The notes under the pieces are model-generated. The model had not been told where the DNA came from and made no database searches. It worked only from the letters and a program-made list of their open reading frames with translations. A program made the translations under genes and the position numbers. From Bryoerythrophyllum caledonicum (Eukaryota; Streptophyta; Bryopsida; Pottiales; Pottiaceae): a DNA stretch of 64,000 bases. Shown in pieces: positions 1 through 64,000 of this stretch (position 1 is the first letter of the stretch; each line of letters starts with the position of its first letter). The stretch spans positions 10,356,501 to 10,420,500 of the forward strand of contig OZ020517.1 in NCBI GenBank assembly GCA_963971425.1. The letters run 5' to 3'.

Positions 1-3000
1 GTTGTCTACCACAAACTCACGACATCCTGTGATGCTCACAATGCGGTTTGAGTTGCGTGAACTCTCTTTCATAAAAACAAGTTTCCAACGGCGTGGATTT
101 TTGAATCTCGAAAGAGTAACAGCCTGCTGTATTTAATGGAAATGTTTCTCTACAAAAGAGTGGGGCAACACCTGCAAAGATGGGGGATTTAGTTAGTCGT
201 GAAATCAAAGCAAGAAACCAATTTCAGCAAGGGGCCATGCAGCACCCAGCTGCAAAGCAACGCAAGGACCAACCAAAACAGCAAGAGAAAAAAAAAACAC
301 GAAATCAGTCCATGCATGGAAGGCAAGACCGGTGTAGGAGAAGAAAGAACAAGCACGGAACCAATTCCAGCGAGGGGCCATGCAGATGCAAAGCAGCGCA
401 AGGACCAAGCACAACAACAAGAGAAAAAAAAACAAGAAAATCAGGCCATGCATGGAAGGCAAGAAAGAAGGATGAGGAAACGAACTAGTGTGTGGAGGTT
501 GGTACCGGCCGACATGGTGATGTAGCAGAAGATGGCGCCGCGGTCCTCTGCTCCGGCCACAATGTCTGCGATGTTGGACACAGCCGGTGTCCCCATAGTC
601 CCTGGCACACAGATGTTGACAGGCGCTCGAAAAAAGCGAGTTGTAGAGGTGACTCTAGGTGCGAGACTCCAAGCGTGCACACAACAACAAACATAAGCGA
701 GTTAGTTCAAGGTGAAGACTCCTTTTATTCAACAATTCAATGTAGAAGGTTTAGGTTTATTCATGGTGAAGCTACATTCTAAGACTAAACAATAAATACC
801 AAATCAGACTTTGGCCAGAAAGAAATCCAATTATTAGCATGGATGTGAAGAATACTAATGACAAAGTTTGAAATTTGACTATAATCATTAGAAAATCAAA
901 AAGAAAAACAAATATAATTAAATCTGAATTTCATTTTAGAAATAAATAAAATTGACACTATGACTAAACTGAAAGGGATAGAGCTGTAGACTAATTCAAG
1001 AAATAGAAAACATGACTTCTATGACTAACATCGCAAACGTGAAGACATCTAGAGGTTTTGGTGAGAGAATGGCTTACCACTTACAATCATACACGTTATG
1101 AAGAGCAGCCCTCACTTGTGCTTATATGAAAGTGATGTTGAAGGAACCAAATTCTCTCAGTCGCAGCCATCATTGTCCACAGATTTGCGGATAGTATAAA
1201 ATGTGCTCAAAGATGGTACTGACCAAAGCAATGAACTTGACTAAACCACCATCAGGATTCAGACCTCTATATCAAAAATCATGGTATGCTAAAGGATCTC
1301 AACTATCAATGAACACAACAATCAGCCATGACAAAACACACAAGACCTGGCCACTGCAACGTTTATGCAAATCTGTGAACTAGGCGGATTTTTGAATCAT
1401 CATCGAGAATTCTGGATGCAGTTCATGATTCAACCTTGCACTTCTTGTCTGACTTCCATGCATTGTATGCATTTTCAAAAGAAAAATTGTCTAGCGTGTA
1501 GTATCTCTACGAGTACACCTCGACAGCACATTCCAAATGCTCATCAAGACGATTTCTGAGTTTTCTTGTTGAGAAGGCAACTGATGAGAAGATGCGTTCA
1601 TCTTCGAACTTGAAGAGCAGATATTTCTGCCACTTTTATCCATTCGGACATTGCTGATCTGAGCCACGCAGAGGTAGCTATGCTCCTCCATAGTCTCGTC
1701 AGTCTCTCCGACCGCCCATCTCGCACGACCTATTTCAGATTAAAACAACACCTCAAAAGCTCGTTAAAACCAGAAACCCTAAATTATAACAAATCAAGCA
1801 AGGAAGGTAGTACTGGAAAGCAAAACGCCGAAATCACCAATGAGATTAGATCACAATAGCACCCCACTGCCCTGCAATCGGATCGGAGTAACTAGAAACC
1901 CGAAACCAACAGGCATGCGCATCGCTTCAAATGAAGCTGTCAAAGGTCCAAACACAGAAGGTTCACTTCGCAGATCCGGGAGGAAACTACGCCAACAAAA
2001 AGCGGAATAATCAAGACACCCTCAGGATTGGAAGCAAGCAGAACTTTGTGATTTGGTGACCATAGACAATGCCATTTGTAGGAAACGCTTCAGCAGTGCG
2101 TAAATGGCCCACTATTGCACAAGCATAAAACATGAGAGAGTGGCTAGGACAAGGCGATCAAATTAGATAGAGCAGGAACCACAACAAACTGATCTGGCGA
2201 GTACACACAAAATCCTTGGCGATATACAATCAACTGCATAATGGAGCGGCCATATCCCACTCTTCCCACCACGCTGAAGTGGGCGATGTACCAACTTACG
2301 ACTGCGCCAAACTGGCATCCACACAACGTTCTACTGCGCGCCCTTGGCGCCACCCTAAAACCTATCTGTCGTGATCTGGCATCTGCCAAATCTGTGAAGC
2401 AGCTAACTGGCTATTCCAATTTTGTAAGTTGGCACTTCTCATGATGAAGGTGGCGATTTGACAAGCTGGCCATTGAGTAGTTTGTTGCATCATAGCGAGT
2501 TTACAGGTGACACAGATTGCCACATGGCGAAAAGACTGTTGAAGCGCTGGATCTTTTCTTTAGTACTTTTCGTAGCCCATCTTTTACTCTCGCTTTTTGG
2601 CTATTAATCGCCCGTAAAAAAATTCCAAACTTCCACTAGTGGCCACAGTATTCTACATGTGTAGTGTCGTATTTGAACATGATAAGACTCAGATATTGAA
2701 ATGACCTCCATGTGAATGATGTTAGTTGAATAATTTTGAATCTAGAGGTGTAAGTCTTGCTGAAATTTAATACATTTTTTGTATCCTACAAAGTAAAATA
2801 CGTTCTTGTATATACAATTCCCCAATGACGTTTAAGGGCTAAAGACTCTGCATGAAATAGTGAAATTTGACGGAATCAATTACCCCTTGAAGGATCATTT
2901 TCACTGGAGAACCCTTTCCATTTTAGGCAAGTTCCTATGGTCTCAATTTTGATCATGAATTTTTGGAGTTTCTTATGAAGATGCAGCATAGTGGTAGCTT

Positions 3001-5259
3001 TTTGGGAAATTATATATTTTTTCATAATGGACCTTTGAAAAGAAAGTCATGTTATTCTAAGTGCAAAACTAGGAACTTTGGGCATCTCCAAAATTTTACT
3101 AGAAGTTTCCATTGGGATTAGGATTTTTGATATATAAAAATATTATTACTATCTTTGAGTTTGTAAAAAAAATAAAAAAATCTTTCAGTGTAAAAAAGTG
3201 TTTTGATCCAAGTAAAAAAAATTCACACATTGTTGGGCAAGGGGGGAAAAAAACTTTTCCTTGCACTTCAAACGCTATAATCTTCATATCCGTGCGGTGG
3301 ATTGCAACCAAAAAAGTATGGCATGGTCACATAGAAATCTATTTTAAGATCTTGTGGTCAAAATTCCAAAAAACTTCCTTTAAAAATGTGCTTTTCATGC
3401 TTCTTTTTACAGTGGTAGTATTGGTCCATTCTTTTGTGAGCAAAATTAGGCGTGGTCTTTTAGGGGTCAAGCCAACTGCAACTAGAAATATTCAGTGGCG
3501 AATTAACCCTTTAAGGACCAAGGAAAATTAGAAGAATCTTTACTCCATTGATTAAAAACTGCCTCTGAGAATGCAACCAAAGGATATTTTTCTAAAATTA
3601 CATGAGATGATGCGGTTTTGAAGTTGAGAATTCTGACCGTGTGGATTGAATGATAATTGTAGTCAAAGTGAAAAAGAGATTGTCCCCTAGTGGGACACTT
3701 GGTCCTTTAGGGATTAGAGGTATTGGATAGCTCTCCATGCGAGCTAGTCACTGGTGACTTTGCTTGGAAGTCTCAAATTTCTCCTTTAGGACATTTTTTA
3801 TATTCAAATACCATGACACGGTCTTGAGAACCCTCCCCATGATTTGGGTGTACCACGGTAGTACCACTAAGCCCAGGGCAAATTGACCCCCTTATTGGGA
3901 GTTATCCGAGGTAGGCCCCGTCTTAATTGCATGGGGTCATTTTTCTGGCCCACTTATTTTGGGGGGTCGAGAGGCATTTTTGGATTTCTTTGGGACAAAT
4001 TTTGGGCCAACGGTCATTGTTTACCCCTGAGGACCTTTCCTTGCTATAATTAGGGCCCATCCAAAAACAAAATAGGGGTGAGGTTTGGCTCCACCACCTC
4101 GTTGCCCCCTTGGGTAACTTCCAACAAGGGATTCAGTTTGCCCTGGGCGTACTATTAAGTACTTGTTTTTGAGCATCTCCATCCTTTGCACTCCAACCCA
4201 GGCAAAGAAAGGTGGAGACGTCCCGGCAGAGGGAAGCTCACGCTTTGTTTGCCGTGACTCAACCGCACTGCAACGGGGAAGACACTCTTGCTAAAAACAA
4301 CAAAATTGCTCCTACATTTGCATTGAAAGAATCCACAAACAACTCACATTGTCATGTGGGCGCCACCACATGTTCAACTCTCACTTGTTGCAATTGCCCG
4401 GGAAAGTGAGCCGTGCCCCCGCCATACTTTGCAGTTTCTTGATGGTGGTGTGTGTCCGGCCAGAGTGGGATGGCATGCAGCATGGGTGCCATGGGAAGCC
4501 CATCGGCCAAGGATGCCCCAACTTAGGCGTTTCTGCCGGGGCGACGAGCCCTGTTGGAGATGCGCGTAGCTAAATCATAGAAACTAATGGATAATTACTT
4601 GTGTCTTGGAAATCTCCCCATGTTTAGCCCTTAAACGCCGAAGCAGCCATAAATTGGCTTCTTTGATGACATTGTTGGATAATAATCAACGTAAACAACT
4701 GTTTTTCATCCAATTTTTTTTAGGAGAGTTCCTTGTATGTACAAGCATTAGATGATGATGAAACTCGCCTCATTGAGGTAATCATGTTTAAGCATGAAAG
4801 AAAATGCTCGTTACAGAGATCTCAATACAATAAAATTGAGAAACTTCTAGCTTTAGCTCTAGATCTGAATTCAAGCCATTAAAATGATGTTTTTTGAATT
4901 TGAGTCCAACTAATGAAATGAAGTTAATAATGTCTAGTTTCCATACCATTTTGAAAATTAAAATAATACGTAAAATTGAATAAGTTATTGCAATTTGAAC
5001 TTGGACCTATAACCGTGGTTCTAATTTTAGCCGAACACGGAACTTTTATTTATACCACAAGTTTTGGCACTATAATGTCCACCTTTGGTGAAATTTTCAG
5101 AATTGTTTAGCATAATTTGTATTTAATATGACTTTTCTTCACTTTTTCTTCAGAAAATCAGAATAAATTCATATTTCCACAAAAAAATCTGTGATTTTTG
5201 TAACATAATTGAGACATATGATCTCATCTCTAAAAAAAATTAAAAAAGAATTCCACTTA
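1..5259. other. Gene-poor left flank
   Basis: I see no convincing gene here. ORFs are short and mutually overlapping. The stretch holds a purine-rich tandem duplication (216-463) and AT-rich repeat debris. The part at about 2640-2860 matches, with many substitutions, about 61223-61410. The part at about 3120-3530 shares words such as 'ATCCGTGCGGT' with 51590, 54041 and 55283. These are members of dispersed repeat families. Confidence 0.5.
216..463. repeat. Two-copy purine-rich tandem duplication
   Basis: Unit 1 (216-327) and unit 2 (359-463) both run from AACCAATT through GGGGCCATGCAG, GCAAGGACCAA and an A-rich run to CATGCATGGAAGGCAAGA. They have diverged by substitutions and small indels. 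Reading frames across it look lysine/glutamine-rich because of composition, not because of a visible gene. Confidence 0.7.
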
Positions 5260-5798
5260 GAGCCGCTTCACACTTCGTGGCCAAGTCGAGTGGCCGTCGA
5301 TTTCCACCAATGAGATTGCTGGAATGGCGAAAGTCCGGACTTTGGGCCTTCGCACTTGTGCCCAAACTCTAAAGGCCGTCGTCCTACATGGCAACACTTT
5401 TGGGTTGTTTTGGCGCCAAAGCGACGGCCTCCCGAGCAAAACTTGGGTCGCCCATTTTTGTCGATCCAAACTACAATCGAGAGTCCGTCAAATTTGTGAA
5501 CAAAATAATCAAAAACTAACAAGATCTGGACCGTTAGATGAAAGAGGCCGAATTCATGGGGTGATTTATTTTTGGCTAGTTTTTTTGGCTGATTTTGATT
5601 GGCTGGTTTTTTTTTGGCGTAATGATATGGGGTTTGGACTTTGGACTTGGCCTTTGGGGCTTCACACCACGACCGACCAAACCTTCAGTTTATTTTATTT
5701 AACGTATTTTTTTGACTAAAAAGTTTGGCCTCTCGCCATAGTTTGGCCACTCATTTTGACGGACGCTCACCCGACTTGGGCATAGTGTGAAGCGGCCC
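5260..5798. mobile_element. PIF/Harbinger-like MITE, copy 1
   Basis: The ends are inverted repeats: GAGCCGCTTCACAC at the left and GTGTGAAGCGGCCC at the right. TTA stands just before the left end and TAA just after the right end. No transposase is encoded. The sequence is clearly the same family as 16280-17001, sharing TTTCCACCAATGAGA, the CTAACAAGATCTGGAC-like word and TTTGGCGTAATGATATGG. A 3-bp TWA target duplication with G/C-rich TIRs fits PIF/Harbinger (Tourist-like) MITEs; the superfamily is inferred. Confidence 0.7.
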
Positions 5799-7402
5799 TA
5801 ATATTTGATGAGAAACTAGAGCATGCAGTGGATTGAAAATTTAGATTGATGCCACGGTCATAAGCTCCGTCGTTTAAGGGTTAAATACGAGGAACTCCGT
5901 TTTTCACGCCTACACTCATCCCTTAACTGTAGTCTAGTCTATAGATTTTGAAGTCCATTTGCCACTATTTTGAGCCGGCTCTGCAGGGAACTTGTTGTTG
6001 TGCGAAGTATCTTAGAACATTCAACGACAGTTTCTTCGAAGTCCAAATGATGTGAGCATCTGACCTGAATCGTCCGGTAGTTATACTAAAGCATTGCAGA
6101 ATACTTGTGAAATGAATATACTTTTATTCAGCACTGCTAATGGTTTCACCATTCGGTCAAGGCAAACATTTTATCGTTATTTACCCTAAAATTTCTTTAA
6201 CTGATTTTTACTTCAAATCTGTCCATTTCTGTGGAGAAAACAATGATCTAAAAAAATTAAAAATGACATCCTCAACTGTATGATCTTAATCATTAGAAGA
6301 CACATTGAAAGACTTAGTTTTGGAGTACTTAGCAATAAAGTTTTTTTTTTCCCCCCTACTTTTGTGGTCATTGGTCACCTCCATCACAAGTTCTAACCTA
6401 CACCCTTGGATCATGAATGCCAGAGGTTCTAGTCAAAGGGACAGGTTCGGGAACATGAAACTCCTGCCTCGGGAACATGGTTCCCAATAGAGTGCCTACC
6501 CTCGGAACATTCCAAAAACCAAAAGGACAATCAGCAGACGCCGCCACCGGTCCAGCCGGTTTACCAGCCGGTGCACCAGCCGGTCCCACTCCCGCACCCG
6601 CTGCACCTTGAATCGATCTCCAAGGTTGCACCATCGGCGAGCTACATGAACCTTACTCGACACTCGTCGTCGTCGTCGTCGTCGTCGTCTCAGATTTCCA
6701 CTTTGCGGCGATCATCACCTCACCGCCATCAGGCATGAGGTCTACTCGTCTTGTCTCGCCGCTTCTTTGACACTTCCGGATCCGTTGGAGCATCGGTCGT
6801 TTCCATTAGAGAAGAAACGGATTCCTGACGCTCTAGGATCGCGCGGGAGGGCGGGAGCGGAGGATTTGCGGATTTCGTGTTTCTGGTGAGTTCTTGCGGT
6901 AGAAGTTTTTGGAGAGGTGGTGTGCTGCTGCTGGTGGCAGAGAGGATGGAATGAGCCTGTTTCTGATTAGTTTCTTGCGGTTGGGAAGATCGTCGTTCGT
7001 TGCTGCGGTGGAGAGTTTGGTGGAGCGAGGGAGTGAGGAGAGGGAGTGAGCGTGTAGAGGTTGCGCAGTAAGTGTGCTTGGATTAGTTTTTGCGTTTGGA
7101 AGATCGGCGTTAATTAATTCTTTTTCGGTTCTTTTTTTCGCGGTAGGAGGGAGCGGGAGGGAGTGAGAATGGAGAGTGAATGTGCAGTTGGAGAGGTTGT
7201 TCCGAGGTTCTGGGATTTTGATGTTAGGCTTAGAGTTTTAGCGGTTCGTTTCTTGGTAATTCATGTGCTGGAGTGATAATTGTAGATGTTAGCATTGGCG
7301 TGAGGAAGAAGGATTCATTTTTGGTCGAGGCGGGCGGGCGGAGGAGAGAGTACTGTTCGGTGTGCTTGAGGATCTTCTTGTTTGTTGGACGTTGCAGCTG
7401 CC
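5799..7402 (+). promoter_or_regulatory. Upstream region and probable 5' UTR of the ABCB gene
   Basis: This is non-coding sequence before the ABCB start. From about 6500 it becomes GC-richer. It includes a short GCCGGT-rich repeat (about 6550-6600) and a (TCG)n microsatellite at about 6664-6691. I could not locate a convincing TATA box or transcription start. Confidence 0.4.
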
Positions 7403-10400
7403 ATGGCGGACCATCCAATTCCGGATGTTACAGTGCCTGTAGCGGCCGTGTCGACGGCCGCTGACAAAACGCCGGCGCTTGGCGTCGATGTTGTGAAGGA
7501 CAAGGCGATGAAGAATATGAGCGAGGAAGAGAAGAAGGCTGAGCAGAAGAAGGAGAAGGAGAACGCACATGCCGTGCCATTCCGCAAGCTTTTCACGTAT
7601 GCTGATCGGTGGGATTATCTGCTTATGCTCGTTGGTTCCATCGGGGCAATTGGTAACGGAGTATCTATGCCTCTAATGACGATCATCTTCGGTGATCTTA
7701 CCGATGCCTTTGGCAACAGCCAAACTTCTACCAGTGAAGTGGTTCGCGTAGTCTCGGAGGTGTGCATTCTCTTTCAGCTTCCTGCTCAATGCTTTGCGTG
7801 GCATTTAACGGTGCATTTGGTTGTTTCTCACATTATTGGTGAATGAGAAATAATAAGAATGAGAATTACATGTGACGAGGTTTTAATGTTTTACGTGCGA
7901 TATGTGGATTGCGGAGCTGTTGTGAATATTGCGTGTTAATTTGTAGCCAGCGTTGAGCCTTAGTAGTCCAAGTACGGATCATATATGTTTGCAACTATAT
8001 AGAACTTGATAGTTAAAAACTGAGGTATCAAAAAGGTCGTCCGCTTTGAATTCGATTTCTTGTGCCCTTACGTTATATATTAAAGCGGCTATGCATGAGA
8101 CCACAAAGAGCAGCCCCTGTCGGATTTGTGATTTTGACACGTCGAGAGAGTATTTGACGTGTGCAGGTAGCTATAAAATTTGTTTACCTCGGTATTGGAG
8201 CTGCAGTTGCATCATACTTGCGTGAGTTTTTTTATACTTTAGGCTTCCCATTTTTCCTGTTCAGTTATCTGTCGTTTCAGCTATACTTCTATACTAATGT
8301 GCATTTTCGCGTTTTTATGAGACGAATATGTGCAGTTGCTCTGACTTTTCAAATTGACTCCGATGTTCTAAATTGTTGTATTTGGGTGTAGAGGTCACCT
8401 GTTGGATGATAACTGGAGAGCGTCAGGCAGCGCGTATTAGGAGTTTGTATCTTAAGACGATTCTGAGGCAAGATATTCCATTCTTCGATTCAGAGACAAC
8501 AACAGGCGAGGTGATTAGCCGGATGTCTGGTGATACTATACTTATCCAAGATGCAATTGGCGAGAAGGTACTCCCTTTTCACAATATTCTTCAGTATCGA
8601 TATAGCTTTACATGATAAACGGTTTTTGATGGTTTCTTTTAAAAGTGGCCATGCAGGAAGTAAAATGACTAGCAAAGATTTTGCCATTGTAGCAGGACTT
8701 AGGAAGGGATTTGCTGGACATTTTATGTGCGGAATTCTACGGTCCAGTGTTCAATGTGTCACCAGTTCTCTACCTAGTGCGTGGGCTTCGTTTGTGTGCC
8801 TCGGTTGCTGGGCAAGATACGAAAAAGTATGACATTTGGTTTCATGACAGGTCGGCAAGTTCACGCAGTTCATCTCCATGTTTCTTGCTGGATTTGCTGT
8901 GGCATTTGCGAAAGGCTGGAAATTGGCACTGGTAATGGTGGCCACAATACCTCTCTTGGCTCTCTCAGGCGGCCTCATGGCAATGGTGATGGGTAAGATG
9001 TCAAGTGAAGGGCAGGATGCATATGCTGAGGCAGGCACAACCGTGGAGCAAGTGGTCAGCTCTATTCGTACGGTGAGAAACCGGCTTTGTGGGTGCTTAA
9101 TTTAGAGTGACATGTGTTTTGTTTTAAAGGTCATTATGGTGGACTCACTTTTTCATTGAGCTCATTAGTTGAGCTCCATTCTCGCTCGAGTCTCGCTCCA
9201 TTCTCGCAACTGATCAATGAGATTTATTAATTGTTTTTTTATGTAGGTTCTATCATATACTGGCGAAAAAAAATCAGTTACTGAGTACGATCACGCAGTA
9301 GCGAAGGCTGAGAAAACGGGAATCAAATCAGGAACAGCTGCTGGTTTCGGTCTCGGTTTTGCACTTTTCATTATGTTCGCTAGCTATTCGCTGGCTCTGT
9401 GGTATGGTTCTATCCTTGTGGTCAATGACGGCTTATCTGGAGGGGACGTAATCTCCGTTGTATTCGCTGTTCTTACTGGTGGGGGGTAAGTGGTTCCTAT
9501 GCTCTTGTTTTTGTGAAAGATTTTTTTTTCCAGCTCCTACTTCTGTAACTTTCGTGGCGTAGTTTGCCATTGTTCACTCAAAACTGTACACTATTGTAGT
9601 GTCTCTTTGGTACAGACTGTGTTTATTGGCTGACGATGCTCCTCTTGCTTCTGTGATGTGACTAGGTCGATAGGCCAAGCTGGTCCGTGCATTCAAGCCT
9701 TCGCCGCTGGTAAAGCAGCTGCATATAAAATGTTTGAGGTCATTAACCGCAAGCCCGTGATCGATGCATACGACTTGAGCGGTGAAATTATAAATGATTT
9801 TCGAGGTGGTGTTGAGCTACGAGACGTTGACTTCACCTACCCGAGTCGTCCTGATGTACCCATCTTCAGAAACTTCAACCTCTCTATCGCTGCAGGAACC
9901 ACTGTCGCATTAGTTGGAGAAAGTGGAAGGTGAGTTCTTTGAATTTCTTGTTTGATTATCAACTGGTTGCTTCCATGTTGTGTATTTTCATATCCATTTC
10001 TACCTGTAGTGTTTTGAAAAGAGTTTGATGGTTGTTTGTTGGTATGCAGTGGCAAATCGACAGTTGTGAGTCTCGTGGAGAGATTTTACGATGCCGACCG
10101 CGGTCAAGTACTGGTAGACGGTGTGGATATTAAGGCCGTTCAATTGAGGTGGCTGAGACAGCAGATTGGTCTTGTGAGCCAGGAGCCTGTGCTGTTCGGT
10201 ACGTCAATTAAGGACAATATTGCCTACGCAAAGGATGGTGCTTCAGACGAGGAGGTGGAAGCTGCAGCTGTATTGGCCAATGCAGCGAGCTTCATCACCA
10301 AGATGCCCAAGGGCTACAATACACTAGTGGGAGAGAGAGGTGTTCAGCTTTCAGGAGGTCAGAAGCAACGTATTGCAATCGCGAGAGCCATTTTGAAGAA

Positions 10401-13260
10401 TCCTAAGATTCTTCTGTTGGATGAAGCAACGAGCGCTTTGGACGCACAGTCTGAACATGTTGTTCAGGAAGCACTCGATAAGGTTATGGTTGGTCGTACT
10501 ACAATTGTGGTTGCACATCGGCTCACTACAATCCGTAATGCAGATCTCATTGCCGTCATACAACGAGGGGTGGTCGTGGAAACAGGTACATGTTGAATAT
10601 TCAAGCAGGACTGTGTCCATTACTTTCTGTTTACAGCTGCCAGTGTGGGTTGGGGTAGTTTTATAGATCTGGTGGTAAATGTGCTGAAACCTGCACTTCG
10701 AGCCTGAACACACGTTCTGGTGTTGTAGCATTCGATGTATTCTGGGGAGTTTAAAGGAGCTTACTTAATACATTTGAGGGTGTGCAGGGTCACATGATGA
10801 ACTCCTTTCCAAGTCAGATGGAGCATATACACAGCTGATTCGTTTGCAGCAGATTCACAAAGAGCAGGACGATGAAATGTACAAAGATGTGACTCAAGAG
10901 GATGCGACCGATTCGATCAGCAGATCACTTAGTAAAGGCTCACGAAGCAGCCACGGACTTAGTCTGCTCCGCAAGTCACTAAGTGTATCTCGTAGTATCA
11001 ATGACCAGCTTGGAAGGAGTAGAAGATCCGATACTACTGACGTCGAGATGGGTGACAAGAAAAAGAAGGACCGCAATGAATCTTCAATTTTCCGACTGGC
11101 CAGATACAGCAAACCTGAATTTCCTTATTTCATTGTGGGTTCTCTTGCCGCTCTTGCGAATGGGACTACATTTCCGGTCTTTGGACTTCTTCTATCAAAT
11201 CTTATTTCTACTTACTATATATCAGATTATAAGAAACTGAGAGATGAAGCGAACTTCTGGTCCCTTATGTACTTGGTACTAGCTATTGGCATATTTATCA
11301 TTTGTCCAGCACAATTCTACTCATATGCGGTGATAGGCCATCGCCTTATCCGTAGGCTACGTAGGCTAACCTTTGATAAGGTGGTGAGGAACGAAGTGGC
11401 GTGGTTTGACGAGGACGAGAACACCAGGTGAGACAGCTTGGTATTTGATATTTTACTTCCTTACTTTCAATCCCACCCTATTTATTTGCATCTTTGCCAT
11501 ATTCTTATGTCAGTCCACAGTCGATACACTTGCCGTTAAATTTATGTTCTCTTTCGATTGCAGTGGCTCTATTGGTGCACGCCTTTCAATGGATGCAGCA
11601 GCTGTGAAAAGCATGATTGCAGACACCTTCTCCCTTGTCATACAGAACATCGGTACCATCATTACTGGACTAACAATAGCCTTCACCGCCAATTGGCAGC
11701 TCTCGCTTGTGGTCCTCGCCTTGGTTCCACTTCTAGGTTCACAAGGGTATTTTCAAATGAAGATGATGAAGGGTTTCAGCAACGATGCTAAGGTTTGCCT
11801 CACCTTTTCATCGCATGTTTGTCTACATGCGGCTTTCATATTATAGCGTTTGCTAGCATGCAATTCTGTCATTACCGTCTGTAGTACTTGGCTTCTAGTT
11901 TTGAGTATTGTGTAACTCCTTGTGGTGTGTTCAGGAAGCATACGAGGATGCAAGTCGTGTTGCAAATGATGCAATCTCAAGTATCCGTACAGTATCTTCT
12001 TTCTGCGCTGAAGAAAAGGTTCTTACTTTGTATGAAAAGAAATGCGAGAAGCCCCTGAAGAGTGGAATACGGCAAGGTTTTATCAGTGGAACAGGCTTGG
12101 CCTTCTCCAACTTTGTTCTCTTTGCCTGCTACGCACTTGCATTTTGGTATGGAGCGAAGTTGGTGGAGCAGAATAAAACTTCCTTCGGCAATGTATTCAA
12201 GGTGTTCTTTGCCATCACCATGAGTGCTATTGGTGTCTCACAATCCGCCAGTTTGACACCTGATTTAACCAAGACCAAGCTCGCTGTAAATTCTGTGTTT
12301 GAGTTGCTGGATCGTAAGTCACGCATCGATCCCTTTGACGTCTCTGGGAAAACATTGAAGTCAGTGAAAGGAGACATTGAGCTCCGCAGCGTGAGCTTCA
12401 CTTATCCGTCCAGGCCCACAATTCCCATTTTCAAGGATTTGAACCTCACTGTGCGGGCTGGCAAGGTCTGTTATTTCTGGAACTCTCGTACCGTCCATGT
12501 GATCACTCCACAATTTTATTGAGGTGTAGGCTCTTTTGCACATTATAATCGTCACTTTTCTAATCCTTGCTCAGGTACTGAATGTGGTTCGTTGTTGTTT
12601 AATGTTGAACAGACTGTGGCACTTGTGGGTGAGTCGGGGTCGGGCAAGAGCACAGTGGTCTCTCTACTTGAGCGTTTCTATGATCTGGATGGTGGATCGA
12701 TCCTGCTTGATGGTGTTGATATCAAGGAGATGCCGGTGCGTTGGCTGCGACAGCAAATGGGGCTTGTGAGCCAGGAACCTGTTCTTTTCAACACTTCCAT
12801 TAAAGCGAACATCGTCTACGGGAGAGATGACGATGTCACAGAGGCGGAAATCGAGGCTGCCGCCAAGGCTTCCAACTGCCATAAATTCATCACAGCTTTA
12901 CCTGAAGGATTCAACACAGTCGTTGGGGAGCGTGGTATTCAACTCTCAGGAGGCCAAAAGCAGAGAGTGGCTATAGCAAGGGCAATCGTGAAAGACCCCA
13001 AGATACTGCTGCTGGACGAGGCAACGAGCGCTCTTGACGCTGAATCCGAACACGTTGTGCAGGAGGCGCTTGATCGCATCATGGTAAACCGAACTACCAT
13101 AGTCATTGCTCATCGTCTATCCACTATTCGAAATGCTGATGTCATCGCAGTGGTGAAGAACGGCGTGATAGTGGAGCAGGGTACGCACAACGAGCTCATG
13201 GCTCGGGAGAATGGTGCATATCATGCTCTCGTACGTCTTCATCTCTCCTCTTCTCATTAG
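7403..13260 (+). CDS. ABCB: Full-length ABCB (P-glycoprotein/MDR-type) ABC transporter, 11 exons
   Basis: Exons: 7403-7759, 8167-8221, 8392-8567, 8851-9072, 9247-9485, 9666-9929, 10050-10585, 10788-11427, 11564-11792, 11935-12465, 12613-13260. All junctions are GT-AG and in phase, giving 3897 nt and 1298 residues, the usual size of plant full transporters. The order is acidic/lysine-rich N-terminus, TMD1, NBD1, charged linker, TMD2, NBD2. NBD1 has Walker [10 protein letters not shown] (about residue 434, split by an intron), LSGGQKQR, Walker [13 protein letters not shown] and the VAHRL H-loop. NBD2 repeats them (GESGSGKST near 1088, [27 protein letters not shown]). No lesion is visible. Plant ABCBs are ATP-driven membrane exporters, several of auxin, but the substrate here cannot be read from sequence. 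The ATG at 7403 (MADHPIPDV) is chosen as the first in-frame ATG with coding-like sequence after it. Confidence 0.96.
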
Positions 13261-13651
13261 TTCTCACTGGCAATTTTTATTGCTGCATCGTAGGTTTAAT
13301 ACCGTGTCCTTCTCTTCCAAGCATAGAAGCCCCCCTGGTCAGCCCGAAGGGCACGATTCTTTAGATTGAGTTTGTCGAGGAGCCAAACTCTTTTAAGTTG
13401 ATTGCAATTTTGATTATCTAGTACAGATCCTTCATGAAAATATATCATGGACAAGCAACCGCACTTGCTGCTTACATGAGCTGGGTAGCTGAAGTTGGTG
13501 ACCCCTTTTCTGCTGTCATATTTACCTGTAACCTGAGCCTCAACCTTCTTGATCAATAAGTATCATATCTGACAGAATTGAACTAGATCTGAGGTTGCAA
13601 CCGCGTCTGTGTCATAAGTGCGAACGTTCCTGTCAATAACGTTCTTCAGAT

Positions 13652-14561
13652 CAGTACACTAAAAGTTTCATTTAGTGTAGTGACACGAATAGTGTACTTA
13701 CCATAGTACACTAATTGCAAACAAGTTGATAAATAGTGTACTACTTGCAAACAAGTGTACCTTCTCAAAACATTATTGATCAAAATTTACTTTATCAAGG
13801 ATTACTTTATCGGAGTACACTTTATGGAAATTAATTTTTTTAAAAGCTTACTTTTTCAAGAGATTACTTTTTCAAGTTTTATTTCTTAAAATGTTTACTT
13901 TTTCAAATTTTACTTTTTCAAACGTTTACTTTTCAAAACTTTACTTTTTCAAAACAATCATTTTCCAAACATTTACTTTTTCAAAACTTTACTTTTTCAA
14001 AAATTTGCTTTTACCCAAGTTTACTTTTCAAAAGTTTAGTTTTTCAAAACTTTGCTTTTTCAAAACTTTACTTTCTCAACCGTTTACTTTTTCAAAAGTT
14101 TACTTTTCAAATGTTTACATTTGGAAAAGCTTATTTTTACAAAAGTTTACCTTTCCAAAAGGTAAATTGTATTTTTTCCCAAGTTCTTGTTTTTTCCTAA
14201 TTGTTGTTTTTCCTAATTGTTTTTTCCTAATTGTTGTTTTCGCAAAAATGTTGTTTTTTCCTATTTGTTGTTTTCCCAAATTATTGTTTTTCCCCGGTTG
14301 TTGATTTTTCCAATTTTTACTTTGTAAGTTTTATTTTTTCTCTTCTTCACCTATTTGTACACATAATTCTCTTCTACTTTCAATACACTAAATGCACACG
14401 AGTAAAAAAGTTAATATTCCAATCCTTACAAAAGTTCACAAATAGTGTAGTAGTTCACATTTAGTGTACTATTCTATCACTACACTCATTGCGTAGTTGA
14501 CAATTAGTGTACGGGTTCGCATTTAGTGTCCACTATACTAAATGAAACTTTTAGTGTAGTG
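13652..14561. mobile_element. TACACTAA-type MITE, copy A (910 bp)
   Basis: The left end starts CAGTACACTAAAAGTTTC. The right end, read inward, starts CACTACACTAAAAGTTTC. The inverted repeats run about 35 bp with three differences. The interior contains more TTAGTGTA words near both ends and a T-rich core of ACTTTTTCAAA units (about 13790-14300). CACTA at the right tip and subterminal word clusters suggest a CACTA-like non-autonomous element, but no target duplication is clear. Confidence 0.55.
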
Positions 14562-14630
14562 AAGCATGGGTGGGTCAATCCAAAGGTACGCTCTGGAGCA
14601 TGTCTAAAACTCTTGGTGGTGAAGGAGTTG

Positions 14631-14942
14631 CTACACTGAACATCGTAGTCGACTACACTAAATACAAACCCTTACACTAAAAGGAAGAATTACAATTAGT
14701 GTAACGACGCAACATTACACTAAATGTGAAACATTACACTATATGTAAAAATGGGTGGTTTTTTTTTTTTACTTGTGCACAATTAGTGTAGCTCTAAAAG
14801 CTTGCCACAGTGAATAAAATCACTACTAGTGTATGAAAAAGCTTGCCGCAACTAACACTAATTGTGAACAAGTTTGCAAATAGTGTAGTAGGGTAATTAC
14901 ACTATTTGTGTGACTACACTAAATGCGATGTTTAGTGTAGTG
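14631..14942. mobile_element. TACACTAA-type MITE, copy B (short)
   Basis: CTACACTGAACATCG at the left is matched in inverted orientation by CGATGTTTAGTGTAGTG at the right. The interior is a string of TACACTAAT/ATTAGTGTA words. It belongs to the same family as the flanking copies. The exact ends are uncertain. Confidence 0.4.
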
Positions 14943-14970
14943 AGGAGCTAGAGTATAGAGTGGCTAGAGG

Positions 14971-16085
14971 ACTACACTAAAGATGGCTTTTAGTGTAGTG
15001 GACACTAAATACAAACCCATACACTAATTGTAAAGTTGACAATTAGAGTAGTGACAAAACTATACAGTAAGTGTCAACTACTATACTAAATGCCAATTCT
15101 AGTAAATAGTGGAACATAAGGTTTTTTACTTGTGGACATTTAGTGTATGAAACCTAGAAAATGATAATGTGTACATTTTGAGCATCAAAGTAAAGATGAT
15201 TTTGAGTGCATGTAGTAAAACAAAAATTTGCAAGAGAAATATTTTTAAACAATAGAACGTAGATATGGAAGAAATGGAAAATCCCAAAAATTGGACAAAG
15301 AAGAATGTACATATGGAGGGAAAATGAAACTATGAGTACAAGATTAAAAAAATAAAAACTTTGATTTAGAAGGGAAGTGAGAAAAGAAAGGAATATTGGA
15401 AAACAAAAAAAACATAAATATACAATGAATATAGAAGTTTACACTTTAGTTATTCATTAAATACTCATTACATATTCATTAAATATGCATCAAACATTCA
15501 TTAGAAATTTATTAACTTTTTAAATACACATTAGATATACATAAGAAATTTATTGGCTATTCAATATATATTCATTAAATATGAAAATAGACATCAAAAA
15601 ATTTAATCGCCAGCAAATACACGTCTAAAACTCTAAAGATTCTATAAATATTATTTAAGTATTCTTTATATGTTCTTTAAATATACAAATATACATCAAA
15701 CATTCTTTAAATATACAAAAAAACATTAAATATTCTTTAAACATTCATTGAAAATCATTAGTTTTTAATTAAATATAGAAATATGCATTGAATATTCATT
15801 AGATATTCATTAAAAATTCAAGGAATGCGAGAGATGTAAATTGGAATAGTTGGGAATGGGAGTATAAGGAGATGAGGTTGAGGATAAACGGGGAGAATAA
15901 ATGCATGGTGGCCGGTAGGCGGTTGATTGGGGCTAACACTAAGGGTACTAGGGTAGGTGGACAATTGAGGGATAATATTCACAACAATGGCGGCTAACAC
16001 TAATTGCTAACTTGTTAACAAATATTGTACTAGGATAACTACACTATTTGTACCATTATATTAAAAGCCATCTTTCGTATGGCGC
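14971..16085. mobile_element. TACACTAA-type MITE, copy C (about 1.1 kb, AT-rich core)
   Basis: The left end ACTAAAGATGGCTTTTAGTG is paired with AAAAGCCATCTTTCGT at 16063-16078. TACACTAA words sit inside both ends. The core at about 15420-15820 is an AT-rich field of ATTCATTAAATATTC-like units. No coding sequence is seen. Confidence 0.45.
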
Positions 16086-16279
16086 ATAAGTTGAGTGTTC
16101 GAGAAGCTGCGCTGCGAACGCATTGCACTCTGAAAACCTATTGAGGCTTATGTTGGTATTCTTTGTTTGTTTTTTTCCTTATTTAGTGTTGTCTATATTG
16201 CTCCAGTTGTTGTTGAGACATATAAGCGCATGTACAATTTAGAGTGCAAACTTTTATTTTCCTGTGGCTGACTAGCTTA

Positions 16280-17001
16280 GGGCCGCTTCACACTTAACGC
16301 CCGAGTCGAGAGACCGTCGGTTTCCACCAATGAGACTGCTTGAATGGCCAAAGTTCGGCCTCTCGGCCTTCAGACCAAAGGCCAAAGTCCAAAGGCCGTT
16401 GTCTTCCTATGTGCCTACATGGTAGTACTTTTGGAGAGTTTTAACGCCAAGGCGACGGACTCTCCAGCAAAACTTGGGTCTCAGTTTATGTCGACCCAAA
16501 CTTCCACCCTCGAAAGGGGGAAGTAGTTCCATACTACTAACCCATGCCCGGTGGGCATGGACTTAGTGGTGGAATGAACGGACACTTTATCCACGCCGGC
16601 CCCCTTATGGGTACCGGCGTTCTTCTTCTTCTCGACCCAAACTTCATTCGAGAATCCGTCAATTTTTTCAATCAAATAATCAAAATCTGACAAGATCTGG
16701 ACTGTTAGATGAAAGAGGCCGAATTTTTTGGATGAATTTTTTTGATTAATTTTTTTGGCTAATTTTTTGGTTGATTTTTTTGGCTAATTTTTTTGGCTAA
16801 TTTTTTTTGGCGTAATGATATGGGGTTTGGACTTTGGACTTGGGCTTTGGGGCTTCACACCACACCCGCCCAAAGGCTTCAATATATATATTTTAATGTC
16901 TTTTCGAATCCAAAAGTTTGGACTCTCGCCTTAGTTTGGGCAGAAATTTTGACGGTTGGACTCTCAACTCAGCCTGGTGTGAAGTGGGTGTGAAGCGGCC
17001 C
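16280..17001. mobile_element. PIF/Harbinger-like MITE, copy 2 (with insertion)
   Basis: TIRs GGGCCGCTTCACAC and GTGTGAAGCGGCCC are flanked on both sides by TTA, the expected PIF/Harbinger target duplication. It is homologous to 5260-5798 over its length except for an extra block at about 16499-16633. Confidence 0.8.
16499..16633. mobile_element. SINE-like short insertion inside MITE copy 2
   Basis: About 122 bp is present here and absent from the sister MITE at 5260-5798. TCGACCCAAACTT stands at both borders (16487-16499 and about 16634 onward), like a 13-bp target-site duplication. The block contains the hairpin CCATGCCCGGTGGGCATGG and ends in TTCTTCTTCTTC. A tailed insertion with a long duplication suggests a SINE, but no clear tRNA-type box B is present. 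Confidence 0.45.
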
Positions 17002-17252
17002 TTAGTGTGTGAATACAAGATGCAATCTGACAATGGCCTGGTGAATACAATAGACGAGCGTGTGTGTGTACGGACCAAGGTAAGCTTTCTATGTATCCTA
17101 AACCAAACATACATGTTTCATCTGGAAACAAATTTGAGATTATTTGTTTCTTAGTAGTCTCACATCTGGCAGAGAGTTATCAACATTTTTTTATTGATAA
17201 TTTTGATGTACATGCCATGTGAATGCGTCTTGCCTAATCCTCTGCCTAGCAG

Positions 17253-17514
17253 GTGGCAGCAGTGGATCCTTCCATTCTGGGAGACTTAGCAGAAGACCAC
17301 AGCATGGAAGTAGACGTGAATGCAGACGGCGATGGCATGGAGGTGGAAGAGGAGGACCAGGCAGGGCAGCAAGGAAACGCATTCTTCAAGGAGAAGTGCT
17401 TGGCAGTGAACTGGTGAAGGCGGATACGAAGACACGCGATCATCAAAGCTCACCTAGGACGATTTCTTGAGGCTTCTAGCATTGTTCAATAAAGCAGGCA
17501 TCCATTTCACGTAA
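17253..17514 (+). pseudogene. DIM1: Decayed 3'-terminal fragment of a DIM1-like rRNA dimethyltransferase gene
   Basis: The fragment starts just after a splice-acceptor-like CTAGCAG. It reads an acidic stretch (DGDGMEVEEED), then GNAFFKEK. After a frameshift it reads EDTRSSKLT, a stop TAG (17455-17457), then DDFLRLLALFNKAGIHFT and TAA. That tail is the family's conserved C-terminus. One frame change, a TGA at the end of the first frame and the TAG make it non-functional. No DIM1 5' exons lie upstream, where MITEs are found. The DIM1 5' exons of this window lie 45 kb downstream on the same strand (62602-63726), so this is a separate duplicated fragment or the remnant of a rearrangement. Confidence 0.75.
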
Positions 17515-17519
17515 ACATA

Positions 17520-17945
17520 GAAAAATCACAAAGTCACAGCTCAAACCCACGGTCGGCCCCCCTCGCCGTCGATGATAGGGCTGACGTCAGGCACACGGCG
17601 GGGAGCCGACGGATCGTGATGGTTGGAATCCCGCACGACGTCCTGACACAACACATCATGGCCGTCCGTAGGGCTGCATCCGACGGCGGCTACTGATCGA
17701 TGGTTCTGGAACCAATGCCACATCGTGACGATCGGGCCGTCGGTTGGGCGCGCTTCCTGCGGCGTCCGATCGGACGCCGGGTTGGATCGCCGGCCTGCAG
17801 CCGGTAGCCCGGTACTCCAGGTTGGGGATGATGGTCCCGTGGGAGAGGGACGCGAGAACGTTGGTGGTACTCGTTGGAGGTTGAACATTCTGTCTGTATT
17901 AGAGATATTCCTTTGTGGTGGGTCCTATCGAAGGCTATTTCCATA
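17520..17945. other. GC-rich block of unknown nature
   Basis: This stretch is distinctly GC-richer than its surroundings. Open frames exist on both strands (for example minus 17541-17888, 115 codons), but the predicted peptides are proline/arginine-rich and match nothing I recognise. It may be a retroelement fragment; no function is proposed. Confidence 0.3.
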
Positions 17946-18450
17946 GTAACTATTAATCGGTGGATATTTAAATTTCACTATTTATTTATTTAAGTCTCAT
18001 CAATTTAATTGCTTCCCTTTTGAATGTGTGATTTTATTTAAGTTGTGTCGTAAACCTATTTACCCCTCAAGGAGAAAGGCATTTTAGAGGAATCTCTACT
18101 CCATTGATTGAAAATTGCCAAGATGAACATTTTGAAACTAATGTTATTGAAGGGTCTTCTTTTTGGTCTTGTATGATATGTTGTGGTCAATATTTTGTTA
18201 ATTTTGCTCGTGTGGATTGAATGATGATTGCAGTTGTCGTAGTACGCGTTGGCAAGTATTCACATCTTATCACAAAGATACCCTTAAGGTAATCGTTCCC
18301 ACAGAGAGTCACCGAAAACTACAACGACTAATAACAAACCATGATCTGTTCAATGTCAACTATACAATATATACATCAAAAGAAAGGAGAGAAAGGTTTA
18401 GATTACAAGGGTGGGCGTTAATTACACAAACCGCCCCACCCAAGTACTTT

Positions 18451-18516
18451 ACATGGCCCGGATTCCACATGGCCCGGATCGTACATGGCCCGGATCCTAC
18501 ATGGCCCGGATCCTAC
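18451..18516. repeat. Short tandem repeat of ACATGGCCCGGATC
   Basis: Four to five units of roughly 14-15 bp lie in the left part of the 18235-23625 element. The same CCCGGAT/CCCGGAG word recurs throughout the minisatellite at the other end of the element. Confidence 0.75.
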
Positions 18517-19770
18517 ACGGACTTTACAACTATATACATTATAGACATCCGGGCTACTTGCGTATCCGGAGAGTGTTTTACCACCATGAACGACGGTTCA
18601 CGGACTCAAACGAGTTTTAGTAAACGTCAAATCTTCCTCACAGTTTCTTCAATCACTCCTACACACTAACTTGGGATGGTTGTGGTGTCACTGGGTTCCC
18701 CCCGTAAGAGGGGATAAGGCTTGGGCCTTAAGGACTAACACTTACTCTTGTGGCACGTACGTGGTGTACCCACCCTTTGAGTTGTTAGACCTTCCATCAC
18801 CTCAGAATCAGCTAAAGAAATAGTACGTCGTGGGATCGCCTAGCTGTTAGCCCCGGATACCCAATTTCCACTCCTTTTCTTCAGGGAACAAAGTCCTCCT
18901 CCTATTACTCCGATGGTCACCTCGCAAAGGGGTTAGTTGGATCTCATTTCTTCTCTCAAGATAATCCGAGCTGTTAGAGTCGGTCTGGACTTACTGCCCA
19001 TAGGTCAAGCCAGTCTACTCCGTCCTCAACACGAAGGGTTGATGGTGTGTAATGCTCCTATGGATCAACCTATCTGACCAAAGGTTGATGCATCTAGGAC
19101 CCAGAATACATCTTCACAATCAATGACATACTGCCGCCGACCGGTCACACAAGACATATCAAGACTCCTTCCGCACCCGTCACTCCCCCCTCGTCCTCCC
19201 CTAGCCACTTATAATCTCACCTGTTATTCCCCTCTACCACGACTAATCTACTTGAGGGACAAGGAAACAATCACAAGGGGTCAGAGTTAGAGTCACGCCC
19301 AACTAACCATCTAACCATCTCACCTGTTATTCCCATCCACCACGACTAATCTATTTGATGGAACAAGGAAACAATGACTCGACGGTTAGTATGGACTTGA
19401 GGAGTGGACTACTTGAGATGGTACTCACAGTCATATAGAATCCGAGCCCTCCAACCGTCGAAGGTTTTCTGAGAGCGTAGGTTTAGAATTAAACTGAAAG
19501 CGAGTACACACATCAAGCAGTGAAGAGAGAGGCCACGAGACTCCTCTCTTATACTGCGAAGGACTCACACAAGAGTCCAAACTCAAACGATACCTTCTAA
19601 CTAAAAACGATAACAATAACTACTCTTGGCGGCGGTGCTGCCACTCCACACAACGTGCACCGTCAGAGGTCACTTATTACACAAAACCCAAGGCAAAACC
19701 AAGTCAAAACCAAAGTCAACTGGGGGCCAAATCCCGGACTGAACAGTGACCTATAAACCAAGATCCTGGC

Positions 19771-21906
19771 CTACTTCCGAGCCAGTTCCTCGAGTTTCTT
19801 CCGCTCCTCCCTCCTCTTGCGCTTCTTGGAACTCCGGCTTGAAGTCGGGGTGGGCGCGGCTGGTGCAAGTGCCACCAATGGCGCAAACACATCGGTGGAA
19901 GGCGTGGGTTGGCCAATCGTTGCCCTCAACAAGGTTTCCCTCGAAGGCAAGGAGGAATCCAGGCCATCCGAGGTGATTGACACGGTAGTCATGCCCGGAT
20001 GTGGCCCGGATCGTGTCGGAGGGGCCGATGCCTGACTCGGAGTGCCCATGATGATATCATGGCGGGATATCTGTCCTGGAGTGTACAAGTAAGAGAAACT
20101 TTCACTTGCGGTCTTCCCAATGTGAAGCCCGCTCTGCAAAGGGGCCACCATCGGCGTAGTGCGTGGGGAATCACCGAGTGACAGCTGGCGAGGGTGCACA
20201 GGAAGTGGTGGCTCCATCGCAACCCCCGGGCGTTCCTTCCAACCGCTCAGCATCGGTGTGGGGATCTCCGAAGGGAATGGTCCTACCGGGACCCTCGAGC
20301 TCACGAGTGGAGGGGGCAGATCCGGGCTGTCAAGGTCCACCACTTCCTTCTCCTTCCGTGGGCCGTGATCGCCGAGGTGACGCTCCTCCGGGTTGGTCTC
20401 CGAACCCGAGTCTTCATCCTTGTCGGAACTGTCGGAGTCTTCCACAAACTTGGATAGAATGTGAGTGAGATTACTCACCACTAACCGCATGTTGGCATAA
20501 GCCGCCTCAACCTTCACGGTTTGCTCCATCACGAAAGCAATCACCCGCTTGCTGGAAATGTGGTCATCCCTCTCCAATCGAGCATCGAACATCGTGGCTT
20601 TAAGTACTACATCTGTGGGGAAACGTAATGCTTCGTTTACTTGCTGTAATGCTGACGCCGAGGCATTGGCTTGGAGAAGAGCTGCCTTGCAACTTCTCTC
20701 TGCCTCCAACGCTCGACTCCTTACCTTTGTCACCTCGAGCGTTAGTCGGTTAACCTTCTGCTCCATGAGGCGAAGATCGCCAGCTCCTCCGACCTTCTCC
20801 TTGATCGCAGCGATCAACCCTTCACGTGGAGGGTTACCCACCAAGCTGCTCGTTTGTCCCAAGGTCCTATCCGAGTCTTCCACATATACGCGAATGGCCT
20901 CGAGTAGCTCGGAGGCCGGGTAAGACTTGCCTCCAAGTTGTGCCGGTCCGGTGGCTGCGGCGCGTATGGCTGCGCGGGTGCGGGTGGAGGGGGTTCCTCC
21001 ATGTCTCTGTCTCTGGCGCTAGGGGGGTGGTACAATCTCCTCTCCTGACTGTGATGAGCTGCTCCCTCCTTCAGACCCCAGTTCGGGTTCTGATTCTGTC
21101 CCTTCAAACTTCTTCATCATCAGTTGCGTTCCGTACGCCATGTCCTCTTCCGGAGTTGTCTCCTTGAAATGGTGATATAGGTGGATCAGAAATGGGCAGA
21201 GGGGTGCACGCTTGACATTGTCAATGCTCATGGTCAAGCGAATCACCACATCCTTTACGATGATGGCCCAATTCACCACTCTCTCGCCAAGGTAGGAGCC
21301 ATACACGGTGTTCGCGAGAGTAACCGTCACTCGGGTAGGTTTCTCGGGATGTAAGATGGATACAAGGAATGCGAAGACCCGTCGGGTACAAGGGTCCGTG
21401 CAATCTTGTACCGCATAACCGTTCTTGGCATCCTTGTTACCAAACCTCTCCTTGGCATACTCCTCCTTCGTACTTGTCCACCCCGCCCCTTGTCGTGGAA
21501 AGCCGTACACCTCTTGCCACCTCCCCATGGTCCACCGATCTGAACAAGCCCGAATGCTATCTCCATCGGGTACGGGCAAGGGATCTTGCCGCATCTCTTG
21601 CACCGTGGACTTCTCCCAAAAACTCCAACAAAATTCCATGAGGGACAGACAACCCATGCGAAGGAGATCCTCCTTGAGCTCAGTGAGCTCTAGGGAATCC
21701 CTGGGAATGACTGGACAAATATCCTTCTTCCCCGAGGGTACCAGATTGGAGGCCATGTGATTCGAAGTCTTGAGGTGAGAACACCGGGTTGAAGCTTGCT
21801 CTTCTCGTCCTGCTGCTGCCTCCTTACCGGTGGTGCTCTTAAACTCGCTTCCCCCAAGTACTGGGCTTCTTCCTCTTGGGCTGGCCCGGATCTTCTTCTT
21901 CCTCAA
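19771..21906 (-). pseudogene. Retroelement-associated ORF of unknown function, one in-frame stop
   Basis: One frame of about 711 codons is broken by TAG at 21019-21021. The two halves are 295 and 370+ codons. The N-terminal half has a globular-looking core (YGFPRQGAGW, LANTVYGSYLGERVVNWA, IDNVKRAPLCPFLIHLYHHF) and an acidic serine-rich end. The C-terminal half begins with GGKSYPASELLEAIRVYVED, continues as a predicted coiled coil (LMEQKVNRLTLEVTKVRSRA), then a long Ser/Pro-rich linker, and ends in a lysine/arginine-rich helix (RSSKKRKRREERKK). I see no reverse transcriptase, integrase or zinc knuckle and do not recognise the family. Its place inside a TSD-flanked element suggests an element-encoded structural or accessory protein. 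Confidence 0.55.
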
Positions 21907-22189
21907 GGGACTACTGGAGCTCTCCTTCCTCTGGGGCTGGCCCGGATCTCTCCTTCCTCAAGGAACTGCTGGAGCTCTCCTTCCTCCGGGGCTGGCCCAG
22001 ATCTCTCCTTCCTCAAGGGACTGCTGGAGCTCTCTTTCTTTCGGGGCTGGCCCAGATCTTTCTATTCTTTTGTATTACCGAAGGGTGTAAGTGGACGTAC
22101 CTTCCCTCGAGGTGGGCCTCCTCTTCTCTCGTATGCTGGCTCGGAGCTCCCTCGCTGGACCCTAGTGTTTGAAGGCTGGCCCGGAGCCT

Positions 22190-23180
22190 CGTGCATGTAT
22201 GTTGGTCCTTAGGCTGGTATGCTGGCCCGGAGCCTGCTCGTCTTCGCTTGGAAAACTGGCCCGGAGCCTTCCTCGCTGGTGTGTTGACCCGGCTGTTGAT
22301 GATCGTCCTCTGGCCCTGCTCCCTTGTTGGTGTGCGGGTGTGCTGGCCCGGAGCCTCGTGCTTGTCTTCGCTTCGAAGCTGGTGTGCTGGTCCGGAGCCT
22401 CGTGCTCGTCTTCGCTTGGAAAGCTGGCCCGGAGCCTCCCTCGCTGGTGTGTTGGCCCTGCTGTTGATAATCGTCTTCGCCCTGCTGTTGATAATCGTCT
22501 TCGCCCTGCTGTTGATAATCGTCTTCGCCCTGCTGTTGATGATCGTCCCCTGGCCCTGCTCCCTTGCTGGTGTGCGGTTGTGTTGGCCCGGAGCCTCGTG
22601 CTCGTCTTTGCTTGGAAGCTAGCTCGGAGCCTCCCTCGGTGGTGTGCTGGTCCGGAGCCTTGTACTCGTCTTCGCTTGGAAGCTGGCCCGGAGCCTCCCT
22701 CGCTGGTGTGTTGGCCCGGAGCCTCGTGTTCGTCTTTGCTTGAAAGCTGGCCCGGAGCCTCCCTCGCTGGTGTGTTGGCCCTACTGTTGAGGATCGTTCT
22801 CGCCCTGCTCCCTTGCTGGTGTGCTGGCCCGGAGCCTCGTGCTCGTCTTCGCTTGAAAGTTGGCCCGGAGCCTCCCTCGCTGGTGTGCTGGTCCGGAGCC
22901 TCGTGCTCGTCTTCGCTTGAAAGCTGGCCCGGAGCCTCCCTCGCTGGTGTGTTGGCCCTACTGTTGAGGATCGTTCTCGCCCTGCTCCCTTGCTGGTGTG
23001 CTAGCCCGGAGCCTCGTGCTCGTCTTCGCTTGAAAGTTGGCCCGGAGCCTCCCTCGCTGGTGTGCTGGTCCGGAGCCTCGTGCTCGTCTTCGCTTGAAAG
23101 CTGGCCCGGAGCCTCCCTCGCTGGTGTGTTGGCCCTACTGTTGAGGATCGTTCTCGCCCTGCTCCCTTGCTGGTGTGCTA
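22190..23180. repeat. GC-rich minisatellite with higher-order structure
   Basis: Units carry GGCCCGGAGCCTC, CTCGTCTTCGCTTG and CTCGCTGGTGTG in varying order. A composite unit of about 177 bp occurs three times (starting near 22747, 22923 and 23100). A 24-bp unit (CCTGCTGTTGATAATCGTCTTCGC) is repeated four times at about 22458-22550. The 354-codon plus-strand frame over it is a by-product of the repetition. Confidence 0.85.
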
Positions 23181-23791
23181 GTGTTGATCATCCTCGTCGA
23201 GGTCGTCTTTATTTCTGGAGGCTCGCATCTTAGGAACCTTCCGGATCTTATCCAGTCTCGCTTCTCCCCACCTTCCGGGCCAGATTCGGTTTCCTTCATT
23301 CTTCCGGGCGAGATTCGGTTTCCTTCCTTCTTCTGGGCCAGATTCGGTTTTGTGCGGGTTGGCCCGGATGATGGCATTCCTTGCCTCTTGGTCTTCTTGC
23401 GGGGTTAGGGCCCGAAGGACTGTTTTTAGGCTAGAGTCTAAGTCATAGCTCTAGGTCCCTTCTTGCCACTATTAAGACTTTTATAAAAGCCCCGTATTCC
23501 TCCTATCCTAATCTTATTTAAAGATTAATCCCGGGTGGGAATAACCTTCTAGCCTAACTACCTTACCTAATTTTAATACCTATATGTAACTAACTAAAAA
23601 AAAACGAAAAATTTGTGGTACGACAGCAGTCAACGTGAAAAAAATTATCCTCTGGATGGACACTTTATCCTTTGATGGTTGATTCATGTTTTAGGCATTG
23701 GCTACAATAAGGCTCTTCTCTACGATGTATAATACTACGTAGTATTGAAAGGTTTGGTGAAATATTTGAGATTTAATGAATTTGTGCTATG

Positions 23792-23800
23792 GATTAATGG
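23792..23800. repeat. Left target-site duplication of the MULE (GATTAATGG)
   Basis: This 9-bp word directly precedes the left terminal inverted repeat. It is identical to 43503-43511, directly after the right terminal repeat. Nine bp is the characteristic MULE duplication length. Confidence 0.9.
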
Positions 23801-23876
23801 GGGACGAAGCTATTTTGCGTGCCTTGAGCCATGAGCCATGAGCCATGAGCCATGAGCCGTGAGCCTTCGTTCGCGA
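23801..23876 (+). repeat. Left TIR of the MULE with TGAGCCA heptamer array
   Basis: After a 25-bp outer part shared with the right end, TGAGCCA occurs four times in a row, followed by TGAGCCG and TGAGCC. The right TIR has the TGAGCCG form, with fewer copies. Repeated short words inside a TIR are candidate transposase-binding sites. Confidence 0.85.
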
Positions 23877-24469
23877 GCCTATAGCTATAAATTTGGACCC
23901 TTTTTGGAAAAGAATATCATTAAAGTGAAAGTGAAAGTAAACAAAAAATAGTTAAAAAAAAGTGAAAGTAAACAAAAAATATTTAAAAATGAAAATTTTC
24001 CATAAAGTAACATTTCAATTGAAAGTCTTAACTATCATCTGAGGATAAGGGCCTATTATTGTGGAATTCCTTGTAAAGTATCGGTTGTAGTCCAAATAAT
24101 GAATTGTCACAAAGATGATAGGTACCCTATGACCGTGTAAGGGTTACACAACATATTGTAATAGAAGACATATTGTATATAGATTGTACTACAAAAGACA
24201 TAGTCTTATGTAATATGTCAATGAAAGAATCTTCGTGTTTGGAAGGAACGCTATATGCAGTACTCTTCTTGAGAAGAATTGTTCCCTCATAATCTCCCTT
24301 GGGCTCTACAACGACCACTACATTCTCTTGCCTCTCCGCTGTCCTGATGGAAATTCTTCCATCATGTACATACAAGTATTAGTCTTTATATGTGTGGATT
24401 TTAATAAGTAAGGAGTTGGGGTAAAAGGGGTTGGTCGTGGTAAGAACCACGGTTTGAGGATTTGGGCAG

Positions 24470-24720
24470 GTGTTAGCATTTAGGTGTTGCACCGTTCTTG
24501 TCACTGCTCAGGGGGGTAGGTAGCGGGTTGACTGGTATTTTTCCTGCCTCACTAGCGAGCCAAGCCGTGGGCCGCCGAACCACTCGACGGGCTCGATTGA
24601 GTTCGAACCCGGACCGGCGGCAGCCACTGACCACGACATTTCCAGCCAACCAAGTCCACGACTTGGCGATCAGGTTGTGCGAATCAACACCTTTATACGT
24701 CCATACCATCAGCTATCTTA
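24470..24720 (-). mobile_element. Possible tRNA-derived SINE
   Basis: On the minus strand GTCGTGGTCAGTGG, a box A-like word, is followed about 30 bp later by GGGTTCGAACTC, a good pol III box B. This is the spacing and order of a tRNA-type internal promoter. The plus-strand text after the opposite end is T-rich. No target duplication was identified, so the boundaries are approximate. Confidence 0.4.
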
Positions 24721-25962
24721 CGATAAGTTTTATTTTTATTTTTATTTAGTTATTTTTTTATTTTACTTATCTTGTTGGTTGGAAGGTCTAAGATTTTAGT
24801 CTTCCAATAAATAAAAGACTAGGAGATTTTATGTGGTTGAAAGTGGAAAAGATAAGAAAGTAATGAAGTACCTTGTGGGGTACTTTGGGTAGGGTGACAT
24901 GGGCTGAAGTGCCCACGTCCACTTGAGGTGGAAAAGTGGGAAAAGAGATTCCTTAGTTAGTGAGTGTGTGTGTGTGTGCGCGGGTGAGAGAGCAAGGGTT
25001 TGGAGCAGAACTTTGACTGTATGTAGCTCAGCGAATTTTGTTTGCATGGAATTGAAAATTGGAGGGTTTGTTCTTTGTCTTCAGAAATTTCTATATTCGT
25101 TTTAAAAATTGAATTTGGAGTTATGTAGCAAAAGTTATAAAGGTTTGTTTTTCCGTGAAAACCCGAGGCCATCCATTGAGAGGCAGAGGTTTGACAAGCT
25201 ATAACTTTTGCTGTAGTTCTTAGTTTTCTTTGAAATTTTGAGGGTGTATGCGTCTCTATCTTAGCTTTCTAGAAAGATATCACAATTGAAGTTTTGAGTT
25301 GTGAGCAAGAAGTTATAGAGATCTGAATGAATAGGGGTAGGCAGAACTTTGATTGTCCATAACTTTCGGACAGTAGTTTAGATTGACTTGAAATTTGGAG
25401 AAGTGTTAGTTGTCTGAATTAGCTTTCCAAAGAGCTATTATACTTAGTATTTGAAGTTTTGAGTCATCTGTGTCACTTGTTTGAAGGTTACAGCCTTGGT
25501 GAAACTTTTCCATTATATTTTTGAACACTTCTTTTGAGTTTCTTAGTGTTTTTGAACACTTGAAGACTTTGGAGTTGAAGGATGGAGGAATTGAAGACTT
25601 GAGGCTTGACTTGAAGAGAAGAGAAGATAGAGACAAGTGTGTTGTGGCTTGTGGTCCGATTTCTTTTTTTGTGATTCCAAGCCAGCTTTGGAGGCTAGTT
25701 GTATTTCAATTCTGTTCTTGTAAACTCTGTTGCGGCGAAGTGGGGTTAATTGCCTACACGGTCGTGTTTATGTTGTTCCCACCGGTGAGGCACGTTTGCT
25801 GGTCACCGTGGGTTTGAATTTTAGGAGCCAATCTTTCGGACGGTTTCAACTTGTGGTCTGGCCGTCCCGTTTTACCCGTCCGAGGCCGTGGTTTCTTATC
25901 ACCCACCTTTACCCTTAACCCTTTAGAGCCACCACAGGATAGGCCAACGGGGAGGAGTTTGA

Positions 25963-26004
25963 AGACTGAAGACTGAAGACTGAAGACTGAAGACTAGAGA
26001 CTGA
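25963..26004. repeat. TGAAGACT octamer repeat
   Basis: Perfect or near-perfect 8-bp units, five or more in a row, lie in the non-coding left arm of the MULE. Nearby, at about 26180-26260, a 29-bp unit (CTAGCAATTGCTCTATCAAC...) is repeated about three times. Confidence 0.8.
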
Positions 26005-29000
26005 AGACCTGAAGATTTGAAGATACGATTGGATTCCCGAGCAAACAATCTCCATCGCAGCCAGATTCCCTGCGAATTCTCAAGGCGCTCCCCTCTCTAC
26101 ACGACACCGCATTACTCGCATCGGCCATACGTGTCACAAGTGCAGCATCCGTACAACCTAATTCTCCTCATCATCCCTAGCAACCTTGTCTAGCAATTGC
26201 TCTATCAACCTCGTCTAGCAATTGCTCTATCAACCTCGTCTAGCAAATGCTCTAGACATCATCGAGGATGACAATCTCATCTCCACCAAAGTTAGCCATT
26301 TCTACAAAACTATTACGTAATGTTCCTCCAATACATTGTTGTAAACCTATACAATAGCAATATAGGGAAGGGGATGCAATCCTTATAGGTAGGGAGTCTT
26401 TGAATTTGGGGTAGAAATTCTTTTTAGGTCATACCAATTTAGTAAAAATTGAAGGATCCAAACACCACAATTAAGGTGGGCCAATAAAACCTTACTGATT
26501 ACACCACATAAACATATAAAAGCCTTGCAGATTAGTTAGACGTTAAAAAAGAACACAAATAAGACCGACAACTCTCAAAGGTAGTTGAAAATAAAGCGTT
26601 GGGGGGTGGTAGACACTCCAACATAGAGTGTTATTTTTTATCCACATCACGTCCCCTAGGTGCACCTTCCTGGTCGGGTTTTTTTTTACCTGGACAACAC
26701 TGCGAGCGGCGGTGCTATTTTCATTAAAAGCAACCGAAGAAGGAAACAACTCAACACTATCTTTCTAAACCCTGAAATCCTAAACCATGTCCACGATTCC
26801 AAGGATTAAACTATCTCGAACATTGCCACTAGCTACCTGCTATAATACAATAACATGAAAATATAAGAGGGCAAAGAGAAAAATTAACCACGTGGAAACT
26901 CAACCTAGGAGAACAAAATAAGCATGTAAAGCGGTCTGATGGGGGCGCGAATAGGCCAAGGCTATTGAAGTCTGTGAGGGAGGAAAAGTGAAGACGCACA
27001 GTTTAATCCCTAAGGTACCGTGACAGTTTCGCACCAATACACTTCAGAATTGTTTAATTCTAATGCAATGATTCAAGAAAGAAAAAAAAGCTTTCAGTTC
27101 TAGTTTTGACCAAAGGATCTCATATACGACTTATTAAGTAACATACTCACAAGATTTCACAAACTTTGAGCGCACGAAGTGCGCTATTATATTAATGTTT
27201 ATAGAAAAACAATTGGTTCATTTTTTTTCCACCGTTTAGTGGATTAGCAAACTTTGACTTCACTTGGTGTCAAATATTTTCACTACAGAAGGTGTAAATC
27301 CATTACCCTTTTGTTGAGCATGATGTAAGTTCCTTCTTCACCAAATTTTAGAGGTAGAGGAAAGGTGTGTAGCATATTCAAAACAACTATGGAAGGAGTG
27401 GAGGTTTGAAAATTGCCAATTTGTGTTCGCATTTTTTGTGAAAAAAATATGTTTTAGATTGATAATTCAAATGGTCAGTAAGAAGATTTCCACTACATAT
27501 TCTTGTGCAATACAAAATTGTCTAAAACATGAAGATCTCTAAGTTTTATGTGGAATAGATGAAGTGTGTTTGGTACCGTGCCCGACAATGTGTGACAATG
27601 TGTTAAAATGTTTTACTTGGGTTATTATGCTATTTTTCACGAAAGACAATGAGATATTTTTTCATTATGAAGGAACAAATATGTCTTGCATGTATTAAAA
27701 ATCTCACATTCAATAGTGTCCTAGCAAAAGTTTTTCGAGGTGCCCAAAGTGCTCGCTCGCCACGTTCGAAATTCAAAATCCTAAAACTTATTCATGAAAT
27801 GTCGGATTTAGGATAAAACTGATCTCCCACAAACGTCTTAGTAATGTCCTTCTACAATGAATGATTGGAGATGGATAAAACTCAACTCAAAATGTTGAGA
27901 TTTCAATATGCGTTACACTTAAAGTATGAATGGGTGGTAGTGGAGATAAATTGTCATTCCATTTCCTTGCTGAAATTCTGTCATAATATTTGACTTACAA
28001 TGAATTGCAATTCGTCGTTTGGCATAACATATATTTCTCAACACCAGTAGAATAGGTCATAATCTCCATTAGCCCTCAGTTATTATATGTGTTTTTCATG
28101 AGTTGTCACGGATTCTATACTATAAACATATGTAAGGATAGAGATTTAAAATTGAAGTCAATGTGTAGGTTGGAGTCCCAAATCAATTTTGACGAGATTA
28201 TGTCTTGTATTTACCATATTTAATTTACCAATGATAGGGCTTCAATTGACAACCCTACAAATTGTGCAACTCAACTACAACCACGACGACAACAATCAAG
28301 TAGAGCAAAGAACATGGCAAAGAAGGGGTATTGAATGAGAGTATTTGCAAAGCAAACAAAATAGCTACACTAGTGGTTGATATATTTGGCAAATATCTTG
28401 GATTGAAGAAATGTTAGTTTAACATGACATGTCCTCAGAGCTTTCATACGATGTAGAAATATAATGCAGCTCTACGTCAGCCTCATCGTCAATGAATTGA
28501 AGAACACGCCGATCAAAATAACGTTCTCTACTAATTGAACACGGGGATGATGCAGCTGCCTGCCTAAGGGCCTCTTCTGCATGCCATGGAGTCATTATGT
28601 AGTCTCGAGTGGGGGAACAAACGTTGGCCATCATTCTGCAAATGCCACAACCAAATTGAGGAACATGTGAGAAGGTGCCTCTAGAGGCCATATTATTCTA
28701 CACGTTGGGCTACAAATTTGAACATATTAAGGTAGAGACATTTAGAGGACTTCCAAATTAAAGATGGAAATTGATTGGAAGACAGAAGGTGCTTACGTAC
28801 TGAATCTATTGCGCTTAGCCACCGGTTGGATTTGGATCTCGTCGGCAAGGCGGGGACCAATGGACGAAGACGCAGTAGGCATAGGAGTATTAGGCATTAC
28901 TGCACGAAGAGGCTTCAATAAGGCCTCAAAGACATCATTGTCTTGCTCCAAAGCCACAATGTGGCGCCCAATGTCCTTGCATGCGTGAATAGAATTTCCT

Positions 29001-31469
29001 GACAAATGTGAAGTGTAGAGAATTGTTATTGTTTAATTGTGGATGCAAATTTAATGGATGAAAGTATATCAAAAGTATTACCTGTAGACGCGAACGCATC
29101 AAGGACAAGTGAGCCCGGCTTAGTAAGAGCTACAATGAGCATTCGCAGAACGACAGTATCCTTCTCGCAGGGACCCCTCCATGGGACGTTCCCATTCATA
29201 GATTGTGACTCTAGGGAGGTGTAGTTGAAAACAACATCAGAGTCGAAGACATCGACGTTTAATGCCGACAAAGTCTCATCTGGAGCAATAATGAAGTCTT
29301 CCGGCTGAACAACCTTGGGCACAAATAACTGAACCCTGAATCGTCGGGACTGTAAAAAATAAATGATAAAAGTGAGAAGACTGTATAGAAGTTGAGGTGA
29401 ATGTGTAGGAACTAAAAATTGATGAGAATGATGATAGTGTATTACCTTTACTTTTGGATCCACACTTGAATGCAACGGAAGCTCGTTTATACCCCACCAC
29501 TCCCGTAACATGTAGAAACCGTACGCATCGGCGTAGCTCAAAATATCGGTTTGGACCTTGGGACATTCAGGTGCAAAGGCCAAAATACAACCCTGACGGT
29601 GAAGAAATTCATGCCCAAACTCGAAAACAGACTCAACATCCTTTTTGTTGTAGTTGTTCCACATAGGAACGACAGTAGGCTGTAAAGAGATTGAAGGTAC
29701 CGGCATCCCATCGGGGAAGTCTCCAATGATGGGATTGAAGCCACTGTGCGGGCAAGCCTCCGAACGTTCTTGGATAGTAGTCAAAGCTTGGATCTGCAAG
29801 TATGTAGAAATCAAGGGTTAAACCATGCATGCAATCAAAAGAACGACTATTAAACACTAGTAGTCTTACCTCCATGCAGAACTTGTTCATGTTGGCAAGA
29901 ACCGGGTGCACTTGCGGTAGAGCATCCATTATCTTTGTGAGGCTTGTGTTTTCAATAAGCGTTGTGGACACAAAGTCCACGCTAGGCTGTTCGGTGGATT
30001 TTCCAGTGGCCATCTTCCTCTTCAATCTTTTGAAACCTATGGATACGGGATTAGACGAGTCCATTAACTGAATATGAGTAGCGGGGGAGATAGAGAGACT
30101 TTGCTGAGTCTCGGGGGGTGCTGCAGAGAAGGATGTCTCCTGAACATCATGATCATCAGCACCATCGAAGGGCAAAGCAGCATGCAGTTGCTGCCATCTT
30201 GGTGCTGCATCTCTTGCCGCGAGCTGTGCTTCCAAGGCTTCCGCTTTGCGTGATGCCGTTGCCTCTGCCGCATTTGCCGCTTGTAGCTTCCGCGCCACCT
30301 CTTCTTCGGCCTCCTTCAACTTCCTCGCGACCTCTTCCTTAGCAGCTTTCTTCTTCTTTGCATCTTCCTCGACTGCCTTTTTCCGTGCCCCTCTAGTCTT
30401 CTTCATGGGTGCTGTCACAACCGTGACCAACTCTGTTCCTGCTAGAGCAGGCTGAATAGAATTCCACAGTGGAATGTCAAATAGAGGTGGTCTATTCTTT
30501 GGACAATCTAAGTACCACCCACATTTCTTCCAATGCTCCCGATCCCAGTCCTTCATAATCTCCTCAGTGAACATGCAACTGTCACTAGTAGGATCCAAGT
30601 AGTTTGCGAAGAAAGGAGGAATTCTTGAAACTGCCTTCCTGGGAAGCAACACGTAATGGAAGTACCTAAATAAAGTTCGATTGACAGCCTCAGATAAGAA
30701 CTTCTGCTCATCTGGAGTATTGTTCTTAGAGACACCTTTGGTTGCCAACTCAGTGTTGAAAGCAATCTCCCAAAGCTGAATGCGCATCTGCTCAACCCAG
30801 TCAACAATAGTTGGAATGGCCTCTTCATCAACCGGATGGTAGTTGACAGTCTCGTTCAGTTCAGCCAATGTTCCATGAAGAAGATCGCTTGTTTGAGAAG
30901 AGATCTGAAATCACACAGATTGCATAAGTAAAATATACATGAAAGTATCAATCATGTGATAATTGGAAATTGTATGAAAACCAACACACCTGTGCCCACC
31001 AGGTAGCCCGAGTAGCCAAAGGGGGAAGTCGTGGTCATTGAATTTGGTCTCAGGAAATCTCACAGCTTTTCGAACAGGGGGCTTCATGTTCCACCGCTCA
31101 AGCCACTTAGCCTTCATCGCTGCAGACATCGCGGATGTTGCCAAATAAAACAACTTCTCTTGCAACATCTCTCGGTCATCTTCCCGCTTCTCATAATGGA
31201 TTTTAACCTGATTGAGAAAATCAGGCGTGTGCTTCGGGTCAGCCGGAGGCAACTGCTTCTTTACCTCAGTGACATAGTCCTTCTTCACCTTCTTCACCTT
31301 CTCCAATACTTCGTGATGCAAATCCTTCCTATTCCACTGAACTGTCTTCTCTGGATACTTCTCAATAAACATTCTGTTGGCATGCGCTGCTGCTTCACCA
31401 ATCTCTTGCTGAATTGAGATACAAAAATCAATAGAAAACGCTGTATAAGAGACTAGAGAAACACTACAA

Positions 31470-32160
31470 GATCCTCCAAAAGAAAGTGCCACCAACGGTA
31501 CCACCTTCAAAGGGGGTTAGAGGGAAGAACTCATTGTCACTCCAATGGAGGCGCCGCTAGCGGCTCCCCTATTCAGACTACCCAAAGGTACCTCGCAGCC
31601 TCTAAAATGGAAGTGTGGCCAGCGGCATTCACTCCACAGGATGCCTTGAGCAAGCCACTTGCACCTCATAAACGGTGGGCTGCTGGCAACACTCTCTCTA
31701 GACGCTTCCTCAAGGAAGCCATTAACACCTCAAGAAGAGGGTGCCGCTAGCGGCACTCTCTCTAAGGGGTGCCTTGAGCAAACCACTTGCACCATCAACA
31801 GGGATCGCAGTTGGAAACACTCCCAGTAGAGGCTGCCTCACGGAAGCCATCAACATCCATTAATGAGAGTGCCGCCAACGGCACATACTTTACTGGATAC
31901 CTTTAGCAAGCCACTTGCATCTCTAAAAGGGTGAGCCCCTGAAAGAACCCCTTCTACATGCTGCCCCAAATAAACCATCAAGATCATAAGAAGAGGGTGC
32001 CGCCAGCGGCACTCTCTCCAAAGGATGCCATGTACAAGCGACTTGCCCTCCAAAAGAATGAGTTGTTCGTACTATTTGCACTAGAGGCTCCCTCCAGAAA
32101 GCTATTAGCATTATGTAAAGTGAGTGCCGTTAGCGGCACTCCCTTCAGGGGGTGTAGATG
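31470..32160. repeat. 127/128-bp dimeric tandem array carrying a 16-bp palindrome
   Basis: Cores at 31486, 31613, 31741, 31869, 31997 and 32124 are spaced 127, 128, 128, 128 and 127 bp apart. The best copies read GTGCCGCYARCGGCAC, a near-perfect palindrome. Half-way between lie weaker cores (for example 31551, 31676), so the basic unit is about 63 bp and alternates two versions, one with GCCTTGAGCAAGCCACTTGC and one with TTCCTCAAGGAAGCCATTAA. The array sits wholly in the intron between exons 5 and 6 of the ParB-methyltransferase gene. Confidence 0.88.
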
Positions 32161-33616
32161 ACATGCAATTAACTCCACAAAGCCATTTCACTAAGAATGA
32201 TCATACATTTGACAAATAATGATTGTTAGATAAATGAAATGTAGTAGTAAGAGGTGAATAGTACCTGATATAGTACTCCAACGAGTCCTTTAACAGTAAG
32301 CGTGTACAATGTTGGAGTTCTATCCCGTTTCGCAATCGCATCATCAATTTCAGCCTTTGTCACTAGGTTCTCAAAATATGAGAGGGGTTGCCCAGCAATT
32401 CGTTGAATTCTATACAACTTGTGGACAAGGTTTGATTTCACGTGGCACCTCTGGTTCCGCCTGCAAATGGAGTGGATGGAGTTAAGGGACAAGGTAGACA
32501 ATTTTTACAATTTAGTAAATTTCATGAAATCAGAACTTACCAATTGACCTGGTGGAGTGCAGTCACGAGCGGTCCTGTCGAACCTGTTGGAACATCCAAG
32601 ATAATCGACTCCACTGCGTAGTGCCAATCTATGTCATCACTGTGGTCTCTGTTGATAATCTCCAGCCAAGCTTTGAGACGATGGTTCCCATCCCAAACAT
32701 AGAACATCTTACCCGAGTACTTCATCAAGTCTTCATCTGCCAGCAGTTGTGCCTCAAACTCGTCATTCTTCTTCTTCCACAATGGACTCTATCCAAGAAT
32801 AATCTCCTCGCTAACGTCAAGTGTCTTCCCGTGATTATTTTGCAGTGCAACATAGAAAACGCCATGACCCTCCATGTACCCGGTGCTCACAAAGTGAGCC
32901 TCTACAGAGCTAACGTCGTTTGAGAGAGGCGGCCTCACCGCCAATACTTCCTTCATTCTACAGAGAGGGATATCAATCTTGGACTTCTTTCGTGGCTTCA
33001 TCCGTAACTTCTCCAGGACAAGACTCGTGTTCACTGATTCCTGCAATACAAGTGAATCCATCTCTCTCCCCAAATCCTCGGCTGACATTTCCTCCCGAAG
33101 AATATCATCGGCGTTCTCATCCTCTAAATTGTTCTCATTGTCTTCATCGTCATTGGAATGGACACCTGCATCTAGAGATTGGTTAAACAAATGGAATAGA
33201 ATACAGAACTGCTTTTGATAGTATAGATGCATTTGCTACCTGAATTTTCACAAATTGGAGGTTGCACGTTGCCCTCTTGGTCGAATTCTCGTTCCACGCC
33301 CTCAAGCTCCATATCTGCAACAAAGCATTTGAGTTAACTTCAAGATTAAATGCCGACAGTCTAACAAACAGTCACGAATTGACATCACTGGTTTCCTGGT
33401 TCCACGAGTGAACATCACTGGTTTCTCGAATAATCATCACTGGTTGCACGAATAAACGAACTGGTTTCACAATTATACATTTCTAGTTTCACTAGTGAAC
33501 TTCCCTGGTATCCAATAACCATCACACGTTGAGAAAATTCTCGCACATTAAGTCGTCGCTGTAGAAGTACTGAATGAACAAAAAATACCGATTGTTAAAG
33601 TGCCGAATTCCACTAT

Positions 33617-33686
33617 GTTCGGAAGGACCCCTGTGAAGGAGGTGCCGCCAGCGGCACTTCCTTCACAGGTGTCCTCGAACCATGCA
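33617..33686. repeat. Hairpin with GTGCCGCCAGCGGCAC core (a)
   Basis: The arms around the core pair over about 30 bp: GGACCCCTGTGAAGGAGG on the left with CTTCCTTCACAGGTGTCC on the right. The right flank TCCTCGAACCATGCACCTGC also follows hairpin (b), so a longer unit was copied. Confidence 0.8.
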
Positions 33687-34794
33687 CCTGCCCGGCCATC
33701 CTACACTTCCTCCATTCGCGCCAAGAAGCAGTGTAGAGTCCAAGAGGACTCTCGACATTCTTATCCTTTGCAACAGTGCCCACACTTGTCTGTGCTAATA
33801 CCAAATCACTGTAAAAGCACTGATATCCCAGACATCAACATCCAGGTTCATGCAGAGTATTGCCTTAATGCCATGAAAATCATCTAGTTTTGGATCAAAA
33901 TATTTGAAGCTAACATTGACAACCTTCAGGACAAATCAACATTGTCACACACATGGTTACTTCAATACAAAATTCTAACAAATAACTGAGACACTGTCAG
34001 TCGACGAGTGAAAGCAATCTGCTCTCCCGATAAAATAATGTAAATCGCAGTGAGTGAGAAAACGTCGTTGCAGACAACATATCAGAGGTGTGAATGGTGA
34101 GTTTACTTTACTATATTTCAGCAGTAAAACTATTTGAAACCACGCATACATATTAATGAAATCGCATTTTGATCGATTCTTCGTCCTTCCTACCCAGCTA
34201 CATGAAAGGGATAACGAACAATCACTCTAAAAATCTGCATGTACAACGTAGAAAGGCATTTCGTTCGTGCCCTCATCACTTCGCTCAGACTACATATGAG
34301 GAGAGCCTTACATTACATTGCTTTCAGAGAAGAAAACACTCTAACCATACATTCGCACATGCATGTCAAGTTGGCTGAGATAAGCATTCTCAGCAGATCT
34401 CTGATAGATTAACCTCGCAAGTGACGAGGCCATCCTACAGTTGCTCCATTCATGTTTTCACTAGTGACAAGGCCACGAACCAGGTCAGGTTCACGGACCA
34501 GACCGCCTACAAATTCGGCCGCCATTCCAAGTAGAGACTCTTGAACAGGACTTGCTATTGTTCTCCCTCCTCGAACAGGACTTGCTATTGTGTATACAAA
34601 TGTGCTTTGTTCATATAATTAGGTTTAGGATTATCACAGTTGGTTCCACGTCCTCTTTCCAGCGACAGAACTGACATTTCTATTGCATGCATACATGCAC
34701 CAAGCTATGCGAACACGACAACCAGGTAATACTACGTCATGATTTGCACAAATAGAGTTTGTCAGAGATTATGTGCAACTATTCATTATTGCTA

Positions 34795-34876
34795 ATTTGG
34801 TAGAACACCTGTGAAGGAGGTGCCGCCAACGGCACTTGCTTCACAGGTGTCCTCGAACCATTCACCTACCCGGCCA
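34795..34876. repeat. Hairpin with GTGCCGCCAACGGCAC core (b)
   Basis: The arms ACACCTGTGAAGG / CTTCACAGGTGT pair around the same core as (a). The downstream flank matches that of (a). It lies in the large intron between exons 2 and 3 of the cargo gene. Confidence 0.8.
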
Positions 34877-35315
34877 TCATACCTAGGTCACGAGTGTATT
34901 TCAAGTTGGCTCCAAATCGAGCTGAATCTGAATCGTTGGACAAATTCAGCAGTTAGCTTGACAACTTCAAAGTTCAGCAGTTAGCTCGACAACTTCAAAG
35001 TTCAGCAGTCTATCAGTTAGCTTCTGCATCCACGTCGTCTGCTGAACTGCTAGGTATGATGGCCGGGCAATTGTGCACTTCTACGTATGATGGCTCACGA
35101 CTGCACTTCAACCTAGAAGTTGTCTGAATCTGAATCGTTGGACAACTTCTGCCTGGACGTGGACGCCAACAACGTTTGTTTAACTAAAAACAGCTTCGAC
35201 GTGAACGCCAACAACGTGGGTGTAACTAGCTTTTGCGTCGACGTGGACGTCAACAACGTTGGTTAAACTAGGTTCAGATTCGGCGTGGACGTGGGTTTAA
35301 CTAGCTTCTGCTCCG

Positions 35316-35913
35316 ATGGATGAACGTGATGCGGTCATCCTTCGCCACTACACCAGATCCCATCAGAACTCTGAAGTTAGGCTCGATGAACGTGATGCGG
35401 TCATACCAAGGCCACTACACCAGATCTCATCAGAACTCAGAAGTTAAGCGCGATGAACGTGATGCGGTCATACCAAGGCCACAACACCAGATCCCATCAG
35501 AACTCAGAAGTTAAGCTCGATGAACGTGATGCGGTCATACCAAGGCCACAACACCAGATCCCATCAGAACTCAGAAGTTAAGCTCGATGAACGTGATGCG
35601 GTCATACCAAGGCCACTACACCAGATCTCATGAGAACTCAGAAGTTAAGCTCGATGAAGGTGATGCGGTCATACCACGGCCACTACACCAGATCCCATCA
35701 GAACTCAGAAGTTAAGCTCGATGAACGTGATGCGGTCATACCAAGGCCACTACACCAGATCTCATGAGAACTCTGAAGTTAAGCTCGATGAACGTGAAGC
35801 GGTCATACCAAGGCCACTACACCAGATCCCATCAGAACTCTGAAGTTTAGCGCCTTTGGGCCGGAATAGTACTGGTCCAGGGTGACCATCCTGTCAGCCC
35901 CTGTGCTGCATCC
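35316..35913 (+). repeat. 67-bp tandem array derived from the 5' half of 5S rRNA
   Basis: Units begin GATGAACGTGATGCGGTCAT and start at 35319, 35385, 35452, 35519, 35586, 35653, 35720 and 35787: eight units, period 67 (first interval 66). Each contains the 5S-like text GGTCATACC...ACACCAGATCCCATC...AGAACTC.GAAGTTAAGC and then stops short. The last unit runs on into a complete 5S-like sequence. Some units share derived changes (CTCATGAG for CCCATCAG), so the array grew by local duplication. Confidence 0.9.
35795..35913 (+). rRNA. Full-length 5S rRNA-like sequence (probable pseudogene)
   Basis: At about 119 bp it spans a 5' GCGGTCATACC, the middle AGATCCCATCAGAACTCTGA, TTTGGGCCGGAATAGTACTG, GGTGACCATCCTG and a 3' end CTGTGCTGCATCC able to pair with the 5' end. 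TTTT follows at 35915-35918, a pol III-type terminator. The box A region reads GAAGTTTAGCGCC, with one change from the usual GAAGTTAAGC, and other positions are diverged. It lies on the plus strand within a minus-strand intron inside a transposon, far from any standard 5S cluster. It may be dead, or a transcribed 5S-derived (SINE3-like) unit. Confidence 0.7.
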
Positions 35914-35942
35914 ATTTTGATCTATAAAATAAAATCCAAGTC

Positions 35943-36140
35943 CAACGATTCAGATTCAACTCGATTTGGAGCTGGATCGACCACTATAATAGTTAATGAG
36001 TAACAAGTTTGTTTGGTAGATCCACTGTAAAGTAGGTGCCGCCAACGGCACTTGCTTCACAGTGGATCTACCAAACAAGCTTGTTACAGATTTATGATTA
36101 CAGTTGACGACCCAGCTCCAAATCGAGCTGAATCTCAATC
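35943..36140. repeat. About 195-bp imperfect palindrome with GTGCCGCCAACGGCAC centre (c)
   Basis: The inner arms pair over 40 bp with about four mismatches (TTTGGTAGATCCACTGT / ACAGTGGATCTACCAAA). Pairing resumes further out (ACTCGATTTGGAGCTGG / CCAGCTCCAAATCGAGCT, ACGATTCAGATTCA / TGAATCTCAATCGT). The outer arms differ from hairpins (a) and (b) but still pair with each other, while the core is the same. Confidence 0.85.
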
Positions 36141-36349
36141 GTGGCACTTGCTTCACAGATGAAGTATATTGGCCCTGTGAATGCCATGACGACAACTAAA
36201 TAGAACGTCACTGGTTGACGTTGACCGAAATCTACAACCGCAACTCTACACTAAGCATGTGAGTGCAACAAAAAATGTTACTAGAACTCTACATGATTTG
36301 TGTACGACACAATATAATGCCTCCCTGCATTGAAGGTTTCCTGTATTTG

Positions 36350-36960
36350 AAGTTAAGCAGAGTTTGGTAGACGTTTGGCGGAGTTTAATTGATGTTTAGC
36401 AGATTATTGTTGACCTTTAGCGGAGTATAATTGACGTTAAGCGGAGTATTATTGTCGTTTAGCGGGGATCTGTTGACGTTTAGTAGTCATTTGTTGACGT
36501 TTACAAGGGTCCCGACTCTTTAATCTCCCTCTCCCTTAGTCTCCCGACTCTCCTCTCCCTCTCCCTACTATCCAAACCCCTCCCTAAACCGACTCCTTAC
36601 TCTCCCGACTCTCTTACTGTCCCGACACGACCCTTACTGTCCCCACTCCTTCTTGTCCCCACTCCTTACTCTCCCTCTCCCATACAGTCCCGAGACGACC
36701 CTTACTGTCCCGAATCCTTTCTCCCCCTCACCATACTGTCCCGACCCCTTACTGAGCCGACTCCTTACTCTCCCTCTCCCTACTGTCCCGACCCCTTTCT
36801 GTCCCGACTCCTTACTCTCCGTCTCCCTTACTGTCCCGACACGACCTTTACAATCCCGACTCCTTCATCTTCCTCTCCCTACTGTCTCGACCAAATACTG
36901 TCCCGCACCCGACCCCTAACTGTCCCGACTTCTTACTGTCCCGACTTTGGAACAAAAGGA
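36350..36960. repeat. Short-word repeats: GACGTTTAGCGGAG, then CTGTCCCGACTCCTTACTCTCC
   Basis: 36355-36505 is built of imperfect units of TTGACGTTTAGCGGAGTATTA. 36515-36960 is pyrimidine-rich with many ACTGTCCCGAC and CTTACTCTCCCTCTCC units. Both lie in the first large intron region of the cargo gene and appear non-coding. Confidence 0.8.
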
Positions 36961-38214
36961 AACTAATAATCTTCACTATTTTGCAACTCCTAGTTTCGGC
37001 CTCTTGTCAGATCCATTCCGAAAAACACAATTTAGTCTAGACCTTTGCAGTTAAGATGTATGTGGATACCTTCATAATCAACTCGAGTAAGTCTTGCAAA
37101 TCAATGAACTTACCTGCCAAGAGATCCCTCGCACGCGATGAGTTACCCTTCCACCGTAGCTGCGTTTGAATCGCTCCTTCTTTGTCTGCGACAACAACAT
37201 GAATATATCTACCACCGTTTAACCTCCACACCTCTTTCTTGCAAATCAACATCAACAAATTTCAAGTTCAAAACCCTATTCCTTGTTCAAAACCCTATTC
37301 CAATATCCAAGTCGAAACCTAATTTCAGAGCCCTTTTCATAATATTACCTTCTGTCAATTCTGAACTGTGACTACGTACAACCTTCCTGCTCCACTGAAA
37401 AAAACGACCAGACACAGAACTGCGAGCATCCTCCTACAACGCTCTCAACCACGACCTCAAACACCAACAAGTGCTTTGACCAAACCCTAAATCAACTGCC
37501 TAAGTCATTAAACTTGAGAATTAACAATCACACAAGCTAACAACGAAGGAAAGTATTGATCTATCACTTCAACTGTAAAAAAACACGACTCACAATGTAA
37601 TAGAGAGTCACCAACATTACTTGCAAACTTCTCCAAGCTTGAAAACGACACAAAACTGTAAACTTAAGTTACATCTTCATAGCTGCAAATGAAAACTACT
37701 CAATCTATGGATTTCTTTGACTTAACTTCTAAACAAAATGAGCTAAAAGTTTTAGGGTTATGTCATCAAGTAAAAGGAACATAAACTTCTTGTTACGACG
37801 TCTGGTTCTCATGGTATAATTTAGAGAGTAAACATCTTGTTGCAGTTATTGACTTTACATGTACTAACGTCTAGAAGATTAATAATCATGCACATTACCT
37901 GATTGTAAAGGAGGTTGTCTTGAGAATGGGTCTCCAGATGCCATGTCTGCTCCGAGTGATGTGCTGCGACTCTCGCTTCTACTTGGGGACCCATGTTCCA
38001 GTTGTCCTGGGCCCTGGACAATCGCGGGAATACTTTCAAGGTCTACATTATCCTCTTCACTCATTTTCTCAGTCTGAACATCATGATCGAAGAACTCTAA
38101 CACTTTCGCCGTCTCACCAATCTCTGCAATTCTAGCACTCTGCTTCTTTTCTCTCATCACTTTGTTCCTCACCATGGTCTTCCTATTACTGAAACAAAAC
38201 TTCTTCTTTGGCAT

Positions 38215-38837
38215 TCTCTCACTGCTACCAATGACTCATTACTTTTGCATCCTAGCCAGACCACTTAACCAATCCAGGCAAACGTATATGCCAGTAAACC
38301 ACATCACTACCAAAAGATAATTGACTCAGCGGCAATCAAGATTTCCAATACTAATCTTGTATTGCCACCACAGCCACCTCCTTAACTAATTAAATGATGA
38401 ACCCTCGGCAAGATTTCTATTACTTTGCATCCATCACCTTTAACTGAATTAGATAACCACAGTTCTTATTCAAACACATAGCCGTCTTTACAACACTTTA
38501 TTGGGCTTACGTCCAAGATGAATCGTATTTACTGTATTCTCCCAAACCGTCCAGCCCGCCAAAAAGGATCTAAATTCTTAATTTTGATCAATATCTGACG
38601 TTGTTCCCTTCTGATCCAAATTAAGAACATAGAGGGCATGACTCAATTAAATAACCGATGGCGCCATTGAGAGCCAAATATCAATTATCGCTCTAGTGAA
38701 TAGATGCATATTACCCTCCGTTTCTTACCACGTAATTTCCTTGACCTTCAGGCTCTCGAGTGAAACCTATATAAGCCTCCTCATTCTCTTGTTTCTTCCT
38801 CTTTAAACTCTGTTGTGTTAATGTTTTGGTTATCGTC
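38215..38837. promoter_or_regulatory. Shared upstream region of the divergent cargo and transposase genes
   Basis: 623 bp separates the two start codons. On the plus strand TATATAAG at 38768-38775 lies about 63 bp before the transposase ATG at 38838, a good TATA-box position. No equally clear TATA box is seen for the minus gene. Head-to-head placement allows both element genes to be expressed together. Confidence 0.6.
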
Positions 38838-41800
38838 ATGGCTACTATTGAGGATCATCTTGTCCAGAGTGTACTCATCCGAGGAGATGTCCAGGAAGTC
38901 CCTATCTCATTCGATCTATCTGAGGATGGATATGCTGTTGTAAAGTCTAGTCGACTAGCTTCACGATTTCAGCTAGCAGAGAGAGGCTTGCACATTGACA
39001 AGGATGTTCATTATAAGGAGAGTGGAGAGATTTCCCATACTATAGCTCAGATCTCTAGTATTTGTGAGGATTGCGAAGTGTGGTTGTTGAAATCAGGAGA
39101 GTACCGAGTGTATGGGACAAGGATTAGTGAATCTGGTACTCCATCTGTAATGTTGACGCCTAGACAACCCCCAACTGTTGCAGAGGTGACACCGCTCTTG
39201 TCTAAGGTGAAAATTGAAGCCCCTGAAGATACCATCCTTATTCTCAGTGACGACTCCGACATAGAGTGCTTCCCTAGTACCCCAATTAGCACATTTCCAA
39301 AGTCGGAGCCTAGTCCACGAATTCCGATTGCGACTCCTTCTGTTTCTGCAGGCCCTTCCCGAATCAAACCACCCTTTGCACCGTCTAGACTAGCTCCTGT
39401 TAGTATAGTGGAATGCCTCCGAAGTCTCAGCACTCGTCAAAGAGCTAGGTCGGTATTGAGTAAATTAGATTATACTGCCATGACAATAGAACAGGTGAAC
39501 GTTCTTCCTGTGACTTTTGACGGTGACCGGATCTTTGAGCTTCCCTCACTAGGAAACTGCACGCGATCGTCTAAGGCTGGTCTTTTGGAGGGGATGGACA
39601 AAGCATATGACGGTAATGCCTGGACCTGGACAGTTACGTCCCACATTAAATCCGAGCACGATCTCACGTTTAGAATGTCCTCTTGTTTGGGGAATCTCCA
39701 GTGCACCAATCCCACCTGCGACTACGTGAGTCAAATCCATCGCACTTCTTCCAGGAATGAAACTGAATGGGAGGGCACCGCGGACTCTCCCTTTAATCCT
39801 GGTTGTGACCCCCCTCTTAACTCCACTGTTGTTTGTTCGGTCTGTCGGACCCCTCCTTCTTGCTTAAGAACGTGTCCCGCTAAAATTTACTATGTCCTTG
39901 GCCAGAGTCATCAGAGTCGAGCTTGTGTCCATCTGGGATTCCACAGTCATTTGGTTAGGACGGGAATTTGCAGGGAATCAGCACACATACTGAAGACTCG
40001 CATCGCAGAGCAGGTTGAGAGGACACCTACTACAACAAACTCGTCCATTGTCCTAGAGGCGAGCAAGGACTATCTTGGAGAGTTACTTCTCTGCCCTGAT
40101 GGTGTTACAAAGAAGACGTTGAGTTTTGTTGAACTTGTCCCACTCCTAGACAAATTCAAGCAGATGTCCTCTCCTAGTATCTGGAACGAGGTGACTACTT
40201 TTAGGCACCTCCGCCGTTACGGTGAACAGGATAGCATCACCAAGCTCAGAGGTTCTAACAACTGGGCCTTTGTACAGGAAAACCGCTTTCCGGGGCAAGG
40301 TAAAGAAGATGACAAGGTATTCATATTCAAGATGTCAGAATTGGGACCAGCGAGTGGCGTCGACCTGGTGAATCGAATGCAGCCTGGAGGTGATTTGGAG
40401 GAGTCGTGGATGATGTTTGACCACGTCAAGCGCCACAAGACATGGACTACGATGGCATGTCATGTGTACGACTCCACGTACTGTCGAGTGATGACAATCG
40501 TTGTGTGCGACATGATGTCCGAAGACGCCAATGCCCAAGTGCTATTTTGGAAGAATCTCAACGCAGTTGCTGCTCGTCACGACGTTGAAAATCCCAATTT
40601 CAAGGGATTCATGGCTGACAGCGCCCAATCGAACTGGATTGCAGTGCGTATAGTTTATGGGAATGGCGACAAGACGGTCCCCATGCCAAACCGAGAACGC
40701 ACGTGCCTTTTCCATTGGGTCCAATCTTTGGAAAAACACACACATGCTGATATCAGGGCAGACCTACGCGATCAACACAAGCGGCTCTGCAAACAATGTA
40801 AGGACTCTAAGTCGATAGAAGAGGCTGAAACAAAGTACCTTGCAATCCGCTCATGGTGGTTATCATCAGGAGCAGCAACAGAGGAGGGCCTCCCACGTCT
40901 TGATTTGTGGTTGGCGTTCTGGCATTTTCGATATAGACAATGGGGGGGCTTTATGGAACTCGTAAGTCTTCTGCACTAGTTATTCACCTTCATTTATTTT
41001 TTTCATCCTTACTCTTTTTCTATGATCATAAATACCCAGTGTACCCTTTTATGAAAGTGGTGCTAACAGCACCACCTCCAAGGTGGTCATTGTAAGAGTG
41101 TATGGTGACAAACCTTGACGGGTGCAGCTGGTTGAGTTTCCAAACAATGTTCACTTGTACGCCATGTCACATAATTATTAGTTGGAGCTAACATCTTGTC
41201 GTCTTCGCAGAATATGTCCCTATCCGAGTTGGCGGAGATGCCTTCTTGCAATCTTGCCGAAACCATCCACAACAAGTGGTTGCAATAATCAGGCAAGAGA
41301 GGCAATGATTTGTATGTGGCAACCGTCGATGACATGGTACATGCCTTCATGCAAGTTATTGGGTACTATCAATTTCTAAAGGGTGAGAAGGCCGGGACCG
41401 GACCAACCAAGGAAGAACTTCGACTACGTACCGCCCAACGTACAGTAGAGCGTTCTGGAAATGCAAAAGTTCTCCACGCCGCCCTTGCCAACATGCCTGG
41501 CGCTGCCACCTTCTGTACTCGTGAACCTCATCTTGAAGGTGAGGAAGTCTTCCTTTCTCTAAAACGAAAGGCTGACCTTCCTCCAGGTTCAGAATTCGAC
41601 TCCCACCGACCTGATAAGATTAGTGTATCACGGCCTCGGGTCAGAACACGACAGAGTAATCGCAAAATAGTGGACCTGACCAAGGAGGACTGCCCCCAGG
41701 AGTTGGATGCAGTGCCAGAGGTTGAAGACAACGTCCCGTCCAAGACTCCACCTTCTTCGCCTCCAATTCAGCATGTCAAAGCAGTTCAGAAGACCGTCTG

Positions 41801-42661
41801 CAATGAAAGGCAGTGGCATATCGCTAGACTCCACAGTCGATCTGCAAAAAAATGTTTTGCTCAACAAGCGCAAACAAATAAGAAATGCGTTGCCATGATC
41901 ATCCAAGATGGTAAGCCACCGCCGCCCCTACGTACATTGGTATCATGGATAATTTCAGGAAGGCTAGGGAAGAGATAATGCAATTTTTCTTTTGCAACGA
42001 CGACATTGAGCGATGTGTGAAGGGCACAAGACGGAGGTGGGTAATGACCAGGCCACAAGTACCAGACGTGTGGCCTATCAAGATGGGAACCACCCTCACA
42101 AAGAAGGAGATTCTAGCCTTGGAGAATGCGGGTTTTTGCCTAGCTAAACACGTGGAGCTTTCCCCTCGAAAGCTTTTTGTTGACGAAGTCGCCTCCCTGG
42201 ACCTCAAGGCCTATCCTACTCCTCCCAACCCTGACGAGCACCCTAAGAAGAGGTACGGTAAAAATATCCGCAGGAACGCCAATGCACCTACTACTAAGCA
42301 ACTCAACAGTTGCGCTTCTGCATTGTCTGTTGTTGATAAGATTTGTAGGATTCGTATGGTTCCCCCTAACATATTGGGTTGCATTGTCACCTTCGAGTCC
42401 AAATCCATTTCACAAGTATCAAAGTATTTGGTTACCATTGGACAGTTTCCAAGCTGCGAGTGTTCGGCGTTTACAGAGATGTCGAAGAAGTCACTTGGCA
42501 AACGTGGGGCGTGGACATACTGTAAGCACTTATACTACATCCTCAACATTATTTGTGGACTAGATCCGGAGGTAGATGTCTTCATCCACAGTCCTAGTTT
42601 TAGCTGGTACGAGATTATGCGGATTCTCCAAGTTCTGCTTCTAAAACATTATGGTCCTTAG
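38838..42661 (+). pseudogene. MULE-type transposase with GCM-like and SWIM zinc fingers, interrupted
   Basis: Exon A is 38838-40961 (708 codons), exon B 41211-41910, exon C about 41950-42661. A GCM/FLYWCH-like zinc region (CLGNLQCTNPTCDY...CSVC) lies near residue 295. The RNase H-like core follows: FDHVKRHKTW (first Asp), CDMMSED with Glu, GFMADSAQSNW (second Asp) and the C-x-x-H of CLFHW. A SWIM finger (CEC...CKH) lies near 42455-42530. These are in the usual MURA/FAR1-related order. Lesions: TAA at 41286-41288 in exon B where the frame otherwise continues (WLQ-stop-SGKRGNDLY), and an exon B/C junction off by one base with the obvious GT-AG sites. The ATG at 38838 is chosen over the out-of-frame ATG at 38821. 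It would excise and integrate elements bearing the TGAGCC-rich TIRs (inferred). Confidence 0.8.
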
Positions 42662-43430
42662 TAATCTCAAGTGTATCAGAACTTTACAATGTACTACTGC
42701 TCATTTATGAGAATGTTGTGAGACTACAAGGGCCACAGCAAGTGAGTTTTAAATAACATACCTCACTACCCTAAACCCTGCATGCACCATTTGATGATGG
42801 AATATACTTCCCCGCTACATTACACCCAATGCCCTCATCTATATCACTTTCTCTTGTCCATCCACGCCCTAAATCCTCAACCCTAAATCCCACCCATACC
42901 TACTTCTTATTCTAAATTCTCCTTCTCCCTATTTATCCCTATTCTAGACTCTCCATTTTCCTACTAATCTCAAAGTCTCTCTCCAGCAATCTCTAGACCT
43001 GCTTATCCGTGTCCATGAAATATCCTCATCGTAATTTCCCTTATCCTCAATTCTCTCCATCCTGAACTTTCCGATTGTCTTTTTGTCTTATCCAGAACTC
43101 TCAATAATTCTCCGCGACCATAGAATATTCCTCTCCAAAATTGTCCTTAAACTAGACAAGCCCATCTCCTTAATTGTCTCTTTCGAGACCACTCCCTCAC
43201 CGTGATCATCCACATCCGGACCTCTCCTTCTCCCTAATGATATATAAACCTAAAACCTTTAGTTCTGTACGTGCAAATGTATAGAGTGTTCCATCGTAAA
43301 TTTTTACAAAAATAACTATAAGCATTGAAACTTTTGCTATTTAATCCACGGTAATAGGTCCAAGTTTTATATTAAAATTTGAAATATCTTCATCGAAAAT
43401 TATTATCTTTTACTTTTTTCTCTAACTTTT
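42662..43430. other. Non-coding right arm of the MULE
   Basis: No gene is visible. 42780-43240 is pyrimidine-rich (CTCTCC/ATCCTC words), resembling the low-complexity stretch at 36.5-37.0 kb. The remainder is AT-rich up to the right TIR. Confidence 0.6.
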
Positions 43431-43502
43431 TGGCTTTGGGCTCACGTCCAAAGGCTCACGGCTCACGGCTCACGGCTCAAGGCACGCAAAATAGCTTTCC
43501 CC
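43430..43502 (-). repeat. Right TIR of the MULE with TGAGCCG heptamers
   Basis: Read on the minus strand it starts GGGGAAAGCTATTTTGCGTG, then CCTTGAGCCGTGAGCCGTGAGCC..., matching the left TIR apart from a short indel near the tip and the A/G difference in the heptamer. Confidence 0.88.
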
Positions 43503-43511
43503 GATTAATGG
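43503..43511. repeat. Right target-site duplication of the MULE (GATTAATGG)
   Basis: Identical to 23792-23800. Confidence 0.9.
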
Positions 43512-46029
43512 GAACAGATATGATACTATATATGTGTATTTCTCTCCTTTGATTTATAATAAATGTGTTTTGATTTGTGTTTATATTGATTAGAATTATC
43601 CTAATATTGAATTGTCGAATTATAATTATTTATATATATATATATATATCTATATATATATATATTCGTGCATAATATGACTAAGTGGCTCCAACGTCAT
43701 TTCTTTATATGAAATTTAGAACATTATATCGTGTATATTAACATTAATGGTCACGAGATAATATATTATGTAGTTGACAATTAGTTGATATTTCACTATC
43801 GCTTTAAAGTATGCTTGAGTTTAATGTTGAAAGAAATTCAAAATATTTAAATTTGATGTTTCTTGAAATATTGTATATTTCAAATAGTTTTTGTATTGAG
43901 TTCTTTATTAATATGTAGGGAAGTATGATTTTATTTGTAAAGGTGAGGGATATAAATGGATGGAGTTGGTTTCAAGTGCACCGAAGTCATCAAGCAAGGG
44001 GTGCAATCCGCCCATGGTTGCTCGGGGCCTTGTCTTCAAAGGATTAAACTTATATATAAAGCAAGGTTAATCTACTATGAGTCTTAATCTCTTTTCTTAT
44101 TTGTAATGATTAAAATTAGTTCTAAATAGTTTTGAATATGTTTAATCAATTCAGTGAATAGAAAACAGCTAGAATTATGGTACAATATGACTTCTAAGGG
44201 TAGGGAAGGTAGCAAAAAACACTTATCAAGTTTAGTTTAATTCCTAAAGATCAAAAGTCTTGAGGTGAGCTTTTAGTGATTTTGGGTAGCTTACACTAAT
44301 GTCAATTTAGATAATTGATTTTTACATTTAAATTGGAGATATGGGTTAGTAGTAGCTTTGTAGGGGAATTATTCTGAAAACAAACACATAAAACTAAGAT
44401 GACAAGGTTTTGAACTTCAAATAGAGACAACGCATATGACATGCAGGGTATTACAGAGCTTTCCTTAAGTAAATGGCTACATTCTATATCCTTGGTCATT
44501 GGAAGTCCATTCTTTTATCCTGAACGCCTCTATCACTCACGATTTTTAGCGTGCAATGACTTTCATAGATTTGTAAATTTATGCACTGTCTAGTCATTAC
44601 CTTAATGTTGGCTTTGCCACAATTAAAAAATCATATTGCATTCTTCAAATGCATGTGGTTTACAATCCTTGCGGTCAATTTTACAAAAAAAATTAGTGTG
44701 TTTTTGTAGTATTTCACTTGGAGATCCCAAGGTCAAAATAGTAAAAAAAATATTTCAATTGGTTTTGCAATGACTCGTCTTAGATAAACAATCATTGGGT
44801 CCTTGAGTGAACATAGTCTTGCTTCTTAAAGTTTAAAAACCACCAATCTTTTTCACCAATGTGATAGACTTTAAGAATAAGAAAATTGTAAACTAATAAA
44901 TTAAGAATAAAGACATTGATAGATATCAAGAATAAATAAATTATATTGCAACAAATTAAACATTTAGTATCATAAAATGAATCAAATTGTCTCTTATTAA
45001 AACTTTGCTTAACATTACAAATATCTCTAGCAAAACATGTATTGTATAAAATCAATATTTAAATGTGTTTTATGTTCAAAGCATCTAAAATTGCACTATG
45101 TAAGTCAGTAATTGAATTATATATTGATTTTGATTTTAGAATTTCTTTTTAAATGGATAATACTAATTTCTTATACTAATAAGGTAAATACCTAAAAAAT
45201 TTCCATACAATATATTTAATCATGTTGATTTATTTGGAATATATGAAGTTATTTACTTCATAAAATTAATTGGACCTAAAAATACTATAGAATGGTGTAA
45301 AGAACCTAATGAAGATTTACATCTTAGAACAATATGTTTTTTGAAATCTTATGATTTCAAACTATTTACAATGTTTTAGATATTGTAGCTAAAATGATAG
45401 TTTTAGTATTACCAGTCAAATTGAACATATTTATTTATTAAACATTATTCTTATTTGAATTTACTTCATGAACTTTTCATTGATCAAAACATATCTAAAG
45501 AATATTTAAAACATTATATTATGATGTATACATTCACAAAAATAGATTTAAAATCATAGAAGTGACAATTTGTCATATGTTTAGTCTTCTCAAGTGTTTT
45601 TCATTTCTATTGGTTAGATTTTTTCATTTGTTTATTATGCTTTACAAAAATGATACATTCAAAAATATATGTTGTTAACATGGATTTGAAAAATAGTTGT
45701 ACATGTTTCATTATTTGAAATATATTGGAATGATCGATGATATTGTCTTGAAAAGTATAATGTATTTGATGGCATGAAACATTATTTGAAATTTTGTATG
45801 GTTTAAAACATATATATGTGTTCAAAAATTGATGTATCTAATAATAAAATCCAAAGTAACATTTTTCAACCTAATAATATTTCATAATCTTACCACTTCA
45901 TATGGTTATTGAAACTAATATAACTAACATCTTAGTCCATTATATTAACTTTTGTGATAGGTTCACGATTACCAAAACACTTGAATATTTTAAAGCTTGA
46001 TGCTTTTTATCATAAATGTGGTATAGAAC
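43512..46029. other. AT-rich spacer between the two large elements
   Basis: No gene is supported. A TATATA microsatellite lies at about 43634-43665. The rest is AT-rich with only short chance ORFs. Confidence 0.6.
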
Positions 46030-46033
46030 TATG

Positions 46034-46078
46034 AACACGCAATTAAGCAATTATGCACTTAGCCAAGTGCACTGGTTG
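46034..46078 (+). repeat. Left TIR of the 13.4-kb element
   Basis: AACACGCAATTAAGCAATTA, then TGCACTTAGCCAAGTGCACT. The end of this TIR contains its own small inverted repeat, TGCACTTAGCCAAGTGCA, a potential hairpin. Confidence 0.85.
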
Positions 46079-46709
46079 CTGGTAGAAAGCCGCAAGTTCT
46101 TTGCTCATAACTTTTTTTTAAATCAAAATTTGGCAAAAGTTTAGTATGTTTTTTGTCAAAAAATTTTGGTGTTTGTCGTGTCATACCTTGGCATCTTCAT
46201 GTTCATATCAATAATATATTTTTTACATTTGCTACCTTTTTTGAGAAAATATATGATTTCTAATCTAGTTTACAAATCCTGCTACAAAATTATAATCATG
46301 TGCCCAAAGAGATTATCAATTTTTTATGAGTTATTATAGGATTTTAGAGTAGAGCACTACAAATACAATGTGTAAGAGATACAAAAATATATATGCAAGT
46401 TCCTAAGACAAAGTAAAGTACCTCGCTGTATTTTATAATGCAAAAACATACATAATCAAGCAATTCCACACTATTGCTGAGGAATTCTAAAATCAAACAT
46501 ATCATATGGACCACCCAATATATAAATATATACCACCCATCGAACGATAGATACATCTCAAACTGCATTATACTAACGTACTTGCCACCTAAACTGCGTG
46601 CATGCTCTACTATAGTATATCGCTCCAGGGCTCAGAGCTCATCTTCTGGCGGAACGACTCCCTCCACGTGTCCAATGGCGCTACCTACCATAGCGGACAG
46701 TTCATCATC

Positions 46710-49700
46710 CTACACTAGACGATCTCTTTCATCTTCAATACCAATGGACGCACACTCAACAAATCGGCCATTGCCAGGAACACCCTCCCGCGCATGCCTT
46801 ACCCTATCATCATTGTAGAAAAAGCCATCTTCTGGATTGAAAGACATCTCTCGCTCTAACGAGAAGGCCCCCTGAAATGCAATGATGTCCTCGGATATGC
46901 TAGATATTGGAACGGAAGGCAAACATGGTCCAGTATCACTCTGAGTACCTCCGCACGTCTCTTGTGTCTCCGATACAGGCTCTGATTGAGAAGGCATGGA
47001 AGGCTGTGGAATCCTCCTCTGCACCGAAAAAAATTCACATGAATCCAATCCTTCTTCCTCCATCTCCAACCTAGGACCATCAAATGTACGCCCCCTCCCT
47101 GCCCCTGCCGCCAAACCAACATCCACTACACCGGTATCTTGCATCCTCTCTGTAGGTGTTGCAGACGTCTCCCCTAAAGTATCTCCCACCGCCCGCTACG
47201 TTGATGGAATCCTCTCTCCTGGAGGAGACTGGTTCACTCCATCTTCATCGGCGTCTGAACCACTGCGAGATGAGAAATCTTTAGTGGTACCTGAACGTGA
47301 CAATCTCTCATGTAAACCACCTCCATCCTCATTGTCGTCTTCATTCCTCACTCCACCAACCGCCTCTTCGGTCTCAGGTACGATGTTGCAACCAGTACTT
47401 GTTCCACCAGTCCTGACTAACAGTTGTCCTTGGAAATTGTCGGACAACTCATTGTACAGAAATGAAACTCTATCTGTACAATCGTCAATGATGAAAATCT
47501 CAGATCCCTGGAAATCTTCTTCAAGGATCGTGGGAATGGCCGTAGATATGTTACACGCCACTAAACCCCAACCACGAGGCAAGTATGAGCCCACTAGTCT
47601 TGCCAGCTCTGATGGAGATCTCTCAAGTGAATCAACTTCAGAGGATTGGCGTGCCTCACTCCAGTGATCCAAGAAAACAAGAGGAAGTGGAACGTCTCCA
47701 GAAACATAGTTCAGGCCAGGAGATGTATCCACTAGGTGCTGCATACAAATCACAACATCGCTAATCGGTTGTATTACTTGCTCTAGACGCCCATTCTCTG
47801 TAAAATCGAGAGCATAGGGATTAACAGAGTTGGGATCAAATGCCCAACATCCACGTCGCATAGTACATCCCTCTGGAAGCTTCACCTTCGAAAAAAACTC
47901 TTCGTTCACATACACGGCCGCTAGTAACAAGAAGATGACGTTCCATCGTTCAATATTTGCCATCCATAATGCCAGCTGTGCAAAAACTGCGGATAACTGG
48001 GCATCTCCCCAATGACCATCTCCATGCCTCCCACCGCCACGTCGACAATCAATCACCCACAAACATGGTTTCCCCAACTCTAAATAGTCGATGCGGAATA
48101 ACCCTCTTCTACACCGAACCGGAAGAAGATTCTCTCTGTCGCTCTGGCCTGACCTCTTAACTTCCATTTGTCATTCCCAATTAGCAGTAGCCTGTCCTCC
48201 GACATCCACGGACAGTCCAATGTATCCACGCCCCCCTGCTGCAATGTCACCATAATGAAACCTGATGGAAGGGGAGATGAGGTAGCCGATGTCTTCCAGC
48301 TTAGACACCTTCTCCCACACAGGAGCAGTCCAAGCTTTTTTGTGGCAGCATTCAAAAGCTTCCCAAAGGTATCAAGTTGTGCGTTACTCCTCGGAAAATA
48401 CTTCCCTACACGGATACGGAAGAACTCCTCCATGGAGTCAGGTGTACTTTCCTTGTTCTCCACCATCAACCAACGGATGGAATTGATCACAGCTTCTCGT
48501 CTCTGATATCGGTCACAAACACTGGCAATCGTACGAGGATGTGGGTTCTTGTCTTTTACACCATCAAAGTAGTATGCTTGACGAGGTCTTACTCCATCCT
48601 CCGTCACCGGCTTCGCTGCAGCAGACTTTGCCAACCGAAGATAATATGAAATCGGAACCCTACCTAACGGCCTCAACTAATTCTAGGTTATCTCCTTTCT
48701 TGTTGGTCGTACGTCCACATTTGGATCCAGCTCTTTCTTCCCCGCCATGTCCTTCCACTCGTCCTCCTCCTCCTTGCTGTAAAAGAGAATGCCGTCTTCG
48801 TAGTCCTTGCATACTTGAATGATAGCTTCGAAGCAATCATTGCTCGGATTCCATGCATGATTGATCAAATCCTCCATGTTTTTGGCCAACCTCTTCACCG
48901 TGACAACCCCATCCCCCTTGGGCAACTTATGCACTGCACTTGCCGCACTCACCAAAGCAACTGCCCTGCGTGCATTGTCCGCACGTAGTGTGCTATCAGG
49001 CCTCCCGTATAGATCCCAAATCTGACGGATCTTCCTCAAATCCTCCTCCACGGTAGAATATGAATGTCTCTGGAACTCTGCCACATTGATCCGCGCAGAC
49101 TTCTCAATGTAAAAGCGACGATCATCATACACCACAAAAGAGGCCTCCCGCCGCTCAAACGTGTCCAGATACTCGTTTAAAGGCATAGTATCATCTCTCC
49201 ACTGCTGCTGTGCAAACCTACAAGCTGCTACTATGTGTTGTCCATCCACCGGTTCCCAAATGATATGATCTTGAAGCCAAGAATACTGGGATCCCATAGC
49301 ACCCTGTGCAGAAGCACTCCCGTGTGCAATGAACATGCGCTCAAACTCTCGTGCAGTACCTACCAACGGAAATGGCAGCTCTTCCTTCTCAACGACACCA
49401 TCATCGGTGGTAGTATGCACAATGTATCTGATCGGTCGAAGTACCAATCTGCTCACCCGAGTCGTGGATTCTGGGGTCTCGTAAGCGGTTGAATACTTCT
49501 ATGACCCTCTTCTGTGATAAAACCCGGTGGTTGGTTTCCGGATTTTCCACAGAGACGATGCGGTCTATGTGTGCCTTAAACACAAAATTCCCCCACACTG
49601 ATCCTTTCGCAATCTCCTCCGGTGTAGGCACCGGTGCTTTTAAATTCATTGGAGTTGGAAGATCTTGTGGTATCTCCGCATTGTCTTCAAAATCCTCTGG

Positions 49701-50597
49701 TATACTGTCTGGAAGGTTGTGAAAATCTTCTTCCTCCGGCGCCATGGTTGATACATCAGCTAAATCTCCCGGTGTAGATGTAGGGGCCCTACGATGACCA
49801 TCAAACGTCCTGAGCCCCGACCTAGGAATCCTGCCACCCGATCTTGCACTTCTCCCAATCAACCTTCTCCCACTTGGATCCAAACTTGATGGGCCTTCTC
49901 TTGAACCAGAAGCTACATCACTATCAACACGCCGTGGCCTCTTCGTAGGACGTCTACTCGTTAATGGAGGATTCGGTAATGTCTGTACCTCAGAAGTTGT
50001 CGTGGGATGTTGGCCTCCACTTCCTCTCCTCCCCTCTAGTGGTCGCCAATCCAGTTGCAACGGCTCAGCAAGAATTCGATAAACTTCCGATTCTTCTGGT
50101 TCCGCTGGTGGGGCTTGAGTTGTCGCACGTGATGGGTCCCTCTCCCGAAATGCTTCATATCTAATATGTTCCTCCATAATCTTCTTAGCCTTTAGTACCA
50201 TCTCCGGTGATAACGCTAAACAGGCTAAGACGTTGTTGTGTTTAGCAGTACGTACCGCAAGAGAGATGTTCAACCAAAACGTCTGGAATGATTTGAGGAA
50301 TTTCACCTGACCTGGATTTTGAAGAAGATTCAAAGGGACAGGTGCCAAAAGCAACTTCTTCGAAAGAGAAGTCTTCACCTCCGATTGACCTGGACCCACT
50401 GCGCAAGTAACGTATATCATATCATCACGTCGAAGAGTGATTGCTTGGATTTTGCCAAAACTCTTTCCCAACGCCGATGTACGCTTTCCCAACTCAAAGG
50501 GATAATCCGTCACCCATAAGAAGACGCTCGACTCATCCACTTCTGCGATCCACCAACCGTGGCTCTCCCAAATTCTGTCGATATTTTGTGGTGCCAT
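46710..50597 (-). pseudogene. Second ParB-like / degenerate methyltransferase-like ORF, intronless and broken
   Basis: It starts MAPQNIDRIWESHGW (ATG at 50597), about 1295 codons long. The N-terminus is globular with a Ser/Pro/Arg-rich linker. Then comes a ParB-like domain: IDRIVSVENPETNHRVLS, later IIWEPVDGQHIVAACRFA, then ASFVVYDD and KSARIN. A helical middle follows. The C-terminal region has WVIDCRRGGG where DPPY is expected, then ERSPSELARLVGSYLPRGWG, LVACNISTA for motif I and IFIIDDCTDRVSFLYNEL for motif II. The tail is acidic. Lesions: +1 in a CCCC run (about 49473-49476), TAG at 48683-48685 and 48677-48679, a frame change near 48080-48160, and TAG at 47196-47198. The order and total length match the MULE cargo protein, but identity is low by eye, so common origin is inferred. 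Key methyltransferase residues look lost even before the stops. Confidence 0.55.
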
Positions 50598-50689
50598 AAC
50601 GCAACACTCAAAAAACCTGTATATCATTACAAAACGATAGTCACTATTAGTATGGAATAAGAATTTTTGAACCACCACTCATTGCACAA

Positions 50690-51720
50690 TATTTTTGAAA
50701 ATGCAACACCCCTTGTCTACCTCTAAAAACTTTTGCACTACACAAGATCTAAATCCAATACCATTGTGTTAAGCATGTTGTTAGTTCTTTGGTGAAATAC
50801 CATATTAATCCAAGTCAATTATTTTCACACATTGTTACACATTTTTGGGGAGAGTACCAGAAAACTTCTATCTTTCCACATAAAACTTTGAGAACTTCGT
50901 ACGATTCACTTTTGATTTTGCCTACAACATTATGCAATGTAAAACTTCTTATTGACCATTTGGATTCTCATTTAAAACAATATCGAGTTCACAAAAACAC
51001 ATGACGTGAATTGAGAAATTTTGGACCTCCACTCATTGCACATTAAAAAAAAATATGTTGTACCCCTTGTCTACCTCTAAAAACTTTTGCACTACACGAG
51101 ATGTAAGTAAACAGTAAATCCAATACCATCATGTTAAGCATGTTGTTAGTTCTTTGGTAAAATACCATATTAATCCAAGTCAATTATTTTCACACATTGT
51201 CACACATTTTCGAGGAGAGTACCAAAAAACTTCTACCTTTCCACATAAAACTTTGAGATCTTTGTATGATTCACTTTTGTTTTTTCTACGGCATTATGTG
51301 ATGTAAACCTTCGTATTGACCATTTGGATTCTCATTTCAAACGATATTAAGTTCACAAAAAAACATAACGTGAATTGTCAATTTTTGAACCCCCACTCAT
51401 TGCACAATTTTTTTGAATATGCTACACCCCTTTTCTAACTCTAAAAATTGGTATATAAAAAATTAACATCATGCTTAACATTATGGTAATTAATTGAGAC
51501 CTTTTATAGTGCAAAAATGTGACACCAATTGAAATCAAAGACTGCTGATCCAGAAAACGCAGGGAAGAAAATGAGCATTTTCACTACTTCAAACATTATA
51601 ATCTTTCAATCCGTGCGGTGAAACTTTATGAAATTTTGTGAGCATATTACTTAATAAGTCATCATTGAGATCCTACGGTTTAAACTAAAAAAAACATTAA
51701 TTGTAGAGGCTTTCTAATTT
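50690..51720. repeat. Direct repeats of a dispersed AT-rich family
   Basis: CCAATACCAT.. GTTAAGCATGTTGTTAGTTC.. and the following 240 bp occur at about 50755 and again at about 51120 (offset about 365). The family's CACTATAATCTTTCAATCCG word recurs near 51590. It is the same family as 53310-55480 and, inverted, about 27000-27900. Confidence 0.75.
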
Positions 51721-51994
51721 CACAAAAACAAGCAATTTTAATGATATTTGGGTTAGATATTCTCTACATTATTTATGGACCAAGGTACTTGGGGTATCAA
51801 TATCTAGGGTATGACGACCAGGGTATGAGCTCCTTGGTACCACAAGCGGTTATCAACTGCTGTATCAAATTAGGGTTTGGATTAGGGTTTCGGTTACCGG
51901 GTATCAATAAGGATATCAATCCTTTGCTCAAGTGGGTAGTCCTAGGAGGGGTGTGCGCGCGCACACCCCTGGTAGAAGTTGTGATGAGGCTGTG

Positions 51995-52210
51995 AGTGAG
52001 AGGGTAGGGTTAGGAGGAGAGAGACAATGTGTGGGAGGTGTGAGGAGATGTGTGGGAGGTGTGAGGTGATATGTGGGAGAGGTGTGGGAGGTTTATGTGG
52101 GCGGGGAAGGTGTGAGGGAGGGGAGGAAGTTGTCGGAGGTGTGAAGGAAGTTGAGGGACGTGTGAGGGAAGTTGTGGGCGGCAAGGGTTTAGGAGAGAGT
52201 GGATGAGGGA
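51995..52210. repeat. GTGTGGGAGGTGTGAGGA minisatellite next to the gap
   Basis: Imperfect G-rich units of about 20 bp (TGTGGGAGGTGTGAGG) run up to the assembly gap. This kind of sequence probably caused the gap. Confidence 0.75.
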
Positions 52211-52328
52211 AATTATGTGTGGGTGAGTGGGGGGGAAGAGAGATGAAAAAAAAAGACAAGCCTGTGCCGCGGCAGCGCCTGCCCCTGCAAGGTAGCGCGC
52301 AGCGCCTGCTCACAGGCAGGGCCTGTGC

Positions 52329-52528
52329 NNNNNNNNNNNNNNNNNNNNNNNNNNNNNNNNNNNNNNNNNNNNNNNNNNNNNNNNNNNNNNNNNNNNNNNN
52401 NNNNNNNNNNNNNNNNNNNNNNNNNNNNNNNNNNNNNNNNNNNNNNNNNNNNNNNNNNNNNNNNNNNNNNNNNNNNNNNNNNNNNNNNNNNNNNNNNNNN
52501 NNNNNNNNNNNNNNNNNNNNNNNNNNNN
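52329..52528. other. Assembly gap (200 N)
   Basis: Exactly 200 N. The sequence just before it contains CCTGTGCCGCGGCAGCGCCTGC-like GC-rich repeats. The true length of missing DNA is unknown. Confidence 1.
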
Positions 52529-53157
52529 TTTTGACTCACTTTATGAGGTTTTGGTGTCATTTTTTCAGTATAACAATGCTTGCACTCTCTAGTTGTTGAC
52601 TGCTATCATGTTTTCTTGTTGAAATTGCAATTTTGAACATACTCCAGTTGGTGTTCTTATTTGTGAATTCAAACATTGGTACTCACCTGACACTAACGTA
52701 ATTCTGTCTGAACTTCAATCATCATGAACATAACCCTTGAGTTCCTCACATTCAGAATCGAAACAAAGTTAGAAGCTTACCAAGTTTGCGAAAATCTCCT
52801 CGATGTGCAAATTTCCTCCAATCTACACAGTATACAAATTTGACAGAAATTAGTGAATGAAGTAAAAATGCACATAGCCTTGAGGTTTTGATTGCAAGAG
52901 TGCCCACCTTAGAAATTGCAAAGAGAAATGACCTCTAGGTTTGCATAGAAACCTTTCATCCATGTTGGAACCTTGTGCCTCAAGTTTAGTAGTAAAAATT
53001 TGACTTTAAGAACTTTGGACCTTTTGCTTTGTTTCTCCATATGTTAATTTTTTCAATATATTATATTAAAATTTCGGGCTATATGTAATACGAAGATACA
53101 TATAGGATTTTTTATCACATAGTTTACCATATAAACTTTATGCATGTGTTGCAGGTA

Positions 53158-53271
53158 AAGGGGGAAGGGTTGAGAAACATGTCGAACAACAACGACGGAA
53201 TGGTGATATAATGTTGAACGCCATCAAGCATCAGTGCGTGTACCGCTAACACCTGCAACGCATCTTGAGGT
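53158..53271 (+). other. Possible small upstream exon of the DUF7869-like gene
   Basis: About 115 bp is bounded by TTGCAG and by GAG|GTAAAC. One frame reads GGRVEKHVEQQRRNGD, continues IMLNAIKHQCVYR, then TAA and HLQRIL. It stands out from the AT-rich repeats around it. It could be an exon with one stop, a UTR exon, or chance. Confidence 0.25.
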
Positions 53272-53309
53272 AAACATTTATTTTTATACAAGTTTAACCT
53301 CTATCTACC

Positions 53310-55480
53310 AAGTGTCCAAAAAGGGCTTTTTGAAAGTTCGGTCAGGTTCCTATGGTGTCAATTTCCAACATTCTTCTTTGAAATTTTTACAATAAAAAGA
53401 CATTACCAAGACTTAAGTAGGAAAACAATTTGTACCTAAATTGGACATTTGATGAAAAAGTTATAGGGTTTTGAATTTTAATGGGGAGGGTGGGCACCTC
53501 GGGCACCTCCAAAAACTTTTGATAGGACACTCTATTGAAAGTGAGATTTTCATTACTTGCAAGTAATATTATTTCCCTTCATATTGTCCAAAAAAAATTC
53601 TTGTCTTTAGTGAAAAATATCATACCAACCCAAGTCAAACATTTTCACACATTGTCACTCATTGTCGGGCAAGGTACCAAAAAAACTTCTTGTTTTCCAA
53701 ATAAAACCTAGATATTTTCATATTTTTCACTTTTTATTTTTTCCACATCAATATGTAATGTAAAACTTCATATTAACCATTCGGATTGTCAATCAAAAAC
53801 ATATTAAGTTAAAAAAAAATTAAACTGTGAATTAACAAATTTCAAGCCTCCACTCCTTACACACTTGTTTTGAATATGCTACACCCGGTTTCTACCTCTT
53901 AAAAATGGTGTGTAAGGAGCTCACATCATGCTTAACAAGATGGTAATAGATTTAGACCTTTTGTAGTGAAATTTTTTGACACCAACTGAAGTGAACATCT
54001 ATTGATCCACTAAACGCAGGGAAGAAAATGAACCATTTGGTTGACTTCAAACACTATAATTTTTTAATCCGTGGGGACAGAGTTTTTGAAATTTTGTACA
54101 TGTATTACTTAATAAGCCTTTATTGAGATCCTACGGTCAGAACTAAAAATCAAAGTTTTTGTTTCCTTCTTTATTCGTTGCACTAGAATCCATTTAGTTT
54201 GAAGTGTTTTTGGTGTAAAACTGTCACGATACCTTAGGGGTTAAGATTGATTCTTGATTGATCTTTTGTACTATGTTGTTTGTAGAATAACCTTTATGTG
54301 GACGTACAAATCCATTATTTAATTAGCGATTGTAACAAGTTCCAATGGTGTCAATAATAGCAAGTAGACAACATGGTTCATTTTCTTCCCTAGGTTCAGT
54401 GAATTCCCTTCGTTTCAGATCACTTGGATTCAAAAGATTGCATCACACATGATCTAGGTTCATTATCATCATGTGAAGATTGATTAGTTCCATTATTCAC
54501 CAATGTTTAGGAATGCAAAAGAGGTGTAGCATATTTAACCCCTAATGGATCAAGTGTCAAAAATTGGCTTGTTGAATGTTTGGTCAGGTTTCTATGGTGT
54601 CAATGTCCAACATTCCTCTTTGTAAATTTTACTATAGAAAGGCATTACCAAAACCTTAGTGGGAAAATAATTTTTACGTAAATTGGACATTTGATCAAAA
54701 AGTTATAGGGTTATAAATTTAAAATGGAGAGAGCAAACAAGTTGGGCACCTCCAAAAACTTTTGATATGACACTCTGTTGATTGTGAGATTTTTTGTATT
54801 CAAAAGTAAAATTATTTCCCTTGATGTTGTCAAAATAAGGTCTTGTCTTTATTGAAAAATAGCATACCAACCCAAATCAAACATTTTCACACATTGTCAG
54901 TCAGTGATGGGCAAGGTACCAAAAAAACTTCTTGATTTCCAAATAAAACCCAGATATCTTTTTATTTTTCACTTTTTTTTTCCACTACAATATGTGGTGT
55001 AAACCTTCTTATTGACCATTTCAATAACCAATCTAAAACATATTAAGTTCACAAAAAAATACAGTGTGAATTAACAAATTCCGAACTTTGACTCTTTGCA
55101 CAGTTGTTTTGAATATGCTACACCTTTTTTCTCCCTCTAAAAATTGGTGTACAAGGAACTAACATCATGCTTTAACAAGATGGTTAAGGATTTAGACCTT
55201 TTGTAAAAAAAAAAATTGACACGAAGTGAAGTCAAAGTCTGTTGATCCACTACACGCAGGGAAGTAAATGAACCATAAGCTTCACTTCAAACACTATAAT
55301 CTTTCAATCCGTGCGGTCAAAGTTTATGAATGTTTTTTTAATTATTAATTAATAAGTTGTAATTGAGAAACTATGGTCAAAACTAGAAATAAAAGTTTTT
55401 GTTTCATTTTTTGTTCGTTGCACTGGAATCCAACAATTTAGAAGTGTTTTTGGTGTAACACTATCATTCTACCTTCAGGG
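53310..55480. repeat. Tandem duplication of a 1.2-kb dispersed-repeat unit
   Basis: 53310 onward (GGTCAGGTTCCTATGGTGTC, CATTCTTCTTTG, CACACATTGTCACTCA...) is repeated from about 54548 with an offset near 1238 bp. The two copies differ at many positions, so the duplication is not recent. Confidence 0.8.
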
Positions 55481-55702
55481 TTAATGACTCCGTGCAAGGA
55501 GTTCATGTTCTAAAAATTCTTAATTTTCTCATTTCAAAGCAGTTTTATCAAAAGATACAATATCATCATCATACTTTGAACAGTAAATATGTGTTTAGAA
55601 ACATACATTTTATCGGATGAATGGTGCTTTGAAGGTTAACAATTAGTACATGTATTTTGACTAATGTGCAGCCATAATGTTCCTATTTTTTCAATAGTGA
55701 TA

Positions 55703-58700
55703 ATGGAGAGCCGCATAATTCAGACTCCTTTGATACGGCCACACATCGAAAGGGACAATATGCCTTCTAATAGCTCTGTGGGGGCCCGATTAGTATGAGC
55801 AGCACGTGCAAGGCAAATTCAACAGAGATCTGTTGAGATCATGACTTCTGAATTGGAAAGGCCAGTAGAATTGCTTTCAGAAAGAGGAGATGTGGTGGGC
55901 TTAGCAACCAGGGAGCACGCATTCAAAAGTGGCATGGAATTGAATGGATCGAAGTTGTTCCCATTCGAGGTGGCGGTGCGTATCACTAGGGTAGATGATG
56001 CATTGCATTGGACCGGAGAGATTGTAGGAGAATGCCTTGGCATGTGTGTGGGCTTGATCATTTGTTGGCATCGATCTTTGCTACGTGTAGTGGATGTAGA
56101 ACCTGATATCACAGGTGTCCATGGTAACATTGGATCAGAGATAGCGCCTGCAGAAGTGATGGCCCCAGAATTTGATTTTCCTGAGTTCATCAACACACCA
56201 GGATCCACCCAGAGGTCTCGACGCAGTAGTCATGCTTCAAACGCCATGGATGAAAATTCGCCGTTTTCCCAATCTACTTCCTCAAATATCCAAGATTTGC
56301 CCCATGGAGATGGATTTGCTTATGTTAGACCAGCACGTCGTCCATATTCTATGCAAAATATGAGAAGGAGAGATTCAAGAGAGCCATCATTGACAGAAGC
56401 TGCACCATCTAAGGTATCGCTTAGAAGCGTGCAAATTACAATGGCACAAAGAGGATGCAAACGCAATTGTTTGAGGGACGTTCCAGCAAGGTATCTATTG
56501 GACATGCGATATATTTCAGTTCGAAGTACGTGGATGAGACAGATGCTGGTTTCTTTTTACACAAGGACGGAAGGAACTCGTCGAGACAAGTTTGTAACAA
56601 AGTTAGATGGGAAAGAAGTTTGCAATGCTTGCTACGCTCTTGGGATTGGATATTCACAGAGGCGCTTTAAGCAATTGAAGAAGGATTGTCTAATATATGG
56701 AAGAGTGACATCGATTCACGGCAATACCTTTTCAGATCCGAAAAGAGAGAGTACTAGAATGTCTGCAGGAGAAGCTTGCTTTAAATCGTTTGTCGATGAA
56801 GCTGGTTGTCCTCAACCTCATCGTTGTATTCGCCGTAAGAGTGACAACAAAGTGGTGCCTCTCATTCTCCTTCCTATGAATACATCCAAATTTGATGTAT
56901 TCAATTACGTGAACGAGGAGGTCAAGAGAATTTGTAATGGAGAAACCATTTCTATGAGTTCGTTCCGGAGGATGTGGCGCATCAAGTATCCCCACGTTCA
57001 GGTACCTCCATTCTCGAGATTCTCAAAGTGTTATCATTGTTGGGAGTACAAATGTGCCATGGAGAGAACCACCAATGCGGATGCAAGGATAAAGATAAAG
57101 GAGTTGTTTATGTTGCATCTGCGCAATCAGATGGAAGAATGTAGGCATTATTGGATATTCAAGAGGTCGTGTTATATTAGCCCTGAGTTGTACATGTGCA
57201 TCATAGTGGATGGCATGGACCAAAACACGACCATGGTACCGAGGATGCGTCAGACTGTGAAGAACATTGAACACCGGTTTGTGAAGACCCATCTGTGTGG
57301 TGCTCTTGTACATGGGATTGGTTTATATTGCGACGTGTGGTTTGGGGCTCACGACAAACACGATAACAATTAAGTCGTGAGTACATTGTTGTACGTGATT
57401 GGAGATGTGCTGCGGAGGAGGGGCTTTTTGCCACCAACACTGCGAATTCAGGCCGACATCTGCACGCGTGAGAACAAAAACATTTATATGTTTGCTCTAT
57501 GTGCTACATTGGTGGGATTGGGGTTTTTTTTGGAGGTGAAACTATCTTTTCTTATAGTGGGCCATACACACGAAGATATTGATCAACGTTTCAGTTGTAT
57601 ATCAAATACGTTGAAGAGGTCGGACGTGGACTCGTTGAAGGAAATGATTGGTCTTATAGAACGAGGAACATGTCCTACGGAGGCATTTGTTAGCGCCCGG
57701 CTGTTAGAGAATGTATGGGATTGGAAATTGTTCATAACTCCTCACTTACTGACAGGTCAGGATTCATTGGTGGGCATAACATTTCCGCACCACATGCGAT
57801 TCTATATGGACAATCGAGAAGGGACTCGTGAGGTTCGAGTACAACACAAGCATTACTGCAAGGATCCATGGGGACCGGAGGTAGGGACGAAAACTTTGAG
57901 GTCGTTGCCATATAGGGATGAACGACCATTGTTTGCGGAAGTATTTGCAGCGGACGAACGGGAGTTGAAGGCGTTGGATGACTTCATTGCATATAACCAA
58001 AGGTGCATTCAAAGGTTGCAGCATGAGGACAAGAATCGTGAGGCAAAAGTAGAGGCTGAAAGAATGAAACTCTATTTAGCTGAATTTCCACGTAAAGATC
58101 GTAGCAATGAGCATCGTTCGTCACCGTTTTGGCCTTCAGAGTTCTCCAACACCGGACCTACAGAGACTGCATCTTTAGACGTAACGGATGGTACAAGTAA
58201 AGAAAATCGCGAGATAGATGTCGTAGAGCAGGTAGTGGCGATGCTTCCAAATGCCGAGGCTCGAGGATACTTTGGTCCTCGTAGAGGAAGACCCTCTAAT
58301 CAAGCACTACGTAGGGCACGACGAACAGAGCGCAACTATGTTGAGGAAAGAGCCGAAGAAGGAGCAATGTATGAAGGTAATAACGACCCATTTCCACCAT
58401 GTAATCCACAATCTGATATCTGTTGTGGACAATTTGTAGCCTTGAGTGTTGATCGAGCAGAAATAGAAGGCGGTGTACCATTCTATGTGGGGAAAGTGAT
58501 TGAGGAAGGAAAAAACCGATGGAGATTTAAGATAAAGGTTTGTTGGTATTGGCCCAGCATGCAAAGGGGTGTTGTTGATGGACATGGGTCTTCTGCACAA
58601 CGATATATAAATTGCATGGACTCAATCTGGGAGCCATCTGGGGAGAGCCATAGTTGGGTAGAGAAAGATGCATGTATTTTTTCATGGCTAGACTCTCCGG

Positions 58701-58876
58701 AAAGAACCATGTCAGAGGCCAGCGGGTGGAGAAAGCGCAATGTATTTGGAGTGCAGGTTGCAAGCAGGATTCGCATTCTTCAATCGGCAAAGGCTCACAT
58801 ACTACAATATATTGCAATGCAAACCGAAGCTATCGATGACGACCGGTTGCAAGCAGCCCTAAATTCTATGGAGTAG
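55703..58876 (+). pseudogene. DUF7869-like putative transposase, two in-frame stops
   Basis: A single frame from ATG 55703 to TAG 58874-58876, 1057 residues, is broken only by TGA at 55796-55798 (codon 32) and TAA at 57371-57373 (codon 557). The N-terminal part is variable and Ser/Arg-rich. A cysteine-containing segment (CNACYALGIG, CYHCWEYKC) follows. The catalytic-looking core carries IIVDGMDQNTTMVP, then RIQADICTRENKN, then FLIVGHTHEDIDQRFSCIS. The last is the signature of the DUF7869 family found in many eukaryotic transposon-like proteins and is consistent with an RNase H-like DDE/DDD fold. The C-terminus has a domain with QSDICCGQFVALSVDR and YVGKVIEEG, resembling a small chromatin/SH3-like barrel (weak). 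Position inside matching TIRs supports a transposase role. Either stop is a single substitution away from a sense codon. Confidence 0.78.
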
Positions 58877-59395
58877 ATAGTGTGCCTTTATGAGAGTATA
58901 CTAGTTGTATATAGTAATTGATATATAGTGTATGTGTAAAAGTAGTATATTCTAAGGGTGATGTAAGACGTTATGTTATTAATCCTTTAGAATAAAGCTG
59001 TGTTTACTATTGGTGCTAAGTCCAATTATTGAAGCATCTATATTTAATTTTCACCATTGTATGCATTATGTACTACGTAGAATATCTTTTAATCAACTGC
59101 CAACCCTTGCATAAAGTATGTTTTTTTGTCATTACGCCTGTTTATATACTACAATCCTTCAAATCTATCTTTGAAATATTGTGAAACTATATTAAATATA
59201 TATTTATCTAGTATTAACGAGGGGCCACCACAAATTAGTTGAAAATGCCAAAAAATCGCTTCCAATATGAACAACCATGATTGTACGTAATATTGTTGCA
59301 GAAGCTCAATTTTTTTTCCTGTGGAAACCATTTTTTTCTTTGATTTTTTTTTTTTTTTTCAATTTTGCCATTTTTGTTCGCAATGGCCGCCGTTG

Positions 59396-59447
59396 TACCC
59401 AAGTGCACTTTTAAATGGCCAAGTGCATAATTGCTAAATTGCGTGTT
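59396..59447 (-). repeat. Right TIR of the 13.4-kb element
   Basis: Read on the minus strand it gives AACACGCAATTTAGCAATTA, then TGCACTTGGCCATTTAAAAG and TGCACTTGG, aligned with 46034-46078. Confidence 0.85.
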
Positions 59448-59451
59448 TATG

Positions 59452-61430
59452 ATGATTTTACCATCATGTATATTTTGCATTGATCTACTCACATGTGATT
59501 CATGTATTATGTCGTTATTTAGAAAATTTCATGATGTTATGTGAATTGTATTTCACAAGAAAGAAAAGCAAAATTAATCTAATTGAAGTGATGGAAAAGA
59601 GATAGAAATGCAACCTTGTAGTAGCAAACTAACCAAAAAAATTTGTCTAATATTTTTAAAATATAAGTCCTAAAGACAAAAACTACATGTGAAACATTTA
59701 AGCAACCATGAAGAGAAAGTTGTTATCAAGACCTACGATTGAATAAATACAACATAATATATAAACATCTTTAAATCTTACTTATTGGCTTAATAGCCAC
59801 ATTATTTATGATTTGTTACATTATTTATGATTAAATATTCATTTTATAAGATATTGTATCCTATGTTATGTTGGACATTTTGATTGATTGAATAGTTTTC
59901 ATACTCGCAATGATAGTTTGCATCATGACATGTTTAGATAATTAATTAATATTCCTAGCATTTAACTATCTCCAAAAGTCACTTAAAATAAGATGTCTTA
60001 AAAAATAAAGTGTTTTTTCATGTCAAATATAAGAAGAAAGAAAACTCAATTTCAACTCAAAGTTATGATTTATTCATCTATCAACTAAGTTGAATAAATC
60101 AAAATTATGAGTTGACATATGGTGAATTGTAATCATTCAACTAACTAAGTAGCAAGTGTCTAATTCTACATCTCATTGGCCATTATCAGATGCGCATTCT
60201 TTCATCCATTGCTCTACAACTCCATTCATCTAAATTGGATGCTCAAACCCTCCATATCACCCTAAAAAAAAACCTAAAGATATAACTAATATCGAAAGAA
60301 CCTTAAAAGTTTTTTTTTTCTTTCAAATTTATTAAAAACAGACAAAATATAGGATGAAGTAATCAATGCTATATTTCCAAGGTCCACAGAAGGAATAATA
60401 ACTTGTATCTTGCTATTATACCATAATAGCGAAGTATCCATTACAATCAAGCAACAAAAGTGCTCATCACAAATTATCTTACACTTCACATTTCAAAAGG
60501 GATGCTTATACCAACTATAGTGATATTTTGAAATTACATTCACGCCAACTTCCATTTAAAACCAACGTTCATATTTTTAGACAATTTGGAATTTGGTACT
60601 TAAGTCATAAGAATCTCATAACTTCAATGAATAAAAAAATGATTGAGATACATTCTTTGTATTGTTTGCATTCAAAGCGCATCGGCCTTTATTAGTGTGA
60701 ATGAGAAATTGTTGGATGGAAAAATCATCGTGGATAATAGTATGACAAACCATGATGAAAACATGACAAGATTGTGTGACATCGTGCACTTAATACAATA
60801 AATGTTGAAATTCTATATCAATACAATAGCTTCATTTCTAAAATAATCAAACGGCATCTCATACAAACCAACATAATTTTTATTTTGTAGAAATCCAAAA
60901 TTGGAAAATCTAAAAAAAAAGTCAATCAACTACTTCAATAAGAAGTCTGAATATAGCCTATGGTTTATTACCAACATCTGAACCCCTAAAGGACCAAGTG
61001 TTTGTACAAGGGACAAAATTGACTGCAATTATCTTTTAACCCATATGGTAAAGTTTCATATTAAATCTTTTACCACATAATTTCATATAAGCTTAGAAGA
61101 AGATCCTACAATTACATTCTAATTTTTAAAATTATCTTGGCAGGTTTTGATCAACGTAGGTGAGATTCCTCTAAAATTGGCCGTGGTCCTATAGGGGTCA
61201 ACCCTTAAATGTCAAAAGGTGCCACTGGTGATCACAATATTCTACAAGTATGGTGTCATATCTTAACATGATAAGGTTCACATATTGAAACAAACGTTCA
61301 CATGTTAGTTGAAGAATCTTCAATCCAAAGGTGTAACTCTACTTCATTTTTGTATTCTACAGAGTAAAATACGTGCTTGTATGTAGGGCTCCCAAATGAC
61401 GTTCAAGGCTTGATGCATCTTCCCAGTCAA
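59452..61430. other. AT-rich spacer with dispersed-repeat copy
   Basis: No gene is supported. About 61020-61410 aligns with the repeat near 2640-2870 (shared words include ATTCTACA, AACATGATAAG, GTAAAATACGT and AATGACGTT). Much of the rest is low-complexity AT. Confidence 0.6.
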
Positions 61431-63726
<2,296 letters not shown>

Positions 63727-64000
63727 GTCAGCATGCCCCAACCATCTCCTCCTCACCACCCTTTTCCTCCAACACAGTTTCACTGCTCCTCCAACATACA
63801 TTTCCAGTTTTAGATCAACATGGTTTTGCTCTATCATCAGTCAGATAGATTTGCACTCAGTGTTTGCTCTAACAACACATCTAGATTTGCAATTGTTGAC
63901 CTGGATCTGCTCTATCATCAGTCGTATAGATTTGCACTTAGTGTTTGACATGTATCTGCTCTAACAACACATTTAGATTTGCAGTTATTGATAGAGGAAT
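63727..64000 (+). other. Probable DIM1 intron with short duplicated unit
   Basis: CTCTATCATCAGTC..ATAGATTTGCACT.AGTGTTTG occurs twice (about 63830 and 63910). CTAACAACACATYTAGATTTGCA also occurs twice. ATTTGCAG at about 63981 could be the next acceptor, but too little sequence follows to tell. Confidence 0.4.

Follow-up and report, generated by a model that had tools for sequence, protein, structure and literature searches.

A giant Mutator-like transposon family of the moss Bryoerythrophyllum caledonicum with a ParB-methyltransferase cargo gene and candidate recognition palindromes in its own DNA

Genes that join a ParB-like domain to an amino-methyltransferase domain are already in print for algae as a class of transposon cargo, and so is the idea that their products bind and modify the element that carries them (PMC12477816). 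In the passages of that paper that deal with these genes, one is carried by the 21.5-kb Sola1-1_Ec32 transposon of Ectocarpus, the class extends to green and red algae, and the Sola1-1_Ec32 cargo is the one proposed to act on its own transposon. In the open-licence literature searched, it is the only paper found that reports a transposon of a eukaryote carrying a ParB-methyltransferase. As characterized in those passages, Sola1-1_Ec32 resembles the moss element treated here: both are giant DNA transposons with the cargo on the strand opposite the transposase, and the cargo has about 1100 residues with ParB-like and amino-methyltransferase domains. They differ in the host, a moss here, and in the transposase, which is of the Sola1 type in Ectocarpus and Mutator/IS256-like here, and the two systems are likened by description, not by sequence.

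The moss element shares with Mutator-like elements (MULEs) its terminal inverted repeats (TIRs), 10-bp duplications and an IS256-like transposase fold. A CxC...CxH arrangement recognized by eye at the transposase C-terminus (CECSAF...YCKH) may correspond to their SWIM-type zinc motif. The element departs from them in that no Pfam model, those for MULE and SWIM included, gave a match at E <= 1 to the window pieces of the transposase or to its full-length relative P0001. The cargo is presumably not a mudrB, VANC or ULP1-type gene.

Bacterial ParB acts as a dimer at 16-bp parS palindromes. The moss element is similar in having a ParB-like box and clustered 16-bp palindromes in its own replicon. 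In contrast to the bacterial system, the palindrome has a different sequence, the box is fused to a methyltransferase fold, the setting is a eukaryotic transposon, and binding is putative. New here are the Mutator-type carrier, the evidence of selection, the palindromes and a motif IV that is altered yet conserved, none of which was found in the open-licence literature searched.

Ends and genomic copies of the element

The window is the whole 64,000-nucleotide stretch of DNA analysed. It encodes an ABC transporter whose nearest solved structure is plant ABCB19. The transposon spans positions 23802-43502 (19,701 bp), with ends set by alignment with ten other copies; this comparison gives termini of GGACGAAGC... 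at the cargo side and GGGGAAAGC... at the transposase side. The left TIR (23802-23865, plus strand) begins GGACGAAGCTATTTTGCG and passes into GAGCCATGA tandem units, and the right TIR (43439-43502, minus strand) begins GGGGAAAGCTATTTTGCG on that strand. They include an exact 22-bp inverted pair, 23809-23830 on the plus and 43474-43495 on the minus strand, where 100 shuffles gave an expectation of 0. When extended, this pair grows to 59 nt at 88%.

The preliminary description had proposed a unit bounded by matching TIRs, which the exact inverted pair and the termini shared by ten copies bear out, and a target duplication of 9 bp, which had to be corrected. The 9-mer GATTAATGG, found at 23792 and 43503, is weak evidence alone, as it occurred twice per window in 22 of 100 shuffles, and it was accepted because of its place at both ends and the comparison with other copies. 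Once the ten copies were compared, 9 bp gave way to an exact 10-bp duplication, GATTAATGGG, at 23792-23801 on the left and 43503-43512 on the right. Composition and repeat analysis gave no sign of an artefactual origin of the unit.

The host genome was searched over 437,360,962 bases in 894 contigs. The 22-bp TIR word is found at 210 places with <=2 mismatches, and its reversed control at 0. Ten copies, chosen as facing TIR pairs 17-19 kb apart from the first 100 TIR places listed, were fetched whole. They are 17,052-18,935 bp long, and all ten have the same termini and both genes in divergent orientation; in each, as in the window, the transposon encloses the cargo, and cargo and transposase are on opposite strands. 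Their 10-bp duplications are private (eight exact, one with 1 mismatch, one with 2). With the window included the duplication is exact in 9 of 11 copies, at a length within the 8-11 bp of MULEs. Two shorter TIR pairs, S1 and S2, are diverged and internally deleted relatives. By tblastn, each retains residues 248-1056 of the cargo, whereas of the transposase just the C-terminal part is left. The 10-bp duplication of S2 is exact.

Cargo exon 4, used as a query against the genome, gave 1704 candidates; 150 of these were scored and entered in the list, so that counts from it are lower bounds. Among the matches listed, 20 of the 22 with at least 75% identity lie within 20 kb of a listed TIR place. 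On contig C1, for which all TIR places are listed, the same proximity is seen for 9 of 18 listed cargo matches, with 0.27 expected and a largest value of 2 in 2000 draws. The remaining nine are unexplained by the 22-bp TIR word and may have other ends. The preliminary description had pointed to two outcomes as contrary to it, and neither was observed: the copies do not end at different TIRs, and the cargo is not found widely outside elements at >=75% identity among the matches listed. The window contains one dead copy of a giant (17.1-19.7 kb) Mutator-like transposon family with many copies. Of the element's anatomy, together with the selection described below, we are nearly certain.

Transposase, cargo and the selection acting on them

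The transposase gene lies on the plus strand at 38838-42661 (exons 38838-40961 and 41211-42661). The predicted structure of its relative P0002 has the transposase of IS256-family ISCth4 as nearest solved structure, as expected of a Mutator-like element, and by this modelled fold the protein is an IS256/MULE-type DDE transposase. In the window copy an in-frame TAA stands at 41286-41288, a position at which relative P0001 reads Gln, and the frame shifts between 41910 and 41948. To explain this change of frame, an intron of 48 bp at 41911 was considered and rejected: 48 is divisible by three, and 8 of the 10 other copies match in a single frame there.

The cargo gene occupies 28793-33312 on the minus strand. 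The splice model predicts eight exons (33312-33240, 33165-32541, 32460-32265, 31408-30986, 30904-29870, 29793-29446, 29349-29082 and 28998-28793) with 1057 codons and one in-frame stop, a TAG at 32789-32791. In addition, one base near 31013 is missing from the window copy but present in all ten others, which accounts for the poor donor of exon 4 in the model. The preliminary description had recognized both a Mutator-type transposase and, divergent from it, a large multi-exon gene with ParB-like and amino-methyltransferase-like parts. The P0002 model, the eight-exon structure and all ten copies agree with it; what it had not stated is that both genes are broken in the window, each by a stop and a frameshift.

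The sole full-length homologue of the cargo found in the searched database is Ceratodon purpureus M758_11G066700 (P0059, 1084 aa). It aligns along the length of the cargo at about 24-25% identity and has in common with it the ParB-like box VWDGNHR and the motif I and motif IV regions. With P0059 as query, the search returned P0059 itself only. Its AlphaFold model has a pLDDT of 40 and was excluded from use. The ParB assignment of the cargo is based on the short box and the alignment with this homologue, and the best ParB-like profile match, phrog_1033, is weak (E 0.12). For the methyltransferase part, a two-sequence profile of the motif I region matches DpnA (8.4e-5), CcrM (9e-4) and RsrI (1.7e-3), and PHROG methyltransferase profiles match as well. 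In the comparison with Pfam that had been proposed, PF01555 scores 19.6 and 24.1 bits, below its cutoff of 26.7. Phage enzymes show weak similarity to P0059, confined to its methyltransferase part (81 records, E limit 1).

The usual motif IV of amino-methyltransferases is DPP(Y/F/W). Motif I can be recognized in P0059 and in every one of the 11 copies. Motif IV reads DFPD in all 11 copies, DIPE in the diverged locus L036 and DTPD in P0059, so that the canonical (D/N/S)PP(Y/F/W) of active N6A/N4C enzymes is absent from every sequence where motif IV was located. A pattern search for the motif gave no match in loci L034, L035 and L037 or in S1 and S2. In a phage enzyme, the residues aligned with the cargo motif are DLPY. 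On these sequence features the cargo is a ParB-like box joined to a predicted beta-class amino-methyltransferase domain with a non-canonical motif IV, and the alteration could mean that methylation is absent.

A viral or phage origin of the element was also considered and rejected. Among viral_contigs, 231 pattern stretches were obtained for transposase relatives and 0 confirmed, and 244 stretches yielded no cargo relative; no transposase relative was found among phages.

Selection was measured as pN/pS pooled over all 55 pairs of the 11 copies, with the wrong frames as control. Splice sites of the copies were taken as in the model, the last 28 nt or so of cargo exon 4 may be misframed, and 38 nt of the transposase round its frameshift were left out. 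The cargo has a pN/pS of 0.22 (1.10 and 1.36 in the two wrong frames) and the transposase one of 0.26 (1.19 and 1.04). By part, the cargo values are 0.12 for ParB, 0.18 for the middle, 0.35 for the linker and 0.185 for the methyltransferase. By alignment, 4 of 11 copies are free of stops and frameshifts in the cargo, 4 of 11 in the transposase and 3 of 11 in both. Purifying selection acts on the cargo, and to a degree similar to that seen for the transposase. That it belongs to the element, as first proposed from the window alone, is upheld by this selection and by its presence in all ten sampled copies. The gene was retained by such selection as the family multiplied, and so it has been of use to the element or its carrier.

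Palindromes in the element and their possible function

The element contains palindromes of the form GTGCCG-N4-CGGCAC. In the window, GTGCCGCTAGCGGCAC with <=3 mismatches has eight matches, all within the element (0.08 expected), seven of them with perfect arms. In cargo intron 3 (31409-32264, minus strand), a period-128 array carries strict palindromes at 31741, 31869, 31997 and 32124 and weaker ones at 31486, 31551 and 31613. Another, GTGCCGCCAGCGGCAC at 33642-33657, precedes the start codon of the cargo by 330 bp and is present in all 11 copies. GTGCCGCCAACGGCAC occurs twice in the intergenic DNA between cargo and transposase, at 34820-34835 and at 36036-36051, the latter at the centre of an inverted repeat of 2 x 105 nt. 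A decayed palindrome, GTGGTGCTAACAGCAC, is found in the transposase intron at 41057-41072.

Each of the 11 copies has 4-7 strict palindromes, and both cargo intron 3 and the DNA upstream of the cargo contain them in every copy. Four copies (E4-E7) have a transposase-intron palindrome with <=1 arm mismatch. Arm identity over the copies is 0.94-1.00 at six of seven consensus sites, against 0.76-0.88 in nearby flanks; at the seventh, with arms at 0.70, there is no conservation, and the weaker palindromes are not conserved above background. Mean background arm identity is 0.80 (0.77 for CpG-bearing windows), and the mean observed was not attained in any of 20,000 draws, a test that serves as a guide only, since background windows overlap and the intergenic alignment is partly uncertain. 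CpG retention in palindromes is 0.91 (13 positions) and 0.88 (6), compared with 0.59 (6) and 0.70 (142) for the other CpGs of these non-coding stretches. The one palindrome CpG of the transposase intron is kept at 0.64, against 0.69 elsewhere. Intron 3 palindromes sit in a tandem array and are not independent of one another.

Genome-wide there are 974 strict palindromes, each counted once, and 0 for the reversed-pattern control. Eight palindrome loci on contig C1 (L034-L041; four clusters and four isolated sites) were chosen with TIRs ignored. All eight lie in diverged relatives, with homologues of cargo, transposase or both that are mostly 33-63% identical to the query, short stretches being higher. 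Five loci (L034, L035, L036, L037 and L040) have palindromes between the exons flanking intron 3, and two (L035 and L039) have them in the transposase intron. Those of L035 and L041 include palindromes upstream of the cargo, and one palindrome of L038 falls between cargo stretches 595 and 783. S1 and S2 have palindromes in intron 3. On C1 below 29.73 Mb, the stretch for which strict palindromes were listed, 8 of 10 listed exon-4 matches have no strict palindrome within 5 kb, and the two that do are both of the window's subfamily. The sites therefore do not accompany the whole cargo family, and the large cargo subfamilies of 57-62% identity seem to lack the strict form. As judged from conservation and position, the palindromes are probably functional sites.

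The preliminary description had suggested a DNA-binding or DNA-modifying role for the cargo. Selection supports a use, and candidate sites have now been found, at which binding by the cargo is inferred. The ParB-like part, as a dimer, would bind GTGCCG-N4-CGGCAC in the element's own DNA, and the methyltransferase-derived part would then mark or occupy the element. With motif IV altered, marking might be non-canonical or achieved by binding alone. Marking or occupancy could tune the expression of both genes or shield both from host silencing, and the cargo would act as a cis-recognizing accessory protein. That the cargo, rather than the transposase or a host factor, recognizes the palindromes is a suggestion by analogy to which we give slightly less than even confidence. 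The full reading, a self-recognition module in which cargo and parS-like 16-bp palindromes in the introns of both genes let the element label its own DNA to control or protect expression, is put forward tentatively.

Other explanations would assign the palindromes or the cargo differently. The palindromes might be internal sites of the transposase, acting as a dimer with a putative GCM-like zinc domain in synapsis or in autoregulation of both genes, while the cargo acts elsewhere; we regard this as unlikely. They might instead be RNA elements (intronic hairpins or small-RNA precursors) or a nested repeat. In favour of this, many are intronic, and some centre longer inverted repeats (35937-36150 and 33624-33675). 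Yet palindromes are present in intergenic DNA too, the conserved unit is two 6-bp arms around a variable 4-bp centre, and the flanks of array sites and upstream sites are unrelated, which makes an RNA or repeat origin rather improbable.

For the cargo, it is doubtful, to about the same degree as for transposase sites, that it is a dead methyltransferase fold, serving as a DNA- or SAM-binding scaffold or in a host function with no marking of DNA. The form DxP[D/E] in every sequence where motif IV was located speaks for a dead fold; against it stand the persistence of motif I in copies and homologue and the purifying selection on the methyltransferase domain. Mutator-like elements can capture genes, and the cargo could be a host gene acquired by pack-type transduplication and useless to the element, a view with which the single full-length moss homologue in the searched database is compatible. 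Its presence in all ten copies and in diverged subfamilies, under constraint like the transposase's, makes capture very improbable.

The moss family has something to add to the algal case. The algal proposal, in the passages that set it out, names no DNA site (PMC12477816), and this large family supplies a candidate site and evidence of selection. The cargo class is shown beside a transposase of Mutator type, here with a catalytic motif that is altered and kept under selection, and the idea of self-recognition by the cargo can now be tested directly.

Sequence surrounding the element

The Mutator-like element (23802-43502) is surrounded by ordinary host genes, represented by exons of a B-type ABC transporter (7370-13260) and a rRNA adenine dimethylase-like exon (62837-63319). 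Immediately to its left lies a GC-rich repetitive block (22160-23187) in which several frames are open on both strands. Two long, adjoining ORFs occupy the + strand at 55799-58876; the second matches DUF7869 (E 2.2e-38), and the pair is possibly another mobile element.

Repeats within the element

Between the cargo (ParB-methyltransferase) and transposase genes there is a 67-bp tandem repeat (35319-35851; 8 copies, 94% matches). An 850-bp stretch inside the element (27003-27854) has 74-77% similarity to right-flank repeats at 50660-55484 and is a putative host repeat or nested insertion.

Relatives in the host genome

Two shorter, diverged relatives with internal deletions, S1 and S2, are candidates for elements moved in trans. 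In both, the GTGCCG-N4-CGGCAC palindromes are still present and the cargo survives over its C-terminal two thirds, and the transposase is mostly gone; the ParB part of the cargo was not found in either by tblastn. Among the matches listed for cargo exon 4 in the host genome (150 scored out of 1704 candidates), several share a score of 165.7 bits (62%), for example C1:8975191, C3:34004741 and C4:17383241. Such equally scoring matches suggest a sister subfamily of the element that was amplified recently.
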